From: Erysipelotrichaceae bacterium
Lineage (GTDB): Bacteria > Bacillota_I > Bacilli_A > ML615J-28 > CAG-313
DNA: 64,000 nt
NCBI GenBank assembly: GCA_015059015.1
Contig: SVBG01000002.1
Location: 175,636 to 239,635, forward strand
Reading direction: 5' to 3'
Shown here: positions 1 through 64,000 of the stretch, piece after piece
Numbering within the stretch: the stretch's first letter is position 1
How the letters are laid out: every line of letters starts with the position of its first letter
Translations under genes and position numbers: made by a program
Notes under the pieces: model-generated
The model's database searches: none
What the model was told of the DNA's origin: nothing
The model's input: the letters and a program-made list of their open reading frames with translations, nothing else

Positions 1-1227
1 TTAAATGAAGATCCATGGGAAAGACTTGATGCTATTCGTAAAGCTTGCCCAAACACTAAATTACAAATGTTATTTAGAGGACAAAACATTCTAGGTTATC
101 GTCATTATTCTGATGAAGTTGTAGAAAAGTTTGTTCAAAAATCATTAGAACATGGTATTAATATTATTCGTATTTTTGATGCATTAAACGATTTAAGAAA
201 CTTAAAGAGTGCTGTTGACGCTACTAATAAATATAAAGCTAAGTATGATGGACATTGTCAAATTGCTTTATCATATACAACTAGTCCTGTACATACAATT
301 GATTATTATGTTGAACTTGCAAAAGAAGTAGAAAAAATGGGTGCTGATTCTATCTGTATCAAAGATATGGCTGGTGTACTTTTACCAACTGATGCATATG
401 AATTATTCTCTCGTTTAAAACAAAGTGTAAAACTTCCTTTAGAACTTCATACTCACTGTACTGGTGGTATTGCAGAAATGACAGTTATGAAAGCTATTGA
501 AGCTGGTTGTGACATTGTTGATACTGCGCTTTCACCACTATCTGGTGGTACTTCTCAACCTTGTACAGAAAGTTTACAATATGGTCTTCAAGGTACTGAG
601 TATGATCCAGGTTTAAATCTTGATTACTTAAAGAAAGCTTGTGAAAAATTAACTGTTGTTAAAGATGCATTCTTAAAAGAAGGAAAATTAAATCCTAAAG
701 CATTAACAGTTAATCCAAACATCTTAAAGTACCAAGTTCCAGGTGGAATGTTATCTAACCTTATGAGCCAATTACAAGGTCAAGGTGCTATGGATAAATA
801 TGAAGAAGTATTACGTGAAATTCCTCGTGTAAGAAAAGATTTAGGTTATCCACCACTAGTAACACCACTTTCACAAATGGTTGGTACACAAGCAGTTATG
901 AATGTATTATTCGGTGAAAGATATAAATCTTGTCCAAAAGAAATTATTGAATACTTAAAAGGTAACTATGGACAAGCACCTGCTCCTGTTAACGAAGATG
1001 TTCGTAAAAAGATTATTGGTGATGCTGAAGTTATTACATATCGTCCTGCAGATAAGATTGCTCCAGAATTTGAAGCAATGAAAGAAAAATATGGTGATAT
1101 CTGTAAGTGTGATGAAGATGTATTATCTTGTGCATTATTTGAAAACGTTGCAGTTAAGTTCTTAGAAGCTAAATATGCTCCAAAAGAAAAAGATGAAGTT
1201 GTTGAATTCAACGTTGTTATTGGGTAG
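1..1227 (+). CDS. oadA: Oxaloacetate decarboxylase alpha subunit (carboxyltransferase), 5' truncated
   Basis: The reading frame is open from base 1, so the N-terminus lies outside the window; 408 codons remain. The product is the cytoplasmic carboxyltransferase of a Na+-pumping, biotin-dependent decarboxylase that moves CO2 from oxaloacetate (or a related keto acid) to biotin. The metal-ligand HTH motif is encoded at about 448-456, and the lysine of CIKDMAG, the usual carbamylated metal-site Lys, is encoded at about 361-363. The C-terminal conserved carboxylase domain is present, but no biotinyl domain: the carrier is a separate gene two genes downstream. It heads the run oadA-oadG-carrier-oadB-bioY-birA with very short gaps. 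The family also includes pyruvate carboxylase B subunits; the neighbouring oadB favours the decarboxylase. Confidence 0.93.
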   Translation, partial: LNEDPWERLDAIRKACPNTKLQMLFRGQNILGYRHYSDEVVEKFVQKSLEHGINIIRIFDALNDLRNLKSAVDATNKYKAKYDGHCQIALSYTTSPVHTIDYYVELAKEVEKMGADSICIKDMAGVLLPTDAYELFSRLKQSVKLPLELHTHCTGGIAEMTVMKAIEAGCDIVDTALSPLSGGTSQPCTESLQYGLQGTEYDPGLNLDYLKKACEKLTVVKDAFLKEGKLNPKALTVNPNILKYQVPGGMLSNLMSQLQGQGAMDKYEEVLREIPRVRKDLGYPPLVTPLSQMVGTQAVMNVLFGERYKSCPKEIIEYLKGNYGQAPAPVNEDVRKKIIGDAEVITYRPADKIAPEFEAMKEKYGDICKCDEDVLSCALFENVAVKFLEAKYAPKEKDEVVEFNVVIG

Positions 1228-1234
1228 GTGTAAT

Positions 1235-1927
1235 ATGAAAAAGTTATTTAAATTATTTATTTTAGTTATTACATGTCTATTTGTGTTTAGCTTAACTAGT
1301 TGTAAAAAAGGATCATTTGCTGATGCAGAACTTGTTGATGCAGCAGTTTTAGTAGTTGACAGACCAGTTGAAGGAAAAACATTTGTTGGTTATTATTCAT
1401 TTAATGAAGATACTAAAACTGGTACATTATATTTAGTAGGAGCTGTAATTCCTGCTGGTAAATATGAACCTGTTTATGTAGATAATACTACTGGTGATTA
1501 TTCACTTCCAGCTCATGGGCATCAAAGAGATGGTTACTACTTTGCTGGATGGTATAAAACAGCTGAATTTGCTAATGGTCAAAGAGTCACAACTCTTTCA
1601 ACTGTAGATGAAGATAAAATTGTTTGTGCTAAATATATCACTTTAGCAGATTCTGGTTTAATTGCTGTAATTTGTATTGCAATAGTATTCTTAATGTTAT
1701 TATTATTATGCTTTATTGTATCAGCATTTAAATATCTTCCTAAGAAGAAAGAACAAGTTAAAAAAGAAGTTCCTACTGCACCTGTAGTTAAGGCGCCTCA
1801 AAAAGCATTCACAATGGATGACATTAAAGATGAAGATATGATGGTAGCTGCACTTGTTGCTACAATCGATTATCATAACGAAACTAACGAAGACGTTAGA
1901 GTAGTTTCAGTAAAACAAATTGGATAG
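1235..1927 (+). CDS. oadG: Lipoprotein / InlB-repeat / OadG-like gamma subunit hybrid
   Basis: This 230-residue protein occupies the gamma-subunit position of the decarboxylase operon. It starts with a lipoprotein signal peptide (lipobox LTSC, Cys23). An InlB/Listeria-Bacteroides-type repeat follows (YYFAGWY about 101-107, ending VCAKY), then one transmembrane helix (about 140-164), a Lys/Pro-rich linker and a C-terminal segment (about 193-230) resembling OadG tails: an acidic AALVAT stretch ending VRVVSVKQIG. Normal OadG is about 80-100 residues without an extracellular domain, so this looks like an OadG with an added exported N-terminal part. The start at 1235 is chosen because the signal peptide begins there; the frame stays open upstream into oadA. 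The OadG assignment rests on position and tail only. Confidence 0.7.
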   Translation: MKKLFKLFILVITCLFVFSLTSCKKGSFADAELVDAAVLVVDRPVEGKTFVGYYSFNEDTKTGTLYLVGAVIPAGKYEPVYVDNTTGDYSLPAHGHQRDGYYFAGWYKTAEFANGQRVTTLSTVDEDKIVCAKYITLADSGLIAVICIAIVFLMLLLLCFIVSAFKYLPKKKEQVKKEVPTAPVVKAPQKAFTMDDIKDEDMMVAALVATIDYHNETNEDVRVVSVKQIG

Positions 1928-1939
1928 GAGAATAAAATT

Positions 1940-2284
1940 ATGAAAGTTTATAAAGTTAAAGTAAATGGTAAGGTTTACGAAGTTGAATTAGAAAGTGTAA
2001 GCGAAAAAGCTGGTAATATTGAAGCACCTGTTCAGGCTTCTCCAAAGGCTGCACCTGTTGCAAGTGGTGAAGGTAAAGAACAAAAAGCACCTATGGCTGG
2101 TACTATCTTAGATGTTAAAGTTAGTGTAGGTCAACAAGTAAATGCAGGTGATGTATTATTTATCTTAGAAGCAATGAAACTTGAAAATGAAGTAGTTGCT
2201 GAAGTATCTGGTGTTGTTAAATCAATCGCTGTTCAAAAAGGTGCTGCTGTACAAAACGGTCAAGTATTAGTAGTAATCGGGTAA
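1940..2284 (+). CDS. Biotin carboxyl carrier protein of the decarboxylase
   Basis: The 114-residue biotin acceptor shuttles the carboxyl group from OadA to the membrane subunit OadB. The C-terminal biotinyl domain (about 45-114) carries EAMKLENE with biotinylated Lys80. An Ala/Pro-rich linker (about 28-45) precedes it, as in the swinging-arm linkers of the family. The N-terminus (MKVYKVKVNG...) matches methylmalonyl-CoA/oxaloacetate decarboxylase carriers. It starts 12 nt after the OadG-like gene behind a GGAG ribosome site. The birA gene at 3996 would supply the biotin-attaching enzyme. Confidence 0.93.
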   Translation: MKVYKVKVNGKVYEVELESVSEKAGNIEAPVQASPKAAPVASGEGKEQKAPMAGTILDVKVSVGQQVNAGDVLFILEAMKLENEVVAEVSGVVKSIAVQKGAAVQNGQVLVVIG

Positions 2285-2290
2285 TAAATT

Positions 2291-3454
2291 ATGTTACAAG
2301 ATCTAATAAAAAATTTCATTAACCAAATGGGATTTTTCACTGATGGTTCATTTGATGGTCCAGCCTTCTTATTAAGACTAATCATGATCCTAGTAGCTTG
2401 TGTATTAATTTATTTAGCTATTGCAAAAGGATTTGAACCATATCTATTAATTCCAATTGGAATCGGTATGTTACTTGTTAATTTAGCTCCTGCACTTTAT
2501 AATGTAGAACATGCAGAAGGTTTATTCTATCAATTTCATCAAGGTATTAGTTTAGAGATTTTCCCCCCACTAATCTTCCTTGGAATTGGTGCTACTACAG
2601 ACTTTGGCCCACTACTATCTAGACCTTCAAGTCTACTTCTTGGTGCTGCTGCTCAAATTGGTATTTTCTTAACATTCTTTGGTGCATTCTTCTTAGGATT
2701 TAACGCATTAGAAGCTGCTGCTATTGGTATTATTGGTGGTGCTGATGGTCCTACAGCTATCTTCTTATCTAACAAGATGTTAGCTGGTGCCGATGGTGGA
2801 CAAATGCTTTGTGCATCAATTGCAGTTGTTGCATATTCGTATATGGCACTTGTTCCTGTTATTCAACCTCCAATCATTAAAGGCTTAACTACAAAAGAAG
2901 AAAGACAAATTAAGATGGTTCAAGCAAGAGAAGTATCAAAACGTGAAAAGATTTTATTCCCAATCGTAGTTATGATTGTAGTAATTATGGTTATTCCTTC
3001 TTGTGCTGCTTTAATTGGTATGTTAATGCTTGGAAACTTAATTAAAGAATCAGGTGTAGTTCCAAACCTTGTTGATGCTGCCGCAAAAACTATTATGTAT
3101 GCAGTAACTATCCTACTTGGTTTATCTGTAGGTGCAACAGCAATTTTAACTGATGTTAGTCAAGCTCTTAACTTTGTTTATATCTTAATCTTAGGTATGG
3201 TTGCATTTAGTGCTGCTACTGCTGGCGGTGTTCTTGTTGGAAAACTTATGTGTAAACTTACTAAGGGTAAAGTTAACCCAATGATTGGTGCTGCTGGTGT
3301 TTCTGCTGTTCCAATGGCTGCACGTGTAGTACATAAAATTGGTATGGAAGAAGACAAATCAAATTACCTTTTAATGCATGCAATGGGACCAAACGTTGCT
3401 GGTGTTATTGGTTCTGCTGTTGCTGCTGGTTTACTTCTTAGTATTTTTGGATAA
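2291..3454 (+). CDS. oadB: Na+-transporting decarboxylase beta subunit (OadB/MmdB/GcdB)
   Basis: This 387-residue polytopic membrane protein decarboxylates carboxybiotin and couples the reaction to Na+ export. The family hallmark GGADGPTAIF lies at about 149-158 with the conserved Asp152. The C-terminus carries the conserved MGPNVAGVIGSA segment. The N-terminal about 20 residues are amphipathic, followed by many hydrophobic helices. It begins 6 nt after the carrier stop codon, so translation is probably coupled. Sequence alone does not separate oxaloacetate, methylmalonyl-CoA and glutaconyl-CoA types; the linked carboxyltransferase gene argues for oxaloacetate. Confidence 0.93.
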   Translation: MLQDLIKNFINQMGFFTDGSFDGPAFLLRLIMILVACVLIYLAIAKGFEPYLLIPIGIGMLLVNLAPALYNVEHAEGLFYQFHQGISLEIFPPLIFLGIGATTDFGPLLSRPSSLLLGAAAQIGIFLTFFGAFFLGFNALEAAAIGIIGGADGPTAIFLSNKMLAGADGGQMLCASIAVVAYSYMALVPVIQPPIIKGLTTKEERQIKMVQAREVSKREKILFPIVVMIVVIMVIPSCAALIGMLMLGNLIKESGVVPNLVDAAAKTIMYAVTILLGLSVGATAILTDVSQALNFVYILILGMVAFSAATAGGVLVGKLMCKLTKGKVNPMIGAAGVSAVPMAARVVHKIGMEEDKSNYLLMHAMGPNVAGVIGSAVAAGLLLSIFG

Positions 3455-3457
3455 GAT

Positions 3458-3994
3458 ATGACGATTAAACGGATAGCAATTGATAGTATATTCCTAGCAC
3501 TATTAATCGTTAGTACATATATATCAATTCCTTTATCCGATATATCATTGACATTACAAGTGCTAGTGGTTTTACTACTAGCACTTATTTTACCTTTTAT
3601 AGATGCAGAAATAATAATTATAATATATATCTTAATGGGACTTTTTGGTATACCAGTATTCTCAAACTTTTCAGGTGGTCTATCTAAAATATTTACACCA
3701 TCATTTGGATTTATTATAAGTTTTATTTTTGTACCAATTATTATTAAATTATTATCATTAATTAAGATAAAAAAAGAATCACTTAAAACATTTATAATAA
3801 GTTTAATAACACTTATAATTATATATATTATTGGAATACTTTATTTATTTGTAATTAGAAGTGTATATGAAGTAAATATTATGAGTTTTATTATATTATC
3901 AATCTTACCTCTTTTACCATTTGATATAATAAAAGTAGTAATAGCATGCTTTATAACAAAAAAATTAAAACCTATTTTAGAAAGGATTTCATAA
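3458..3994 (+). CDS. bioY: BioY-family biotin transporter S component
   Basis: The 178-residue protein is almost entirely hydrophobic, with about six transmembrane segments. It carries the BioY signature GLFGIPVFSNFSGGL at about 62-76, followed by a TPSFGF segment. BioY binds biotin and imports it, usually with the shared ECF energising module, which is not in this window. The gene starts 3 nt after the oadB stop and ends 1 nt before birA. This links biotin uptake and ligation directly to the biotin-dependent decarboxylase. Confidence 0.85.
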   Translation: MTIKRIAIDSIFLALLIVSTYISIPLSDISLTLQVLVVLLLALILPFIDAEIIIIIYILMGLFGIPVFSNFSGGLSKIFTPSFGFIISFIFVPIIIKLLSLIKIKKESLKTFIISLITLIIIYIIGILYLFVIRSVYEVNIMSFIILSILPLLPFDIIKVVIACFITKKLKPILERIS

Positions 3995-3995
3995 T

Positions 3996-4709
3996 ATGAA
4001 AATAATAAGAAAAGATGTAATATCATCAACAAATGAATTTATTAAAGAACAATATGAATCCTTAGATAATTACACTGTTGTAACTGCGAAGTATCAAACA
4101 AGTGGAAGAGGAAGAATGACAAGAATTTGGGAATCTAATGATTTTGATAATATATTAATGTCAATTCTTATAAAAGAATTTAAAGAAAGAACAGACTTAA
4201 ATTTACTATCACTTGTTTCGAGTATGTCAGTTCATAAATTCTTAAGTAAATATATTAATAACTTATATATTAAATGGCCTAATGATATCCTAGTTGATAA
4301 TAAGAAAATATGTGGAATATTACTTGAAGGTAAAATGAATAATAATTCTAAAATGATAGTTATTGGCATAGGAATTAATATTAATCAAACAACCTTTAAT
4401 GAAGATATTAATCATTTAACTACATCACTAAAAAAAGAATTAAATAAAGATTTTGATATAAATTTACTAACAATTGAATTAGCTGAAATATTAGTAAATG
4501 ATATTGAAGAATTTTTAAATGGAAGTAATATATTTTTAGATTATATTAAATCTAATCTTTATGGCATAAATAAACAAATAGAATATACAAGAAATAATGT
4601 TTTATGTGAAGGTACCATATTAGATATCCATACTGATGGTAGATTAATAGTTAAAGAAAGTGATCAAATATTATATATTAATAGTGGAGAAATAAAAATA
4701 AAAAGATAA
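3996..4709 (+). CDS. birA: Biotin--[acetyl-CoA-carboxylase] ligase, monofunctional
   Basis: This 237-residue enzyme adenylates biotin and attaches it to the carrier lysine. SSTN at 10-13, the biotinoyl-AMP loop GRGR at 37-40 followed by IWES, and KWPNDILVDNKKICGIL from residue 93 are all intact. There is no N-terminal winged-helix domain, so it is not the repressor type. It is the last gene of the decarboxylase/biotin run and is followed immediately by a strong intrinsic terminator. The obvious local substrate is the carrier encoded at 1940-2284. Confidence 0.92.
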   Translation: MKIIRKDVISSTNEFIKEQYESLDNYTVVTAKYQTSGRGRMTRIWESNDFDNILMSILIKEFKERTDLNLLSLVSSMSVHKFLSKYINNLYIKWPNDILVDNKKICGILLEGKMNNNSKMIVIGIGININQTTFNEDINHLTTSLKKELNKDFDINLLTIELAEILVNDIEEFLNGSNIFLDYIKSNLYGINKQIEYTRNNVLCEGTILDIHTDGRLIVKESDQILYINSGEIKIKR

Positions 4710-4735
4710 CCTACAGTGATGTAGGTTATTTGTTT
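4707..4735 (+). terminator. Rho-independent terminator of the oad-bioY-birA operon
   Basis: A perfect 9-bp stem TAACCTACA/TGTAGGTTA with loop GTGA overlaps the birA stop codon and is followed by TTTGTTT. Confidence 0.85.
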
Positions 4736-4745
4736 ATAAAAATTA

Positions 4746-4774
4746 TTGATTTTTATAAAATAAAATGGTATAAT
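4746..4774 (+). promoter_or_regulatory. Sigma-A promoter of a structured leader RNA
   Basis: The -35 TTGATT (4746-4751) and the -10 TATAAT (4769-4774, extended by TGG) are separated by exactly 17 bp. Transcription would start near 4781. Confidence 0.75.
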
Positions 4775-4780
4775 TAAACT

Positions 4781-4976
4781 GTAAGGATTCTAAGTTTTAA
4801 AGGTTATTATTTACTCTAAAGAAGTAATAATCATATTGAAATTCTTGCTACTCCTAGGTGTTTAGGTAACTTGAGAATTGCGCTTTAGAGGTTACGCGGG
4901 TATTGACATTATAAAAGAATTATCTATTTCTAAATTTAGAAGTAGAATCTTTTATATTGTTAATACCCCTTTTTGT
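4781..4976 (+). ncRNA. Structured RNA leader with terminator (riboswitch/attenuator or stand-alone ncRNA), class not recognised
   Basis: About 195 nt run from a consensus promoter to a strong terminator. A very long hairpin spans 4898-4968 (GGGTATT... to ...AATACCC, about 34 pairs with few mismatches) and is followed by CCTTTTTGTTTT. The 5' segment AAGGATTCTA (4783-4792) is complementary, with one G-U pair, to TAGAATCTTT (4943-4952) inside the 3' arm, so an alternative antiterminating fold is possible. A second hairpin AATTCT/AGAATT encloses 4840-4878. A GAGGTTACGCGGG stretch (4888-4900) vaguely recalls a T-box but does not match its consensus. I do not recognise the family; 6S-like RNA, an unusual T-box or a new element are all possible. 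Confidence 0.55.
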
Positions 4977-4980
4977 TTTA
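4898..4980 (+). terminator. Long hairpin terminator of the 4781 leader
   Basis: The arms GGGTATT (4898-4904) and AATACCC (4962-4968) close a nearly continuous stem with an inner perfect part TTTCTAAA/TTTAGAA. It is followed by a T-rich tract. Confidence 0.75.
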
Positions 4981-4996
4981 AAAAGGTGGTGATATA

Positions 4997-5026
4997 ATGG
5001 TTAAAATAAAAAATAACTTAATATGA
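4997..5026 (+). CDS. Nine-residue ORF after the leader (remnant start or leader peptide)
   Basis: ATG at 4997 has an excellent ribosome site (AGGTGGTG, 4984-4991) and encodes MVKIKNNLI before TGA. It lies just behind the leader terminator, exactly where a leader-controlled gene should start, yet it stops after nine codons and the AbiE promoter follows within 10 nt. It may be the truncated start of a gene lost when the AbiE module arrived, or a true micro-ORF. No function can be assigned. Confidence 0.35.
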   Translation: MVKIKNNLI

Positions 5027-5034
5027 AATTTGTG

Positions 5035-5063
5035 TTGACAAATTTGTTAAAATAGTATATAAT
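5035..5063 (+). promoter_or_regulatory. Consensus promoter of the AbiE operon
   Basis: Perfect TTGACA (5035-5040) and TATAAT (5058-5063) are separated by 17 bp, about 45 nt upstream of the first AbiE gene. Confidence 0.85.
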
Positions 5064-5109
5064 ATAAGTAACTAAAAAAGTTCAAATTAGTCCAGAAGGA
5101 GGTGAGAGA

Positions 5110-5736
5110 ATGTTAATAGAACGCTTAAAAGAAAAATTTAATTGCGATGAACCGATTTTTATCAGTGAGATTTATAGTTTAATGAATGATTATTCGAGAT
5201 CTAAGGTTTTTGAATTAATAAAAAAAGCTATTGGTAATAATACTTTAAAAAGATATGATCATGGAATTTATTATTTACCTAGAAAAACCATAATTGGGGA
5301 TTCAACTCTTTCGTTGGATGATGTAATCGAAAAAAAATATATTTGTAATAACAATGAAAGATTTGGAATTTTTGGATTAAAAGTTATGGAAGTAAATTTT
5401 TCTTTAAGTACGCAAATTCCCGCACTAATTGAAGTAATAACAAACAATGAATCAAGAAAATCCCGTTTGGTAAGTATTAGAGGTAGAGATATTTTATTAA
5501 AAAAATCTAGAATAAATATTACTAATGAAAATTATTATGCATATACAATTTTAGAATTTTTTACAAGAATAAATATAAATGATTATTTAAGTAATACTAG
5601 ATGCCAAAAAGAAATTAAGAAATATATATCAGAAAATAAAATCAGTAAAATACAAATCACTGAACTATTAAATTCTTTTCCTGCTAAGACAACAAAAAAT
5701 TTAATAGTAAGTGAGGTATTTTATGAATTTACATAA
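5110..5736 (+). CDS. abiEi: AbiEi/DUF6088-type antitoxin regulator
   Basis: The 208-residue protein has an N-terminal winged-helix region (about 1-60: a dispersed SKVFELIKKAIG recognition segment, then the RYDHGIYYLPR wing typical of AbiEi/DUF6088 antitoxins). A C-terminal alpha/beta domain follows. In type IV AbiE systems this protein represses the operon and counteracts the toxin without binding it directly. The start has a strong AAGGAGGTG site. It overlaps the downstream nucleotidyltransferase gene by 14 nt, the expected toxin-antitoxin arrangement. Identification is by motif and context. Confidence 0.75.
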   Translation: MLIERLKEKFNCDEPIFISEIYSLMNDYSRSKVFELIKKAIGNNTLKRYDHGIYYLPRKTIIGDSTLSLDDVIEKKYICNNNERFGIFGLKVMEVNFSLSTQIPALIEVITNNESRKSRLVSIRGRDILLKKSRINITNENYYAYTILEFFTRININDYLSNTRCQKEIKKYISENKISKIQITELLNSFPAKTTKNLIVSEVFYEFT

Positions 5737-6625
5737 TTTTAAAGAAGAATTTTATGACTTAGTAAAAGCTACAAGTGAATATTATCAAATTAATCAGATA
5801 TATGTTGAGAAGGATTATTATGTATTTCTTCTTTTAAAAGAAATTAATCTAAATTTTCCATATGTTGTGTTTAAGGGAGGTACATCATTATCTAAGTGTT
5901 TTGAAATAATTAATAGATTTTCTGAAGATATTGATTTATCGATAGAAGTAAATTATTTAACTCCGAAGTATAAAAGAGATTTAAAAAAAGCAATCGTAAG
6001 TTCTTGTGAAAAATTAAATCTAAATATTTTAAATTTAGATACAATTCGTAGTAGAAGAGATTTTAATAGGTATGAAATTTCATACAATCCTAAATACATT
6101 AGTAAAGTCATTCTACAAAAATTATTGGTTGAAACAACATATATATCTAAGTCATATCCTATTCTTGAAAAAGATACGAAATGTTTTATATTTAATTATT
6201 TAAATGATAATAATCAAAAAGATATTATTCAAAAATTTGAATTAGAACCTTTTAAAATTAAAGTCCAATCTTTAGAAAGAACGTTTATTGATAAAATATT
6301 TGCAGTATGCGACAGTTCTTTAAAAAGCAACCTTTATAGATGTTCTAGACATATTTATGATTTATATAAAATATATCCATTAATTACAATAGATTATAGT
6401 TTAAGAAAATTATTCGATGAAGTAAGAGAAGAAAGAAAATTAAATAAAAGGTGTATTAGTGCTCAAGATGGTTTTGATATTAAAAATAGATTAAATGAAA
6501 TCATTAAGCTAAATATATATAAAAAGGATTATGAAGAAGTAACTAGTGAAATAATATATGATAAAATTAGTTATATTACTGCAATAGAAGTTTTAAATAA
6601 AATATGTGATGAGTTTTTGAGATAA
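5723..6625 (+). CDS. abiEii: AbiEii-type nucleotidyltransferase toxin
   Basis: The 300-residue protein matches the AbiEii/COG2253 nucleotidyltransferase family. VEKDYY (28-33), KGGTSLSK (51-58) and SEDIDLS with Asp69/Asp71 (67-73) form the polymerase-beta-like active site. Known relatives (AbiEii, MenT) transfer nucleotides to tRNA and block growth, serving abortive infection or element stabilisation. The frame opens at GTG 5711, but ATG 5723 is preferred because GAGG lies 6 nt upstream of it. A shared bidirectional terminator follows. The active site looks intact, so the pair is probably functional. Confidence 0.85.
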   Translation: MNLHNFKEEFYDLVKATSEYYQINQIYVEKDYYVFLLLKEINLNFPYVVFKGGTSLSKCFEIINRFSEDIDLSIEVNYLTPKYKRDLKKAIVSSCEKLNLNILNLDTIRSRRDFNRYEISYNPKYISKVILQKLLVETTYISKSYPILEKDTKCFIFNYLNDNNQKDIIQKFELEPFKIKVQSLERTFIDKIFAVCDSSLKSNLYRCSRHIYDLYKIYPLITIDYSLRKLFDEVREERKLNKRCISAQDGFDIKNRLNEIIKLNIYKKDYEEVTSEIIYDKISYITAIEVLNKICDEFLR

Positions 6626-6664
6626 AATTATTATAAATAAGTCATATGTTACTCTATACTTAAA

Positions 6665-6700
6665 AACAAAAGATTAGGAATTTACTCCTAATCTTTTGTT
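6665..6700. terminator. Bidirectional terminator between abiEii and the secreted nuclease
   Basis: A perfect 15-bp stem (AACAAAAGATTAGGA at 6665-6679, complement at 6686-6700) has a 6-nt loop and A/T-rich flanks. It serves the two convergent operons. Confidence 0.85.
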
Positions 6701-9275
6701 ATTTCCATATGCGATCTGCAAGCCAAGGATTATCAATAAATGGATTATAGTTACCTTGAATTGACTGAACAGCGTTATTTCTATTTCTTTCTAGGTTATC
6801 TACTTTATCATTATTATTCCAAGAAAGAAGAAGGTTTATATCTTCACAAACTTTAAGTCCTGTAATACTCATATCATATCTAATTGATAGATAGAATAGG
6901 ATTCGTGCGGTATCACCTGCGAATTCATCTCCTGGGTAGTATGTTAGTTCGTTAGTTGTGCTACCGTACATTTTATTTCCACGAGAAGAGTTAATTGCGG
7001 TAAGAGCTGGTCTTATGTGATGTAAGTCACTTCCAGCGTTTCTTGTTGAATCGCTAATTGTTGTATATAATCCACCAGATAGTGATTTAGGCCATATATG
7101 TTCTCTATTCCATGTAATTCCTTGATCCCAAGTTGATTTAATTGAATCACCAGTATATGTCATAATAATAAAACCTGGTTTTAATGGATCTTTATCGGTA
7201 ATTGCAAGCATTGTTTTAGCATCACCATAACTAGGAGAATATGTATGAGTTTCTGTAATTACTTTTCTTAGTGCATTAATTAGTTCTTGACCATATAAGT
7301 CTTTGATATTACCATAGTAACTTTTTCTATATAAATAATTATCTTGTGTATTATGATGAAGGCCTAGAGTTTCAGAATCACTCCAAATAGTTGTACTACT
7401 TAGTTCAGTTGTATTGCCTTCAATATTATAACCATATAAATCAAATGTGTAATAGAATGATTCATTTATTGTTGGAGAATATTGATAAATTTCATTATCA
7501 GTTTGATATATTAAGATACCATTATTGATGAAGTTATTTATTGTTCCTTCTTGTAAAATGATTTGTTCTGGGTCTAGTGATTTTAGTTCATCTGTTGTGA
7601 TATCACCATTTAATTGTAAAATATCTACTTTATGATCTGTAGATAGATTATTTGCAGCAAAGTAATAACTGTATCCATATATATTAATTTCATAATATTC
7701 TGGATTAATGAATAAATCTAAATCAGCTGCAAAGTTGTATTCGTTTTTATCTAAGTAAGTAAGTTTATTTTGATTAAAGATATTTTGATTATTAACTGAA
7801 TAATAATATGTAAGTGCTGAATCTATGTATTTTGATAATTCATTTTTTAGCAAGTTATATGTATCTAATGTAATTGATTTATTATAATCAAATAAAATAT
7901 TAATTTCTTTATCATTATTTTTTATATTTAAAATAGTAAATAAGTTGTTTAATTCATCGCTTAAATCAATTGTATAAATATTGATACTTTCTGCATACTC
8001 ATAGATTGCTTCATAATCATAAATAACATTATAAATAAAAGTACCAGTAACGCTTTGATATTTAATTGTGCCTGTATATGTTCCTTTTGTAGTAGTCGTA
8101 AAATTAGAAATGGTAATTAAATCTTTGTTTATTGCAATTTCCTCTTTTTTACCTGATTTATATGTAAGAAGTAGACTACCATTATAATCAAAACTACTTC
8201 CTATTACATATGTATCTTGATAATTAATTAATTCAATTTGTGTTATTTTATCACTTTCTTCATCATGATTACATACAAGAGAATATAGTCCAACATTTCC
8301 TTTATCTTTAGTTGTGTATTCAAATTTTATTTTTACAATGTTTGTATTTGAAAATTCTGCTTTTAATTCGTGCTTTGTATTTTCAATTGGATATTTATAT
8401 TCTTGTTTCTCTACTACTTTATTTGAACTATCTAATCCATAGATTGTGATTAATCCAGTTCCTGAACAGTTATTACCTTTAATTGTTGCAGTTACAGAGA
8501 AACTCTTATATGCAGTAAAAGTAGGTGTTGTAAAATAGAAACCACTTGATGAAAATTTTAATGATTTATCAGCATATTTTTCAAATTTAGTAATACTTCC
8601 ACCTGATACTAAATTATCCATTTTAGTGAAATCATAATTAAATATTTCTTTTTCAATTTGAATATTTTCATAAATATATTCAATACTTTCTGAATAATCT
8701 GAATCAACACTATAACTATCTGATTTAATTGCTTTAACCTTAAATGAATAAACACCACTGTCTATTAAATATTCACTAAAATCAAAACTATTTGTTTCTG
8801 AATATATAGTTTCTGTAAAGTTATTAAAAGTTAATTCAATTTGATAATTACTAATATTGTCGACTACATCCCAAGATAGAATAGTTCCATCTATTAATAG
8901 GTTAGTAGGAATAGGCGCAGGTAATAATTCAACTATTTTTTCTTCTACTTCTATTATACAAGAATTTTTATAAATTGAATTAATACTATTTGATTTTACT
9001 TGAATAGTTAGAGTAAAACCATTATATTTTTTCTCTAGGTCGGTTATATATTTGTTTAGGTCATATGAGTTATCTTCTGTTGTAAATGTTATTGTAGATG
9101 TTGTAACTGAATGTGTAATTTGAATGTAATAAAGTGTTGCATCTTCATCTTTATCCCAAGTTACAATGTAATTATTTTCTTCAATATTTGTAATATATGA
9201 TTCGGTAGGTGTAGTATCGCAACTAGTAATAAATAGTAGTCCTAATAATAAAATTAAAAATAAAATTTTTTTCAT
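6699..9275 (-). CDS. Secreted multidomain lipoprotein with C-terminal endonuclease I (EndA-type) domain
   Basis: The 858-residue exported nuclease has a lipoprotein signal peptide (Cys19, ITSC). Two fibronectin-III-like domains follow (about 28-110 and 115-205), then a beta-sandwich module (about 210-335) and a bacterial Ig-like domain (about 342-425). A long linker region leads to the C-terminal His-Me-finger nuclease (about 655-858). NREHIWPKS at about 723-731 and DLHHIRP at about 750-756 are the metal-binding and catalytic motifs of endonuclease I (PF04231), with RGNKMYG after them. Likely role: extracellular DNA or RNA degradation at the cell surface for nutrient salvage or competition. 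Its start overlaps the pcp stop by ATGA, so translation is coupled. Family members are usually 200-300 residues; the N-terminal adhesion-like part is the unusual feature. Confidence 0.85.
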   Translation of the reverse strand: MKKILFLILLLGLLFITSCDTTPTESYITNIEENNYIVTWDKDEDATLYYIQITHSVTTSTITFTTEDNSYDLNKYITDLEKKYNGFTLTIQVKSNSINSIYKNSCIIEVEEKIVELLPAPIPTNLLIDGTILSWDVVDNISNYQIELTFNNFTETIYSETNSFDFSEYLIDSGVYSFKVKAIKSDSYSVDSDYSESIEYIYENIQIEKEIFNYDFTKMDNLVSGGSITKFEKYADKSLKFSSSGFYFTTPTFTAYKSFSVTATIKGNNCSGTGLITIYGLDSSNKVVEKQEYKYPIENTKHELKAEFSNTNIVKIKFEYTTKDKGNVGLYSLVCNHDEESDKITQIELINYQDTYVIGSSFDYNGSLLLTYKSGKKEEIAINKDLITISNFTTTTKGTYTGTIKYQSVTGTFIYNVIYDYEAIYEYAESINIYTIDLSDELNNLFTILNIKNNDKEINILFDYNKSITLDTYNLLKNELSKYIDSALTYYYSVNNQNIFNQNKLTYLDKNEYNFAADLDLFINPEYYEINIYGYSYYFAANNLSTDHKVDILQLNGDITTDELKSLDPEQIILQEGTINNFINNGILIYQTDNEIYQYSPTINESFYYTFDLYGYNIEGNTTELSSTTIWSDSETLGLHHNTQDNYLYRKSYYGNIKDLYGQELINALRKVITETHTYSPSYGDAKTMLAITDKDPLKPGFIIMTYTGDSIKSTWDQGITWNREHIWPKSLSGGLYTTISDSTRNAGSDLHHIRPALTAINSSRGNKMYGSTTNELTYYPGDEFAGDTARILFYLSIRYDMSITGLKVCEDINLLLSWNNNDKVDNLERNRNNAVQSIQGNYNPFIDNPWLADRIWK

Positions 9276-9823
9276 TTGTATTCTCCTTTAACATAGTTAA
9301 TTAATTCCTTTAAAAACACTTCTAATTTTTCAAAGTCTTCATCTGTTTGATAATTTGGTATATGAATAAATATACTAGGTGTATCAAACATTTGAAGCAC
9401 TTTAAAATATATATAATTACATATATAACTTCCTGCATCATTTGATTTATAGACTAAGTCTTCATTTTTATTTAAATAACAAATCATTTTATCAATGTCA
9501 ACTTTACTATATAAAATATCTTGTTCTTCATCAGCTATTTTTCTTTGTTTTATTATTTGATGATGATTATCAGGTATTTTAAAGTCTAATAGATTTTTTG
9601 CTCTATCTTCAATAGAGATTCTTTCTCTTGTTGCTGCCATTCCAAGAAGTATAATAAAGTCTGGTTCTTTAATTAATTGTCTAAAAACAACATAAGCATC
9701 AGGATATGAAACTGGTAGATTAATTATATCAATTTCTAAATTGTTTAATCTTTTTAAGGCTTCATAACTAGAATTTGAAGTAAAACCACCAAATGGTTCA
9801 AAACAGGTCATAAGTATCTTCAT
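9272..9823 (-). CDS. pcp: Pyrrolidone-carboxylate peptidase (pyroglutamyl peptidase I)
   Basis: The 183-residue cytosolic cysteine peptidase removes N-terminal pyroglutamate. The N-terminus MKILMTCFEPFGG is the family signature. The catalytic triad is recognisable as Glu72 (ISIED), Cys135 (SNDAGSYICN) and His154 (FIHIPN). It is about 20-30 residues shorter than typical Pcp proteins, which mostly affects loops. The frame could begin at TTG 9838, but ATG 9823 has the GGAG site and begins the signature. It is the first gene of a two-gene minus-strand operon with the secreted nuclease, which suggests shared nutrient-salvage use. Confidence 0.88.
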   Translation of the reverse strand: MKILMTCFEPFGGFTSNSSYEALKRLNNLEIDIINLPVSYPDAYVVFRQLIKEPDFIILLGMAATRERISIEDRAKNLLDFKIPDNHHQIIKQRKIADEEQDILYSKVDIDKMICYLNKNEDLVYKSNDAGSYICNYIYFKVLQMFDTPSIFIHIPNYQTDEDFEKLEVFLKELINYVKGEYK

Positions 9824-9936
9824 TATTCCAATCTCCAATATCTTTTTTAAATGTTGTTATATATATTATATCAAATATCCATATAAGTTTTAAATTATAT
9901 GCAAAAAAGGGTGAAAAAACTTACATCACAATGTTC

Positions 9937-9965
9937 TTGAAATAAAAGTTACTTTGTGGTATAAT
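9937..9965 (+). promoter_or_regulatory. Promoter of the groES-groEL cluster
   Basis: TTGAAA (9937-9942), a 17-bp spacer and TATAAT (9960-9965, extended TGG) lie 25 nt upstream of groES. I see no CIRCE inverted repeat (TTAGCACTC/GAGTGCTAA) here. Confidence 0.75.
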
Positions 9966-9989
9966 AGAATAAAATAGGAGGACTATCAC

Positions 9990-10229
9990 ATGATTAAGCC
10001 AGTTAATAAAAATCTATTATTAAAGTGTGAAAATAATACAAATTCAATAATTATTATGCCTAAAGAGCATAATGACTTTTATGTGTGCATTGCCCAGGGA
10101 GAGTGTGTTACTGTAAACTTCGTTAATAAGCAAGTTTTTGTTAAAGAAGGTTTAATTAAAGTAGAATATAATAATCAAGAATACTTTTTATGTGAAGAAA
10201 AAAATGTTCTTGCGGTAGTGGAGGAATAA
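9990..10229 (+). CDS. groES: Minimal GroES-like co-chaperonin
   Basis: The 79-residue protein starts IKPVNKNLLLK and ends VLAVVEE, both GroES-like. The YNNQEYFLCEEKNVLAVV ending matches the EYLILREDDILAVV end of normal GroES. Normal GroES has about 94-97 residues. Here the mobile loop is abbreviated (SIIIMPKEHNDF in place of GIVLP plus a longer loop), so contact with GroEL may be altered. AGGAGG precedes the ATG, and groEL follows after 1 nt. The identification depends on that position as well as on the sequence. Confidence 0.72.
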   Translation: MIKPVNKNLLLKCENNTNSIIIMPKEHNDFYVCIAQGECVTVNFVNKQVFVKEGLIKVEYNNQEYFLCEEKNVLAVVEE

Positions 10230-10230
10230 T

Positions 10231-11814
10231 ATGGCTAATGAATTATTATTTGGTTCCCTTGCAAGAGGCGAAATAGCAAAAGGTATTAAAACACTTGCTG
10301 ATGCTGTAAAAGTTACGCTTGGTCCTCGTGGTAGAAATGTAATTATTGAACAAGAATTTGGTGCACCACTAATTATTAATGATGGTGTTACTATCGCAAA
10401 AAATGTAGTACTTGCTAATCAATATCAAAATCTTGGTGCATCATTAATTATTGAAGCTGCATCTAAAACTAATGATTTGGCAGGTGATGGAACTACTACT
10501 GCGGTAATTTTATCTAGTGGTTGTATTTTAAATGGGTTAGAGTATTTAGATAAGGGTGTTAATCCTGTTGATATAAAAGAAGGTTTTGACTTTTATTTAC
10601 CGATTATTTTAGATAAGATTAAAGAAAGAAGTGAAAGAATTAAATCATTAGATGATCTGGCTAAAGTTGCAACATTATCTAGTGGAAGTGAATTTATTGG
10701 AAAATTAATTGCAGAAGCATATAAAGAAGTTGGTCCTGATGGTGAAGTAAGTGTTGAAGAATCACGTGGACTAGATACTTGTTTAGATGTTGTTAAAGGT
10801 TATTCATATGATCGTGGATTTGCATCTAGTTATATGGCTAACAATGAAGAAAAACAAATTGCAGAACTTATAAATCCTGATGTTTTAGTAACAGATAAGA
10901 AACTTACATCAATGAAAGAAATAATGCCGTTTCTTGAAAACGCAATGAAGACAGGTAATCCTCTTTTAATTATTTGTGATGATATTGAACAAGAAGTCTT
11001 ATCAGCAATAGTTATGAATAAACTTCGTGGTGTATTTAATGTTGTTGTAACTAAAGCACCTAGTTTTGGTGATCGTAAAATTCAACTTTTAAAAGATATT
11101 GCCTGTATTACAGGTGCAACTTTTGTATCCACTACAAAAGGTGATGATTTAAATACTTTAGGTGTTGAAGGTCTAGGAAAATGTGCTAAAGCTGTTATCA
11201 ATCAAAATAAAACAGTAATTATTGATGGTAGCGAGGATACTGATGTAGTTGTTGCGTATGCAGAGGGATTAAAGACACTTTTAGATAATGAAACAATAAG
11301 TTATGAAAAAGAAAAATATCGTGAAAGAATTGCTAAAATACTAGGTGGTGTTGCACTTATTAAAGTAGGTGCTGCAACAGAAGTAGAACTTCAAGATAAA
11401 AAACTTCGTATTGAAGATGCATTATGCGCTACAAAAGCAGCAATGGTTTCTGGAACAATTGAAGGTGGTGGAAAAGTATTATATGAAATTAGTGAGGAAT
11501 TAAAATCATATAATGAATACTTATCTGCAAGAGATATTATTATTAAATCTTTTGTTGCACCATTTAATCAAATTTTAGATAATGCTGGTGTAAATAAAAA
11601 TGATATTATTAATAAAATAGATAAAAATCATTGGTTTGATGCAAAAACAAAACAAATCGTTGATTTAAGAGAAAGTGGTATTATTGATCCTGCAAATGTT
11701 GCGATATCAGCAGTAACTAACGCTTTAAGTATTGCAGGAATTGTACTAACTACAGAATGTGCAATTATATCTAAAAAAGAAAAACAAATAGTAAATGAGG
11801 ATAATTTAATATGA
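10231..11814 (+). CDS. groEL: 60-kDa chaperonin GroEL (divergent)
   Basis: The 527-residue ATP-dependent folding chaperonin keeps LGPRGRNV (30-37), NDGVTIAK and the nucleotide-binding AGDGTTTA (84-91). The late equatorial motif ATEVEL...IEDALCATKAA is also present. It departs from consensus at several apical positions and lacks the C-terminal Gly-Gly-Met tail, ending KKEKQIVNEDNLI. It overlaps the next gene (coiled-coil protein) by 4 nt. Together with the reduced GroES this suggests a relaxed or specialised chaperonin, as in some Mollicute-like lineages. Confidence 0.95.
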   Translation: MANELLFGSLARGEIAKGIKTLADAVKVTLGPRGRNVIIEQEFGAPLIINDGVTIAKNVVLANQYQNLGASLIIEAASKTNDLAGDGTTTAVILSSGCILNGLEYLDKGVNPVDIKEGFDFYLPIILDKIKERSERIKSLDDLAKVATLSSGSEFIGKLIAEAYKEVGPDGEVSVEESRGLDTCLDVVKGYSYDRGFASSYMANNEEKQIAELINPDVLVTDKKLTSMKEIMPFLENAMKTGNPLLIICDDIEQEVLSAIVMNKLRGVFNVVVTKAPSFGDRKIQLLKDIACITGATFVSTTKGDDLNTLGVEGLGKCAKAVINQNKTVIIDGSEDTDVVVAYAEGLKTLLDNETISYEKEKYRERIAKILGGVALIKVGAATEVELQDKKLRIEDALCATKAAMVSGTIEGGGKVLYEISEELKSYNEYLSARDIIIKSFVAPFNQILDNAGVNKNDIINKIDKNHWFDAKTKQIVDLRESGIIDPANVAISAVTNALSIAGIVLTTECAIISKKEKQIVNEDNLI

Positions 11815-13370
11815 TAAATAATAGTCCTGAAAATATAATTTTAAAAGAAATTGAAGAACTAAAAAAAGAAAATAGTAAACTAAAAATAGAACTTGAAGCA
11901 TTTAAATTAACTCAAGGATCAACACTTACTATTGAACAGTTCTTTGTTAAAAAATACTTAGAAGAATATACAGAAATATTAAATAAACGTGTTCGTCAAA
12001 TTGATAATGATATTGATGCTTTAAAAGTTGAATATGATAATTTAGCACTTGAAGTAGAACAAGTACAGGATATCGCAACTATGAATGCACAATATCAAGA
12101 AGAGTTAAATAAGTTAGAACTAATTAAACGTGCTAATGACACTAAATTAAATGAACTTAAAGCAAAATACACTGCTATTAAGAGTCAATATTTAAGTAAA
12201 CAAGATGTCTTAAAAAATGCTACAATAGGTTACTATAAAACAATTTTAAGATCGTTAGAAAATACTGAAGATTTAAGTTTAGTAATGACTAATGTAGAAT
12301 TTGTAATGCAGCAGTTATCAGATCAGTTATATTTATTAATTTTAGAATGTCGTGCACTTAGTTTCCAATGTAGTAATATGGAAAAAGTTTTATATGAAAC
12401 TGAGGAAGCTATTATTAAAGAAAATACTTTAATTGAAGAAAATACTAAAGTTATTCTTTCTAAAATAGAAAATAGAACTAATGAAGAAATTGGTTTTATG
12501 CAGGAAAATATCTTAAATGAAATTAAACAAAGAGAAACTTTAAGAAATGAACTTATTGAAACATTTGAGATAATTAAAGAAAGAGATATTAAATATATTT
12601 TAGATACAGTTAATTATCACCGTTTAAAAGAAGTAAGCAGTGCTGAGATTTCAAATGTTGTTGAAAAAATTGTAAATGAAAGAACAACTAATTTAAAATC
12701 TCAAGACACACTTAGAAATTTAAGAACAATTAAACAGATGGAACTTAACAGTTTACTAAAAGAAAAAGAACAATTACTTAAATATAAAAAACGTTATGAT
12801 TTCTTAAAAGAAAAAGAAAATAATTATTATAATACTTATGTTGAAGCATCTAAATATTATGATGAACTTGTTGAATTTTTAGATAGTGCAACACTTGCGA
12901 TAACAGAAAATGCTTATTTTACAATTGCTAATAAACAATATGATGCATTAAAATCATCTGAAAAAGAAATTGAAGCACAATACAAAATTGTAAGTGAGAA
13001 ACTAACTAATACACAAAAACTTCATGATGAAAAACTTCTTGCGGGTATTCATGGTGTAGAAATCAGTGAATTGTCACAAAGTATTTCCGAATTAAATGCA
13101 TTAAAAAATGAATTAAGTACTAAACTTCGTGAAGTAAAAGATGCAATTAGAGACTTTGAAAAAGATCATCGCAATATAAAACTAGTTACTGTTTTAAGAG
13201 AAAAAGAATTCGTTGAAGCAAGACTTTCAACTCTATATAACAATCTTCGTGATTTAAAAGTTAAAATAAATAGAGTAAAAGAAGAATTAAAGAGCTTAGA
13301 AATTGAGCTTGAGAAGTATAACTCAATTTGTGAAAGAATAAGTGTTTTAGAAAATGAACTGCAGAATTAG
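11811..13370 (+). CDS. Large coiled-coil protein of unknown function
   Basis: The 519-residue protein is almost entirely predicted coiled coil. Heptad-rich Glu/Lys/Leu stretches start at about 10-35 and continue from about 55 to the C-terminus. No signal peptide, Walker motif or transmembrane helix is visible, so it is not an intact SMC. It starts in an ATGA overlap with groEL and overlaps the B3/B4 protein gene by 17 nt, so all are probably co-translated. A structural or scaffold role is possible, but nothing in the sequence shows it. I do not recognise the family. Confidence 0.8.
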   Translation: MINNSPENIILKEIEELKKENSKLKIELEAFKLTQGSTLTIEQFFVKKYLEEYTEILNKRVRQIDNDIDALKVEYDNLALEVEQVQDIATMNAQYQEELNKLELIKRANDTKLNELKAKYTAIKSQYLSKQDVLKNATIGYYKTILRSLENTEDLSLVMTNVEFVMQQLSDQLYLLILECRALSFQCSNMEKVLYETEEAIIKENTLIEENTKVILSKIENRTNEEIGFMQENILNEIKQRETLRNELIETFEIIKERDIKYILDTVNYHRLKEVSSAEISNVVEKIVNERTTNLKSQDTLRNLRTIKQMELNSLLKEKEQLLKYKKRYDFLKEKENNYYNTYVEASKYYDELVEFLDSATLAITENAYFTIANKQYDALKSSEKEIEAQYKIVSEKLTNTQKLHDEKLLAGIHGVEISELSQSISELNALKNELSTKLREVKDAIRDFEKDHRNIKLVTVLREKEFVEARLSTLYNNLRDLKVKINRVKEELKSLEIELEKYNSICERISVLENELQN

Positions 13371-14022
13371 TGAAGATTTAAAAAGCTTGCTTCCTTCATT
13401 TAGTGTAATTGCATATGAAATAGAATTTGATAATGATTTTGATGCAATGAATAAATCCAAAGAATTAGATCTATATTTAGAAAAATTATATGAAACAATT
13501 CCTAATATATATAACTATGATGAAATAACTAAAATACCAAAACTAAAAAATACTCGTGATGGATATAAAAAAATGGGTAAAGACCCTTCTCATACACGTC
13601 CTGCATGTGAGGCATTACTTAGAAGAATAGTTAAAGGTAATAAACTATATCGCCTAGGTGATGTTATTGATTTAGGAAATATATTATCCGTTGAAGCACT
13701 TCGTAGTGTATGTGTTGTTGATAGTGATAAATTAATTGGTGATGTAGTTATAAGACTTGGGAAAAAAGAAGATATATATGAAGGTATAAATAGAGGGTTA
13801 ATAAATGTTACTAATATCCCTGTTTATACAGATGAAATAGGACCTTTTGGATGTCCAACTAGTGATACTTTAAGGACAAGTGTAAAAGAATCCACTAAAA
13901 GTATTCTAGTAATGATTATATGTTTTGATGAAAGTGAAAAAGAGTTAGACGAACAAAAATTAATTTCACTTTATCAAACATTTACAAAAATTAAAAATAT
14001 GAGAAAAATAGGAGAAAATTAA
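13354..14022 (+). CDS. B3/B4 tRNA-binding domain protein (PheT-like editing domain)
   Basis: The 222-residue protein matches stand-alone B3/B4 proteins (COG3382). It has [19 protein letters not shown] (about 68-86), [26 protein letters not shown] and a late [15 protein letters not shown] segment. The B3/B4 domain in phenylalanyl-tRNA synthetase beta hydrolyses mischarged Tyr-tRNAPhe. Free-standing relatives are thought to edit or bind aminoacyl-tRNA, but the substrate is unproven. It sits directly before glnS (1 nt gap), which fits a translation-related role. Confidence 0.82.
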
Positions 14023-14023
14023 T

Positions 14024-15667
14024 ATGATGAACGAAAATTCAAACTTCATTAAGACAATAATGAAGAATGAATTAGAAAATGGTGTAGTTGACCATATCTT
14101 AACAAGATTTCCACCAGAACCTAATGCATACTTACATATTGGGCATGCAAGAGCAATAATTAATAATTTTGAATTATCAGCATATTTTGGTGGTGCAACA
14201 AATCTTCGTTTAGATGATACTAATCCTTCTAAAGAAGGAACAGAATATGTAGAAGCAATTATAAATGATATTAAATGGTTAGGTTATACTCCTAAAACTG
14301 TAAATTATGGTTCAAGTTATTTTGAAGAAACATATGAAAAAGCAGTTCTTTTAATTAAAAAAGGCCTTGCATTCGTATGTGATTTAACTCATGAAGAAAT
14401 GGCCTCATATCGTGGTGATGTAGTAACTCCTGGTAAGAACTCTCCATATAGAGATAGAAGTGTTGAAGAAAACTTAAAATTATTTGCAGAAATGAGAGAT
14501 GGCAAATATAAAGATGGTGAAAAAACACTACGTGCAAAGATTGATATGGCTAGTCCAAATATGAATATGAGAGACCCTGTAATTTATCGTATTATGCATG
14601 TTGAACATCACCAAACAGGAAATAAATGGTGTATTTATCCAATGTATGATTTTGCTCATCCATTACAAGATGCGATTGAAGGTATCACTCACTCTTTATG
14701 TAGTATTGAATTTGAAGATCATCGTCCACTATATGATTGGGTAATTAATAACTGTGATGTAAAAGCTAAACCTCGTCAAATTGAATGGGGAAGATTAAAT
14801 ATCACTCATACACTAATGAGTAAAAGATATTTAAAACAACTTGTTGATGATAACATTGTTAAAGGATATGATGATCCAAGAATGCCAACATTAGTGGGGT
14901 TAAGAAGAAGAGGATTTACACCTGAAGCTATTAAAGAATTTATTATGGCAACAGGTTTATCTAAGATTAACTCAACAGTTGATTATGGTATGCTTGAATA
15001 TTTCTTAAGAGAAGATTTAAAACTTAAGACTATTCGTCCAATGGCAATTATTGATCCATTAAAAGTAGTTATTACTAATTATCCAGAAGACAAAATAGAA
15101 TATGTAGAAGCAGTAAACAATACTGAAAATGAATCTTTAGGTAGCCATAAAATGGCGTTTGGTAAATATCTATATATTGAAAAAGAAGACTTCTTAGAAG
15201 AAAAACCAAATAAAAAATGGAAACGTTTATCTAAAGGTATTGAAGTTCGTCTAATGCATGCATACTTTATTAAATGTGAAGAAGTTATAAAAGATGAAGA
15301 TGGTAATATCATAGAAATTCATTGTACATATGATCCAGCTACTAAATCAGGATCAGGCTTTAATGAAAGAAAACCTAATGGAACTATCCACTTTGTTGAA
15401 GCAACAACAGCAGTTCCAGCTAAATTTAACTTATATGATTTCTTAATGAAAGATGAAAAAGTATCAACTGAAAACTTTAAAGAACAAATCAATCCTGATT
15501 CTTGGATTGTTAAATGCGGTTTTGTAGAAAATTACTTAAAAGATGTTTTACCTGAAGATAAATTCCAATTTATTCGTAATGGATATTATACTGTAGATAA
15601 AGAATCGAAAGGGAATGATTTAATTTTTAACCGTATTGTAGGTTTAAAATCATCATTTAATGTGTAA
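14024..15667 (+). CDS. glnS: Glutaminyl-tRNA synthetase
   Basis: The 547-residue class I synthetase charges tRNAGln with glutamine. [15 protein letters not shown] (about 28-42) holds the HIGH motif at 38-41; the KMSKS-equivalent LMSKR is at about 264-268. FPPEPN and the C-terminal beta-barrel anticodon-binding region (from about 345) are typical of GlnRS rather than bacterial GluRS. Having GlnRS suggests direct charging rather than dependence on the GatCAB route. AGGAG precedes two adjacent ATGs (14024 and 14027); either could be used. Confidence 0.95.
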
Positions 15668-15670
15668 AAT

Positions 15671-19770
<4,100 letters not shown>

Positions 19771-19785
19771 TTTTTGAAAAAAAGG

Positions 19786-19815
19786 AAATTTGTAGACTAA
19801 ACAAATTTTCTTTGG
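19786..19815 (+). terminator. Likely ligA terminator
   Basis: Stem AAATTTGT (19786-19793) / ACAAATTT (19801-19808) is followed by TCTTT. The stem is AT-rich, so strength is uncertain. Confidence 0.5.
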
Positions 19816-19817
19816 AT

Positions 19818-20075
19818 CTATCAAAAATTAAAGTTATAGATTAAAAAATTATAAAATATGATTTAATTAAATATAGGGCTAACAAAAATTAAAGTTAAAA
19901 ATATGACAATATAATTTAACGTTATATCGTCATATTTTTTCTTTTGGCTTTACTTTATAAAACTATATAAATTATAATTTGTAATAAGTTAATTTGTCAA
20001 AAATATAAACATAACCTATCAAAAATCAAAGTGATAACATTATTATAACTTTAATTTTTGATAGTACTTTTTCTT
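19818..20075. repeat. Cluster of related short repeats and hairpins after ligA
   Basis: No gene is visible in 19771-20179. CTATCAAAAATTAAAGTT occurs at 19818, a variant (CTAACAAAAATTAAAGTT) at 19879, and CTATCAAAAATCAAAGTG at 20016. The inverted form AACTTTAATTTTTGATAG ends at 20064. The last two form a 22-bp imperfect hairpin (20016-20064) followed by a T-rich tract. Another hairpin (ATATGAC...GTCATAT, 19900-19936) with a T-run lies between them. Copies at 19818 and 20043-20064 are inverted relative to each other, as in a MITE, but repeated terminators would also explain the pattern. Confidence 0.6.
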
Positions 20076-20080
20076 TTTTA

Positions 20081-20110
20081 TTTACAAATTTTACAAAAAT
20101 ATGATATACT
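20081..20110 (+). promoter_or_regulatory. Promoter of the 20180 lipoprotein
   Basis: TTTACA (20081-20086), an 18-bp spacer and TATACT (20105-20110), with about 63 nt of leader before the gene start. Confidence 0.5.
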
Positions 20111-20179
20111 ATTAAAAATGGCATAAGTGGCGTTCGTGGATCATGAATGCAATAAGGATTTTTTAAGGAAGTGATGAAT

Positions 20180-21307
20180 ATGAAATTAAGTAAATTTGTT
20201 TATTTTCTGCTAGTATTGTTATTTATTCTAATGCAAATATCATGCTTAGGATTTGGTAGTACTAAATATGGTCCATATCATAGACCCGCTTTTATCTATA
20301 CTCCAAAATTCGTTTATAATACCAAGGAAGGAAGATACTGTATAGTTAATAATACACTTTATGAACTCGTTGATGGCACATTTAAAAAATTAGATATAAT
20401 ATTTGATAAAAAAAATGACAGTGGATATACTAATTATTTAAGGAATATTGTCGTTTTCGATAATAATATATACATTCAAACATCTTATTATATTTATGTT
20501 TATAGTTTTAAATGGAAATTAAAAGAAAAATTAAATATTTCATCTAGATCTTTTATAGTATGTGATAATGCAATTTATTATACAAAAGGTAATGAACCAA
20601 ATTTTAAATTATTTCGTTATGATTTAATAATAAAAGAAACTACCGAAATAAATGTAAGTGATAATCACATCATCGAGTATATGAATAGTAAGTTATTCAT
20701 AAATGTTATAGGTGATTTGTATGATATCACTCAACATAATGAATATATATTTAATGCTAAAAGTTATAATTACACATGGATACAAAACAAAAGAATGAAT
20801 TTTGTGTCGAACAATATTGAATTTTTATTTAAATTTGAAGAAAATATTATGAAAGTAAGTGCACATGATTTTATCAGTTCATATGACATAAAAGATTCAA
20901 ATATGTATTATGAAAAAATATTAGTTAAAGACGAAAATGTATTTTTTTCAACATATGAATATATTGAAAATCCTGATTGCGTTGAAAATACAGAATGTAT
21001 TTGTCACTTTGGAAAATCATATATTTGGTGTTTTAACACAAAAACTAAAGATTTAAAATTATTACAAGAACTTCAAGAGGGCAGTTACATTATTGATTTT
21101 GATGATACATCATACTGTTACTATTTTGATGGTGGTGTTTTATATAATGATTCGCTTATATGTAATATTGCGAAAGTAGAGCCAAAAGGTAGTTATTACT
21201 GTATTGGCGAGGCATCATATAAAGTTGGTGATGAATATTCAAAAACATATATATATTATGATTCAAAACTTTATTATTCTAGAATTGAAAATGAGTTTAT
21301 TGATTAA
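20180..21307 (+). CDS. Putative lipoprotein with repeated beta-strand pattern
   Basis: The 375-residue protein has an N-terminal hydrophobic segment ending MQISC, a non-ideal lipobox. The rest consists of short Tyr/Asn-rich beta-strand segments spaced like a beta-propeller (for example VVFDNNIYIQT, VCDNAIYYTK, VKDENVFFST). It contains a CVENTECICHFG cysteine cluster. It is probably surface exposed. The start at ATG 20180 fits AAGGAA nine bases upstream; GTG 20171 and ATG 20174 are in frame. I do not recognise the family. It stands alone between the repeat cluster and a decayed region. Confidence 0.72.
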   Translation: MKLSKFVYFLLVLLFILMQISCLGFGSTKYGPYHRPAFIYTPKFVYNTKEGRYCIVNNTLYELVDGTFKKLDIIFDKKNDSGYTNYLRNIVVFDNNIYIQTSYYIYVYSFKWKLKEKLNISSRSFIVCDNAIYYTKGNEPNFKLFRYDLIIKETTEINVSDNHIIEYMNSKLFINVIGDLYDITQHNEYIFNAKSYNYTWIQNKRMNFVSNNIEFLFKFEENIMKVSAHDFISSYDIKDSNMYYEKILVKDENVFFSTYEYIENPDCVENTECICHFGKSYIWCFNTKTKDLKLLQELQEGSYIIDFDDTSYCYYFDGGVLYNDSLICNIAKVEPKGSYYCIGEASYKVGDEYSKTYIYYDSKLYYSRIENEFID

Positions 21308-21335
21308 TTTTCTTTATAAATATATATTTATATCA

Positions 21336-21560
21336 ATGTATCACTTTACAATAAGAGACGATCAAAAGGTAAAACTTTAAAAAAATGTTTTACTAAATAA
21401 AAAAATATTCGAAATAAAGTATCATAAATCTGAAACATTTTACTATCAAAGAACACTGACTGGTGAAATTTCAAAAATAGAATACTTTGATGGTGTAATT
21501 GTTGGTGATTATATTTATAATACATTTGGTAATAATTCAAAAAAAATTGTCATTAGTTGA
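21336..21560 (+). pseudogene. Small gene relic with one internal stop
   Basis: From ATG 21336 the frame reads MYHFTIRDDQKVKL, a TAA at 21378-21380, then a well-formed stretch (KIFEIKYHKSETFYYQ... IEYFDGVIVGDYIYNTF) to TGA at 21558. The downstream part has protein-like composition but no start codon or ribosome site. This suggests the tail of a gene broken by a stop or frameshift. The remaining gap to 21854 contains an AT-rich 91-codon frame (21499-21774) with no ribosome site that I do not call. Confidence 0.4.
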
Positions 21561-21854
21561 ATACCCCAAGAATTATTTTAAAAAAATAAATATAAAAATA
21601 AAATTTAAAATAGGAAGTAAAATAGTTTTTAAATATTTTAAATCGTTAATTATTCTAAGACTTAAACTTATTTTAGCTACTCAACAAAATCCTAGAGCTA
21701 TAGATAATTTTCAAAAGTATGTGAGAAGAGATTTATTTTCTACTTTTTTCAATAGAAGTTTTAGTGTTTTTTAACTAACTAATTTAAAATCTTTATTGTC
21801 GTATATTATAATATAATGAGTAACAGTTTATAGAAATGATAAAATAATATTTAT

Positions 21855-21889
21855 AAAGTGGTAATAGAGAAATCTATTATCACTTTTTT
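21855..21889 (+). terminator. Intrinsic terminator upstream of the phosphofructokinase gene
   Basis: A 14-bp stem AAAGTGGTAATAGA/TCTATTATCACTTT (one G-U) with a GAAA loop, followed by TTT and an A/T tract. It closes whatever is transcribed through the relic region. Confidence 0.8.
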
Positions 21890-21957
21890 AAAAATAATTT
21901 CTTTAATTGTTTTTAAATTTAATATTAAAATGTTATATTATATGTAGAGGTGATTAT

Positions 21958-22860
21958 ATGATATATACTTTAACTTTATCCCCATCAATAGATTATTATG
22001 TATTATTAGATAATTTAAAGATTGGAAAGATTAATCGTAGCAAAACTGAATATCTGCGTGTCGGTGGAAAAGGAATTAATGTTTCTAAAGTATTAAAAGA
22101 ATTAGATATAGAATCTATTCCAGTACTTTTAACTGCGGGATTTACTAAAGATAAGATATTAGAAGATTTAAATAATCATAAGTTTAATTATTATAATATA
22201 GAAGTAAACGGTATTAATAGAATTAATGTAAAAATTCAAGCAGAAGAAGAAACTGCTATTAATACAAATGGTCTTTTTATAAATGATTCTCATATTGATT
22301 TAATTGTTGATTATTTAAAAAGATTAACAAAAGATGATTATTTAGTTATATCTGGGTCTATTCCAAGTGGTGTTAGAAGAGACGTTTATGAATATATAAT
22401 TTCTAAACTTGATTATGAGAATTTAAATATCATAGTTGATGCAGAAAAAGATTTATTATTAAATACATTAAAATATAAACCTTTTTTGGTAAAACCTAAT
22501 AAAGAAGAGTTAGAACAATTATGTAATAAGAAGTTAAAATCAATTAATGATATATATAATGAAGGTTGTAAACTTATTAAACTTGGTGCTAAAAATGTTA
22601 TTGTTTCACTTGGTGAAATGGGGCTTTTATATATATCAAGTAGTCTAGAAAAAATATATTTACCTAGTATTGATGTTAATGTTATTAGTACTGTAGGAGC
22701 AGGAGATTCTTTAATAGCAGGATTTTTAGCTGGACATTCTTTAAATAAAGAAACAATAGACTGTCTAAAATTAGGACTTGCTAGTGCTTGTGCAACTGTT
22801 GAATCTGCATATCTTGCGAGAAAAAATGATATTAATAGAAAATTAAAGTTAATAAAATAA
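21958..22860 (+). CDS. fruK: 1-phosphofructokinase (PfkB family)
   Basis: The 300-residue PfkB-fold sugar kinase most resembles FruK, which makes fructose 1,6-bisphosphate from fructose 1-phosphate. It has the N-terminal signature YTLTLSPSIDYY, substrate loop GGKGINVSKVL and C-terminal ATP/catalytic motif STVGAGDSLIAGF. Tagatose-6-phosphate kinase is the main alternative. No fruA or fruR neighbours are present. The frame opens at 21907, but ATG 21958 has AGAGGTG eight bases upstream and begins the family N-terminus. Confidence 0.85.
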   Translation: MIYTLTLSPSIDYYVLLDNLKIGKINRSKTEYLRVGGKGINVSKVLKELDIESIPVLLTAGFTKDKILEDLNNHKFNYYNIEVNGINRINVKIQAEEETAINTNGLFINDSHIDLIVDYLKRLTKDDYLVISGSIPSGVRRDVYEYIISKLDYENLNIIVDAEKDLLLNTLKYKPFLVKPNKEELEQLCNKKLKSINDIYNEGCKLIKLGAKNVIVSLGEMGLLYISSSLEKIYLPSIDVNVISTVGAGDSLIAGFLAGHSLNKETIDCLKLGLASACATVESAYLARKNDINRKLKLIK

Positions 22861-22861
22861 A

Positions 22862-22889
22862 AAAATAGAGGTGTTTACGCCTCTATTTT
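22862..22889. terminator. Bidirectional terminator between fruK and uvrA
   Basis: AAAATAGAGG/CCTCTATTTT stem (extended by TG/CG) with a TTTA loop between convergent genes; it overlaps the end of uvrA. Confidence 0.85.
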
Positions 22890-25708
22890 ATGTTTAGTTT
22901 TTTTCTTAAAAACTGTCCTGTTTTTGATTCTTTAACTAGTGCTACTTCTTCAGGAGTACCTGTTGCAACTACTTCTCCTCCATAGATACCACCATTTGGA
23001 CCAAGGTCAATTATATGATCTGCTAGTTTAATAACATCTAAATTATGTTCAATAATAATAGCAGTTGCTCCTGCCTCAATTATTTTATTTATCATTAGCA
23101 TTAATCTTTCAATATCATATTGATGTAAGCCTGTAGTTGGTTCATCAAGAATATATATTGTATTACCGTTAATACGTTTATAAAGTTCACTTGCTAGTTT
23201 AACTCTTTGAGCTTCACCACCAGATAAAGTTGTTGCGCTTTGTCCTAGTTTCATGTACCCAAGTCCTACATCTACTAATGTTTTCATTTTTGGTGCAATA
23301 GTAGGAATATTTTCAAAGAATGTATACGCTTCTTCAATTGTCATATCTAAAACATCAGCAATTGATTTATCTTTATATTTACATTCTAGTGTTTCTCTAT
23401 TGTAACGTTTACCACGACATGCTTCACATGGTACATATACGTCTGGTAAGAAGTTCATGGCAATTCTAAGTAGACCGTCTCCTCCACAAGTTTCACATCT
23501 ACCACCTTTTACATTAAAACTAAAACGCGATTTTGTGTAGCCTCTAAGTTTTGCTTCTTTAGTTTCTGCAAATAAATCCCTTATTGCATCAAATACACCA
23601 GTATATGTTGCGGGGTTACTTCTTGGTGTTCTACCAATTGGAGATTGGTCAATGTTTACTACTTTATCAATTGATTCAATTCCTTCAATAGCATCGTGTG
23701 CACCTACTTCAACTTTAGATTTATAAATCTTTTTTGTAAGTGATGCATATAAAATATCATTTACAAGTGTTGATTTACCACTACCAGATACACCTGTTAC
23801 GACAATTAGTTTATTTAGTGGGAATTCTACATCAATATTTTTAAGGTTATTTGCATGAGCATTTTTTACAATTAATGACTTACCATTACCAGGACGTCTC
23901 GTTTCTGGTACTTTTATTTTTCTTCTTCCAGATAAGTAATCTCCAGTAATAGATCCAGGGGTATTTGCTACTTCAAGAGGAGTTCCTTCAGCCATAACTA
24001 GTCCTCCATGAACACCTGCATAAGGACCAATATCAACAATATGATCGCATTCACGCATTATTTCTTCATCGTGTTCTACAATGATTAAAGTATTGCCAAG
24101 ATCTCGCATTGATTTAAGTGTTGCGATTAGTTTTTGGTTATCACTTTCATGTAGACCGATACTTGGTTCATCAAGAACATATAATACACCTGTAAGATGA
24201 GAGCCTATTTGTGTTGCAAGTCTAATACGTTGTGCTTCTCCACCAGATAGTGTTCCTGCTTTTCTTGAAAGTGTTAAGTAATCTAGTCCAACGTTCTTTA
24301 AGAATTCTAATCTTACTTTTATTTCTTTTAATACTAGTTTACCTATTTTTTCTTTAATTGGAGTAAGTTTTAAATTATTAACAAACTCAATTGCTTCTAA
24401 AATACTCATTTCAGTAAATTCATGAATATTTTTACCTCCAACTTTTACGCTTAATATTGTATCTGATAATCTACTTCCATTACATGTATCACAAGTATCT
24501 TCTTTCATATAAGAACCATAGTATTCTTTTTGGAATGAAGAAGATGTTTCATAGTATCTTCTTTCAATAAGTGTTGCGATGCCTTCAATGATTTTATTCT
24601 TTCTCATTGTAATACCACCAGTTGAATGGATTTCATAGTTAATCGGTTCTTTAGAACCGTAAAGTATTACTTCTTTTTGAAAGTCAGTTAGTTCTTTATA
24701 GGGTTTAAATACATCGATATTATATACTTCAAATAGTTTTTTATATGTTTGCCATTCAATGTTTTCAGTGAATACGATATTTTTTAAATAACGGATTGCT
24801 CCATCTGCAATAGATAAATTTTCATCAACAATTAATGAATCTAAGTCCATTTTAAATACTACACCAAGTCCATGACAAGTAGGACATGCGCCAAGTGGTG
24901 AGTTAAATGAGAACATTGAAGGTTCAAGTTTTCCTACTGTAAAACCACAATGAGGACAAGAATAGTGTTCGCTAAATAAAAGTCTTTCATCTTCAATATC
25001 TACATATATCTTACCTTCTGATAAACTACATGCTGCTTCTAGTGATTCATAGATTCTAGAACGCGATTCTTCTTTAATTTTGATTCTATCAACTACTACT
25101 AAGATATTATGTTTTTTGTTTTTATCTAGATTAATTTCTTCATCTAGTTCATATTGTTCATCATCTATAATTACTTTAGAGTAACCATCTTTACGAAGTA
25201 GTTCTAATGTTTTTTCAAAAGTTCCTTTTCTATTTTCCGCAATCGGTGATAGAATAATAACTTTTGAATCAACTGGATATGTAAATATCTTATTAGTCAT
25301 TTCTTCAATTGTTTGACTAGAGATTTCGATTCCATGATTTGGACATACAGGAGTACCTACTCTTGCAAATAGAAGTCTTAAGTAATCATAAATTTCTGTA
25401 ACAGTTCCAACTGTTGAACGTGGGTTTCTACTAGTTGTTTTTTGGTCGATCGATATTGCAGGAGATAAACCTTCAATTAAATCAACATCTGGTTTATCAA
25501 CATTATCTAAAAACATTCTAGCATATGCTGATAAACTTTCTACATAACGACGTTGTCCTTCTGCATATATTGTATCAAATGCTAAACTTGTTTTACCACT
25601 ACCAGATACACCTGTCATTACAACAAGTTTATTTCGTGGAACTTTTAAATTAATATTTTTAAGGTTATTTTCTCTCGCACCTTTAATTACGATATAGTCA
25701 TTGTTCAT
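22883..25708 (-). CDS. uvrA: Excinuclease ABC subunit A
   Basis: The 941-residue DNA-damage sensor of nucleotide excision repair has two ABC ATPase halves. Walker A GVSGSGKT is at about 35-42 and GVSGSGKS in the second half; both ABC signatures LSGGEAQR are present. Zinc-binding cysteine pairs are CPHCG...CPTCHG and CETCGGDG...CEACRG. Length is normal. uvrB is not in this window, unlike many Bacilli where uvrB-uvrA are adjacent. ATG 25708 follows AGAGGTGG; the frame extends to GTG 25720, which overlaps that site. Confidence 0.97.
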   Translation of the reverse strand: MNNDYIVIKGARENNLKNINLKVPRNKLVVMTGVSGSGKTSLAFDTIYAEGQRRYVESLSAYARMFLDNVDKPDVDLIEGLSPAISIDQKTTSRNPRSTVGTVTEIYDYLRLLFARVGTPVCPNHGIEISSQTIEEMTNKIFTYPVDSKVIILSPIAENRKGTFEKTLELLRKDGYSKVIIDDEQYELDEEINLDKNKKHNILVVVDRIKIKEESRSRIYESLEAACSLSEGKIYVDIEDERLLFSEHYSCPHCGFTVGKLEPSMFSFNSPLGACPTCHGLGVVFKMDLDSLIVDENLSIADGAIRYLKNIVFTENIEWQTYKKLFEVYNIDVFKPYKELTDFQKEVILYGSKEPINYEIHSTGGITMRKNKIIEGIATLIERRYYETSSSFQKEYYGSYMKEDTCDTCNGSRLSDTILSVKVGGKNIHEFTEMSILEAIEFVNNLKLTPIKEKIGKLVLKEIKVRLEFLKNVGLDYLTLSRKAGTLSGGEAQRIRLATQIGSHLTGVLYVLDEPSIGLHESDNQKLIATLKSMRDLGNTLIIVEHDEEIMRECDHIVDIGPYAGVHGGLVMAEGTPLEVANTPGSITGDYLSGRRKIKVPETRRPGNGKSLIVKNAHANNLKNIDVEFPLNKLIVVTGVSGSGKSTLVNDILYASLTKKIYKSKVEVGAHDAIEGIESIDKVVNIDQSPIGRTPRSNPATYTGVFDAIRDLFAETKEAKLRGYTKSRFSFNVKGGRCETCGGDGLLRIAMNFLPDVYVPCEACRGKRYNRETLECKYKDKSIADVLDMTIEEAYTFFENIPTIAPKMKTLVDVGLGYMKLGQSATTLSGGEAQRVKLASELYKRINGNTIYILDEPTTGLHQYDIERLMLMINKIIEAGATAIIIEHNLDVIKLADHIIDLGPNGGIYGGEVVATGTPEEVALVKESKTGQFLRKKLNIK

Positions 25709-25733
25709 AAATATAACCACCTCTTTATCTTAT

Positions 25734-25742
25734 ATTATACCA
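25734..25742 (-). promoter_or_regulatory. Extended -10 promoter of uvrA
   Basis: On the minus strand TGGTATAAT places a TG-extended -10 about 20 nt before the predicted ribosome site. No good -35 is evident, as often with extended -10 promoters. Confidence 0.5.
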
Positions 25743-25860
25743 CATAAATGAATATAATATAAATATGTTGCATAAAAATTGTATATATACATATAAAAAA
25801 ATATAATAAATGTTAACATAAACAACTTTCTCGCGTGTGTCATAATTTGTTGCAATGACA

Positions 25861-25889
25861 TTGCATTAAAGAATAAAAATTGGTATAAT
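25861..25889 (+). promoter_or_regulatory. Promoter of the 25965-lgt-trxB-whiA run
   Basis: TTGCAT (25861-25866), 17 bp, TATAAT (25884-25889) with TGG extension. Confidence 0.7.
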
Positions 25890-25927
25890 ATATATATGTA
25901 AATATATAAGTTTAATATTAAGTAATT

Positions 25928-25949
25928 AAAGGCTTAAAAGCCTTTTTTT
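25928..25949 (+). terminator. Leader terminator (possible attenuator) before the 25965 gene
   Basis: AAAGGCT/AGCCTTT hairpin with TAAA loop and seven T residues lies about 35 nt after the predicted transcription start and directly before the first gene of the run. It is probably an attenuator, or else ends a short upstream transcript. Confidence 0.6.
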
Positions 25950-25964
25950 ATGACTGGGGTATAT

Positions 25965-26513
25965 ATGAATAATAATAACGACGATAAAGAAAAAGAACCT
26001 ATAAAGATTGAAATAGAAAATCTACAAGATTTATCTGAAGAAGAAATAATTAAATTAATAAATGAACTTTCAGAAAAAGATCCTAATCATAATAAAAACG
26101 TTAGTTTCTTTGTTAAATGTAAAAGATTTATAAGTAGTTATTTAAAAAATTTAATTATTGATTTTATATTAGTATTTACAATTAATACATTAATGAATGT
26201 AGTTGATGCAAAGTTTGTTTATTTTTTAGTATTTTTCTTAATTACTAATTTTTTAGATTTTGTGTTCAATAGATATTTAACAATGAAATATCCACTGATT
26301 ATGATGATAAGTTTTGGACTTATTAATCTTATAATTACATTTTTATCATTTATTATAAGTGGTATTATTTGTTTGCAATTATTTGAAATTGTTTTTGCGA
26401 GTGTTATAACATATATAATTGCTATTATAATATTTATATCAATTAAGAAGTTTGTTGTAGCATATTTACTAAAATTTAGAAAGAAGGTAAATAAAAATGT
26501 TTCTAGCAAATAA
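25965..26513 (+). CDS. Small integral membrane protein upstream of lgt
   Basis: The 182-residue protein has a charged cytoplasmic N-terminus (about 1-50, Glu/Asn/Asp-rich), then four or five hydrophobic segments (for example FILVFTINTLMNVV, FLVFFLITNFLDFVF, IITFLSFIISGIICLQ, ITYIIAIIIFISIKKF) and a basic tail. Family unknown. It overlaps the lgt fusion gene by 17 nt, so co-expression with the prolipoprotein enzyme is likely. ATG 25950 is in frame but abuts the T-run of the leader terminator; ATG 25965 follows GGGG and is preferred. Confidence 0.7.
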   Translation: MNNNNDDKEKEPIKIEIENLQDLSEEEIIKLINELSEKDPNHNKNVSFFVKCKRFISSYLKNLIIDFILVFTINTLMNVVDAKFVYFLVFFLITNFLDFVFNRYLTMKYPLIMMISFGLINLIITFLSFIISGIICLQLFEIVFASVITYIIAIIIFISIKKFVVAYLLKFRKKVNKNVSSK

Positions 26514-28125
26514 TTTAAGACCTATATTTGATTCATCAAGTAAGTTATTGTTATCAATTGGTAATTTCAAAGTCACATGGTATGCGGTAATTATTTTAGG
26601 TGGAGCATTAATTTGCTCTATAATTGCTTATTATAGATTTTTAAAAAGAATGGGGTTATCAATTGATACATTAAGTGAAGGTTTAGCATTTGGTTTATTA
26701 TTTGGTATTTTGGGGGCAAGACTTTATTATGTTGCATTTTCAGGAGACAATTATGATAATTTCTTAGATGTTATTAATCCATCAAATGGTGGTCTTGCAA
26801 TTCATGGTGCAATAATAGCAGTTAGTATATATGTTCCAATTTATTGTAAAATTAGACATCTTGATTTAATTCCAATTTTAGAAATCTTATTCCCTGTTTT
26901 TATGATGTGTCAAGCTATTGGACGTTGGGGGAACTTTATGAATCAAGAAGCATTTGGTCCATTAATTAAGTATCCAGGTATGGTATCAGATACTGCTCAT
27001 TTAACTGATGAAGCATTACTTGCACAAAGAGAGTTTTTAAGTAAATTATTAATTCCTAATTTTATTATTGATAGAATGTATATTCCTTATTCTAATGCAA
27101 GTGGATGGACTGTTGCTGGATATTATCATCCTACTTTCTTATATGAATCTGTATTTAATGTAATTGGTGTTTTACTTTATACTAATTTAAGAAAATATGT
27201 TAAAAAGATATATGTTGGTGATGGTGTTAGTTTTTATTTAATTTGGTACGGAATACTTAGATTCTTTATTGAATCTTTAAGAACTGATGCGTTAATGATT
27301 GGTAATACTGGTATTAAAATTGCACAACTTATTTCTTGTTTATTTATTGTCTTAGGTATTGCTCTTGCAGTATTAAGACGTGTATTTAAATATCGATTAG
27401 TATCATGTAAAGAAGCATTATTTGGTGATAACGCAACACTAATATTAGAAGGGTTTTCTGATAAAGAAGAAAAGAATAAAGTAATTGTATTTGATTGTGA
27501 TGGAACTATCCTTGATACATATGAACTTATTGAAAATATAGTTATGGAAACATTTAAAGAAATTAATCCATCATATCCTATGACACTTGATGAAGCACAT
27601 ACGTTCTTTGGTCCATATATTAATGATACATTTAAGAAGTATGCAAAAGATGAAAAAGAATTAAATTTATATATTGATACTTATGCTAAGTATGCAGAAT
27701 TATTAACTGCTAAATACATTAAAGCATATCCTGGTATTAAAGATGCACTTGCAGAGTTAAAAGGACTAGGATATACAATTTGTGTAGCATCTAATAAAAT
27801 TAGTAAAGAAGTATATCGTGGATTAAAACTATGTAATTTAGATAAATATATTGATGATGTTATTGGTGCAGAACTTATGAATGAAGCTAAACCAAATCCA
27901 GATTGTATAAATCAAATTAAAGATAAATATAAAGTTAAAAAAGTATTAATGATTGGTGATACAGAGACTGATATTTTAACAGGTAAGAATGCTTTATCAT
28001 ATACTTGTGGTGTGACATGGTGTGTATCGACAATTTCAGATTTTGAAAAATGGGGTGCAGATGAAATTATATCTGATCCAAAAGAGTTAGTTAAATTAGG
28101 TGAAAAATATGCAAACAGAATATGA
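26497..28125 (+). CDS. lgt: Fusion: prolipoprotein diacylglyceryl transferase + HAD phosphatase (PpaX-like)
   Basis: This 542-residue protein joins two enzymes. Residues about 1-310 form Lgt, the membrane enzyme that puts diacylglycerol on the lipobox cysteine. They hold SNGGLAIHGA, the signature GRWGNFMNQEAFG, HPTFLYES and GILRFFIESLRTD. After a short linker, about 329-542 form a HAD hydrolase: DCDGT with nucleophile Asp333 and acid Asp335, CVASNK, and GDTETD near the end. It resembles PpaX/phosphoglycolate phosphatase. In Bacillus subtilis lgt and ppaX are adjacent separate genes, so the fusion fits that order. Many lipoproteins in the window would be Lgt substrates. No stop codon separates the halves. 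Confidence 0.93.
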   Translation: MFLANNLRPIFDSSSKLLLSIGNFKVTWYAVIILGGALICSIIAYYRFLKRMGLSIDTLSEGLAFGLLFGILGARLYYVAFSGDNYDNFLDVINPSNGGLAIHGAIIAVSIYVPIYCKIRHLDLIPILEILFPVFMMCQAIGRWGNFMNQEAFGPLIKYPGMVSDTAHLTDEALLAQREFLSKLLIPNFIIDRMYIPYSNASGWTVAGYYHPTFLYESVFNVIGVLLYTNLRKYVKKIYVGDGVSFYLIWYGILRFFIESLRTDALMIGNTGIKIAQLISCLFIVLGIALAVLRRVFKYRLVSCKEALFGDNATLILEGFSDKEEKNKVIVFDCDGTILDTYELIENIVMETFKEINPSYPMTLDEAHTFFGPYINDTFKKYAKDEKELNLYIDTYAKYAELLTAKYIKAYPGIKDALAELKGLGYTICVASNKISKEVYRGLKLCNLDKYIDDVIGAELMNEAKPNPDCINQIKDKYKVKKVLMIGDTETDILTGKNALSYTCGVTWCVSTISDFEKWGADEIISDPKELVKLGEKYANRI

Positions 28126-29020
28126 GGTAATAGTAATTGGTGAAGGTCCTGCTGGGATGAGTGCAAGTCTTTTCTTAAAAAGAGCTAACATCAATGTACT
28201 AATGATAGAAAAAGGTATTCCAGGTGGAAAACTTATCTGGACATCACAAGTGGAAAACTACCCAGGGTTTAGAAGAAACTCTGGTGTAGAACTTGCTACA
28301 ATCATGCATCAACAAATTAAAGATGAAAAAGTAAAAAGAGTTCGTGATGAAGTTATTGATATCGTTAGAGAAAAAGATGGTAATTTTAAAGTTACAGGAA
28401 AGAAAAACGAATATACTACACAATATGTAATTTTTGCAGCCGGAAGTAATGTTAGAAGTTTAGGTGTTCCTGGTGAAAATGAATTCAAGAGTAAAGGATT
28501 ATCATATTGTGCTTTATGTGAAGGTAATTTATATTCTAATGAAAAAGTTGTTGTTATTGGTGGCGGAACAAGTGGTTTTGAAGAAGGGCTATACCTATCT
28601 AAAATTTGTAAAGGTGTGACACTAATTTCAAGAAGTCCACAATATAAAGCTCCTAAGATTTTAGTTGAAAAAGCAAAAAATACACCAAATATGACAATTA
28701 TGAATAATAAAATCATTAAAGAATTTATTGGTGATGCTTTCTTAGAAGGAGTTGTAATTGAGGATAAAATTACTGGGGAAGTAGAAACTATTCCTACACA
28801 TGGATGTTTTATTTACATTGGTTTTGATCCAACTACTAATATGCTAGCAAAATATGGTGTTCTTGATGAAAAAGGATATATCTATGTAGATGATTCTCGT
28901 GAAACAAATGTACCTGGTTTATATGCAGTTGGTGACTGTGTTCATAAAACAACTAGACAAGTAATTACAGCTGTTGCAGATGGTGTTGTTGCTGCTGTTG
29001 CAATAACAAGGAAGTTATAA
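28109..29020 (+). CDS. trxB: Thioredoxin reductase
   Basis: The 303-residue FAD/NADPH enzyme reduces thioredoxin. FAD-binding VIGEGPAGMSAS is at about 7-18, redox CALC precedes EGN (family consensus CATC), NADPH-binding VVIGGGTSGFEEG and the C-terminal FAD motif GLYAVGDC are present. The start ATG 28109 follows AGGTG and overlaps the lgt-HAD end by 17 nt. Gene order lgt/ppaX-trxB-whiA matches the conserved Bacilli cluster, here without rapZ and yvcK between trxB and whiA. A ferredoxin-NADP reductase-like role is a weaker alternative. Confidence 0.9.
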   Translation: MQTEYEVIVIGEGPAGMSASLFLKRANINVLMIEKGIPGGKLIWTSQVENYPGFRRNSGVELATIMHQQIKDEKVKRVRDEVIDIVREKDGNFKVTGKKNEYTTQYVIFAAGSNVRSLGVPGENEFKSKGLSYCALCEGNLYSNEKVVVIGGGTSGFEEGLYLSKICKGVTLISRSPQYKAPKILVEKAKNTPNMTIMNNKIIKEFIGDAFLEGVVIEDKITGEVETIPTHGCFIYIGFDPTTNMLAKYGVLDEKGYIYVDDSRETNVPGLYAVGDCVHKTTRQVITAVADGVVAAVAITRKL

Positions 29021-29021
29021 T

Positions 29022-29975
29022 ATGAGCTTTGCAAGTGAGGTTAAAAAAGAACTTCTTAATATTACATCACTTGATAATTGTTGTAAAAAAGCAGTCCTAT
29101 ATGGACTACTTCAAGGTAATAGTGAAATAATGATTACATCATCAGGAATGAAGATAGTTGTCAAAAGTACAATTTTAAATGTTCTAAAAGTAATGATGCC
29201 ATTACTTAAAGAACTTTATGATGTAAATATTGGAATGAGTTATAAAGATGAAGTTTCTTTAAGAAAAAGAAGATTTTATTATTTGGAAATAATTGATCAC
29301 GCTGATGAAATAATCAGAGAGTTCAAACTTATGCCTTTTACACATTTATCAAGAAGTGATGATATTATATCAAATGCATGTTGTAAATCTGCATTTTTAA
29401 GAGGTCTTTTTATAGCAAAAGGATCGATAAACGATCCTAGAAAGAATTGTTATCATTTTGAAATATCTTCATCAAAAGATAACTTAATTAGATTTGCCGC
29501 AAGATTATTTAAATCAAAAGGAATAAATGTTTCAATTATGGAACGAAGAAATCAATCAGTTTTATATGTAAAAAGAAGTGAGGATATCTCTAGTTGTCTT
29601 GCAATAATAGGTGCTTCTAGTGGAGTATTCTATTTTGAAGATCAACGTATTGTAAGAGATGTTAATAACATGGCAAATCGTATGACTAACTGTGATATAG
29701 CTAATGAAATAAGATGTGCTAAAAGTTGTGATGAACAATTAGAAGCAATTGAATATATTAGAAGTAGAGGACATTTTGAAAAAATGCCTGTTAGACTTCA
29801 AACTATTGCTTTATTAAGAGAAGAATATCCTGATTCAAGTTTAGAAGAACTAAGTTATTATTCAGATAATCTCTTTGGTAAAAAACTATCTAAATCAGGT
29901 ATTAGTCATTGTATGAGAGCACTTATGGCATATTATCATGATTTAAAGAGAAAAGAAAAAAATGATGGAGAATAA
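29022..29975 (+). CDS. whiA: DNA-binding protein WhiA
   Basis: The 317-residue protein starts MSFASEVKKEL, the WhiA signature. It has the degenerate LAGLIDADG-like homing-endonuclease fold (about 12-200, including SAFLRGLFIAKGSI) and a C-terminal helix-turn-helix (about 225-310) with RLQTIALLREEYPDSSLEELS. WhiA links nutrient status to cell division and chromosome segregation in Gram-positive bacteria. It begins 1 nt after trxB and ends at a hairpin shared with the convergent XRE gene. Confidence 0.96.
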   Translation: MSFASEVKKELLNITSLDNCCKKAVLYGLLQGNSEIMITSSGMKIVVKSTILNVLKVMMPLLKELYDVNIGMSYKDEVSLRKRRFYYLEIIDHADEIIREFKLMPFTHLSRSDDIISNACCKSAFLRGLFIAKGSINDPRKNCYHFEISSSKDNLIRFAARLFKSKGINVSIMERRNQSVLYVKRSEDISSCLAIIGASSGVFYFEDQRIVRDVNNMANRMTNCDIANEIRCAKSCDEQLEAIEYIRSRGHFEKMPVRLQTIALLREEYPDSSLEELSYYSDNLFGKKLSKSGISHCMRALMAYYHDLKRKEKNDGE

Positions 29976-29986
29976 TCCATCATTTT
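29959..29986. terminator. Bidirectional terminator between whiA and the XRE gene
   Basis: A perfect 11-bp stem AAAATGATGGA/TCCATCATTTT spans the stop codons of both convergent genes, which are 4 nt apart. Confidence 0.8.
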
Positions 29987-30225
29987 AAATTTGAAAAATC
30001 AAACAATTCTTGTACACTAATATTTAAGGATTTACAAATCTGTTCAATTGCTTTAATTGAAACACATTTTTCAGCTCTTTCAATTTGTCCAATATATGTT
30101 CTATGGAATCCAACTAATTCTCCGAATTCTTTTTGCGATAAATTCATTTCTTTTCTAATTTGTTGAATTCTTTTACCAAACAGTACTTCAAGTGATGGAC
30201 TATATATTTGTTCGGTTTGCTCCAT
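29980..30225 (-). CDS. Small XRE-family regulator
   Basis: The 81-residue single-domain protein has the HTH at about 16-75 (IRKEMNLSQKEFGELVGFHRTYIGQIER). It has no sensor extension, resembling SinR or phage-repressor-like regulators. The target is unknown. It is preceded by AAGGAG and followed on the same strand by nothing but the terminator shared with whiA. Upstream on the same strand lies a DUF378 gene, about 85 bp away. Confidence 0.85.
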   Translation of the reverse strand: MEQTEQIYSPSLEVLFGKRIQQIRKEMNLSQKEFGELVGFHRTYIGQIERAEKCVSIKAIEQICKSLNISVQELFDFSNLK

Positions 30226-30310
30226 AAATTACTCCTTCTTTTTTTAAAAAACTTAATTTAGGAGTCTACCTTAAACAATATGTTAAGAGTAGCACGCATC
30301 TTTAAAATTA

Positions 30311-30556
30311 TTAGTGACTTAAACTATTTTGATATGATTTTTCATAGTCGTAATCTTCTTCTTCAACAGGTAATAACCATCCAATTAAAGTGGTAATACT
30401 AGCAATACCAACTAAAGCATAGATTACTCTAGAGATAATTGGAGACATTCCATCAAATATGAATCCAACTAGATTAAAATCAAAGAAACCAATTAATCCC
30501 CAGTTTAATCCACCGATGATTAAAACTGCTAATGCAATTTTTTGAATTACACTCAT
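30311..30556 (-). CDS. DUF378 (YuzA-like) small membrane protein
   Basis: The 81-residue protein has two transmembrane helices (about 7-27 and 40-62) with the DUF378 pattern IGGLNWGLIGFFDFNLV and RVIYALVGIASI, and an acidic cytoplasmic tail. Function is unknown for the family. A GGAGG site precedes the start. The roughly 140 bp to the divergent lipoprotein gene should hold both promoters. Confidence 0.85.
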   Translation of the reverse strand: MSVIQKIALAVLIIGGLNWGLIGFFDFNLVGFIFDGMSPIISRVIYALVGIASITTLIGWLLPVEEEDYDYEKSYQNSLSH

Positions 30557-30695
30557 TTTTATACCTCCATTCTTAAGATTTGAATTAAATTATTTTAATC
30601 CATGTTTAGTTTATGTATAAATTTATAAAATATAATTGTTAAAATATTCATAATTTTTTTAAAACATTCATACACTTTATTAGGTGAATAAAAAA

Positions 30696-31703
30696 ATGAA
30701 AAAAAGATTAATTAAAAGTTTATTTGTATGTTTCTTGATGTTATTAACATTTACAATTACTAGTTGTAAGAAAAATCAAGATAAAGTTGCATCATTTCCA
30801 GAAATTGTAAATGATTTAAAAAGTTATAAACTAACTGGAACATTAGAATCTAATTTTCCAAGTGGATCAAAAGTAAGTAATGTATGTGTATATTATAAAA
30901 ATCCTGATTTATATCGTGTAGAATTGGTATTACCAAATTCATTAGAAAAACAAGTAATTTTAAAAAATACAGACGGAGTTTATGTACTAATTCCATCATT
31001 AAATAAAAACTTCAAAGTATCATCAAATTGGCCAATGACTACAAGTTATCCATATCTTTTACAATCTTTGTCAAAAGATTTTATAGCAGATGAAGAAAAA
31101 CAAGTAGAAACTACAGAAGAATTTACAACATATAAATTAAAAGTTAAATTATTTGATAATGTAGAAGATATGTATCAAAAGATTGTTTTTGATAATAAGA
31201 CAGGACTTCCAACAGAAGTATGTGTTTATAAAAATGATGATACATTAATTTCGCATTTTAAAGTAAATAGCTTAGAAACAGATATTGATATAAATGATGA
31301 ATTATTTGAAAACAATAAGACAATGGAAACTTTAAAAGAAGTAATGACAGAAGATATTCTTGATTTTGATCGTGCAATGTCATATCCTACATATTGTCCA
31401 ACTGGTCTTGTTTTAAAAGAAGAAGTAAAAACGGGAACAGGTAATGATCAAAGAGTAATACTTACATATTCTGGTAGTTCATTTATTACAATAATTGAAA
31501 AATTTATTACACCATATGAAACAGTTAAAACAGAATATATTGATGGAGATATTTATATTCTTGGTGGTGTTGCAGCAATTGTAAATAATGAATCAATTAA
31601 ATTCTATGAAGCAGGTATTGAATACACTATCGCCTCAAGTAATACTGATAAATTAGAACTAGTTTGGATAGGAGATTCATTAAGACTGACTAATGAAAAA
31701 TAA
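30696..31703 (+). CDS. LolA/GerS-like lipoprotein
   Basis: The 335-residue lipoprotein has signal peptide and lipobox TITSC (Cys24). Residues about 38-215 resemble the LolA/GerS/YdcC fold of Bacillota envelope lipoproteins, with LKSYKLTGTLES, DLYRVELVLP, QVILKNTDGVYVLIP and YPYLLQSLSKDF. A second small beta domain follows (about 230-335). Such proteins bind acyl chains or support envelope processes; the actual ligand is unknown. ATG 30696 is preferred over GTG 30684 because AGGTGA lies 8 nt upstream of it. Confidence 0.8.
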   Translation: MKKRLIKSLFVCFLMLLTFTITSCKKNQDKVASFPEIVNDLKSYKLTGTLESNFPSGSKVSNVCVYYKNPDLYRVELVLPNSLEKQVILKNTDGVYVLIPSLNKNFKVSSNWPMTTSYPYLLQSLSKDFIADEEKQVETTEEFTTYKLKVKLFDNVEDMYQKIVFDNKTGLPTEVCVYKNDDTLISHFKVNSLETDIDINDELFENNKTMETLKEVMTEDILDFDRAMSYPTYCPTGLVLKEEVKTGTGNDQRVILTYSGSSFITIIEKFITPYETVKTEYIDGDIYILGGVAAIVNNESIKFYEAGIEYTIASSNTDKLELVWIGDSLRLTNEK

Positions 31704-31726
31704 GCTACTTAATAGGTAGCTTATTT
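31698..31726 (+). terminator. Terminator of the LolA-like lipoprotein gene
   Basis: 11-bp stem AAATAAGCTAC/GTAGCTTATTT with a 7-nt loop overlaps the stop codon. The T-run is weak. Confidence 0.6.
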
Positions 31727-31746
31727 ACTTTAATAAAGTTAATTAC

Positions 31747-31775
31747 TTGATTTTTTATTAAAATAGTGCTATAAT
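31747..31775 (+). promoter_or_regulatory. Promoter of the tRNA operon
   Basis: TTGATT (31747-31752), 17 bp, TATAAT (31770-31775), 17 nt before the first tRNA base. Confidence 0.8.
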
Positions 31776-31791
31776 ATTATAGCATTATAGA

Positions 31792-31865
31792 AGGGGCATC
31801 GTACAACGGTAGTACACCGGTCTCCAAAACCGTTAATATGGGTTCGATTCCTATTGCCCCTGCCA
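31792..31865 (+). tRNA. tRNA-Trp (CCA)
   Basis: Acceptor AGGGGCA/TGCCCCT, anticodon loop CTCCAAA with anticodon CCA, T-loop GGTTCGATTCC and encoded 3' CCA. A single CCA-anticodon Trp tRNA agrees with UGG-only tryptophan usage. Confidence 0.95.
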
Positions 31866-31867
31866 AT

Positions 31868-31944
31868 GGCGAATATGGTGAAGTGGTTAACACGGCGGAT
31901 TGTGGCTCCGTTATGCTAGGGTTCGACTCCCTATATTCGCCCCA
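31868..31944 (+). tRNA. tRNA-His (GTG)
   Basis: Acceptor GCGAATA/TATTCGC with a genome-encoded G-1 opposite discriminator C, as expected for tRNAHis. The anticodon loop is TTGTGGC (GTG), and the 3' CCA is encoded. It lies 2 nt after tRNA-Trp in the same transcript. Confidence 0.95.
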
Positions 31945-31950
31945 TAAAAA

Positions 31951-32030
31951 AATCCCTATATTTTTATAGTTTATATATCGGTCTTATGACCTACTTTTAA
32001 ATGTTGTATCCTAATGGATGCAATTTTTTT
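31951..32030. repeat. Direct repeat copy A (tRNA terminator region)
   Basis: About 80 bp are almost identical to 34716-34796. The shared core is ACCTAC, one variable base, then TTAAATGTTGTATCC and TAATGGATGCAATTTTTTT. It contains a terminator stem TTGTATCC/GGATGCAA (32004-32023) with seven T residues, which ends the tRNA transcript. The rest of 31945-32184 is AT-rich and shows no gene. Confidence 0.75.
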
Positions 32031-32184
32031 ATTTTCTATGGATATTTGAGTTTTTGTTCAATTAAAGGGATTTGAATAAAGGTTATTTTAGGGTTATTGG
32101 AAATTTAGTCGGTTGATTGGATTTGAACTATATTTATTTGAAATTGACTTTGTTATAATGTATAATATAATTAATATAATTTAC

Positions 32185-32249
32185 TTGACTCTCCAGTTAA
32201 CTGTAATGTTATAATCATATTGTAATAAGTTAGCTAGCAATTATTACAA
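32185..32249 (+). promoter_or_regulatory. MerR-type promoter/operator and 5' hairpin of the 32260 regulator
   Basis: TTGACT (32185-32190) and TATAAT (32210-32215) are separated by 19 bp, the long spacer typical of MerR-activated promoters. The spacer holds the perfect palindrome CAGTTAACTG. The leader then forms a 9-bp hairpin TTGTAATAA (32220-32228)/TTATTACAA (32241-32249) ending at the AAAGGAGG ribosome site. Autoregulation by the encoded MerR protein is likely. Confidence 0.7.
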
Positions 32250-32259
32250 AGGAGGCTTT

Positions 32260-33222
32260 ATGAAATATTTAAGAATAGGCGTTTTTTCTAACGTTGTAGG
32301 AATCAGTGTAAAAACAATTAGATTCTATGAAGAAAAAGGTTTGATACAACCAGCTTATATTGATAAATATACAGGGTATAGATATTATGATGAGAAGAAT
32401 ATAGAACAAGTATTAATGATATTACAATATAAGAATATGGGCTTCACATTAGAAGAAATCAAAAATATTAATCCTAATCTACTCGTTTCAAAAGTTGATT
32501 CCTTGAAAGAACTAATGATTAGTATAAAGAAAAATATTAATCATATTGAATCGATGATTGAAAAAGGAGAGTGTAGTGAATTGGTATTTGTAAATGATGA
32601 AAAAGTAATTGGCAAATGGGAATTATTAGAAGATGAACCTTTTCCTTTTAATGAATTATATTTTCTGCCTAATGGAAAAGAATACTGGGTGTTTAGTTGG
32701 ACTAAAGGATATTTGAAAATTATTGATACTTATCATCCATATGAAATAGTTAATGATATATTAATAATAGGTGTAGTTGATGTAAATGGAGTAATAGGAA
32801 AGATTGTTAAATTTAGAAAAATCGATAATAAAGAATATTCTATTGATGATATAAGACAAGTAGATGATGTTGGTTATGAATTTATAAATGATGAAAAGGT
32901 ATTAGGAATATGGAGATCAATTGCATTTACATATAGTGATGATATTGGAGAAGTAATAAAAGATAAAAAAGATGATCTATTTTTACAAAGACTAATATTT
33001 TGTAAAGATGGGAAATTAATTGAAGATAGAATTAATGGAACTATATTAAATCATTTATTATGGACTAATGGTAAAGTGATAGATAATAAATATAGTATGA
33101 TATCAGCAAAATATGAAATTGTGATAATAGATAATGTAGAATATTTAATTTATGAATGGAAATCAGGAGACTATATATTTGGTAGAAGAAAACCGGGGAA
33201 ATATATTCTAATAAAAGAATAA
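32260..33222 (+). CDS. MerR-family regulator with C-terminal beta-rich sensor
   Basis: The 320-residue protein has an N-terminal MerR winged helix (about 4-75: VVGISVKTIRFYEEKGLI, TGYRYYD) and a coiled-coil dimerisation helix (about 80-105). A duplicated beta domain (about 110-210 and 215-320) makes up the rest. Both halves share GKW/GIW, LPNGK/CKDGK and WTKGY/WTNGK motifs; the second ends SGDYIFGRR. This lipocalin-like repeat could bind a small ligand or peptide; its identity is unknown. It is the first gene after the tRNAs, inside the segment bounded by the two direct repeats. Confidence 0.85.
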   Translation: MKYLRIGVFSNVVGISVKTIRFYEEKGLIQPAYIDKYTGYRYYDEKNIEQVLMILQYKNMGFTLEEIKNINPNLLVSKVDSLKELMISIKKNINHIESMIEKGECSELVFVNDEKVIGKWELLEDEPFPFNELYFLPNGKEYWVFSWTKGYLKIIDTYHPYEIVNDILIIGVVDVNGVIGKIVKFRKIDNKEYSIDDIRQVDDVGYEFINDEKVLGIWRSIAFTYSDDIGEVIKDKKDDLFLQRLIFCKDGKLIEDRINGTILNHLLWTNGKVIDNKYSMISAKYEIVIIDNVEYLIYEWKSGDYIFGRRKPGKYILIKE

Positions 33223-33228
33223 TAATTT

Positions 33229-33280
33229 TTGTCGGTTTATGTCGGTATATATTGACAAAATTATATAAATGTGTTATAAT
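33229..33280 (+). promoter_or_regulatory. Promoter with TGTCGG repeats upstream of the AlbA_2 gene
   Basis: TTGACA (33252-33257), 17 bp, TATAAT (33275-33280). Just upstream, TTGTCGGTTTATGTCGGTATA has two TGTCGGT units 10 bp apart, abutting the -35. Confidence 0.7.
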
Positions 33281-33304
33281 GATTATATAGTAGGAGGTCA
33301 ATTT

Positions 33305-34630
33305 ATGAATTATCAAGAGTCAAACGTAATCGAATTGAAAGAAAAGTTTACAAGTTCAATATGTAAAGAAATAGTTTCTTTTCTAAATGCTGATGGTGGG
33401 ACTATATATATTGGTGTAAAAGATGACGGCACAATTATTGGAACTACTAATATAGATGAAACCTGCAGATCTGTTGCTGATATCATTACACAACAAATAG
33501 AACCTAATCCACAAGAATTAATAAGAAATGAATTAATTTTTGAAGGAGATAAAACTATCATAGCAATATATATAAAAAAAGGAACTGACTCATTATATTG
33601 TCAAAAAAAATATGGTTATTCATCTACTGGATGTTCTATTAGAGTTGGCTCATCATGCAGAGAAATGACCCAAGATCAAATTAAAAACAGATATGAAAAG
33701 AAATTTTTTAATTCAGACTTATTAATTTCAAGTAAATCTAATTATCCGAATTTAAGTTTTAAAACGCTTAAAGTGTATTACGCTGAACGAGGATTTCATT
33801 TAGATGATAATAGTTTTGAAACTAATTTATCTTTAAAAAATGAAAAAGGTGAATATAATAAAATGGCAGAATTATTTTCTGATAAAAATGATTCTTCTTT
33901 AATATTTGTTAAGTTTAAAGGCGAAGATAAAGCATCAATTTCTCAAAGAAGTGACTATGGGAATCAGTGTATACTTTTTGCATATGAACAACTAAAAAAT
34001 CGATTAGTGTCAGAAAATATTTGTGTGACAGATACAACTGTAAGACCTCGAAAAGATACTTATTTGTTTGATTTTGACTGTGTTAATGAGGCTATTGTTA
34101 ATGCAATTGTTCACAATGATTGGAGTATTACTGAACCTCTTGTATCCTTTTTTAGTAATAGAATAGAAATTTTATCTCATGGTGGTTTACCACATAATCA
34201 GACAATTGAAAACTTTTTAGAAGGAATTAGTATTCCGAGAAATGAAAAGCTAATGAGGATTTTTCTTAATATGGGTATTGTAGAGCATACTGGACATGGA
34301 ATCCCTACCATTATAAAAAGATATGGAAGACAAGCTTTTGATATAAAAGAACATTATATTAAAGTAATTATTCCATTTGATGAAAAAGTTTTAGCACAAC
34401 AAAATGTCGGTTTAAATGTCGGTTTAAATGTCGGTTTAAATTTAACACATTCAGAGGATGAAGTAATAAAAATATTACTAGAAAATCCAAATTCTACAGC
34501 TGAAACAATAGCTAATGAATTGTCTTTATCAAAAAGAACGATAGAGAGAATTCTTAGTAGCCTACAAGTTAAAGGTGTAATTGAAAGAATAGGTTCTAAG
34601 AAAATGGGAAGATGGAAAGTAATTAAATAA
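33305..34630 (+). CDS. AlbA_2/Schlafen-like regulator with HATPase-type domain and winged helix
   Basis: The 441-residue COG2865-type protein has an N-terminal AlbA_2 domain (about 5-110: ELKEKF, FLNADGGTIYIGVKDDG) and a central ATPase-like region (about 235-330: EAIVNAIVHNDW, SHGGLP, GHGIPTIIKRYG). A short repeat of VGLN units follows (about 366-378), then a C-terminal winged helix (about 388-441, AETIANELSLSKRTIERIL). Such proteins are usually regulators or defence-associated. ATG 33305 follows TAGGAGG. The VGLN-coding DNA repeats a TGTCGG motif also present in its promoter. Confidence 0.82.
   Translation: MNYQESNVIELKEKFTSSICKEIVSFLNADGGTIYIGVKDDGTIIGTTNIDETCRSVADIITQQIEPNPQELIRNELIFEGDKTIIAIYIKKGTDSLYCQKKYGYSSTGCSIRVGSSCREMTQDQIKNRYEKKFFNSDLLISSKSNYPNLSFKTLKVYYAERGFHLDDNSFETNLSLKNEKGEYNKMAELFSDKNDSSLIFVKFKGEDKASISQRSDYGNQCILFAYEQLKNRLVSENICVTDTTVRPRKDTYLFDFDCVNEAIVNAIVHNDWSITEPLVSFFSNRIEILSHGGLPHNQTIENFLEGISIPRNEKLMRIFLNMGIVEHTGHGIPTIIKRYGRQAFDIKEHYIKVIIPFDEKVLAQQNVGLNVGLNVGLNLTHSEDEVIKILLENPNSTAETIANELSLSKRTIERILSSLQVKGVIERIGSKKMGRWKVIK
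34406..34442 (+). repeat. 12-bp tandem repeat encoding VGLN units
   Basis: Three in-frame copies of ATGTCGGTTTAA encode N-V-G-L repeats between the ATPase-like and winged-helix domains. The same TGTCGGTTTA sequence occurs in the gene's own promoter. Confidence 0.85.
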
Positions 34631-34715
34631 GATTTTTATGGGACTATATTTATAAGTGACTTATAGTCCCATACACCAAAAAATAATAGATATCGTAGCA
34701 GTTAGGTATTAAAGA

Positions 34716-34796
34716 ATTCCTATATTTTATTGTTTATATATATTGGTCTTATAACCTACTCTTAAATGTTGTATCCTAATGGATGCAATTTTTTTT
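34716..34796. repeat. Direct repeat copy B with terminator
   Basis: Second copy of the 31951-32030 sequence, including terminator stem TTGTATCC (34769-34776)/GGATGCAA (34781-34788) and eight T residues. Just before it, 34638-34672 holds an 11-bp hairpin GGGACTATA/TATAGTCCC followed by ACACCA. Confidence 0.75.
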
Positions 34797-34850
34797 GATG
34801 TTTTATGAAAAAATATGAATTAAAGAAAACTAAAGACTTAGAAAAAATAT

Positions 34851-34949
34851 TTGTAATAATTTTAAAAGTATGTTATAATAGTGTCAACCATGAAGTGACA
34901 AAGTTCCACTTTGAAGTGGTAGACTTTATTGATAATAAAATGATATAAT
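34851..34949 (+). promoter_or_regulatory. Double promoter with dyad operators for the 34984 XRE gene
   Basis: P1: TTGTAA (34851-34856), 17 bp, TATAAT (34874-34879). P2: TATAAT at 34944-34949 with TGA extension. Between them the palindrome CCACTTTGAAGTGG (34906-34919) abuts the P2 -35, and two further AAGTG half-sites lie nearby. This suits autorepression by the encoded XRE protein. Confidence 0.6.
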
Positions 34950-34983
34950 GTTAGTGTAAATTATCGAATAAGGAGATTCATAT

Positions 34984-35961
34984 ATGACATTAGGTAATAG
35001 AATACAAGAAATTAGAATTCAAGCAGGATTATCTCAAGAAGCTTTCGGAGAAAGAATTGGTGTTACTCGTCAAACAGTATCAAAGTGGGAATTGGATCAA
35101 GTATATCCAGAACTAGAGAAAATTGTCCTAATAAGTAAAATATTTAAAGTAACTACTGATTCACTATTAATTGAGGGAATTGATACTTTCGATGTAAAGT
35201 ATGATAGTTTTGTGTGTGGAGTTTATAAATCAAGAAATGCTGAAATTGTTGTCACTAATAAATATTCTTTATATTTTTATGCCTCAAGTAAACATATATT
35301 TGGAGTTAAGTTATATCAAGGATTTGAAAATAAAAAATCATTAATTGCTGTTGTTGAAAGAGATGATGATTTAGCGAAAACAAAATATGCATACAAATAT
35401 GCAGATAAACTTTATTATAATGATGAGAATATTAAAGAATATATTGGAGAGAAATTTGATCCATTTATTACTAAAAAAATGAATAGAATTGAAAAATTTG
35501 ATACAACATCAAAAAAAATTATAAATCCAAAAGTAAGTGAAGTTGGCATAAGAAAAGCGTTAATTATGTGGAGAGCACAAAGTAGTCTCGAAGTAGATGA
35601 TACACAATTTATTTTTATTATAACTACACCAAAAAAAGATTATGCTTTCACTATTCAAAGAGAAAATGAAAATATTTATTGTTGTGCATCATTTAATGAA
35701 GCATTTGATTTAGGATTACGTGGAGGAATGCAAAATTTTAGAATTAGAAACTATAATGGTGAAATTGAAAATAAAGAATCATGGTGCACTTCAGGATATG
35801 ATTTTATAACTAATTATGAAAATAATAAAATAGAATATACCATTGAATGGCTTGTAAAGCGTTATACTGATGATGAAATAATATTAGATGGATGTTCTGG
35901 TGATGAGTATATATATACTAGAAATTCAAATTATGATGAAAAGATTATTGAATCTGAGTAA
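34984..35961 (+). CDS. XRE regulator with large C-terminal sensor domain
   Basis: The 325-residue protein has an XRE helix-turn-helix at about 4-60 (IRIQAGLSQEAFGERIGVTRQTVSKWE). About 260 residues of alpha/beta sequence follow, without recognised motif (VVTNKYSLYFYASSKHIFGVKL, WRAQSSLEVDD, SGDEYIYTR). The C-terminal part may sense a ligand or stress. It is the first of several co-oriented XRE paralogues sharing the form SRQ-x-VSKWE...YPD/E. A strong terminator follows. Confidence 0.82.
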   Translation: MTLGNRIQEIRIQAGLSQEAFGERIGVTRQTVSKWELDQVYPELEKIVLISKIFKVTTDSLLIEGIDTFDVKYDSFVCGVYKSRNAEIVVTNKYSLYFYASSKHIFGVKLYQGFENKKSLIAVVERDDDLAKTKYAYKYADKLYYNDENIKEYIGEKFDPFITKKMNRIEKFDTTSKKIINPKVSEVGIRKALIMWRAQSSLEVDDTQFIFIITTPKKDYAFTIQRENENIYCCASFNEAFDLGLRGGMQNFRIRNYNGEIENKESWCTSGYDFITNYENNKIEYTIEWLVKRYTDDEIILDGCSGDEYIYTRNSNYDEKIIESE

Positions 35962-35965
35962 GAAA

Positions 35966-36012
35966 AAATACCATTAATCCTAATTTAGGAAAAATGGTAT
36001 TTTTGTTTTTAT
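35966..36012 (+). terminator. Terminator after the 34984 XRE gene
   Basis: AAATACCATT/AATGGTATTT outer stem with inner TCCT/AGGA, followed by TTTTGTTTTTATT. Confidence 0.85.
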
Positions 36013-36066
36013 TGGATTTAAAACATCTTTTTACATTTAACAGTGCTATATTAAAACTTAATAACT

Positions 36067-36188
36067 TAACTCAAAGTTAATAAATGGTTAACTAACAGTG
36101 GGTGGTAAATACAATTTTTTCTTGATATAATATTAGTGTGAATAATATTATTAATTTATTCACATTGTAATTAAGGCCGATATTACAA
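36067..36188 (+). promoter_or_regulatory. Operators, promoter and leader hairpins of the 36229 XRE-TPR gene
   Basis: TTAACT/AGTTAA half-sites repeat three times (36067-36092). The -10 TATAAT is at 36126-36131 (TGA-extended). The leader then forms TGTGAATAA/TTATTCACA (36137-36164) and TTGTAAT/ATTACAA (36165-36188) hairpins before the gene. Confidence 0.55.
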
Positions 36189-36228
36189 ATAATATAATAG
36201 CAAATATGCTTAAGAAAGGAATGTATTT

Positions 36229-37128
36229 ATGAATATTAAAATTTCAGAAAATATTAAAAGATTAAGAAAAGAAAAAAAGATAACTCAAGAAGGATTAGCT
36301 GAGATCTTTAATGTTACCTCAGCTGCAGTTAGTAAATGGGAAAATAATGAAACGTATCCAGATATAACTTTATTATTTCCTTTATCACATTTCTTTGGTG
36401 TATCCATTGATGAATTAATGGGTTATGACTATATGCTTATAGAAGAAGAAATTAAAAAGGTTAAAGAAGAAATTAATTTGGCTTGGCCTATTAATAATGA
36501 TTGGGGTAAAGCGAAAGAATTAGCATTAGCTGCAAGATTAAAGTATCCTAATGATTATGAAATAATGGTAAAATATTTATTTTTCTTAACAGGTGGAATT
36601 GCAGATAATGATCCAAATGTATTAATCAAAAATGAAAGAGAAATTATTAAAGTATGTGATTTAATACTAGAAGGTTGCGATGTTGAAAATTATAGATTAG
36701 ATGCAATTACATATAAAGCTAAAGTATTATATGCAAAAGGTGATGAACAAGGCGCTTTAGAACTTTTTAATAATTTTCCATCATTCTATCATACAAGTGG
36801 TCAAAGAATTGAACAACTTTATGGAAAAGGTACTAAAGAGTTTTATAATCAGTTAACACAAAACTTATATGAACTTGCAATATTTGTTGGTAATAAACTA
36901 GGTAAACAAATTTCTTATAATAAAAAGTTATCAAATGTTGAAAAACTATCTAAAGTAGAAAAATTAGTTAGTTTATATAATAATATTTCTAATGATTTAG
37001 ATTATGATGTTATTGTAAAAATTATTAAAACTTCTGTAAATGAAGTAGTAAATAGAAGTGATTTAATTGGATTAAATAATCAAGAAATTGAATTATTGGA
37101 AAAACTTAAGTATAGTATCAATAAATAA
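36229..37128 (+). CDS. XRE regulator with TPR-like C-terminus
   Basis: The 299-residue protein has an HTH at about 5-62 (KRLRKEKKITQEGLAEIFNVTSAAVSKWEN, YPDITLL). A helical domain (about 75-299) of paired amphipathic helices follows, such as AKELALAARLKYPNDYEIM and DEQGALELFNNFPSF. This TPR-like architecture is shared with the genes at 52190 and 58892. It resembles peptide-sensing XRE-TPR regulators, but no adjacent peptide gene is seen. An intrinsic terminator follows. Confidence 0.82.
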   Translation: MNIKISENIKRLRKEKKITQEGLAEIFNVTSAAVSKWENNETYPDITLLFPLSHFFGVSIDELMGYDYMLIEEEIKKVKEEINLAWPINNDWGKAKELALAARLKYPNDYEIMVKYLFFLTGGIADNDPNVLIKNEREIIKVCDLILEGCDVENYRLDAITYKAKVLYAKGDEQGALELFNNFPSFYHTSGQRIEQLYGKGTKEFYNQLTQNLYELAIFVGNKLGKQISYNKKLSNVEKLSKVEKLVSLYNNISNDLDYDVIVKIIKTSVNEVVNRSDLIGLNNQEIELLEKLKYSINK

Positions 37129-37137
37129 GAATACTTT

Positions 37138-37171
37138 TCAGTAAGTACTAATATGTTCTTACTGATTTTTA
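37138..37171 (+). terminator. Terminator after the 36229 XRE-TPR gene
   Basis: 8-bp stem TCAGTAAG/CTTACTGA followed by TTTTT. Confidence 0.75.
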
Positions 37172-37269
37172 TACTGGAAAAAAACTAAAAAAAATAGTAT
37201 AATTAATTTTATAAAACACCCAATGAAAATAGTAAAAAATGCACTTTATAGGTGAAAGGTGGTGAAATA

Positions 37270-38817
37270 ATGGATGTAAATATTTTAGAGATGTATATTG
37301 AAAAAATATATGGGTATGCACTAAATAATACATATAATACGGATGAGGCACAAGATTTATCTGGGGAGATTCTTTTAACTGCAGTAAAAGAATTACCCTA
37401 TTTAAGAGATGAAAGTAAGTTTGAACCTTGGTTATTTGGTATCGCAAGAAACACTCTAAAAGTGTTTAGAAGAAAAAAAGCAAAAGAAAAAGAAATGTAT
37501 CAATATGATGTATTAGATGAATACCAAGATGATAATGATAGTGACTATGAGAAAATCGAATTGTACAATAGATTAAGAAAACATATCGCAATGTTATCAT
37601 CAATATATCGAGAAACTATAATATTACACTATTATGATAATCTTTCAGTAAAAGAGATTTCAAAAAAACTTAATATTCCAGAAGGAACCATTTCTTGGAG
37701 ATTAAAAGTTGCAAGAAATAAAATTAAAGAGGAGTTAGAAAATATGGAAGAAAGTGCATTAAAGCCAATTAAAATGAAAATTAGTATTTATGGTAATGGT
37801 AACTTTGATGGTGAAAATATCCCATTTCCTGATACTTATATTAGTGATGCTTTATCACAAAATATCTTATATCATTGCTATAATGAAACAAAGACAATTG
37901 AAGAACTTGCTAAGATATGCGGAGTACCTGCATATTATATTGAAGATAGTGTTAAAAACTTATTAAAAAGAGAAGCATTAGTTGAAGAAAAGAAAGGAAA
38001 ATATCGAACTGATTTTATTATTTGGTTTGATGAATATGATAAGTTCTATGATGAAAATTTCCTTAAATTTGTAAGCCCAATTAAAGATAGAATTTATGAT
38101 GCTTTTAAAAGTATTTATAATGATGCTAAAAACTTAAATATATATAAAGGATTAATGAAAGAAGAAAATTTATTTCATCTATACACAATGATGTCAATAT
38201 TATATGTAAACAACAAGTATAATAAAATGCCTTGGAGACCATTAAAAATTAAATATAATGGATTTGACTGGAATTATATAGCATCATATACAACAGGAAA
38301 GTATTCAAATCATATGTATGGTTTTGTAAGAACAGGAAATGTGAGTTACGGTGGTAATTCTATAATTGAACGATTTACTGGAATAGATGGTATTAGTAAA
38401 AGAGCACCTATTAAAGATATTGCTGTTAGTACTTGTATGGATATTGTTAATGGTGTAGAACCAATGGATAAAGAAATAGTTGCAGATTTAATAATGAAAG
38501 GTTTTGTTATTAAAGATGAAAGTGGTAAACTAGTTTTGACAATTCCTTATATTTCTAAAGAAAATGAAAATAAACTATATGAATTAGTTGAAAAATACTT
38601 ATCACCATTAATGGATGAATACTTAGAAATTGTAAAGAAGTTTGCAAGTGAGTATATTAAATTATTCCCTAAACATCTTAATGATGAAGCAATTAGGTGG
38701 TCTAGAAATGCATTTTTAGGTTTATTTAATAAAATACATAACTATGGTCAAAACAATAACTTAATTGATAAAGCTAATGATAATAGTTATTTAGAAGTAA
38801 TGTTAGAGCTTAAATAA
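37270..38817 (+). CDS. Sigma-70-like (ECF-type) factor with long C-terminal extension
   Basis: The 515-residue protein has sigma region 2 at about 5-70 (AQDLSGEILLTAVKEL, FEPWLFGIARN) and region 4 at about 105-160 (IYRETIILHYYDNLSVKEISKKLNIPEGTISWRL). About 350 extra residues follow: a winged-helix-like part (about 195-250: TIEELAKICGVPAYYIEDSVKNL), then an unknown domain. ECF factors are normally about 160-200 residues. The extension probably replaces a separate anti-sigma as sensor, because none is adjacent. ATG 37270 follows AGGTGGTG; the frame opens at GTG 37252. No promoter targets can be assigned. Confidence 0.83.
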   Translation: MDVNILEMYIEKIYGYALNNTYNTDEAQDLSGEILLTAVKELPYLRDESKFEPWLFGIARNTLKVFRRKKAKEKEMYQYDVLDEYQDDNDSDYEKIELYNRLRKHIAMLSSIYRETIILHYYDNLSVKEISKKLNIPEGTISWRLKVARNKIKEELENMEESALKPIKMKISIYGNGNFDGENIPFPDTYISDALSQNILYHCYNETKTIEELAKICGVPAYYIEDSVKNLLKREALVEEKKGKYRTDFIIWFDEYDKFYDENFLKFVSPIKDRIYDAFKSIYNDAKNLNIYKGLMKEENLFHLYTMMSILYVNNKYNKMPWRPLKIKYNGFDWNYIASYTTGKYSNHMYGFVRTGNVSYGGNSIIERFTGIDGISKRAPIKDIAVSTCMDIVNGVEPMDKEIVADLIMKGFVIKDESGKLVLTIPYISKENENKLYELVEKYLSPLMDEYLEIVKKFASEYIKLFPKHLNDEAIRWSRNAFLGLFNKIHNYGQNNNLIDKANDNSYLEVMLELK

Positions 38818-38824
38818 AAATTTG

Positions 38825-38857
38825 GTCAGTTACCTAATAAAATGGTAACTGACTTTT
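38825..38857 (+). terminator. Terminator after the extended sigma factor gene
   Basis: Perfect 10-bp stem GTCAGTTACC/GGTAACTGAC with a 9-nt loop and TTTT. Confidence 0.8.
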
Positions 38858-38896
38858 AAATTGTAGAACTAGTCTCACGCTATATTTTTTAAATAG

Positions 38897-38964
38897 TAGA
38901 AATAAAAACCTAAATATGTTAAAATTTAGTAAATAATATGTCACCTTTTTATAATTAAATCGTA
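38897..38964 (+). promoter_or_regulatory. Vegetative-like and ECF-like promoters of the first sigma/anti-sigma operon
   Basis: TAGAAA-17 bp-TAAAAT (38897-38925) could give basal expression. Nearer the gene, TGTCAC (38939-38944), 16 bp, CGTA (38961-38964) fits an ECF-type promoter and suggests autoregulation. Confidence 0.5.
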
Positions 38965-38988
38965 TTATAGACGAAAGGGAAAATCATT

Positions 38989-39483
38989 ATGAAAATATCG
39001 GAACAACAATTTGACTATGTATATAATGAATATGCTAAAGAATTATATAACATTGCGTATGGATATACTCTTAATAGAGAAGATTCAATAGATATAATGC
39101 AAAACGCTTATGTAGTTTTATTAGAGTCAAATAAGAAGTTTGAATCTAATGAACATATAAAGTATTTTCTAATTAGAGTAACCATTAATGAGTCAATTGA
39201 TTTATTAAAAAGCGCCTATAAGAAAAAAGTTGTAAAAGACAACGATATTTTAGTGAAATTCCCTGAAATAAAAAAAGAAGATTTGCCATATGATTTATCT
39301 TTAATTGTTAATAATTTACCAGAAAAATATAAAACAATTATAGTTTTATATTATTATGATGATATGAAAATAAAAGATATTTCAAATGTTTTAAGAATTT
39401 CAGAATCTGCAGTAAAGAAACGATTAGAACGAGCAAGAAATCTTATTAAAGAAATTATAGAAAGGGATTATAAACATGATTGA
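38989..39483 (+). CDS. ECF sigma factor
   Basis: The 164-residue sigma factor has region 2 (about 10-75: YAKELYNIAYGYTLNREDSIDIMQNAYVVLL as scattered motifs) and region 4 (about 105-155: LPEKYKTIIVLYYYDDMKIKDISNVL, SESAVKKRLERAR). GAAAGGG precedes ATG 38989. It overlaps the downstream anti-sigma gene by 8 nt, the standard arrangement. It would redirect RNA polymerase when released from the membrane anti-sigma. Confidence 0.9.
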   Translation: MKISEQQFDYVYNEYAKELYNIAYGYTLNREDSIDIMQNAYVVLLESNKKFESNEHIKYFLIRVTINESIDLLKSAYKKKVVKDNDILVKFPEIKKEDLPYDLSLIVNNLPEKYKTIIVLYYYDDMKIKDISNVLRISESAVKKRLERARNLIKEIIERDYKHD

Positions 39484-41203
39484 TAAAGAATTGTCCGAAT
39501 TAAAAAATAATATTCCTGATATTGACATAAAAGATTATAAAAATGATGTATATAAAAAGCAAGATAAAAAACAAAAAAGAAACAAAGTAATGTTTAATTA
39601 TAGATTAACATTAATTTGTTGTTTATTAGGAATACTAACATTTTGTAGTTTTATAATTTTTGGTAATATATCAAATACGCCTAATGATCAACCTTCTAAT
39701 GATAATCCAGATATCAATGGCACGGATGATAGATTATCTTCAAGTAATGATAAAGCATTTTATGCTAATAAATTTGAAATGAATAATAATTTAGATAGTG
39801 ATGATATTATAACTCCTTATGAAACAACTTTTATTGAATTTGATAAGCCTTGGTATAAAATAAAAGCAAATAACATTAGTGAATACATTTGTATATATTT
39901 AGATAATAAAGTTTATGAAAAAATTTGGGAAGTTGTGTTTCACGAATGTTGTAGTTTTTATACTGAAGTTAAAGATGAAAAGGAATATGTTTATTGTAAT
40001 TTTATCGGTATCGAAAGATTAAAAGTAGAAGAGATTAAAAAAGTAGATGGAATATTTGCAAATCTATATTTTTCATTATTAAGTGGAATAAAAACATTTA
40101 AAGTTAATGATGAATATTTAAATTTACAAGAATATTTAAAATATATTGGTTCTGATATTGTTATTAGTGAGGAAAATTATATTGTAAAAAATTCTAAAAA
40201 TATTAATGATCTTCCGATTCAAGAAGAAAATTATATAGCAATTGCTTATTTCTATTATCAGGAATTTGATTATTTATATAATTATGTTACAAAAGAGCAA
40301 GTTTTTAAAACTGTCCCTTATTATGGATCAATGGTTGCTTGTAAAAATGTAAATGAAAATATATATTATAATTCACTAAACAACTCAAAAGAATATTTAT
40401 TAATGGATGTCCCACTAAAGGCAAGAGGTAGTTGCTGTGAATTTTTTGAAAATTTAAAATATAATTATACTGGTGAAAAAGAATTTATTGCTTTTGAGAT
40501 TAATAATCTAAATAACTCAGAGTATGTATGTTTAGAAGAAAACTATGATGTCCCAACAATCACATTATTATCTAATGGAGAAAACTATGATGTGTTATTT
40601 AAAGAAAAAGTTAATATTAATGGCAATGAATATTATTCTATAAATGAATTATTAGAAATAAATAAATATATAATCGAACAATGGAAGACTATATACGAGT
40701 ATAATGTGAAAAAATATGTTAGTTCTTTAGACAAACTTAGAAGTATTGTCCCTAACAAATTTGCTGATGAATTTAAAATAGCAACATATTTTGATTCATT
40801 AAATCATGATTTTGAGATAGATACTATTACTTCTGGTATGGTAATTTATGAAACTAGCAGTGAAGTAACAAATATGGAACCACCTTCTACAAAAGTTGGA
40901 CTGGACTATTTTAATAAAACTTATGTGATTATAGAACAGTTTAGTGTTTGTTTTATGTTAGAAGTTTATGGTAAGGATATTAACGAAGTAAAAGATTTAA
41001 TTTCTGCACAATGGGTTAATGATGGTGATGTTAATAAGTTAGTAATAATATATGATGATAGCCTAATCGGTGAAAAGGTGACAATTTTATGTCAGTATGA
41101 AAGAAAAATATATCATCATCAATATACAAGTTTTTTAGGAGCAATAATTGATTGTTATACTAATTGTTCATTACATGAATATGTTAGAGTAAATTTAGGC
41201 TAG
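39476..41203 (+). CDS. Membrane anti-sigma factor with large extracellular domain
   Basis: The 575-residue protein has a cytoplasmic N-terminus of about 40 residues (sigma-binding candidate), one transmembrane helix (about 43-65: LTLICCLLGILTFCSFIIFG) and an Asn/Asp-rich linker. A long extracellular region follows with EYICIYLDNKVYEKIWE at about 138-154 and a Cys-Cys pair soon after. No HXXXCXXC zinc motif is visible. The EYIC-x-Y segment also occurs in the 53912 protein, so both belong to one family. Anti-sigma function is inferred from topology and overlap with the sigma gene. Confidence 0.75.
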   Translation: MIDKELSELKNNIPDIDIKDYKNDVYKKQDKKQKRNKVMFNYRLTLICCLLGILTFCSFIIFGNISNTPNDQPSNDNPDINGTDDRLSSSNDKAFYANKFEMNNNLDSDDIITPYETTFIEFDKPWYKIKANNISEYICIYLDNKVYEKIWEVVFHECCSFYTEVKDEKEYVYCNFIGIERLKVEEIKKVDGIFANLYFSLLSGIKTFKVNDEYLNLQEYLKYIGSDIVISEENYIVKNSKNINDLPIQEENYIAIAYFYYQEFDYLYNYVTKEQVFKTVPYYGSMVACKNVNENIYYNSLNNSKEYLLMDVPLKARGSCCEFFENLKYNYTGEKEFIAFEINNLNNSEYVCLEENYDVPTITLLSNGENYDVLFKEKVNINGNEYYSINELLEINKYIIEQWKTIYEYNVKKYVSSLDKLRSIVPNKFADEFKIATYFDSLNHDFEIDTITSGMVIYETSSEVTNMEPPSTKVGLDYFNKTYVIIEQFSVCFMLEVYGKDINEVKDLISAQWVNDGDVNKLVIIYDDSLIGEKVTILCQYERKIYHHQYTSFLGAIIDCYTNCSLHEYVRVNLG

Positions 41204-41248
41204 ATATTTAATTATATATTATAATATAACAAAAGGAGGTAATCATGG

Positions 41249-42076
41249 ATGAAAAAAATATTTATATATTTTTCTTTATTGGTATTAGCTTTATGTATAG
41301 TAGGGTGTAAGCAAGTCCCTCCTGAACCTAAAGAACCCACTACTGTTGAAAATCTATTTACTGATTATGGATTCAAAAGCGTATATTTAGATGAAAATAA
41401 CAAAGTTTTAATAGATGCAATATGTGAGCAAACATTCTATCAAGATCTTTCTTCACTTGAACTAACACCAAGAGAAGGAATAGTTGATGAATTAGAGCTT
41501 ATATACAAAGTTTATTTGTGGAATGAGATTTCAAAAGGGGAACAATATATAAACTTCTGTGGAAAAGACAGCAATATAGTTTACGCGACTGTGTATTTTA
41601 ATGATAAAGTATATGGGATAGAAACTAATGTTGAAGTGTTTAATGAATTTATTGATTATTTGTCTATGAAAGAAGAAACTATTAATTTACAAACAGAAAC
41701 TATTGAAGTAGAAGAATCAGTTTTTGAATACATTTGTGAAAAATATAATATAGTTTCTAATCATATATATTATGTTATTGATGATTACTTTGAATATATA
41801 AAGATATATAGTTCTATAACAGGAAAAGATATTGAACCTTTAGATAAAGAATCAGGAGATAAATTATTTAAAGATAAAGTAGTATTATGTTATGCTCGTG
41901 TTGTAAGTGGATCAAGAGACTTTATTCCGATTGAGTATAAGTATTATGAAATTGAAAATAAGATTAAATTTAATTGCACTAATATTAAAGATGGAGTTTA
42001 TCCAGATGTTGAAATAACATATTGTTTTGATTTAGTTGATGTTCCTAAAGATATATATGAAAAATTAATACAATAA
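41249..42076 (+). CDS. Putative lipoprotein of the sigma operon
   Basis: The 275-residue lipoprotein has lipobox IVGC (Cys20), a Pro/Glu-rich spacer and a beta-rich extracellular part. It ends VDVPKDIYEKLIQ, a tail repeated in the lipoprotein at 51024 (EMPKDIYQELNK). AAAGGAGGT lies 8 nt before ATG 41249. A second ATG at 41245 in another frame would give only 21 codons. It is the third gene of the sigma/anti-sigma/lipoprotein module. Function unknown; an envelope sensor or effector is plausible. Confidence 0.78.
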   Translation: MKKIFIYFSLLVLALCIVGCKQVPPEPKEPTTVENLFTDYGFKSVYLDENNKVLIDAICEQTFYQDLSSLELTPREGIVDELELIYKVYLWNEISKGEQYINFCGKDSNIVYATVYFNDKVYGIETNVEVFNEFIDYLSMKEETINLQTETIEVEESVFEYICEKYNIVSNHIYYVIDDYFEYIKIYSSITGKDIEPLDKESGDKLFKDKVVLCYARVVSGSRDFIPIEYKYYEIENKIKFNCTNIKDGVYPDVEITYCFDLVDVPKDIYEKLIQ

Positions 42077-42083
42077 TTAAAAT

Positions 42084-42121
42084 AAGATCATTAAAGCTAC
42101 TAATAGTTTTGATGGTCTTTT
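42084..42121 (+). terminator. Terminator of the first sigma module
   Basis: 12-bp stem AAGATCATTAAA / TTTGATGGTCTT (two G-U pairs) followed by T residues. Confidence 0.65.
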
Positions 42122-42128
42122 AAATTAG

Positions 42129-42157
42129 TAGAAATAAAATTTTGAAAGTGATATAAT
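42129..42157 (+). promoter_or_regulatory. Promoter of the azoreductase-like gene
   Basis: TAGAAA (42129-42134), 17 bp, TATAAT (42152-42157). The unusual TAGAAA -35 recurs at 38897 and 60071. Confidence 0.55.
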
Positions 42158-42199
42158 TATAGAAAAAGTAATGATATATTATATGAGGAGGTCAATTTA

Positions 42200-42778
42200 A
42201 TGAAAAAGTTAGTATATATAGATGCTTGTATTAGAGATGAAGAATCAAGAACAAAAAGAATAGCATTGCCTATTATAGATGAATTAAAAAAGAAATATGA
42301 TGTTACAACTTTTGTTATTAATGAGTTAAAATTAGATATTGTGCAAAAGGCTCTTATTAATAAAAGATTAAGTGGTGATATTCCTTCTTATATTATGAAT
42401 TGGGCAGAAACAATTAGTGATGCTGATAGAGTAGTAATTTCTGCACCATTCTGGGATATGTCTATACCATCTGCTTTAAAAACTTTTATTGAATTATGCT
42501 CAATTTTAAATGTTACTTTTATTTCAGATGATAAAACATGTTATGGAAACTGTAAATCAGAAAAATTACTATATATTACTACAAGAGGTATGGATATTTC
42601 TACTAGAGATAAATTAGATCAAGGAACTTCATATTTGGAAGCATTATCTTATCTTTGGGGGTTAGGTGAAGTTATTGTTATATCTTGTCAAAATATGGAT
42701 TATGTTTCTTGTGAAGAAGTTGAAAATAAAATTCATACAGCAATCCAAGAAGGGTTAGAAATTTGTAAGAATTTTTAA
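42200..42778 (+). CDS. Flavodoxin-fold NAD(P)H oxidoreductase (AzoR/MdaB-like)
   Basis: The 192-residue FMN-dependent oxidoreductase has an N-terminal phosphate-binding segment (IDACIRDEESRTKRIA), the AzoR-type flavin motif SAPFWDMSIPSALKTFIE (about 80-97) and a late TTRGMD segment. Such enzymes reduce quinones or azo compounds and protect against electrophiles. It is a single-gene unit with AGGAGG before the start. The exact substrate cannot be read from sequence. Confidence 0.82.
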   Translation: MKKLVYIDACIRDEESRTKRIALPIIDELKKKYDVTTFVINELKLDIVQKALINKRLSGDIPSYIMNWAETISDADRVVISAPFWDMSIPSALKTFIELCSILNVTFISDDKTCYGNCKSEKLLYITTRGMDISTRDKLDQGTSYLEALSYLWGLGEVIVISCQNMDYVSCEEVENKIHTAIQEGLEICKNF

Positions 42779-42838
42779 TAAAGATAAAAAAATATTTTGT
42801 AAAGGTATATATATTCTTATTCGGTAATATAGACATCC

Positions 42839-42894
42839 CGCAACAAATAAGTTCAACTTAATTAATTGTATTAATATTGTTATTATTATATAAT
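42839..42894 (+). promoter_or_regulatory. CGCAAC element and promoter of the GNAT relic
   Basis: TTGTAT (42866-42871), 17 bp, TATAAT (42889-42894). The upstream CCGCAACAAATAAGTTCA resembles elements at 43362 and 63228. Confidence 0.5.
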
Positions 42895-42914
42895 TTGTAT
42901 AGAGGTATTATTAT

Positions 42915-43372
42915 ATGATTATTAATATTAAGACATTAACAAAAGATCAATTTAATCAATTTATAAAGTTAGTTAAATTATATTTTAAAGAAATAGAAAA
43001 TGAAATACTTGATGATGAGAGTGCTAATTCATATGTAAATAATATTTTAATACAACTTGAAAAGTATAAAACATTATGTTTAATTGTTTCAATAGATAAT
43101 AACAATATTAATGGATTTTTATTAGGTAATACATTTTATAACTATAATAATGAAAAATGTTCTTTTATATTAGAGTTATATGTAAGTTGTGAAAATAGAC
43201 TACAAGGAATAGGAAAAAACTTGTTGAAAAATTTGAACATTTGAGCCAATGTATAATATATCTTACTGCAAGCAAAGATGCAGAAAAATTTTATAAATCT
43301 TTAGGATATATAGAAACAAATAATTTTGATAAAGATAATGGTAATAAGGTTTATAAAAAGATTCGCAACTAA
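42915..43372 (+). pseudogene. GNAT acetyltransferase, frameshifted at an A-run
   Basis: The first frame (42915-43244) gives a GNAT N-terminus up to the acetyl-CoA loop RLQGIGKN, then ends early. Reading continues in the -1 frame as LVEKFEHLSQCIIYLTASK, then AEKFYKSLGYIET to TAA 43370-43372, the normal end of a GNAT domain. The join is at GGA AAA AAC, so loss of one A from a seven-A run explains it. The heptamer A-AAA-AAC is also a classic -1 slippery site, so rescue by frameshifting is possible, as is a sequencing error. Confidence 0.7.
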
Positions 43373-43428
43373 TTAGTGCAGTTATTAAAGATAAATATGT
43401 TGATAATTTTATAAAATTGATATATAAT
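43362..43428 (+). promoter_or_regulatory. Conserved upstream element and promoter of the first KLEVI leader
   Basis: CGCAACTAATTAGT (43364) lies exactly 36 bp before the -35 TTGATA (43400-43405); 17 bp later is TATAAT (43423-43428). The same layout is found at 63229-63293. Confidence 0.7.
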
Positions 43429-43471
43429 ATTAGTGAAAAAAGACCTTAAACAACGAAAGGAGTTGATTATT

Positions 43472-43540
43472 ATGAATTATATGTTTTATAATAAATTAGA
43501 AGTAATCAAAACCTTTAAATCGTTATCTTACCTTATTTAG
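43472..43540 (+). CDS. Leader peptide 1 (MNYMFYNKLEVIKTFKSLSYLI)
   Basis: The 22-codon ORF has a strong GAAAGGAG site and encodes M-N-Y-M-F-Y-N then KLEVIKTFKSLSYLI. Its KLEVI codons contain TTAGAAGT (43496-43503). The TAGAAGT part of this can pair with ACTTCTA in the 5' arm of the terminator at 43571. The same ribosome site, KLEVI sequence and distance to the terminator are found in the leader at 63336. A regulatory leader read by the ribosome is the best reading; the inducing signal is unknown. Confidence 0.7.
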   Translation: MNYMFYNKLEVIKTFKSLSYLI

Positions 43541-43570
43541 GATAAATGTTTTAAGCATTTGAAATATATT

Positions 43571-43603
43571 AAGCACTTCTAGTTTATTAGAGGTGCTTTT
43601 TTT
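43571..43603 (+). terminator. Attenuator terminator of leader 1
   Basis: 11-bp stem AAGCACTTCTA (43571-43581)/TAGAGGTGCTT (43588-43598), one G-U, then seven T residues. Its left arm is partly complementary to the leader ORF. Confidence 0.82.
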
Positions 43604-43630
43604 GACGTTTGGAAAGGAGGTTTGATAAAT

Positions 43631-43675
43631 ATGTATAATGAAAATGTTTATGAAAGAGAGGTTACTAAATTTTGA
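43631..43675 (+). CDS. Second short ORF overlapping the TTG start of the XRE-GNAT gene
   Basis: ATG 43631 has an excellent AAAGGAGG site and encodes MYNENVYEREVTKF, ending TGA at 43673-43675. The stop overlaps the TTG start of the next gene (TTGA). Translational coupling of a weakly started gene is the likely role. It has no copy at the 63336 leader. Confidence 0.5.
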   Translation: MYNENVYEREVTKF

Positions 43676-44829
43676 GTTTAGATGAGTTTGGATCTATTCT
43701 TAAAAAGTTAAGAACTGTTGCAGGTTTAAGTCAAGATGATGTTGCGAAAAAACTTGCTATTTCAAGACAATCAATTTCAAAATGGGAACTAGGAATAAGT
43801 TTACCAGATATTATATATCTAGTTCCTCTTACTAAAATATTAGATTGTGAAATTGAAGATCTATTACAAATTAAAAGAAAGGATGTGGATAATATGAATG
43901 ATAATATTAAAATTTTAGCAAGGAAAAATATAGATAGAGAAGAATATGAAGTATTAAAAGAGATTTATGGTAATAGATGGCTAGATTGTTCGATATGCTT
44001 TATTAACACTTCTTATTATAATGATGATTTCTTTGTTTTAGGGTATTTAAATAATAAAGTAATAAGTGCATTACATATCACTAAACATCCTGAACAAAAT
44101 GATTTTTATTTAATTAGTGATTTAGGATTTAAAGAAGGCTATGAAAGTAATGATTTTGCATCTTCTATGATTGATTCAGTACTTATAATATTAAAAGATT
44201 TAAACTGTATAAAAGTTGGAGCATTTGTATATAAAAATTATAAGGAAGTTTTTGAAAATTTTGGATTTATAAAGTCATCAGATGATTATGAATTTGGTAA
44301 TGATAAAAAGTGCACAAGTTGCATAGATCCGTATTATGAAATGAATATTGAACAAGATTATTATTGTGAAGAAATAAATGAAGAAAATGCTGGTATTGTT
44401 TCAAAAGTAATAATGACAAAAAAGTATAAACATTCTAAAGATGTTCCTGATTATTTTAAACCAACTCTTTATATGTTTAAACAAAACTTATTACGGGAAA
44501 ATAAATTTGAAAATGAAAAAGTATATGTAATCTTAAATGGTAAAATAGTTTGCGGATATACAAAAATGTTTTATGAAGAAGATAAAAACTTATACTTAAG
44601 AATAGATTTAAGAGAAGAAAGTTTATTTAATGAGGCGGTGAAGGTTGCGATTAATACAGCAAAAGTATTCACTAATAAAATAAAAGATAAAATATTGATT
44701 GAAAATATTGTATTTTATGTAAATGATAATTTATTATTAAAAGAAGAATTTGATTTTTATAGAAAAGCATTAAAAGAAAATAATTTCATAACAGAAGATG
44801 ATATAAAGTTTGTGTTTAAGTTTAATTAA
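43672..44829 (+). CDS. XRE regulator fused to a GNAT-like acetyltransferase region
   Basis: The 385-residue protein has an XRE domain (about 5-62: LRTVAGLSQDDVAKKLAISRQSISKWE), then GNAT-like sequence (about 100-210: FFVLGYLNNKVISALHI, FASSMIDSVLIILKDL, KVGAFVYKNYKEVFENFGF) and a second poorly conserved GNAT-like half (about 230-385). The acetyl-CoA loop is not canonical, so catalysis is uncertain. Expression lies behind a leader-peptide attenuator, and the TTG start overlaps a short ORF. By analogy with inducible resistance genes it may act on an antibiotic or translation stress, but this is inference. Confidence 0.75.
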   Translation: MSLDEFGSILKKLRTVAGLSQDDVAKKLAISRQSISKWELGISLPDIIYLVPLTKILDCEIEDLLQIKRKDVDNMNDNIKILARKNIDREEYEVLKEIYGNRWLDCSICFINTSYYNDDFFVLGYLNNKVISALHITKHPEQNDFYLISDLGFKEGYESNDFASSMIDSVLIILKDLNCIKVGAFVYKNYKEVFENFGFIKSSDDYEFGNDKKCTSCIDPYYEMNIEQDYYCEEINEENAGIVSKVIMTKKYKHSKDVPDYFKPTLYMFKQNLLRENKFENEKVYVILNGKIVCGYTKMFYEEDKNLYLRIDLREESLFNEAVKVAINTAKVFTNKIKDKILIENIVFYVNDNLLLKEEFDFYRKALKENNFITEDDIKFVFKFN

Positions 44830-44833
44830 ATAA

Positions 44834-44874
44834 AAAGACACTATTTACAAAATTAGTAAGTAGTGTCTTTATTT
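44834..44874 (+). terminator. Terminator of the XRE-GNAT gene
   Basis: About 15-bp stem AAAGACACTA.../...TAGTGTCTTT (44834-44870) with inner TTAC/GTAA and a short T-rich end. Confidence 0.75.
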
Positions 44875-44914
44875 ATAATAAATGGTAGCAATTAATAATA
44901 GAATATGATATAAT

Positions 44915-44972
44915 AAAAGTATCATAAATATAAAAAAAGTATCAAGACAATGTTAAATTTATATGCTATAAT
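44915..44972 (+). promoter_or_regulatory. Twin direct-repeat operator and promoter of the XRE-methyltransferase gene
   Basis: AAAAGTATCA occurs at 44915-44924 and 44935-44944, a 20-bp period. The -10 TATAAT is at 44967-44972 (TG-extended), 23 bp after the second copy. The 46864 gene has the same layout with AAAAGTAACA. Confidence 0.65.
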
Positions 44973-44992
44973 GTAATTATGGAGGTTATATT

Positions 44993-45817
44993 ATGTTTAA
45001 AGATAAATTAAAACATTTAAGAGAAAGTGCAGGTTTAACTCAAAAAGAATTAGCTGAAAAGATATATGTATCTCGAAGTGCAATAAATAAATGGGAACTT
45101 GGTAATGGAATACCTAGTGATGTAAATCTTGATGCGATATGTAAATTATTTAATGTGTCTGAAGAATGGTTATTAGATAGAAACGATTTAAAGATTATTG
45201 CAGAAAAAATTGAAAAGTTATTAAGTCAAAAGGAAAAAGACTATATATTAGAATATTATAGTGAGTTTAATAATGAAGAATGTGGAAAGTGGAATACATC
45301 ACTAAAAGCTAAATGGTATGATTATAAAATAACTGAATATTTTGAAGAAAACTTTAATTTTAAAGAATTTAAAACAATTTGTAATATTGGTATTGGACCA
45401 GGGCACTGGGATAGGTACTTATCATATCATATGAATGATGAATGTAAATTAATAAGTATAGATATAGATTCTGATATCACAGAAACATTTAGGTTATGTT
45501 TAGAAAACGAACAAAATAAAAGAAATATAGAAATCGTCAATAGTGATATATTTGACTATATTCCTAGTCATAAATTTGATATTATTACAATGATAGGATC
45601 TACAGTTAAAGAAATTGGATTATATAAAGAAACATTTAAAAAAGCTATATCAATGCTAAATGATAATGGGGAGTTATTTTATTCAAGTGTCACAAAAGAA
45701 GAAACAAAAGATTTACTATTAAGCGCTATTAATGATACAGGATATGTAGTTAATAATTATCAAAGATTAGAAAAATATGGCAAAGTATTAATTTTGGCTA
45801 AAATAATGAAAGAATAA
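44993..45817 (+). CDS. XRE regulator fused to a class I SAM methyltransferase
   Basis: The 274-residue protein has HTH at about 4-60 (LRESAGLTQKELAEKIYVSRSAINKWE, NGIPSDVNL) and a Rossmann methyltransferase at about 95-274. The SAM-binding motif is ICNIGIGPGHWDRYL (about 132-146), then ISIDID and FDIITMIGS. The target is unknown; this could be a SAM-sensing repressor or a true enzyme. Its DNA-binding domain closely matches that of the 46864 protein, and both share a repeat operator. Two small membrane protein genes follow. Confidence 0.82.
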   Translation: MFKDKLKHLRESAGLTQKELAEKIYVSRSAINKWELGNGIPSDVNLDAICKLFNVSEEWLLDRNDLKIIAEKIEKLLSQKEKDYILEYYSEFNNEECGKWNTSLKAKWYDYKITEYFEENFNFKEFKTICNIGIGPGHWDRYLSYHMNDECKLISIDIDSDITETFRLCLENEQNKRNIEIVNSDIFDYIPSHKFDIITMIGSTVKEIGLYKETFKKAISMLNDNGELFYSSVTKEETKDLLLSAINDTGYVVNNYQRLEKYGKVLILAKIMKE

Positions 45818-45833
45818 AATATAAGGAGTGAAA

Positions 45834-46133
45834 ATGCTGATGCAAGGTTATAAATTTATGCCACCTACAAAGTTTAAAACATTATATTTAATAATAAACA
45901 TTTTAATAATTATTTCACTTATTATTGGGATGATATTTTTTGATGGTTTAATTGAAAAATCAATCCCACTTTGTATCTTTTGCTTATTTAATGGATTTTG
46001 GAGTTTAAATAGAAAGTGGTACAGTTTTTTTCATCGTAATAATAAAGAGTATTCAAATGTAGGTGTTTGGTTAATATTTATTATTATAGGAACTCTTTTA
46101 TTAGTTCTAGATGTTTTATATTATGTTGTTTAA
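45834..46133 (+). CDS. Small membrane protein
   Basis: The 99-residue protein has three hydrophobic segments (about 15-35 LIINILIIISLIIGMIFF, 40-55, 72-95 VWLIFIIIGTLLLVLDVLYYVV). ATG 45834 lies five bases after AAGGAG; ATG 45840 is an alternative. The family is unknown. It is 16 nt downstream of the XRE-methyltransferase gene and probably co-transcribed. Confidence 0.65.
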   Translation: MLMQGYKFMPPTKFKTLYLIINILIIISLIIGMIFFDGLIEKSIPLCIFCLFNGFWSLNRKWYSFFHRNNKEYSNVGVWLIFIIIGTLLLVLDVLYYVV

Positions 46134-46147
46134 AGAAAGGAAAAATT

Positions 46148-46666
46148 ATGAAAAGAAAAAGAAGTTATCTTAATTTAATAGCATTATTATTATGTTGTGG
46201 TGGAGTTATTAAATATTTTATATCTTATTTAATTGATAAAAAAACATTTGATTTAATAGGATTTATTATTATATTTATAATATTAATAGTTTTAATTATT
46301 ACATTAATAATTGAAAATATTTATTATAAGAAAAGAAATAATAAAAAATTAAATACTGAAGAAACTCGTGTTATTAAAATAAGTAAAGAAGCATTATATG
46401 AGTTTATTTATGAAAAATTTATTGAAAATCAAAATGAATATTTTGATGTAAATTCCCTTGAAGTTAATAATTTGTTTGATATAGACTATGAAAATGATAG
46501 TTTCATATTTATAGTAAGTGATAAAGATGAAGTGGATTTTTCTAAAAATATAGATTTAAAAAGATTAATAGAAAAATTACCTGATACAACAACTACTATG
46601 TTTAAAGAAGATAGATATAAAGTTTATACTAAAGAAGAATTAATAGCACTTAGTAAAAAAGATTAA
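46148..46666 (+). CDS. Membrane protein with cytoplasmic C-terminal domain
   Basis: The 172-residue protein starts MKRKRSYLN and has two transmembrane helices (about 8-30 and 38-60). A hydrophilic alpha/beta tail of about 110 residues follows (ISKEALYEFIYEKFIENQNEY, DSFIFIVSDKDEV). ATG 46148 has AAAGG upstream; earlier in-frame ATGs lie within the previous gene. Family unknown. It is 14 nt after the preceding membrane protein gene. Confidence 0.65.
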   Translation: MKRKRSYLNLIALLLCCGGVIKYFISYLIDKKTFDLIGFIIIFIILIVLIITLIIENIYYKKRNNKKLNTEETRVIKISKEALYEFIYEKFIENQNEYFDVNSLEVNNLFDIDYENDSFIFIVSDKDEVDFSKNIDLKRLIEKLPDTTTTMFKEDRYKVYTKEELIALSKKD

Positions 46667-46698
46667 ATAATACTAAAGTTATGATATAAGAATTTATG

Positions 46699-46761
46699 CC
46701 TTTATCGGCAAAAAAAGAAGAAAAAATAAAAAATAAATATTATATATTTTGCCGATAAAGG
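46699..46761. repeat. Perfect 15-bp inverted repeat
   Basis: CCTTTATCGGCAAAA (46699-46713) and its exact complement (46747-46761) flank a 33-nt A/T-rich loop. It follows the membrane protein gene. It may end transcription despite lacking a T-run, or be a short inserted element. Confidence 0.7.
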
Positions 46762-46782
46762 TGAATAGACTATTCTTTTTAT

Positions 46783-46840
46783 AAAAGTAACAATCAAATA
46801 TTAAAAGTAACAACACGAAGTACTAATATTATTATATAAT
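46783..46840 (+). promoter_or_regulatory. Twin direct-repeat operator and promoter of the 46864 gene
   Basis: AAAAGTAACA at 46783-46792 and 46803-46812 (20-bp period), then TATAAT at 46835-46840, 23 bp after the second copy. The geometry is identical to 44915-44972. Confidence 0.65.
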
Positions 46841-46863
46841 GTTGGTATAAGGAGGACAATTAT

Positions 46864-48192
46864 ATGTTCAAATACAAATTAAAAGAATTAAGAGAAAAAG
46901 CTGGTTTATCTCAGCAGGCTTTAGCAGATAAATTATTTGTTTCAAGAAGTGCTGTTGCGAAATGGGAAAATGGTAATGGTATTCCAAGTGATGTTAATCT
47001 AGAAGCAATATATGAATTATTTAATGTTACATATGATGATTTATTTGGAGAAGAAATCATTAATGAATATAGAGAAGTTACAAAGAGTAAATTTAATTAT
47101 AAAAAACTTCTTGTAGTTACAATTATAATTTCTTCCATTATTATCTTTTCTATTATTGGACTTTTAGTTATACAAAAGATTAAATATCAAAATGATTATG
47201 AACAGCATAAACAAATAATGAGAGAAGCTGCTGATTTCAACGAACCTGTTAGTTCATTTGGTGAAGTACCTGAAGTTTATTTAGATGTTATAAATAAAAA
47301 AATATTAGATAATAGTAGTAATGTTTTTCTTGATAGTAAATATATTTATACTGTTAATGATACTTCAAATAATGATATAGTTGAGATAGCTAAATATGAT
47401 TATAAATTTAATGTTATTAAGAAATTTGAATATTTTGTTTATAATGGATACAATTCAAGTATAGGTCAAATTATAACAACTTCTGATGAAGGTATACTTA
47501 TAGTCTGTAATCGTGACACATATTTTGGAGAATATTATCAATATAGAGGGTATTCTAAAATTACAAAGTATGATAACAATTATCAATTTGAATGGGAATA
47601 TACATTTACAAATGGCGAGAATAGTATTTCTGATGTTTATGAATATAATAATAATTTCTATGTTTTTTCTATTTATTCTGAATTTAGTGAAGATGTTTCT
47701 GCATCAGTATCAGATATTAAAATATATATTTTTAATCAAAGTGGTAATATAGTAGATGAAAAGAATGTAACAAATGATGAATATGGATATATAGACTTTG
47801 TACTTTTTGAAGATAAAACATTTTATATTTATGGTAGTTATCAACCTATTGAAGGAAATATAGATAACGTTTGGGAATATAATATGAATTTAGAATTAGT
47901 CAATAGCTATGAAATTGAAGAATTTTGGAGAACATATAAGTCTTCAGATGGTCTTATGATATATGAGGATGCTGTAATTGTTAATAGCACACAAATACCT
48001 AGTTCTTATGGTATAATTAATTTATGTATAAATTTAGAAACAGGTTATTTGTTAGTTTTACATAATTATATAGATTATGATTGGGAGTGGATGGAAAAAC
48101 ATCCATATTTTAATCGTGTACTAATGATATATCAAACAGTTTATTTATATATGGATTTAGATGGAAATATAGTTTGGTGTAAAAGCATATAA
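46864..48192 (+). CDS. Membrane-anchored XRE regulator with extracellular beta-rich domain
   Basis: The 442-residue protein has a cytoplasmic HTH (about 4-60: LREKAGLSQQALADKLFVSRSAVAKWE, NGIPSDVNL), a transmembrane helix (about 80-102: LLVVTIIISSIIIFSIIGLLVI) and an extracellular part (about 105-442). The last has repeated strand motifs (KYIYTVNDTS, GILIVCNRDTYFG, NNFYVFSIYSE, KTFYIYGSYQ) suggestive of a beta-propeller. It could transduce an external signal straight to DNA. A ToxR-like one-component sensor is the closest concept; family unknown. Confidence 0.8.
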   Translation: MFKYKLKELREKAGLSQQALADKLFVSRSAVAKWENGNGIPSDVNLEAIYELFNVTYDDLFGEEIINEYREVTKSKFNYKKLLVVTIIISSIIIFSIIGLLVIQKIKYQNDYEQHKQIMREAADFNEPVSSFGEVPEVYLDVINKKILDNSSNVFLDSKYIYTVNDTSNNDIVEIAKYDYKFNVIKKFEYFVYNGYNSSIGQIITTSDEGILIVCNRDTYFGEYYQYRGYSKITKYDNNYQFEWEYTFTNGENSISDVYEYNNNFYVFSIYSEFSEDVSASVSDIKIYIFNQSGNIVDEKNVTNDEYGYIDFVLFEDKTFYIYGSYQPIEGNIDNVWEYNMNLELVNSYEIEEFWRTYKSSDGLMIYEDAVIVNSTQIPSSYGIINLCINLETGYLLVLHNYIDYDWEWMEKHPYFNRVLMIYQTVYLYMDLDGNIVWCKSI

Positions 48193-48313
48193 AAATTTAT
48201 AATACAATTTGTAATATGATTTTAAAAAAATTCGTATTAAATATACCTTATAAGTGTTTATTTTTATAATTTAAGCATATAATAATATAGTATAATAATA
48301 TTTAGTTTTATAA

Positions 48314-48342
48314 TTGACAAACAATTATTAAAATGATAAAAT
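48314..48342 (+). promoter_or_regulatory. Promoter of the HipA-like kinase leader
   Basis: Perfect TTGACA (48314-48319), 17 bp, TAAAAT (48337-48342). Transcription would start near 48350 at palindrome TAGATATCTA, leaving a leader of about 130 nt. Confidence 0.75.
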
Positions 48343-48365
48343 ATTATTGTAGATATCTATGTATT

Positions 48366-48461
48366 TCATTTCTCACAGGTAGTAAATGATTAGATATTTA
48401 TATTTGTTACAATCTCGCAGGCAGTATTGTAATTTGTAGCCGTGAATAACGGCTCTTTTTT
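48366..48461 (+). ncRNA. Tandem-hairpin leader RNA with terminator, class not recognised
   Basis: Two hairpins 41-42 nt apart have unrelated stems but near-identical 12-nt loops. TCATTT/AAATGA (48366-48389) encloses CTCACAGGTAGT; TTACAAT/ATTGTAA (48407-48432) encloses CTCGCAGGCAGT. The only two loop differences (A to G, T to C) keep a possible R-Y pair across a CAGG tetraloop. A terminator follows (AGCCGT/ACGGCT, 48438-48454, then CTTTTTT), then AGGGGAGGG and the kinase gene. This looks like a tandem ligand- or protein-binding attenuator; I do not recognise it. Confidence 0.65.
48438..48461 (+). terminator. Leader terminator before the HipA-like kinase
   Basis: Perfect 6-bp GC-rich stem AGCCGT/ACGGCT with loop GAATA and CTTTTTT, only 18 nt upstream of the start codon. 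Confidence 0.85.
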
Positions 48462-48478
48462 CTTAGGGGAGGGTTTAT

Positions 48479-49459
48479 ATGTTTTTTTTAAATGATTTCA
48501 CTAATTTAACGTTTAGTAATAAACATTATGGTGGTAATGCTGGTCTTAAACGTGGAGTTATAATTAATAATAATTATTGGTTATTAAAGTTTCCTCAAGA
48601 AACATCCACTTTTGATAATGTCAAAATTTCTTTTACAACATCACCATTATCAGAATACATTGGGAGCCATATTTATCAAATTTTGGGTTATAATGCGCAT
48701 AAAACTAAACTTGGATATTATTATAATAAAGAAATTTCTAAAAGACAATTAGTTGTTGCGTGTGAAGATTTTACTGATAATGATAGGTATGTTCTTGTGG
48801 ATTATGAAAGTATTAAAAATAATTATAGTGATAAATTGCAAAATGAATTAATCAAACTTAATGAAAGGTTGCCTAATTATAAAACAAGTGGAATTTCACA
48901 GCATAGTGTTAAAATTGAAGAAATTATTCTTCAATTTGAAATGAATGATCTTTTTAAGCAAAATACGGAAATTAAAGATTTGTTTTGGGAGATGTTAGTC
49001 ATAGATTTTATAATAAATAATAATGATAGAAATAAAAATAATTGGGGTTTACTTTTTGATAAGGAGACAAAAATTTATACACCAGCGCCTATATATGATA
49101 ACGGATCTTCATTTGTTACAAAGCATAATGATGATAAATTATTAGGAATAATGTCAACCGAAGAAAAAATGACCAATTCAGTTTTAAATGGGATGTGTTA
49201 TTATACAATTGATAATAAATTAATGAACTTTAGAAATTTTTTTAAAATGTTACAAAATAAGAAGCTTGATAATGATTTTAATAATGCACTTAAATATATT
49301 AAAAGTAAAATTATAAAACATTGGGATGAAATAGTGGAATTTATACGAATAATTCCAAATGAGGAACAAAATATAAGAATAATAAGTGATATTCAAAAAA
49401 AATTTTTTATAGACTCAATGAGAATTAGAATTAATTATATTTTTGATTTAGGATTATAA
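48479..49459 (+). CDS. HipA/CtkA-like serine/threonine kinase
   Basis: The 326-residue protein resembles the CtkA/HipA kinase group. The N-terminal GGNAGLKRGVIINNNYWLLKFP (dispersed about 19-40) supplies the P-loop-like start and ATP-site Lys. IDFIINNNDRNKNNWGLL (about 178-195) is the catalytic loop with Asp in NNNDR, and APIYDNGSSF (about 206-215) is the DFG-equivalent. HipA toxins phosphorylate tRNA synthetases or other targets. No HipB antitoxin gene is adjacent; instead the gene sits behind the tandem-hairpin leader. AGGGGAGGG precedes the start. Confidence 0.78.
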   Translation: MFFLNDFTNLTFSNKHYGGNAGLKRGVIINNNYWLLKFPQETSTFDNVKISFTTSPLSEYIGSHIYQILGYNAHKTKLGYYYNKEISKRQLVVACEDFTDNDRYVLVDYESIKNNYSDKLQNELIKLNERLPNYKTSGISQHSVKIEEIILQFEMNDLFKQNTEIKDLFWEMLVIDFIINNNDRNKNNWGLLFDKETKIYTPAPIYDNGSSFVTKHNDDKLLGIMSTEEKMTNSVLNGMCYYTIDNKLMNFRNFFKMLQNKKLDNDFNNALKYIKSKIIKHWDEIVEFIRIIPNEEQNIRIISDIQKKFFIDSMRIRINYIFDLGL

Positions 49460-49496
49460 TTTTGTATTAGTAATATTTAATAGTTAAATAAATTGT

Positions 49497-49523
49497 TGAA
49501 ACTATTTTTAAGTTTGAATTGTC
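49497..49523 (+). promoter_or_regulatory. ECF-type promoter of the serpin gene
   Basis: TGAAAC (49497-49502), 17 bp, TGTC (49520-49523), followed by TTAATATATGAAG. The element at 53320-53346 has the same spacing and identical downstream bases. Confidence 0.7.
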
Positions 49524-49581
49524 TTAATATATGAAGTTATAAGACTTTATTTATATATAATAACTTTAGGAGGAAAATTGA

Positions 49582-51009
49582 ATGAGTAAAAGAAGAAGAA
49601 GTTTAATTTTGTTTATACTTGTTTTTGTTGGATTATTACTAGTTGGTTGTAATACTACAAATGATGATAATAATAATAATGAGAATAATAATCAGAATCA
49701 AGTAGAAAATAATAATCAAAATAATAATAACAACAATCAAAATAATAATAATCAAAATCAAGTTGATAATACAGAAAAAGATACTGATTTAAAATATTTA
49801 TTACTTAGTAAAAGTGAAGAAAAACAGAAAAATTTAAGTTCACAAGAATATTATAATTTTGTATCTAATGTATGTAATTTTTCTACTAATTTAACTGAAC
49901 AAATGTATTTAGAATATAGTGCAGGTTACGATCGTATGGTTGTTTCTCCAATATCTATATATATGGCTCTTGCAATGGCAACGAGTGTTGCAGAAACGGA
50001 AGCACAAACTGAACTTGCAAATCTTTTAGGAATATCATATGAAGATATACTTGAGTATACTAAATATTTATATTCAAAACTTAATAAAGAACTATATGAT
50101 GATGAAGATAAATTAACTCATATGATTAGTTTAAACAATTCTATTTGGTTAAATGAAGTATTAAATTACAAACAAGAAGGACTAGATATTTTAAAGAACT
50201 CTTTATATACTGATTCATATGCTGCACCATTTACTACAAATAATAAGGCTGCAAATAAAGCTGTTCAAGATTATGTATGTCGTAATACTAAAGGTTTAAT
50301 TAATAATGAATATAATTTTAGTGAATATACATTATTCTTATTAATAAATACTTTATATTTAAAAGATGCTTGGAGTACAATTGGTGAAGATTTAAAGTTT
50401 ACAACTAATACATATGACTTTAAAAATAAAAATAATACTACCAAAACATTAAATCTTTTAATGGGAGAATATATTAATGGGCGTGTTCAATCTGGTGATG
50501 GATTTGAATATTTCTATACAAACACAGCACATAATTTAAAGTTTTATTTTATTAAACCAACAACAAAAAGTTTAGAAGAAGTATATAATAGTAACAATTT
50601 AAATATGATTTTAAATGATACTAATTATGATGTATTTAATAGTGAAAGAAATGAATTATACTTAACTAGATGTTTATTCCCAGAATTTGACGCATCATTT
50701 GATGAAGATATTGTTCCGTTATTAAAAGATAAATATGGTATTTCAAAAATCTTTAGAGATAATGTTGCAAACTATGATAAAATAACAGATGAAGATTGTT
50801 TTACAGGTAGTGTTATTCATCAAACAAAACTTATTGTAGATAAAACAGGTGTTGAAGGTGCTGCAGTTACAATTATTGCAAATGAAGCAGAATCTGCTGG
50901 TCCTAGTTATACTTATAAATTTTATGATTTTATTCTTGATCAATCATTTGGATTTGTTATTGCAAAAGATAATACAATATTATTTAGTGGAGTAGTTAAT
51001 AATTTATAA
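49582..51009 (+). CDS. Lipoprotein serpin (serine protease inhibitor)
   Basis: The 475-residue lipoprotein has signal peptide and lipobox LVGC (Cys23), an Asn-rich linker (about 26-62) that lifts the inhibitor off the membrane, and a full serpin fold. VVSPISIYMALAMA, LLINTLYLKDAW and the hinge/reactive-loop region VDKTGVEGAAVTIIANE are visible, followed by DQSFGFVIAKDNTILFSGVV. Hinge residues (GVEGAAVT) suit an inhibitory serpin. Gut bacteria use serpins against host or competitor proteases. It shares an ECF promoter with the 53383 sigma operon and is followed closely by a lipoprotein gene. Confidence 0.9.
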   Translation: MSKRRRSLILFILVFVGLLLVGCNTTNDDNNNNENNNQNQVENNNQNNNNNNQNNNNQNQVDNTEKDTDLKYLLLSKSEEKQKNLSSQEYYNFVSNVCNFSTNLTEQMYLEYSAGYDRMVVSPISIYMALAMATSVAETEAQTELANLLGISYEDILEYTKYLYSKLNKELYDDEDKLTHMISLNNSIWLNEVLNYKQEGLDILKNSLYTDSYAAPFTTNNKAANKAVQDYVCRNTKGLINNEYNFSEYTLFLLINTLYLKDAWSTIGEDLKFTTNTYDFKNKNNTTKTLNLLMGEYINGRVQSGDGFEYFYTNTAHNLKFYFIKPTTKSLEEVYNSNNLNMILNDTNYDVFNSERNELYLTRCLFPEFDASFDEDIVPLLKDKYGISKIFRDNVANYDKITDEDCFTGSVIHQTKLIVDKTGVEGAAVTIIANEAESAGPSYTYKFYDFILDQSFGFVIAKDNTILFSGVVNNL

Positions 51010-51023
51010 TAAAAATGATATAT

Positions 51024-52013
51024 ATGAAAAAAATATTAGTAACTATTTTATTACTAGCTATATTTCTATCTTTAACTAGTTGTAATGAAGATAATAAAGG
51101 TAATCAAGATAAAGAAGGTAGCGGATATTTCTTAGTCCAATATGATTATGGTAATATAACTAAAGATGAAGTAACTATACTAATAGATGGGTGTCTTCCT
51201 TTCTTTGATTTTAATGATTATGGTATAGATAATTTATATCCAGGAGATCAATTATATATTGAATATATTGGTAAACCTATTATGGCACTATCTTATCCTG
51301 GTCAAATGTTTGGCATAGAAGTAAAGAATGTTATTTTACAAGATAGAAGTATTAAAGGAGTTCCTGAAGAAGAAATAAAAAGGGACAATCAAGGTTATAT
51401 TACAAACATCTTAAATAATGAGAATATGATTGAATATATTATTTTAGATGAAGAATTAAATTATATACCTATAAATGAATATAAAGGAACTACAATTTAT
51501 TCTTTTCATTATAATGATACTACAATTAATACTCCTGCAAACTGTTATCTAGCATTTGATCCAACAGATATTTTACTAAACACAACAACAATCTTTGGCT
51601 ATTATCAATCAACGGAAGAAGAATATAATACTTTCTTTAATAAATATAATATGTATAATAAAAATTATTATGTTATAGATAATTTTGAAACATATAGTGA
51701 GGTTCGTATTGATCTTCCAAGTGGTATAATAGGTGGTTTAGATAATCTATTATCTGATAAAGAACTAGTAAACAGATTAGATACCATTACAAGTGATTTC
51801 TTTATAAATAATGTTATTATCTTACATAGAAGAAATATTAGTGGATCTGGTAGTAAGATTTCTGTTAAATATTATTATGATACAAAAGATTTTGTTGTTA
51901 AAAAGAAATATATAAATAATATTTCAGACGAAGATGAATATTTAAATTTCTTAGGTTACGCTATTGATATTATTGAAATGCCAAAAGATATATATCAAGA
52001 ATTAAATAAATAG
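51024..52013 (+). CDS. Putative lipoprotein downstream of the serpin
   Basis: The 329-residue lipoprotein has lipobox LTSC (Cys20) and a beta-rich extracellular part. Its tail IEMPKDIYQELNK matches the 41249 lipoprotein tail. There is no clear ribosome site; ATG 51015 is in frame, but 51024 starts the signal peptide. It lies 5-14 nt after the serpin stop, so coupled translation is likely. Family unknown. Confidence 0.75.
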   Translation: MKKILVTILLLAIFLSLTSCNEDNKGNQDKEGSGYFLVQYDYGNITKDEVTILIDGCLPFFDFNDYGIDNLYPGDQLYIEYIGKPIMALSYPGQMFGIEVKNVILQDRSIKGVPEEEIKRDNQGYITNILNNENMIEYIILDEELNYIPINEYKGTTIYSFHYNDTTINTPANCYLAFDPTDILLNTTTIFGYYQSTEEEYNTFFNKYNMYNKNYYVIDNFETYSEVRIDLPSGIIGGLDNLLSDKELVNRLDTITSDFFINNVIILHRRNISGSGSKISVKYYYDTKDFVVKKKYINNISDEDEYLNFLGYAIDIIEMPKDIYQELNK

Positions 52014-52018
52014 TTTAG

Positions 52019-52050
52019 AAACTAGTTAACTTATATGTTAGCTAGTTTTT
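52019..52050 (+). terminator. Terminator of the serpin operon
   Basis: 12-bp stem AAACTAGTTAAC/GTTAGCTAGTTT (one G-U) with T-run. Confidence 0.8.
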
Positions 52051-52090
52051 AATTTATTAGTAATTTACTAAATGAATCATTGTTTTTACA

Positions 52091-52134
52091 TCAATTAATT
52101 GATAATTGCAATTATTTAATAAATAGGATATAAT
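52091..52134 (+). promoter_or_regulatory. Palindromic operators and promoter of the 52190 XRE-TPR gene
   Basis: Perfect palindromes TCAATTAATTGA (52091-52102) and ATAATTGCAATTAT (52102-52115) sit side by side. The second contains the -35 TTGCAA (52106-52111); TATAAT follows at 52129-52134 after 17 bp. Occupied operators would block the -35. Confidence 0.7.
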
Positions 52135-52189
52135 GTTAGTGTAATTACAAAAGATATATAGTTATAACTATAAGAAAGAGGATTAAATA

Positions 52190-53212
52190 ATGATTAAAGT
52201 AGGGAAAAATATAAAGAAACTTAGAGAAAAGAAAGGTTTAACACAAGAAAAATTAGCTAATTTTTTAGGTGTAACTCCTCAAGCAATATCTAGATGGGAA
52301 AATGAAACTGGTTATCCAGATATTGAACTATTACCGCTTATTGCTAATTTCTTTAATGTTACGATTGATGAATTATTAGATAGAGAAATAGAAAAGAATA
52401 AATTAGAAATACAAGACGGGATTAAAGAAATAGATAGATTAAATTCTATTGGTGAAAAAGAGAAGAGAAAAGAATTAATTATAAAGTTATATAATAAATA
52501 TCCATATAATTTTAATATTATTAATTATTATATATGGGTTCTTACATATGATGAAGAAAATAAAGATTATGATGACATTGAAAAACTATGTTTACTTATT
52601 TTAGAAGAATGTAATGACGAACAAATTAGATATTCCGCAATTGAATGTTTATCTAACTACTATAGTGTTAAAGGTGATGAAAAGAAAGCTCTTAAAATAT
52701 TAAAAAAACTTCCGCTTGATTATCGAAATACATTTGCGGAAGCAAGAGAATACTTCTATGGTGAATATGATGTTGATGGTATAATTTATAGAAAACAAAA
52801 TATTGAGACACTTACTGATATGTTATGTTGGAAAATTATGGTATCTGCAGGCTTAAGAGCAAAATCGATAGATAATTATGAAATTAGTATCGAGAATAGT
52901 ATAAAATTATATAATAAAGCTATTCAAATATTTAAAATTGTATATGAAGAGGAAGATTATTTATTTTATAATGCTAGACTTGAAATATGTGAATGGGAAT
53001 TGTATCGCTTGTATAAAAAGTTAGGTAATTTAGAAGAATCAAATATTCATCTAAAAGAAGCTATTAAATACGCAAAAGCATTTGATAAACTTAATGAATA
53101 TGAAGAACATCGATCTATATTAGTAGAAGGTAATGAGTATAACTTTGGAAATACTTCTAGAGGTGATTCTTTAACTCATTTAGAAAAAATAAATGAATTA
53201 TTAAAGAAATAG
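52190..53212 (+). CDS. XRE regulator with TPR-like C-terminus
   Basis: The 340-residue protein has HTH at about 5-62 (KKLREKKGLTQEKLANFLGVTPQAISRWEN, YPDIELLP) and a helical repeat domain (about 75-340, for example KRKELIIKLYNKYPYNFNIINYYI, KKALKILKKLPLDYRN). It is a paralogue of the 36229 and 58892 proteins. Its own promoter carries two palindromes, so autoregulation is likely. The signal is unknown. A strong terminator follows. Confidence 0.83.
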   Translation: MIKVGKNIKKLREKKGLTQEKLANFLGVTPQAISRWENETGYPDIELLPLIANFFNVTIDELLDREIEKNKLEIQDGIKEIDRLNSIGEKEKRKELIIKLYNKYPYNFNIINYYIWVLTYDEENKDYDDIEKLCLLILEECNDEQIRYSAIECLSNYYSVKGDEKKALKILKKLPLDYRNTFAEAREYFYGEYDVDGIIYRKQNIETLTDMLCWKIMVSAGLRAKSIDNYEISIENSIKLYNKAIQIFKIVYEEEDYLFYNARLEICEWELYRLYKKLGNLEESNIHLKEAIKYAKAFDKLNEYEEHRSILVEGNEYNFGNTSRGDSLTHLEKINELLKK

Positions 53213-53215
53213 TTA

Positions 53216-53247
53216 AAAAACTAGTTAATAATTTAACTAGTTTTTTT
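53216..53247 (+). terminator. Terminator after the 52190 gene
   Basis: 13-bp perfect stem AAAAACTAGTTAA/TTAACTAGTTTTT with TAAT loop and T-run. Confidence 0.88.
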
Positions 53248-53319
53248 CTAATTCTATAATATATAGTTTTAATATTTCTGGAAATTAATTATCTATTATG
53301 ATAAAATTATATTAATAAT

Positions 53320-53346
53320 TGAAACTATTTCAATTGCTAAATTGTC
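53320..53346 (+). promoter_or_regulatory. ECF-type promoter of the second sigma/anti-sigma operon
   Basis: TGAAAC (53320-53325), 17 bp, TGTC (53343-53346). TGTCTTAATATATGAAG is identical to the serpin promoter, which suggests this sigma factor controls both. Confidence 0.7.
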
Positions 53347-53382
53347 TTAATATATGAAGACGTCTTTAAAGGTAATAATTAT

Positions 53383-53919
53383 ATGAATGAAGAAAGAAAA
53401 CTACATCAGGTCTTAAAAACAGGCGACAAAGAAATAATAAATTCATATTTTGAAGAAATCTATAATAAGTACAAGGGATTAGTATGCTTTGTTATCGCAA
53501 AATACATTAAAAACTATGATGATATAGTTGATATTGCACAAGATGTGTTTTTGTCGTTTTTTAATAATGCTGATAAAGTTAATAGCAGTATTAAATATTA
53601 TTTAACAACATCTGCAAAAAATAAAGCATTAAACTATATCAAAAAATATAGTAGAATATCTATTGTAGATGATAAAGAGCTTGATGTAATACAAGAAGAA
53701 TTAAATAATAATGATACATTTGAATATATAATGGAAGTTTTGAAAGAAACCCTAACAAAACAAGAATACGAAATATTGTGTTTACATTTATTAGATAATT
53801 ATACCTTTAAGAAAATTTCTTTAAAGCAAAATATAAATGAATCAACTGTTAAAACTTTATATTACCGTGCTGTAAAGAAAGGAAAATTAGCTATTGAAAG
53901 GAAGTATAACGATGAATAA
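53383..53919 (+). CDS. ECF sigma factor
   Basis: The 178-residue sigma factor has region 2 at about 20-90 (YNKYKGLVCFVIAKY, DIVDIAQDVFLSFF) and region 4 at about 125-175 (LTKQEYEILCLHLLDNYTFKKISLKQNINESTVKTL). It overlaps the anti-sigma gene by 8 nt. Its upstream ECF promoter is shared with the serpin gene, implying autoregulation and a serpin regulon. It is paralogous in arrangement to the 38989 module. Confidence 0.88.
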   Translation: MNEERKLHQVLKTGDKEIINSYFEEIYNKYKGLVCFVIAKYIKNYDDIVDIAQDVFLSFFNNADKVNSSIKYYLTTSAKNKALNYIKKYSRISIVDDKELDVIQEELNNNDTFEYIMEVLKETLTKQEYEILCLHLLDNYTFKKISLKQNINESTVKTLYYRAVKKGKLAIERKYNDE

Positions 53920-55189
53920 AGATGAAAAAAGTTTATTAGATGAGTTAAGTAATTCAGTTGATTCAAAAATGAATTATAATGATATCGCTAATGAAATTAA
54001 TTTTTCAAAATATGAAAAGAAAAAAAGTTTTGGTTTACTTTTTTCTAAAAGATTATTACTAACAGTTTCTTCATTTGTTTTAGTTTCATTATTAATTATT
54101 ATAATAATGGTGTTCCCAAATAATGATAATAATGGTACTAATGGCCCTGATAATAATAAACCAAATAACATTTTACCAGGTAATCAAAATAATAATATTG
54201 GAGGAGATGATAATAAGGACAATATTGGTAGTGGTGAGGGGGAAAATGAAGTTAAAGTAAATATATATGATGGTTTTATTAAGAATAGTTTTGAGATAAG
54301 TATTGGTAATGGTCCTATATGCGAATCTTTAGGCCCACAACCTCCGCAACCTATTATTGATAGTTATTTTAATATTGAAAGTGAAGAATCTTCAGGTGAT
54401 TATAATGACGGTAATGGTAATGATGAATTAACTAAACCTAGTATTACAATTGGTAGTTCTAGTTTTGAATATATATATGAAGTTGAGTACAAAAATACAA
54501 TTAACTTAGAATATATTTGTGTATATATTGAGAAAGAACTTGCTGAAAAGATATATGAAGAAAATAAAGAAGTATGCGATGTTACATGCGCATCTCCACT
54601 TAATAACGTTAATGGTAGTATAGTTGATTGGTTTTATTCTAATACTTACTTTAATAAAGATAAAGTATTATGGATTTCATATAATGATGTAAATAAAATA
54701 TATTCAAAAATTAATGATTATGTATGTGTTGGTGTATATCAAATTCAAGAACGAATTATTTTAAGAGAAATATTTTCTAATACAATAGTTAATATTACTG
54801 ATTATATATATGGTAGTTTATCTTTTAGTAATAATGGTGATGAATATTTAACACCTGTTAAATATGAATTAACAAATTATGTTACTTGGTATTCATCTAA
54901 TGAAATAATTACAGAAACGAATAAAGAAAGTTTATTTAAAGATTATAGTGAATTTGAATGCAGCATAAATATTAAAGAAAATACAATTAAATTAAGAACA
55001 TTTGCTGTTCAAGATGAAGAAGAACTTTCTAAAGAGTATTCTTTATTGTTAAAAGACTATCATAAATTAAGTAATATAATTATAGTTGAAAATGATTATC
55101 CTGAAAAAGAATTAGGAGATATAACATATATAACATATAAATATAATGAGTTAGTTGAACTGATACAAGAGTTAGCTAAAAGAACATAA
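53912..55189 (+). CDS. Membrane anti-sigma factor with extracellular domain
   Basis: The 425-residue protein has a cytoplasmic N-terminus (about 1-43), a transmembrane helix (about 47-68: RLLLTVSSFVLVSLLIIIIM) and an Asn/Gly-rich linker. The extracellular domain has EYICVYIEKELAEKIYE at about 194-210, matching the 39476 protein. ATG 53912 follows AAAGGAAG. Anti-sigma function is inferred from topology and gene overlap. The extracellular part may sense the envelope or a host factor. Confidence 0.75.
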   Translation: MNKDEKSLLDELSNSVDSKMNYNDIANEINFSKYEKKKSFGLLFSKRLLLTVSSFVLVSLLIIIIMVFPNNDNNGTNGPDNNKPNNILPGNQNNNIGGDDNKDNIGSGEGENEVKVNIYDGFIKNSFEISIGNGPICESLGPQPPQPIIDSYFNIESEESSGDYNDGNGNDELTKPSITIGSSSFEYIYEVEYKNTINLEYICVYIEKELAEKIYEENKEVCDVTCASPLNNVNGSIVDWFYSNTYFNKDKVLWISYNDVNKIYSKINDYVCVGVYQIQERIILREIFSNTIVNITDYIYGSLSFSNNGDEYLTPVKYELTNYVTWYSSNEIITETNKESLFKDYSEFECSINIKENTIKLRTFAVQDEEELSKEYSLLLKDYHKLSNIIIVENDYPEKELGDITYITYKYNELVELIQELAKRT

Positions 55190-55202
55190 GAGAGGTGTTT
55201 AT

Positions 55203-57728
55203 ATGAGAAAATATTTATTAGTTTTTAGCATATTTATTATTTTAACATTTTTATCTGGATGTAATAACAACCAGGGAACTAATAAACTTATTCCAAATTC
55301 AAATAGTATTGTTATTACAAAATATTTAGGTAATAGCCAATATAGTCCAACTGATACAACAATAACCATTGATGATGATGAAATAGTAAACTACATTGTT
55401 GATAATTTTAATAGTTTAAAAGTAGAAGAAATGGATTATATTAAACCACATGGTATTATGTATACATTAAAGTTTTATAATGATTCAAATGAAGTAAAAC
55501 AAATTGAAGTTATATCTAGTAAATATCTTGCGATAAGCGATAGTATAAGTCCTTATTTTATTAAAAAAGGAGAGCTTGATCTTGATTATATAGAAAAGTT
55601 ATTTAATGATTTACCGTTAGATGATACGTTAGAACAATTAATAATTAATGCATATATAAAAAAGTATCAAATAACTTATGAACTAGAAATAGATGAGATT
55701 TATAAAACATTTAATAATAATGGAAAAAAAGTTATAGTTTTTAAAACTAAAGGACCTGCAGAGGATGTTGAATGGAATGAAACTGTAGGTGGAATAAAGT
55801 TTTATTACAGTAATCATATACGTATCGAAGTATACTCTGATGATCAGATTTATACACTAAAAGAAGCTTATGATGAAGGAATTATAACTAAAGAAAATTT
55901 AATTGAATTAAGTAACATTGTAAATGCTAATTGTACAATGGGGCATTCATTTGATGAAGGTAATGTGGTTGAAATTCCAAATGGTGGATGCGAGATATTA
56001 TATACATGTTTAGTTTGTGGGTATACAAAAACTGATTGTGGTAATCTATATTCATTAACTGTTACTGGAAATACCGAACTTATGATTGAAGATATTACCG
56101 GTGAATATGTTGAAAATTCTTTTATAAATTTGTCAATACAATGGATAATTGATGCAGATGTAGAAGTATATGTTAATGGTAAAAAAATTGATCCACTTAC
56201 TAAGCCAACATCTAATTTATCATATGTATTTAATATGCCAAATGAGGATACGGTAGTTGAAATTAAAGTTGTAACACTTGAATATGTAACACTTCAAGAA
56301 TTAGATGATTATAAATGGGCAAGTGAATTAAATAAAGAAGATATAAAAGAGGTTAGATATGAATCATCAACTGTAGGTATTAAACCAGGAAATTTAATTG
56401 ATATTAAATATTCAAATGATTCTATTGATATTTCAAATTTATATGATGCACTTATTTTAGGTCTATATGTTAAAACTGATATGGAATATGCTGTAATGGA
56501 TGGTGGAGGATATATAAAATATACCTTTATTACAAATGATAATACTTATGAAATTAATGTTGCAAATGGTTTTATAGTAAATGTTCCTGATTTGATAATA
56601 TCAAGCATAAAATTTGATTATTACAAATTTTTAGGAGAAACATATCAGTTTAAAAATCCTTACTTAGAATGTAATTCATTCCTTGTATATGATACTCATT
56701 ATGAAACGTACACAGTAGAAAACGATACTTTAATTGGTGAGTATGATGATTTAGGTGAATTTGAATTTATTCCTTATGAGGGTGGTATCCCTGAATATCT
56801 TACTCCTTATTATATAGAAACATCGTTTGGTAGAATATATATTCATACATCTAATATTTTCTATTTTAAAGATGGAAATACATTTACATATTACAAAATA
56901 GTTTCAGATAAAGATTTTAGTTTCTTATTTAATAATGCAAATTATGATATTAAAAACTTATATGCAAAATATCCTATGTTTGCAACACAAAGTTCTTATG
57001 GTAATAAAAAATTTGATGTAATATTTGACGAAGCTGTTGAGCAGAGTGAAAAATATATTATTGATATAGATGATATTAAATGTGATAGTCTTCAAGTTTT
57101 ATTTAATACTAACTTATCTGATCAATACTTAAAAGATAATTATAAAGCATTACTGTTTATAAGAGAAGAACCAATTTATTGTGATGCGTTAGAAGATATT
57201 ACATATACAGAATTATTTATTGAACGACATATCGTATATGCTAGTATTCATTATAATTCTAATGCCGAAGGCGGTGAGGCATTTTCATATTATGAAGATT
57301 TAATTTTAATACCAAACGAGTGGGTAGAAGAAATAGCTTCTTCAAAGATTAGATTTAATTTAGAAAATCATTTTTATCTTGGAAGAAATATGATTATGTC
57401 TTATACTAAAATGCAAGAATTTAAAGCTGCATATCGTAAACAAATATTAGATAAATTATTTGATGATTGTATGTATAGAGAAATATATATGCTAGATGTA
57501 TATGGAGAATATAATGATTGTTTAGTTTCAACAGTTACTTATGACGGCTATGTTCATACTGATGTGAAGTGGACATTGACTGAGACATTTGGTGATGTAA
57601 CAATTACATATAGTGGTTATTATCCTATTTGGGTTTGTTATAATTCTAAGCTTTATACTTTAACTGAAGCATATAATAACGGTTATCTAACAATTGATGA
57701 TATAATAGTTATTGCAGAAAAAGCATAA
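55203..57728 (+). CDS. Large lipoprotein of the second sigma module
   Basis: The 841-residue lipoprotein has lipobox LSGC (Cys20) and a beta-rich extracellular chain. A Cys-rich segment at about 240-280 (CTMGHSF...CEILYTCLVCGYTKTDC) resembles modules in gut surface proteins. Two internal copies of IYTLKEAYDEGIIT / LYTLTEAYNNGYLT occur at about 218-231 and 818-831. It follows the anti-sigma gene by 13 nt. Adhesion or sensing are possible roles; family unknown. Confidence 0.77.
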   Translation: MRKYLLVFSIFIILTFLSGCNNNQGTNKLIPNSNSIVITKYLGNSQYSPTDTTITIDDDEIVNYIVDNFNSLKVEEMDYIKPHGIMYTLKFYNDSNEVKQIEVISSKYLAISDSISPYFIKKGELDLDYIEKLFNDLPLDDTLEQLIINAYIKKYQITYELEIDEIYKTFNNNGKKVIVFKTKGPAEDVEWNETVGGIKFYYSNHIRIEVYSDDQIYTLKEAYDEGIITKENLIELSNIVNANCTMGHSFDEGNVVEIPNGGCEILYTCLVCGYTKTDCGNLYSLTVTGNTELMIEDITGEYVENSFINLSIQWIIDADVEVYVNGKKIDPLTKPTSNLSYVFNMPNEDTVVEIKVVTLEYVTLQELDDYKWASELNKEDIKEVRYESSTVGIKPGNLIDIKYSNDSIDISNLYDALILGLYVKTDMEYAVMDGGGYIKYTFITNDNTYEINVANGFIVNVPDLIISSIKFDYYKFLGETYQFKNPYLECNSFLVYDTHYETYTVENDTLIGEYDDLGEFEFIPYEGGIPEYLTPYYIETSFGRIYIHTSNIFYFKDGNTFTYYKIVSDKDFSFLFNNANYDIKNLYAKYPMFATQSSYGNKKFDVIFDEAVEQSEKYIIDIDDIKCDSLQVLFNTNLSDQYLKDNYKALLFIREEPIYCDALEDITYTELFIERHIVYASIHYNSNAEGGEAFSYYEDLILIPNEWVEEIASSKIRFNLENHFYLGRNMIMSYTKMQEFKAAYRKQILDKLFDDCMYREIYMLDVYGEYNDCLVSTVTYDGYVHTDVKWTLTETFGDVTITYSGYYPIWVCYNSKLYTLTEAYNNGYLTIDDIIVIAEKA

Positions 57729-57738
57729 TATTAAATAT

Positions 57739-57782
57739 AGGCTATTAAGGGAATAAAATACCTTAATAGTCTATTTGTTTTA
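57739..57782 (+). terminator. Terminator of the second sigma module
   Basis: 13-bp stem TAGGCTATTAAGG/CCTTAATAGTCTA (one G-U) followed by TTTGTTTT. Confidence 0.85.
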
Positions 57783-57794
57783 TTATATATATAT

Positions 57795-57930
57795 TTGAAA
57801 TTAGTAATTAAATATTATATAATTAGTAATGTATGGAAAACCTTACATTTAAAGTTATGATTACTTGGTGGTGTTTCACAAATTAATAGTGTATATTTAT
57901 ATTGTAATTGGCCATTACAATATAATTTTT
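57795..57930 (+). promoter_or_regulatory. Promoter and structured leader of the 57942 XRE gene
   Basis: TTGAAA (57795-57800), 17 bp, TATAAT (57818-57823). The roughly 110-nt leader has hairpin ATGTATGG/CCTTACAT near its start. An 11-bp inverted repeat TATATTGTAAT/ATTACAATATA (57898-57924, spacer TGGCC) is followed by ATTTTT just before GGAGG. The second structure may be an operator or attenuator. Confidence 0.6.
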
Positions 57931-57941
57931 GGAGGTAAAAT

Positions 57942-58766
57942 ATGAATTTTGGAAAAAATTTAACTATTTTTAGAAAAAGAAAAAACTTAAGTCAAGAAGA
58001 ACTTGCCTTTATTGTAGGTGTTTCTAGACAAACAATTTATACATGGGAAGCAGATATTGCAGGGCCTAATGTAGTTATGTTAAAAAAGATTGCTAATGCT
58101 CTTGATGTATCAATTGATGAATTAGTCAAAGGACCGAGTATTGAAGCATTACCAAATAAGATGAAAAAATATTCATTAAAATATTTGCAAGAGTATAAAC
58201 CTCTAGCTTTAAATAATATCTTAGACTGGTTTGTAAAATTAGAAATTGGATATGAGATTTGTTTTGGTTTATATGATGAAGGTATTAAAGATTATTCATA
58301 TCATTTAACTGTTTTAGGTGAAGTTATAATTCATAATCAAAAAGGATATGAGATTTTAGTAGAAGAATATAATAAGGATATGATTAAGACTAAAACTTTT
58401 TCTTTAATCGCAAGAAATGAAAATAATAAAATGCAGTTTCTTGGTAGAATTGATGATGTTAATGGTGTTAAAAAGATTCAAACATTTAAAGATGAGGAGT
58501 TTGTTGAAAAATGGGGTGGAGCGGCAAGTACATATTTTGAAAAGACTAAGAGTTTTCTATTAAAATATGGTGATATAGAATATAAGGTGATTGAAATTAG
58601 TTATTTAGTAGATGATAATATATATATTGAGTGTTATTTAAATCATGATCTTGAACCATTACTACAGAGAAGATTTGATAAAAATAGAAAATCTAATGAA
58701 ACTAGAATGGTGAATGGTAACATATATGGATTTTTCTATGATACAATAACAGATAGGTTAAAATAA
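57942..58766 (+). CDS. XRE regulator with unknown C-terminal domain
   Basis: The 274-residue protein has HTH at about 5-62 (IFRKRKNLSQEELAFIVGVSRQTIYTWE, GPNVVMLKKIANALDVS). About 200 residues of alpha/beta sequence follow, including LEIGYEICFGLYDEG, LVEEYNKDM and WGGAASTYFEKTKSF. I do not recognise the C-terminal domain. GGAGG precedes the start and a 110-nt structured leader lies upstream. Confidence 0.8.
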   Translation: MNFGKNLTIFRKRKNLSQEELAFIVGVSRQTIYTWEADIAGPNVVMLKKIANALDVSIDELVKGPSIEALPNKMKKYSLKYLQEYKPLALNNILDWFVKLEIGYEICFGLYDEGIKDYSYHLTVLGEVIIHNQKGYEILVEEYNKDMIKTKTFSLIARNENNKMQFLGRIDDVNGVKKIQTFKDEEFVEKWGGAASTYFEKTKSFLLKYGDIEYKVIEISYLVDDNIYIECYLNHDLEPLLQRRFDKNRKSNETRMVNGNIYGFFYDTITDRLK

Positions 58767-58783
58767 AACAAAATTTGTCTTAT

Positions 58784-58801
58784 CAACTGTGAGTTGTTTT
58801 T
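58784..58801 (+). terminator. Weak terminator after the 57942 gene
   Basis: Short hairpin CAACT/AGTTG followed by TTTTTAA. Confidence 0.45.
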
Positions 58802-58819
58802 AATTAAAATATTGGTCGC

Positions 58820-58865
58820 TTACATTATGTATTTTTATGTAGTATACTATTAGTGTAACCGGTTA
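58820..58865 (+). promoter_or_regulatory. Promoter and start-site palindrome of the 58892 gene
   Basis: TTACAT (58820-58825), 17 bp, TATACT (58843-58848). Palindrome TAACCGGTTA (58856-58865) lies at the expected transcription start. Confidence 0.55.
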
Positions 58866-58891
58866 TAAAATAAACTTGAAAGGAATAAAAA

Positions 58892-60001
58892 ATGGAAATT
58901 GGAAAAGTTATAAAACAAGCAAGACTAAATAAAAAGATTACTCAAGAACAACTTGCAGAAGCATTAGGAGTAACAACTCAAGCAGTAAGCAAATGGGAAA
59001 CAGATTGTTCATATCCCGATATTACATTACTACCATCTATTGCAAATTTCTTAGATATATCTGCGGATGAATTGTTAGGTATTAAATTAGAAGAAAGAAA
59101 AAAATATATTGATGATGTAATCAAAAAAAATAATGAACTTATTAGTAGTAGATATTTAGACGATAGTTTTAATTTGATGAAAGAAGCTTTGAAAAAATAT
59201 CCTAATGATGAAAGATTATTAAATGCACTTACTAAATGCTATTGGGCAAGAATGCAAATGACAATTGGTAAAGAAGAATTATTTGATTATCGCCAACAAT
59301 TAAAAAAATTAATTATTGAAAATGCAGAAAAAACACTAGAAGTTGCAAGAATTCCAGAGATTATTGAAAGCGCAACAATTTATTTAATTCATACATATCC
59401 AAGACTTGGTGAAGAAGGAAGATTAAAAGCACTTGAAATTGTTAATAATCTACCTGGAATTGATTATTCAAAAGAATTAAGATTAACTAATGTCTTAACA
59501 GGGAATGATCGAAAGAAAAGACTTCAAGAAAATGTATTATTGTTACTTCAAAAAATTAATCACAATTTCTCTTATCGTTTAGCTGGATATAGTGATGATA
59601 TATATCAAAAAATAGCATTATTTAAGAAAAATATAGAATTAATTAAGATTATTTTGGAAGACAATCTTTATTGGTTTAATATTCCTTGTTCTAACTTTGC
59701 ATTTGTAATAGCAGAATATTATGCAGAGTTAAAGGATAAAGAAAATACTCTTAAATATCTAAATGAATCAGCAGATTATGCTTGTGCTTTATGTAATAGT
59801 CCTGATGAAGGTGAATATGATTCATATTGGCTAAAAGGAGTAAAATACACAATTACTAAAATTAAAAACTATGAAGGTAATTATAAAGTATTTGACAATC
59901 CAGTCTTTGATTTTATTAAAGATACTACTGAATTTAATGAAGTGAAGAATAGATATCTAAATGCTTATAATGATAATCCAAAAGTTTATAGAAAAAATTA
60001 A
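58892..60001 (+). CDS. XRE regulator with TPR-like C-terminus
   Basis: The 369-residue protein has HTH at about 5-62 (IKQARLNKKITQEQLAEALGVTTQAVSKWE, YPDITLLP) and helical repeats to the end (NLMKEALKKYPNDERLLNALT, VIAEYYAELKDKENTLKYL). It is a paralogue of the 36229 and 52190 proteins. AAAGGAA precedes the start. A palindrome at the transcription start could be its own operator. Confidence 0.83.
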   Translation: MEIGKVIKQARLNKKITQEQLAEALGVTTQAVSKWETDCSYPDITLLPSIANFLDISADELLGIKLEERKKYIDDVIKKNNELISSRYLDDSFNLMKEALKKYPNDERLLNALTKCYWARMQMTIGKEELFDYRQQLKKLIIENAEKTLEVARIPEIIESATIYLIHTYPRLGEEGRLKALEIVNNLPGIDYSKELRLTNVLTGNDRKKRLQENVLLLLQKINHNFSYRLAGYSDDIYQKIALFKKNIELIKIILEDNLYWFNIPCSNFAFVIAEYYAELKDKENTLKYLNESADYACALCNSPDEGEYDSYWLKGVKYTITKIKNYEGNYKVFDNPVFDFIKDTTEFNEVKNRYLNAYNDNPKVYRKN

Positions 60002-60025
60002 TCATACATAAATGAAATAAAAATT

Positions 60026-60063
60026 AGTCAGCTATCTAGTATTAAAGATGGTAGCTGACTTTT
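60026..60063 (+). terminator. Terminator after the 58892 gene
   Basis: 11-bp stem AGTCAGCTATC/GGTAGCTGACT (one G-U) with TTTT. Confidence 0.8.
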
Positions 60064-60070
60064 CATTTTG

Positions 60071-60099
60071 TAGAAATATAAAAGAAAATATGATATACT
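60071..60099 (+). promoter_or_regulatory. Promoter of the Nudix gene
   Basis: TAGAAA (60071-60076), 17 bp, TATACT (60094-60099). Confidence 0.5.
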
Positions 60100-60125
60100 A
60101 ATGTAAAAAACAGGAGTGACTTTTT

Positions 60126-60548
60126 ATGGATACATTATTCTTGATTGGACCAAGAGCAACTATATATAATCCTTTAATGGACAAAGTATTATTACTTCAA
60201 AGAAATGATGGTAATAATGTATGGGAAATACCAGGTGGTAAAAGAGAAAATAATGAAGATATAATAAATGCTTTAAAAAGAGAAGTTTATGAAGAAACTA
60301 AACTTAATATAAAAGAATATAAACTTGTATATGTATCACCAGTATTTGAAAATCATCCTGTATTAAAACCATTTTTGAATGTTGGGTATTTGTGTATTGT
60401 TGATAGCATGGATGTTATTATTTCTGATGAACATATTGATTTTAAATGGGTAAGCACTAGTGAACTTAGTGATTATTTAGATCAAGAAATTATGAATGAT
60501 TTATTAAATAATAATATGCTAAATGAAATTGAAAAATATAAAATCTAA
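60126..60548 (+). CDS. Nudix hydrolase
   Basis: The 140-residue protein has a complete Nudix box from G38 (GGKRENNEDIINALKREVYEE), with the metal-binding REVYEE. It hydrolyses a nucleoside diphosphate linked to another moiety; the substrate cannot be told from sequence. WEIPGGKRE is typical of MutT-like housecleaning enzymes. The 60562 gene follows after 13 nt, so the two are probably one operon. Confidence 0.9.
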   Translation: MDTLFLIGPRATIYNPLMDKVLLLQRNDGNNVWEIPGGKRENNEDIINALKREVYEETKLNIKEYKLVYVSPVFENHPVLKPFLNVGYLCIVDSMDVIISDEHIDFKWVSTSELSDYLDQEIMNDLLNNNMLNEIEKYKI

Positions 60549-60561
60549 ATAGGTGTATAAA

Positions 60562-60894
60562 ATGAAACTTAAAATATCAAAACAAGAAAGTGGTATATAT
60601 TATCATGGTTCTCCATTTCAATTAGAGTATTTAAAAGAAAATTGTGATTTTACTCCATACAAAGAAGTTGCAGTAGCTTTTGGTAGTAAACCTATAAGTT
60701 TATCAGTTAATGATGATATAATAAGTTTTAATGGAAGTGTATTTACAGTATATTTATATCAAATAGATGAAGACATTAAATATAATGTAGATTTCTTTGA
60801 TAGACCAAATTCATCATTTGAAAAAGGATATGAATTACGAGCAAAAAGAAACATTAAATTAAAATTGATTGAAATAATTGATGAAATTGTTTAA
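60562..60894 (+). CDS. Hypothetical protein (possible ADP-ribosyltransferase-like fold)
   Basis: The 110-residue protein starts MKLKISKQESGIYYHGSPFQLEYLKE. The YYHGS start, a later AVAFGSKPIS and a VYLYQID stretch recall small ADP-ribosyltransferase-like proteins, but key motifs cannot be confirmed and the call is weak. ATG 60562 has AGGTG upstream; the frame opens at GTG 60553. It pairs with the Nudix gene, and both enzyme types can act on NAD derivatives; this link is speculative. Confidence 0.55.
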   Translation: MKLKISKQESGIYYHGSPFQLEYLKENCDFTPYKEVAVAFGSKPISLSVNDDIISFNGSVFTVYLYQIDEDIKYNVDFFDRPNSSFEKGYELRAKRNIKLKLIEIIDEIV

Positions 60895-60921
60895 AAAAGA
60901 TTAATAATATAATGATTAAAA

Positions 60922-60947
60922 GCCTTGCGTATAGCAAGGCATTTTTA
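60922..60947 (+). terminator. Terminator after the 60562 gene
   Basis: GC-rich 7-bp stem GCCTTGC/GCAAGGC with loop GTATA and TTTTT. Confidence 0.87.
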
Positions 60948-61041
60948 TATAAAATAGGATATGTTTTGAATAATAAAAGTATAACAGCATATAATAATGG
61001 TGTAAGAAAATTACATTTCCGTAAAAAAGTTACGGATACAT

Positions 61042-61070
61042 TTGACAATTCAATTAAAAGGTGGTATAAT
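61042..61070 (+). promoter_or_regulatory. Promoter of the AAA/TOPRIM defence pair
   Basis: Perfect TTGACA (61042-61047), 17 bp, TATAAT (61065-61070). The -10 overlaps a false ribosome site and argues for the later gene start at 61099. Confidence 0.85.
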
Positions 61071-61098
61071 ATTAATGAATAACAAGGAGAAAAATAAT

Positions 61099-62220
61099 AT
61101 GTTAGTTAGTTTTTCAGTAGAAAATTATAAAAGCTTCAAAGATAAAATTGTTTTAAACTTTGAGGATGCACATGATTATAAATACAATAATCAATGTATT
61201 AAGAATGGTTTATTAAGTAAAGTAGTTATTTACGGAGCAAATGCATCAGGAAAAAGTAATTTTGGATTTGCACTATTTGATATTGTATGTTTACTTACCG
61301 ATAAAAATTCACATCCTACACAATATGATGAATTAACATTTATAAATGCTGATTCTAATTCTGATGTTGCCGTATTTGAATATGTCTTTAAGAATAAGAA
61401 AGATAAAATAATTTATATATATAAAAAGAAAAGTCCTAAAGTAATTACATATGAAGAATTATATATCAATGATAAAAAAATTTATTCATATGATTTTGAA
61501 AAACAAATTTTCGATCAACCAAATATGAAAGAAATCTATGCGGAGAATTTAAACTTTGAATATTTTGAAAATAACTTTGCAATTCTTAGATATATAGCAA
61601 ACAATACTAATCAACCTGATAACTCACATGTTAAGTTTATTATGAATTTTGTTTCACATATGTTATGGTTTAGATCACTTCAAGAAAATGGTTATATTGG
61701 TTTAACTACTGGTAGTGGTTCACTTAGTCAATGGATCTCTAATAATAATTTAGCAAAAGAGTTTCAAAAGTTTTTACGTGATCTTGCAGGTATTGAAACT
61801 AATTTAGATATAATTGAACTAACTCAACCAATACAACAAAAGTTATTAGTTGAAAAACATAAAAATAAAATGTTCCCTTTTGAACAAATTGCATCAAGCG
61901 GAAGCAAAGCTTTAGAGTTATTGTTTTATTGGAGCAAACGTTTTGATGATGTTTCTTTCCTATTTATGGATGAATTTGATGCTTTTTATCATTTTGATTT
62001 AGCAAGAAATGTAATTAAGTATATTGTTGATTATGATAATATACAAGTAGTATTTACAACTCATAACCCTAATTTGGCTACAAACGAAATGTTAAGACCT
62101 GATTGTTATTTTACTCTTAAAAACGGAAAACTAACTTCTTTTGCAGATAGCACTGAAAGAGAACTTAGAGAAGGACATAACTTAGAAAAAATGCTTAGAA
62201 ATGGAGAATTTAATGGCTAA
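61099..62220 (+). CDS. AAA/ABC-type ATPase of an AbiL/RloA-like defence pair
   Basis: The 373-residue ATPase has the SMC/RecF-like start LVSFSVENYKSFKD, Walker A YGANASGKS (45-53) and Walker B SFLFMDEFDAF (Asp291). The switch region TTHNPNLATN follows, as in AAA_15/AAA_21 proteins such as AbiLi, RloA and OLD ATPase parts. AAGGAGA precedes ATG 61099; ATG 61075 lies at the transcription start and is less likely. It overlaps the next gene by 8 nt. Phage-defence role is inferred from the pair. Confidence 0.85.
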   Translation: MLVSFSVENYKSFKDKIVLNFEDAHDYKYNNQCIKNGLLSKVVIYGANASGKSNFGFALFDIVCLLTDKNSHPTQYDELTFINADSNSDVAVFEYVFKNKKDKIIYIYKKKSPKVITYEELYINDKKIYSYDFEKQIFDQPNMKEIYAENLNFEYFENNFAILRYIANNTNQPDNSHVKFIMNFVSHMLWFRSLQENGYIGLTTGSGSLSQWISNNNLAKEFQKFLRDLAGIETNLDIIELTQPIQQKLLVEKHKNKMFPFEQIASSGSKALELLFYWSKRFDDVSFLFMDEFDAFYHFDLARNVIKYIVDYDNIQVVFTTHNPNLATNEMLRPDCYFTLKNGKLTSFADSTERELREGHNLEKMLRNGEFNG

Positions 62221-62983
62221 AAAAATTTTACTAATTGTCGAAGGCGATAATGATGAGGTAAAGTTTTTAAGAGGGATATTTAACAAATGTATGAAAAAAA
62301 CTGAATACAAAATCTATTCTTATAGAACTACTATTCATGTTTTAGCACAAGAATTATATGGTCATTATAATGATTTTGATAAAGGGGATGTAGATATTAA
62401 ATTAGTATTAGCTTCTCTGGAAGAAGATACTATAAAAAGAAAATTACTTCATGATGCTTATTCAGATGTTTTTCTTGTCTTTGATTTTGAACCACAACAT
62501 GACCATCCGCACTTTGATACGGTAAAGAGAATGATTAATTATTTTAATGATTCAACAAATCAAGGAAAATTATTTATTAATTATCCTATGATTCAGTCAT
62601 ATAAACATTTTGACAGGCTTCCTTGTCATAATTTTGAAAACCTGGAAGTATCAATTACTGAAGTAAAAAGATACAAAGAATTAGTAGGAAACGTAAGTGG
62701 TTTCACTGATTTAAATAAATATGATTATGTTACGTTTTATAGCATTGCAGTACATCAATTAAAAAAAGCATATAAAATTGTATATGGGACATATGAATTA
62801 TTTGACGAAAATAAATATTTGAATTTTGATTTGTGTGAAGTGTTTGAATGTGAAATTAATTTATTAACATCTAGACAAGTTATCAGTGTTTTAAATACTT
62901 GTATATTTGCATTAATAGATTTTGCACCTAAAAGGTTTTTTATTTTTATAGAAAAACATAAAGATGATTTGTTAATAAACTAA
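62213..62983 (+). CDS. TOPRIM-like nuclease partner (AbiLii/RloB-like)
   Basis: The 256-residue protein opens LLIVEGDNDEVKFL (about 6-19), a TOPRIM-like acidic motif with Glu10. FLVFDFEPQHDH (about 87-98) gives the second acidic cluster. Such partners of AAA ATPases (AbiLii, RloB, OLD-like) are thought to cut nucleic acid during phage attack. Start ATG 62213 follows GGAG and overlaps the ATPase stop. Family identification rests on motif and pairing; no search was possible. Confidence 0.72.
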   Translation: MAKKILLIVEGDNDEVKFLRGIFNKCMKKTEYKIYSYRTTIHVLAQELYGHYNDFDKGDVDIKLVLASLEEDTIKRKLLHDAYSDVFLVFDFEPQHDHPHFDTVKRMINYFNDSTNQGKLFINYPMIQSYKHFDRLPCHNFENLEVSITEVKRYKELVGNVSGFTDLNKYDYVTFYSIAVHQLKKAYKIVYGTYELFDENKYLNFDLCEVFECEINLLTSRQVISVLNTCIFALIDFAPKRFFIFIEKHKDDLLIN

Positions 62984-63011
62984 ATAGTGTATATATTTTA
63001 TATGAAAATTT

Positions 63012-63040
63012 AAATGTAACCATTTTAGGTTACATTTTTT
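63012..63040 (+). terminator. Terminator of the defence pair
   Basis: 10-bp stem AAATGTAACC/GGTTACATTT with T-run. The stretch 63041-63227 is AT-rich and shows no gene. Confidence 0.88.
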
Positions 63041-63227
63041 CATTATATTTGACTAAATCACAGTTTAGTTGAATTTATATCAACAAATAGGTTATTGTGT
63101 TTAGAATATAATTGGAGTATAATATAATTGTTTGTATTATTAAATATTAATTAATCAATATGTAATATAAAAGAATTGTTTTGAACTTTGAATTGTTTTT
63201 TAGTTATATATAATTTGTTATAAAATT

Positions 63228-63293
63228 CCGCAACTAAATAGTTCATACTCAGCAAACGAAATACTTTACATTTTCTTTCTTATTTGATATAAT
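63228..63293 (+). promoter_or_regulatory. Conserved upstream element and promoter of the second KLEVI leader
   Basis: CGCAACTAAATAGT (63229) lies 36 bp before the -35 TTTACA (63265-63270), and 17 bp later is TATAAT (63288-63293). Spacings equal those at 43364-43428. Confidence 0.72.
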
Positions 63294-63335
63294 GATTATA
63301 TATAAAATAAAATTAATTGAAAGGAGTTGATTACT

Positions 63336-63401
63336 ATGAAAAATATAAACATATATAAATTAGAAGTAATCGGTTTCTTTCATGTGACTGTTTTTTGTTA
63401 A
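63336..63401 (+). CDS. Leader peptide 2 (MKNINIYKLEVIGFFHVTVFC)
   Basis: The 21-codon ORF has a GAAAGGAG site identical to that of leader 1. AAATTAGAAGT (63357-63367), covering KLE codons, is perfectly complementary over 11 bp to ACTTCTAATTT (63437-63447) in the terminator. Ribosome position on this ORF would decide between antiterminator and terminator. Start-to-terminator distance is 98 nt against 99 nt at leader 1. Confidence 0.72.
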   Translation: MKNINIYKLEVIGFFHVTVFC

Positions 63402-63433
63402 GTTTTATTAATTATAATATGCCTTTGAATTTT

Positions 63434-63463
63434 AACACTTCTAATTTATAGAAGTGTTTTTTA
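63434..63463 (+). terminator. Attenuator terminator of leader 2
   Basis: Perfect 10-bp stem AACACTTCTA (63434-63443)/TAGAAGTGTT (63449-63458) with T-run, 25 nt before the next gene. Confidence 0.85.
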
Positions 63464-63487
63464 TTTACAAAAAATGGGAGGTATTTT

Positions 63488-64000
63488 ATGAATGAATTAA
63501 AAAAGTTAATAAAAGAAATTGATGGATGTCATTGGAATAATATTTTAAGAATATGTGATTTAGCTATGAAAAGATTTTATTGTATAGAATTTTTGAAGTT
63601 TAATTTTACATATAAGATAGGTTGTTTAGATCTAATATATATGCATTTTAGTATTCCAGTAAATAATCTTCCTAAATATGAAGTTAGTAATAAGGTGTTT
63701 TTGGAAGACTATGTATTACGTCAACTTACTTATGAATTAAGAAGTTTAAATGATGAAATTTATGGATCAAATAATTCACAAAAAGAAACACATGGAATGA
63801 TTAAATATCAAGAATGTGATGATAGAGTTTTATCTAGAAATTCTATTTTTTTAGATGAAGATAAAAATGAACTCAATTATTATATAAAGGTTAAATTACC
63901 TTTAGTAAATAATAAGATTAGTGCTAAAAGCGTATTACAATATATAACCAAGATTACTTTAGTGGTTAGAAATGTAATAAAGAATATTGATGTTTTAGAT
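63488..64000 (+). CDS. ABC_ATPase-family protein (PF09818-like), 3' truncated by window end
   Basis: 171 codons are present, open to the last base. The start LKKLIKEIDGCHWNNI, a later LEDYVLRQLTYELR, then YQECDDRVLSRNSIFLDED and IKVKLPLVNNKI follow the order of N-terminal motifs in the predicted ABC-class ATPase family (COG3044). That family has an RIDG-type start, then GQ-x-VLERTS and VGLPA. Gly-rich parts of the consensus are poorly kept, so the protein is divergent. It lies behind the second KLEVI leader attenuator and follows GGGAGG. Function of the family is unproven. Confidence 0.65.
   Translation, partial: MNELKKLIKEIDGCHWNNILRICDLAMKRFYCIEFLKFNFTYKIGCLDLIYMHFSIPVNNLPKYEVSNKVFLEDYVLRQLTYELRSLNDEIYGSNNSQKETHGMIKYQECDDRVLSRNSIFLDEDKNELNYYIKVKLPLVNNKISAKSVLQYITKITLVVRNVIKNIDVLD

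Follow-up and report, generated by a model that had tools for sequence, protein, structure and literature searches.

Putative initiation-arrest transcription attenuators upstream of XRE-GNAT and PF09818 ATPase genes in an order of uncultured gut Bacilli

Two RNA leaders in the 64,000-nt stretch of DNA analysed here (the window) belong to a covarying family of attenuators and are predicted to act as initiation-arrest, ribosome-mediated transcription attenuators of the vmlR type, which would switch on the genes downstream when a ribosome is arrested at the early codons of a short leader ORF. From the sequence and from folding models, a probability of about 0.72 is assigned to this reading. The three helices of the leaders, their covariation, their positions and the family itself can be read directly from the sequence. 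The suggestion of the first-pass annotation that ribosome position might switch termination is supported by these helices, by the family and by compensatory changes. Found among gut Bacilli of an uncultured order, the family has no match in the RNA-family library and points to genes that are probably switched on in these bacteria upon ribosome arrest.

In both leaders, copy 1 (43364-43603) and copy 2 (63229-63463), four strands form three helices that share strands and are mutually exclusive, namely an anti-antiterminator (1:2), an antiterminator (2:3) and an intrinsic terminator (3:4) followed by a U-run, the layout of classical attenuators. The features are listed in Table 1. In helix 1:2, which the first-pass annotation had overlooked, the leader Shine-Dalgarno sequence and its flank (AAAGGAGTTGATTAYT) pair with AGTAATC..CTTT within the ORF, at 16/16 positions in copy 2 and 14/16 in copy 1; the helix comprises 14-18 pairs and sequesters the Shine-Dalgarno sequence. 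In copy 1, the role of strand 1 is further backed by a duplex that exceeds 200/200 shuffles and by covariation. Helix 2:3 (TAAATTAGAAGT:ACTTCTARTTTA) pairs at 12/12 positions in both copies, with one G-U pair in copy 1, and the antiterminator spans 12-13 bp. The 7-bp pairing TAGAAGT:ACTTCTA that had been proposed is therefore real but too short, the actual helix being 12 bp in both copies. The remaining geometry had been described correctly: the dyad element, at 43364 and 63229, lies 36 nt ahead of the -35 element in both copies, the distance from -10 to ATG is 43 nt in copy 1 and 42 nt in copy 2, the leader ORFs of 22 and 21 codons contain KLEVI, and both terminators carry U-runs. Moreover, both leaders fold better than 200/200 shuffles (z -3.2 and -3.5). 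Searches of the 2.0 Mb source genome returned exactly these two leaders. The bipartite pattern of strand 2 plus strand 3 gave two matches in the genome and its reversed control none, and BLASTN with copy 1 as query found copy 2 at E=1.5e-7, the weaker matches to the leader region that were examined being coding sequence.

Table 1. Features of the two leaders and of adjacent elements, in window coordinates
Feature	Position	Strand	Remarks
Third dyad element	42839..42854	+	before GNAT gene 42915; -10 TATAAT at 42889
Dyad element, copy 1	43364..43379	+	GCAAC-N5-AGTGC; probable activator site; overlaps end of frame-disrupted GNAT
Promoter, copy 1	43400..43428	+	-35 TTGATA 43400-43405, -10 TATAAT 43423-43428; direct reading
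Strand 1, copy 1	43456..43471	+	AAAGGAGTTGATTATT; covers the leader Shine-Dalgarno and its flank; forms anti-antiterminator P1 with strand 2
Leader ORF, copy 1	43472..43540	+	MNYMFYNKLEVIKTFKSLSYLI
Strand 2, copy 1	43491..43516	+	ATAAATTAGAAGTAATCAAAACCTTT; partner is strand 1 or strand 3
Intrinsic terminator, copy 1	43571..43603	+	11-bp stem, U-run; folding -14.3 kcal/mol
Strand 3, copy 1	43575..43587	+	ACTTCTAGTTTAT; 5' arm plus loop of the terminator; forms the 13-bp antiterminator with strand 2
Second short ORF	43631..43675	+	MYNENVYEREVTKF; strong Shine-Dalgarno; stop overlaps TTG start of XRE-GNAT; direct reading
XRE-GNAT fusion gene, putative target of copy 1	43672..44829	+	Pfam HTH_3; GNAT via alignment to PF00583 relatives
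Dyad element, copy 2	63229..63244	+	
Promoter, copy 2	63265..63293	+	-35 TTTACA, -10 TATAAT
Strand 1, copy 2	63319..63335	+	18-pair duplex with strand 2
Leader ORF, copy 2	63336..63401	+	MKNINIYKLEVIGFFHVTVFC
Strand 2, copy 2	63356..63381	+	
Intrinsic terminator, copy 2	63434..63463	+	folding -10.8 kcal/mol
Strand 3, copy 2	63437..63448	+	ACTTCTAATTTA; 12/12 bp with strand 2
Start of PF09818 ATPase gene	63488..64000	+	ORFs of L025, Pfam

Covariance models were built stepwise and 43 genomes of the same order were searched. The family comprises 12 loci of the same layout in nine of these genomes, two each in G000, G001 and G007 and one each in G021, G024, G029, G030, G033 and G034. By matching leader sequences, the nine include public MAGs from goat cecum (RGIG1779) and roe deer cecum (RGIG4026), together with rabbit Lapin-014 bin45, STD2_253 and Mollicutes bacterium Phil14. 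In all 12 members a Shine-Dalgarno sequence, an ATG and an ORF with its stop between strand 2 and strand 3 are retained, the ORF and its ribosome-binding site overlap the anti-antiterminator, as judged from sequence alone, and the start of the -10 element lies 43-49 nt from the ATG. A covariance search of 395 genomes of the class gave no convincing relative outside the order. The weak matches there (E 0.001-0.01) that were examined proved to be ordinary 3'-end terminators or coding sequence, as did most of those examined inside the order; L037, L047, L052 and L054 were rejected as coding matches. L071, a PF09818 gene of G024, was also excluded, for it is preceded by a short ORF and a terminator but the helices do not beat shuffles; both elements differ from those of the family (MKKRVENNYLVYKVIEAFICIKHMFTIFFG) and possibly represent an unrelated attenuator. 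Rfam returned no family at gathering score across the whole window except two tRNAs, and no match at E<=1 for five members.

Compensatory changes occur in all three helices. For helices 1:2 and 3:4, 95.1% of cells are paired among the 12 distinct members, and two-sided changes are found in 13/25 pairs compared with a shuffled mean of 3.9, a value reached by 0/500 shuffles, as counted on a structure-fitted alignment that favours these helices; when the partners are slid, pairing falls to 38-52%. Helix 2:3, which lies outside the fitted structure, is 95.6% paired and shows 7 two-sided cells versus 2.3 in shuffles (0/500), counted on ungapped strands that were chosen by eye and hence lean towards the helix; with partners slid, 40-52% is paired. 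Furthermore, when the 12 members are taken singly, none or almost none of 200 strand-2 shuffles does as well as the real sequence for either helix. The divergent members are the most telling: AAAGAATAGAGGT pairs with ACTTCTATTCTTT in L036 and GAAAACTGGAAGT with ACTTCTAGTTTTC in L034, where copy 1 has ATAAATTAGAAGT and ACTTCTAGTTTAT. Relatives elsewhere and compensatory changes, for which a covariance search had been called for earlier, were thus both obtained from the 12 loci in 9 genomes.

The leaders precede two sets of genes. The eight loci of lineage A stand before a small XRE regulator, and a GNAT domain is present in five of the eight: XRE is fused to GNAT behind copy 1, in the goat-cecum relative L027 and in L032, a separate GNAT gene comes after it in L031 and L035, and it occurs without GNAT in L034, L036 and L080. 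In the XRE-GNAT protein of the window the GNAT part was not detected by Pfam; the assignment comes from relatives with clear PF00583 matches, which align along the length of the window protein, and the R-x-x-G-x-G acetyl-CoA motif of the latter is lost or degenerate. Short ORFs comparable to the one at 43631-43675 lie in the interval between terminator and XRE gene in L027, L032, L034, L035 and L036, and the overlap of the short ORF stop with the XRE start suggests translational coupling. In lineage A leaders, ACCTT or a variant of it also lies 5' of the leader AAAGG (window 43442-43460) and could fold into a small hairpin that covers the Shine-Dalgarno sequence, a feature absent from lineage B except L033. 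Two XRE genes, L061 near 3633 (G034) and L060 near 3257 (G007), both in reverse-strand coordinates, have no in-frame ATG, GTG or TTG before the domain. AUU, which also serves as the start codon of infC, looks like their start, with a good Shine-Dalgarno sequence in L061 and overlapping the stop of a short ORF in L060. After XRE-GNAT the window holds two further XRE-domain fusions, to a methyltransferase (44993-45817) and to an unknown C-terminal part (46864-48192). In G001 the region between XRE-GNAT and XRE-methyltransferase contains genes absent from the window, among them an ORF of repeated YTGPGGGL units (L058, gene at leader +3202 to +3618).

Lineage B comprises four loci before PF09818 ATPase genes. 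In three genomes (copy 2, L028 and L030) PF09818 leads into two ABC exporter genes, and in L033 the PF09818 gene occurs without exporters. Behind copy 2, two genes for PF09818 ATPases and two for ABC exporters form an operon-like run that begins at 63488 and extends past the window. In G007 the PF09818 gene downstream of the L030 leader is broken into two frames of 526 and 63 codons (L059, leader +186 to +1911), and this target copy may be damaged. Two PF09818 genes found outside the order have no such leader, although only a short upstream stretch was covered for one of them. The genes downstream hint at drug resistance in a way that is only suggestive. The exporters behind lineage B in three genomes were counted in favour of a drug-response attenuator, the loss of the acetyl-CoA motif from the GNAT of the window against it.

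In the proposed mechanism, a ribosome moving normally through the leader ORF would cover strand 2, the 3:4 terminator would form and transcription would stop. Pairing of strand 1 with strand 2, for example when no ribosome is present, would hide the leader Shine-Dalgarno sequence and likewise leave the terminator to form. If instead a ribosome were detained on the first codons, most likely because a drug or some condition stops initiation or the earliest peptide bonds, it would cover strand 1 and leave strand 2 free to capture strand 3; no terminator would then form, and XRE-GNAT or the PF09818 ATPases and ABC exporters would be transcribed. That the ORF is translated, where the ribosome arrests, what induces the switch and that an activator takes part are all inferred; the inducer is probably a ribosome-targeting antibiotic. 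A response to translation stress, as proposed by the first-pass annotation, is plausible; judging by the geometry, the arrest would occur at the start codon.

The effect of ribosome position was modelled by equilibrium folding of 10 leaders, with 15 nt to each side of the P-site kept unpaired to represent the ribosome. With the ribosome on codon 1, helix 2:3 forms before strand 4 exists with a probability of 0.92-0.97 in 10/10 leaders; with the ribosome on codons about 6-14 the antiterminator probability is near 0, and on late codons (about 16-20, near the stop) helix 2:3 and readthrough are favoured again in several members. The 3' edge of a ribosome arrested on a start codon reaches +16 to +18 (PMC12121999). 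In all leaders the first ORF nucleotide of helix 2:3 is number 20-24, so that strand 2 starts just past such a ribosome. For full transcripts the outcome of masking differs between members at equilibrium, and the terminator prevails in L030 and L033 despite an early ribosome. Without a ribosome and before strand 4, the antiterminator beats helix 1:2 in 5/10 members, and in L032 and L036 it wins even at full length. Since half of the members adopt the antiterminator at equilibrium in the absence of a ribosome, the off state must need folding order or polymerase pausing.

The same mechanism could serve a different signal, namely start-codon dwell of any cause, such as shortage of initiation factors, cold, starvation or hibernation, with the leaders acting as a sensor of initiation capacity. 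This is improbable, if still to be taken seriously, as the geometry reports occupancy of the start codon and not a drug, and the two XRE genes described above apparently begin at AUU, a codon disfavoured by initiation factor 3. Against it, the downstream exporters fit drug defence better and known systems with such geometry respond to drugs.

The retained leader peptide bears on a further alternative, in which nascent KLEV would stall the ribosome together with a drug such as a macrolide, in the style of erm leaders. The motif [K/R][L/I]EV is found at codons 8-11 (9-12 in L034) in 11/12 members with several synonymous codons. However, a sequence that has to pair with the invariant ACTTCTA in a fixed frame must encode [L/I]-E-V, and the motif of L080 has drifted to ILED with one helix pair lost alongside. 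Furthermore, the motif lies under strand 2, and a ribosome stalled at codons 8-11 would cover that strand, reduce the antiterminator to about zero and favour the terminator. The conserved KLEVI noted earlier is thus better explained by pairing than as a peptide signal, and peptide-specific arrest is quite unlikely. At codons 2-7, ahead of strand 2, no position has an amino acid common to all members, as is expected if arrest is peptide-independent.

A switch independent of the ribosome, with a protein (e.g. the XRE product) or a small RNA bound to strand 1 or 2, would suit the XRE gene that stands first downstream in one lineage, and strand 1 could have a binder other than the ribosome; it is nevertheless very unlikely, because the Shine-Dalgarno sequence, ATG and ORF kept in 12/12 members would be needless for a protein-binding switch and no known RNA family matches. 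Attenuation by amino-acid starvation, with an uncharged tRNA stalling the ribosome at regulatory codons, shares its three-helix logic with the trp operon and is the least credible, as the leader peptides lack the run of codons for a regulating amino acid found in leaders of the trp/his kind, codons 2-4, where a stall could act, vary among members, and the genes downstream, which encode a regulator, ATPases and ABC exporters, are not biosynthetic.

Besides start-codon arrest, the leaders probably receive a second input, an activator bound to the dyad. The consensus GCAAC-N5-RGTKC precedes 9/12 leaders, a weaker form precedes L030, and it is missing in L033 and L080. From dyad start to -10 the distance is 58 nt in eight leaders and 37-38 nt in L034 and L036, and it is 49 nt for the GNAT gene at 42915, which has the third dyad copy (42839) without an attenuator. 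These steps of ~10 and 20 nt would keep the site on one helix face, as expected for an activator. Among the genome matches to the dyad that were examined, only the three sites in the window precede promoters; the others (L088, L092, L094 and L099) are apparently inside genes. The GNAT gene under the third dyad (42915-43244) is frame-disrupted near its end, and the related genome G001 is likewise without a full-length frame.

A mobile cassette, as had been suggested for the two copies, does not fit the distribution of the family. Each kind of leader keeps its own downstream genes across genera, and lineages A and B occur together in G000, G001 and G007, which argues for two old paralogues, each kept with its own genes. 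Scans of viral contigs found neither a leader nor a relative of XRE-GNAT, plasmids held nothing resembling the copy 1 leader and phages nothing resembling the copy 2 leader. The leaders therefore look vertically inherited.

The leaders may be part of a small regulon in this order that combines an activator acting at the dyad with a start-codon-arrest sensor; its effectors would include the PF09818 ATPases as new ribosome- or drug-response ATPases, with possible XRE feedback. This wider proposal is speculative and less likely than not. The family itself ties PF09818 ATPases, for which no bacterial function was found described in the literature searched, to the probable response to ribosome arrest. 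In the wider proposal they would be regulated as ABC-F resistance factors are, and XRE products, two of them apparently AUU-started, may feed back on the regulon. The family also suggests that an initiation-arrest sensor requires only the correct distance between AUG and antiterminator, and no peptide motif.

The RNA features that can be tested place the leaders with ribosome-mediated transcription attenuators of drug-response genes such as vmlR, bmrB and hflXr. For the B. subtilis vmlR leader, initiation-arrest attenuation was shown experimentally, with induction by lincomycin and retapamulin, drugs expected to stall ribosomes at initiation (PMC9226507). By its described architecture, it likewise has an anti-antiterminator overlapping a short upstream ORF, an antiterminator and an intrinsic terminator, and needs no peptide motif. 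It differs in that its ORF has only three codons, its Shine-Dalgarno sequence precedes the first stem and its target is an ABC-F protein; in the present family, an ORF of 18-27 codons has its Shine-Dalgarno sequence within the first stem, and XRE-GNAT and PF09818/ABC exporter genes are the putative targets. In B. subtilis bmrB-bmrCD, ribosome-mediated attenuation precedes a heterodimeric ABC exporter and is joined by a separate transcriptional layer (AbrB) (PMC4191407); there the terminator lies inside the leader ORF, whereas here it follows the short ORF, and in the source genome two PF09818 ATPase genes separate leader from exporters. Listeria rli80-hflXr, which is antibiotic-induced, also has a short ORF across the anti-antiterminator, together with an antiterminator and a terminator (PMC6310831), but it carries an RLR peptide-arrest motif, and no such motif is found in this family. 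In E. coli toiL-topAI-yjhQP, an upstream ORF detects ribosomes that tetracycline or retapamulin arrests at the start codon (PMC12121999), acting on translation and Rho-dependent termination and not on an intrinsic terminator. The attenuation principle is thus known from Bacillus, while no description of the RNA family, of its two sets of targets or of the dyad they share was found in the literature searched.

What the first reader, a model, noticed from the sequence alone, without database searches (positions are those of the whole stretch)
49497..53346. Serpin and sigma operon share an ECF promoter
TGAAAC-17 bp-TGTCTTAATATATGAAG occurs upstream of both 49582 and 53383, identical over the last 17 bases. 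A dedicated sigma/anti-sigma pair controlling a surface serpin implies induction by envelope damage or protease attack.
Basis: partly seen in the sequence, partly recalled or inferred. Interest (0 to 1): 0.62.

Follow-up and report, generated by a model that had tools for sequence, protein, structure and literature searches.

The report
Protease-inhibitor serpin under sigma-factor control
A gut bacterium appears to make a surface protease inhibitor from the same dedicated switch that controls its own alarm-signal operon, and relatives have fused such an inhibitor directly to the alarm's membrane sensor, which suggests a bacterial way of sensing attack by proteases.

Summary
TGAAAC-N17-TGTCTTAATATATGAAG lies at 49497-49536 (serpin lipoprotein operon) and 53320-53359 (ECF sigma/anti-sigma operon). 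The 20-base core is found exactly twice in the 2.01 Mb genome (chance expectation about 5e-5), and both copies are kept in a congener. The 12-base pattern alone is not significant (3 sites against 2 in the reversed control).
The link between sigma factor and serpin recurs elsewhere. In a distant Erysipelotrichales genome, AATTGTCTTATTAA occurs exactly twice, before a serpin lipoprotein pair and before a sigma operon. In 13 of 65 serpin-bearing genomes examined the gene directly after an ECF sigma gene encodes a short cytoplasmic segment, one membrane helix and an extracellular serpin, which looks like a serpin-domain anti-sigma factor; the serpin tree forces at least three changes, and one model has a serpin fold. 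In 7 of 80 named loci a sigma gene lies just upstream of a serpin lipoprotein gene.
Best reading: the 53383 sigma factor controls itself and the serpin, as a protease defence. The inducer is inferred. I found no report of serpin anti-sigma factors.

The parts
49497..49536 (+). ECF-type promoter of the serpin operon: TGAAAC, 17 bp, TGTCTT, extended to AATATATGAAG
   Evidence: same site in congener G003
49582..51009 (+). serpin, 475 aa, predicted surface lipoprotein (LVGC), inhibitory-type hinge GVEGAAVT
   Evidence: PF00079 E=2.2e-38 over residues 97-474; closest solved structure by sequence is miropin 5ncs, 5.6e-14
51015..52013 (+). second predicted lipoprotein, 332 aa, 5 bp after the serpin gene, so probably co-transcribed; no known family
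   Evidence: kept in G003
52015..52052 (+). terminator-like hairpin closing the serpin operon
53217..53245 (+). AT-rich inverted repeat followed by a T run (AACTAGTT...AACTAGTTTTTTT), probable terminator between the HTH gene 52190-53212 and the sigma promoter
   Evidence: read by eye; not reported by the scanner
53320..53359 (+). ECF-type promoter of the sigma operon, same motif
   Evidence: identical in G003
53383..53919 (+). ECF sigma factor, 178 aa
   Evidence: PF04542, PF08281; TIGR02937 64.5 bits, cut-off 42.9
53912..55189 (+). presumed anti-sigma factor, 425 aa: about 46 aa cytoplasmic, one membrane helix, about 355 aa outside; overlaps the sigma gene by 8 bases
   Evidence: overlap; no Pfam or NCBIfam match; model failed, pLDDT 30.8
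55203..57728 (+). large predicted lipoprotein, 841 aa (LSGC), last gene of the sigma operon; no known family

Best explanation
The ECF sigma factor at 53383 is held at the membrane by the 53912 anti-sigma factor. When the anti-sigma factor is inactivated, the sigma factor transcribes two operons that carry the same promoter: its own (sigma, anti-sigma, 841-aa lipoprotein) and a serpin operon (surface lipoprotein serpin plus 332-aa lipoprotein). The serpin then traps serine proteases at the cell surface. In relatives the serpin is the outer domain of the anti-sigma-like protein itself, so the signal is most likely protease attack. SHOWN: promoter pair, its rarity, its conservation in a congener, replication in G328, fusion architecture, predicted serpin fold of one fusion. 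INFERRED: recognition by this sigma factor, anti-sigma activity, inducer, inhibition of proteases, and release by regulated intramembrane proteolysis.
For: Motif exact twice in 2.01 Mb, expectation 5e-5. Both copies intact in G003, where the gene upstream of the serpin promoter is missing but the promoter is kept. G328: AATTGTCTTATTAA exactly twice in about 1.5 Mb, both intergenic, 38 and 31 bp before a serpin gene and a sigma gene. TGAAAC-N15-18-[CT]GTC upstream of 0 of 623 and 0 of 560 other genes. Sigma gene directly upstream of a membrane-anchored serpin in 13 genomes, Pfam-confirmed for all 10 tested and for two more proteins (L311, L194). Cytoplasmic segment and helix of one fusion clade are homologous to anti-sigma N-termini of this genome (hhalign 95.5%, E=1.5e-8). 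Model of a fusion: pLDDT 83.7, membrane helix 38-71, serpin fold, loop 435-446 of low confidence. Sigma, intervening gene and serpin lipoprotein in line in Clostridia. M50 site-2 protease genes in 15 of 15 genomes searched, though this family rings in all 14 controls too. Precedent by passages: RsiV, an anti-sigma factor, is itself the receptor for lysozyme (PMC4183432).
Against: No expression data. The window's own anti-sigma ectodomain matches no serpin model and could not be modelled. G003 is a near relative (serpins 98%, sigma factors 96% identical), so its conservation is weak evidence. Of three genomes with both a fusion and a separate lipoprotein serpin (G199, G288, G328), only G328 shows a shared promoter element (by eye); it was chosen after seeing it, and its sigma copy lacks the TGAAAC -35. 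52 of 65 serpin-bearing genomes show no ECF sigma gene directly before the serpin gene. PrsW site-1 protease only in G000, 1 of 15.
Confidence: 0.68

Rival explanations
1. The sigma factor responds to general envelope stress, and the serpin is one of several surface defences that it brings along; no protease sensing is involved.
For: The window's anti-sigma ectodomain has no known family; the regulon also holds two lipoproteins of unknown kind.
Against: The regulon seems tiny (two sites), unlike broad envelope regulons (recalled); serpins are fused to, or sit beside, ECF pairs in several lineages.
Confidence: 0.25
2. The two promoters are read by another of the ECF sigma factors of this genome, or by several.
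For: 9 ECF-like sigma matches in this genome, and their promoters share a general -10 shape (by eye).
Against: By eye, sibling sigma genes carry other -35 elements (TGTCAC before 38989 and in L118, L122); the full motif lies only before 53383 and the serpin; autoregulation is usual for ECF sigma factors (recalled).
Confidence: 0.1
3. The serpin is not aimed at outside enzymes but protects secreted proteins from the cell's own proteases, or is a non-inhibitory serpin.
For: No target protease is known; the f7-family fusions have a hinge unlike the inhibitory type (EDGTTIKSIS type).
Against: The window serpin keeps the inhibitory-type hinge GVEGAAVT and its lipobox; gut serpins studied so far inhibit elastase-like host enzymes (PMC8201313, passages).
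Confidence: 0.2
4. The shared sequence is chance or a recent duplication without regulatory meaning.
For: The short 12-base form alone is not rarer than its reversed control.
Against: Long form expected 5e-5 times; flanks are not alike (20 and 15 of 40), so it is not a copied block; kept in G003 and mirrored in G328.
Confidence: 0.03

Closest known systems
SigV/RsiV lysozyme system of Bacillus subtilis and Clostridioides difficile (PMC4183432, passages)
   Same: ECF sigma factor with a one-helix anti-sigma factor; in RsiV the anti-sigma factor itself binds the attacking enzyme, and the sigma factor then drives defence against it.
   Different: Attacker would be a protease, not lysozyme; no RsiV-type domain was found in the window's anti-sigma factor or the fusions; cleavage by signal peptidase not tested.
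SigI/RsgI biomass-sensing pairs of Clostridium thermocellum and Acetivibrio (PMC3413522, PMC12484212, passages)
   Same: Anti-sigma factor with an extracellular module that sees what the regulated proteins act on (carbohydrate-binding modules there, serpin in the relatives here).
   Different: SigI is not an ECF factor (recalled); no RsgI domain matched.
[quoted passage not shown] described in PMC8012564, passages)
   Same: A gut bacterium's serpin under a dedicated regulator; there the inducer is protease (papain).
   Different: A two-component system there, ECF sigma and anti-sigma factor here.
Bacterial serpins miropin and siropins (PMC8201313, passages)
   Same: Bacterial serpins that inhibit elastase-like and other proteases; miropin is the best sequence match among solved structures (5ncs).
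   Different: I saw no sigma-factor control reported for them in the passages read.

Membership tests
ECF sigma factor | sigma-70 regions 2 and 4 only, about 180 aa | tested here: met
   PF04542, PF08281; TIGR02937 above cut-off; 178 aa
ECF sigma factor | autoregulated promoter with GAAAC-type -35 and GTC-type -10 | tested here: met
   site 53320-53359; by sequence only, transcription not testable
Class I anti-sigma factor (ASDI) | recognisable N-terminal anti-sigma domain, 101 +/- 33 aa on average (PMC7406223, passages) | tested here: not met
   no Pfam or NCBIfam match; N-terminal segment about 46 aa; not filed as class I
Transmembrane anti-sigma factor (general) | encoded with the sigma gene, cytoplasmic N-terminus, one membrane helix, extracellular part | tested here: met
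   8-base overlap with sigma gene, topology by eye; binding to sigma not testable
Serpin | full-length serpin domain | tested here: met
   PF00079 2.2e-38, profile positions 3-369 of 370
Serpin | inhibitory-type hinge (G-x-E-[GA]-A-A-[VAI]-T, recalled) | tested here: met
   GVEGAAVT in the window serpin; of the fusions, f21-family ones are close to it (GIEGGAVT, GIEGAAAT), f7-family ones are not
Serpin | covalent inhibition of a serine protease | not testable with these tools
   needs protein
RsiV-type lysozyme receptor | RsiV-type extracellular domain (DUF3298, name recalled) | tested here: not met
   no match for the window anti-sigma or the 10 fusions tested
RsgI-type anti-sigma factor | RsgI N-terminal domain | tested here: not met
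   no match
B. breve-type two-component control of serpin | two-component regulator genes next to the serpin | tested here: inconclusive
   none recognised by eye among the ORFs of at least 80 aa at 44000-60000; not all were run against Pfam

The most novel reading that the evidence does not exclude
Serpins serve in gut Bacillota as sensor domains of transmembrane anti-sigma factors: a protease that attacks the cell cleaves the serpin loop, is trapped, and the large serpin rearrangement (or the destruction that follows) releases the ECF sigma factor, which makes more serpin. The window's shared promoter would be the split form of this circuit.
Probability: 0.4. Interest if true: 0.85.

Novelty: new variant of a known kind. 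Interest (0 to 1): 0.7.

Why it matters
How commensals notice proteolytic attack is largely open; the one dedicated case in the papers I read is the B. breve two-component system. A serpin as the outer domain of an anti-sigma factor would be a direct protease receptor built from a molecular trap, in the logic of RsiV and lysozyme but with a covalent, one-shot sensor. It would make protease sensing testable with a reporter and purified enzymes, give a function to uncharacterised ECF pairs of gut bacteria, and put the well-known conformational switch of serpins to use as a transmembrane signal.

Tried and rejected
Bare TGAAACN{15,18}TGTCTT as evidence: rejected, no rarer than its reversed control. 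The third such site (C10:27593) lies inside a 322-aa reading frame, and the site at C7:148722 has 3 mismatches; neither was counted as regulon.

'Identical over the last 17 bases' as a mark of this pair alone: partly rejected. Several sigma genes of the lineage have a similar tail (for example CGTATTATTATGTGAAG, by eye), so part of the identity is a general shape of ECF promoters here; the exact sequence is still unique to the pair in this genome.

G122: its serpin and one of its sigma genes (L222) both carry TGTCTTATT, with different upstream parts (by eye): suggestive only, not counted.

Structure of the window's anti-sigma factor: failed, pLDDT 30.8 with two near-identical rows, so the window's sensor domain stays unknown; only its congener's copy turned up among the loci fetched.

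Loop position 1: with the hinge glycine taken as P15, the window serpin has Glu at P1. Among the 136 loops that the pattern found (of 79 + 88 serpin frames, some the same gene in both sets) A, S, T and E dominate (43, 31, 31, 15). The register is an assumption, so the target class is a guess.

A single origin of the fusions: not supported by the serpin tree, at least 3 changes forced by starred branches, though one of these rests on long branches (L207 with L208).

Opposite-strand sigma-like hits near serpins in L253, L259 and L265 were not counted; nor was L208 (G334), where a sigma gene lies 952 bases upstream of a weak serpin match.
Full report
WHAT IS THERE. The window lies at G000:C7:175636-239635 of a 2.01 Mb, AT-rich genome. 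The contig of its nearest congener, G003, has the same length as JAFQFT010000021.1, a Bacilli metagenome assembly from goat cecum, so this is very probably an uncultured gut Bacilli species. The serpin operon is promoter 49497-49536, serpin 49582-51009, lipoprotein 51015-52013 and terminator-like hairpin 52015-52052; the sigma operon is promoter 53320-53359, sigma 53383-53919, presumed anti-sigma 53912-55189 and lipoprotein 55203-57728. An HTH gene, 52190-53212, lies between the operons on the same strand.

CHECK OF THE MOTIF. The two promoters agree at 33 of 40 positions, with runs of 12 and 20 identical bases, while 40 bases on either side agree at 20 and 15. The 20 specified bases occur exactly twice in the genome; at up to 3 mismatches there are 5 sites against 1 in the reversed control. 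A first-order model expects 5e-5 such sites. The 12-base form gives 3 against 2 and is not evidence. In G003 both promoters are intact; the HipA-like gene 48479-49459 that precedes the serpin promoter here is absent there, and the alignment resumes at 49477, just before the promoter, so the promoter stays with the serpin. G003 is close (the nucleotide matches of more than 400 bases over this region are 91 to 97% identical), so this is modest support.

IS IT THE SIGMA FACTOR'S OWN PROMOTER? This genome has 9 ECF-like sigma matches. Reading their upstream regions by eye, several have an ECF-shaped promoter, but with other -35 elements: TGTCAC before 38989 and in L118 and L122, TGTAAC in L117. 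TGAAAC with the long -10 lies only before 53383 and the serpin. This is the usual sign of an autoregulated ECF factor, by inference.

INDEPENDENT REPLICATION. Serpin genes were sought in 395 genomes of the class; 66 had a match. I fetched surroundings for 65 of them (G127, below the family cut-off, was left out; several regions are cut by contig ends). Upstream regions (150 bases) of 74 serpin, 19 sigma and 623 other genes were compared: TGAAAC-N16-18-TGTCTT lay before 3 serpin and 2 sigma genes and 0 of 623 others. The third serpin is in G328, one of whose contigs matches in length JAFLUZ010000016.1, an Erysipelotrichales assembly. There a pair of lipoprotein serpins is preceded by TGAAAC-N17-TGTCTTATTAA. 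Elsewhere in G328 a sigma gene is followed by a serpin-bearing membrane protein, and its promoter carries the same AATTGTCTTATTAA. That 14-mer occurs exactly twice in the G328 genome, at these two places, 38 and 31 bases before the genes. Of 9 one-mismatch sites the 8 that were fetched were inspected: 7 lie inside reading frames on the other strand and 1 is intergenic. Caveats: the 14-mer was chosen after seeing it, and the -35 of the sigma copy is not TGAAAC. Two other genomes with both kinds of serpin (G199, G288) show no such sharing (by eye). In 80 named loci the pattern TGAAAC-N15-18-[CT]GTC lay before 3 of 81 serpin, 1 of 14 sigma and 0 of 560 other genes; two of the serpins are the G003 and G328 genes again, the third is L308, an uncultured Eubacteriales record that also has a sigma gene upstream.

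SERPINS FUSED TO AN ANTI-SIGMA-LIKE PROTEIN. In 13 genomes (G059, G199, G347, G328, G393, G359, G288, G293, G210, G216, G128, G090, G346) the serpin gene starts within 15 bases of, or overlaps, the end of an ECF sigma gene on the same strand, and the protein has about 35-53 N-terminal residues, one hydrophobic stretch and then the serpin. Two of these are cut by a contig end (sigma in L179, serpin in L194). Pfam finds only PF00079 in the 10 fusions tested and in L311 and L194; L207 is weak (1.3e-8). The N-terminal part of the f21-family fusions is homologous to N-termini of ordinary anti-sigma-like genes of the window's own genome, including the one at 39476 in this window (hhalign 95.5%, E=1.5e-8; the stretch includes the membrane helix). 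An AlphaFold2 model of the L322 protein (pLDDT 83.7, pTM 0.77) has two short N-terminal helices, a helix at 38-71, a serpin domain and a low-confidence loop at 435-446 where the reactive centre loop belongs; the best PDB matches are serpins, first conserpin at 4.7e-26. Trees force at least three changes of the fusion label both on the serpin side and on the sigma side, so the association probably arose more than once, with the warning that several rows have long branches.

OPERONS. In 7 of 80 named loci (L254, L283, L297, L298, L305, L307, L308) an ECF sigma gene lies 380-1499 bases upstream of a lipoprotein serpin on the same strand, and in 5 of these a membrane protein with one N-terminal helix is encoded between them (by eye; no Pfam match for the three tested); in L298 and L307 I could not resolve the gene between. 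The 80 are the best of 128 records found. These 7 are not 7 independent cases: L283, L297 and L305 are kin, and so are L298 and L307.

MECHANISM. Three genomic signs that usually mean joint function (shared rare promoter, shared operon, gene fusion) link serpins and ECF pairs in gut Bacillota. The simplest circuit is: attack, loss of anti-sigma function, sigma release, more serpin and more sigma. In the fusions the serpin is placed to be the sensor. [quoted passage not shown] M50 site-2 protease genes are present in 15 of 15 genomes searched, as in all 14 control genomes, so this is permissive only; PrsW was found in 1 of 15, so a site-1 protease, if there is one, is open. The f21 fusions keep a nearly inhibitory-type hinge (GIEGGAVT), while most f7 fusions have hinges such as EDGTTIKSIS and may sense without inhibiting. 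In the window the anti-sigma ectodomain is of unknown kind and could not be modelled; here the serpin is the output, and whether it also feeds back on the sensor is unknown.

LITERATURE. Searches for serpin with ECF sigma factor, anti-sigma, extracytoplasmic function or sigma factor, and for anti-sigma factor with protease inhibitor domain, in an open-access library only, listed no paper whose title or opening of the abstract describes a serpin anti-sigma factor or sigma control of a serpin; four of the listed papers were opened by passages and do not either, and one search listed only 25 of 55. [quoted passage not shown] breve and sugar control in B. longum (PMC8012564, passages). Subscription papers and preprints are not covered.

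VERDICT. The link is well supported by sequence; the stimulus is inference.

Noticed in passing
window 38989-41203: A second ECF sigma gene (38989-39483) with an overlapping anti-sigma-like gene (39476-41203, 575 aa), promoter of TGTCAC type by eye; its sigma factor and the N-terminus of its anti-sigma gene are kin to the f21-family serpin fusions.
   Followed up: partly
window 37252-38817: A 521-aa protein with ECF sigma regions 2 and 4 followed by a long C-terminal extension with a TrmB-like winged helix match: an ECF factor with built-in extra domains.
   Followed up: no
window 48479-49459: HipA-C-like gene (below Pfam's cut-off) present here and absent from the congener G003, with the break just before the serpin promoter.
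   Followed up: partly
L096 (G003), between the 332-aa-type lipoprotein gene and the HTH gene: G003 has a 186-aa reading frame here that the window lacks: a second insertion or deletion within the locus.
   Followed up: no
window 43672-60001: Six genes that seem to begin with a Cro/C1-type helix-turn-helix (43672, 44993, 46864, 52190, 57942, 58892) within 16 kb; only 52190 and 57942 were run against Pfam.
   Followed up: no
L195, L198-L201, L203-L205: Family f11 serpins of 520-640 aa with a membrane helix near the N-terminus, serpin domain matched in two pieces in the genome search and no sigma gene nearby: membrane-tethered serpins of another kind.
   Followed up: no
L096 (G003), reverse-strand positions 2872-3307: GPGGGLYT-type tandem repeat, readable in more than one frame, in the congener next to this locus.
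   Followed up: no
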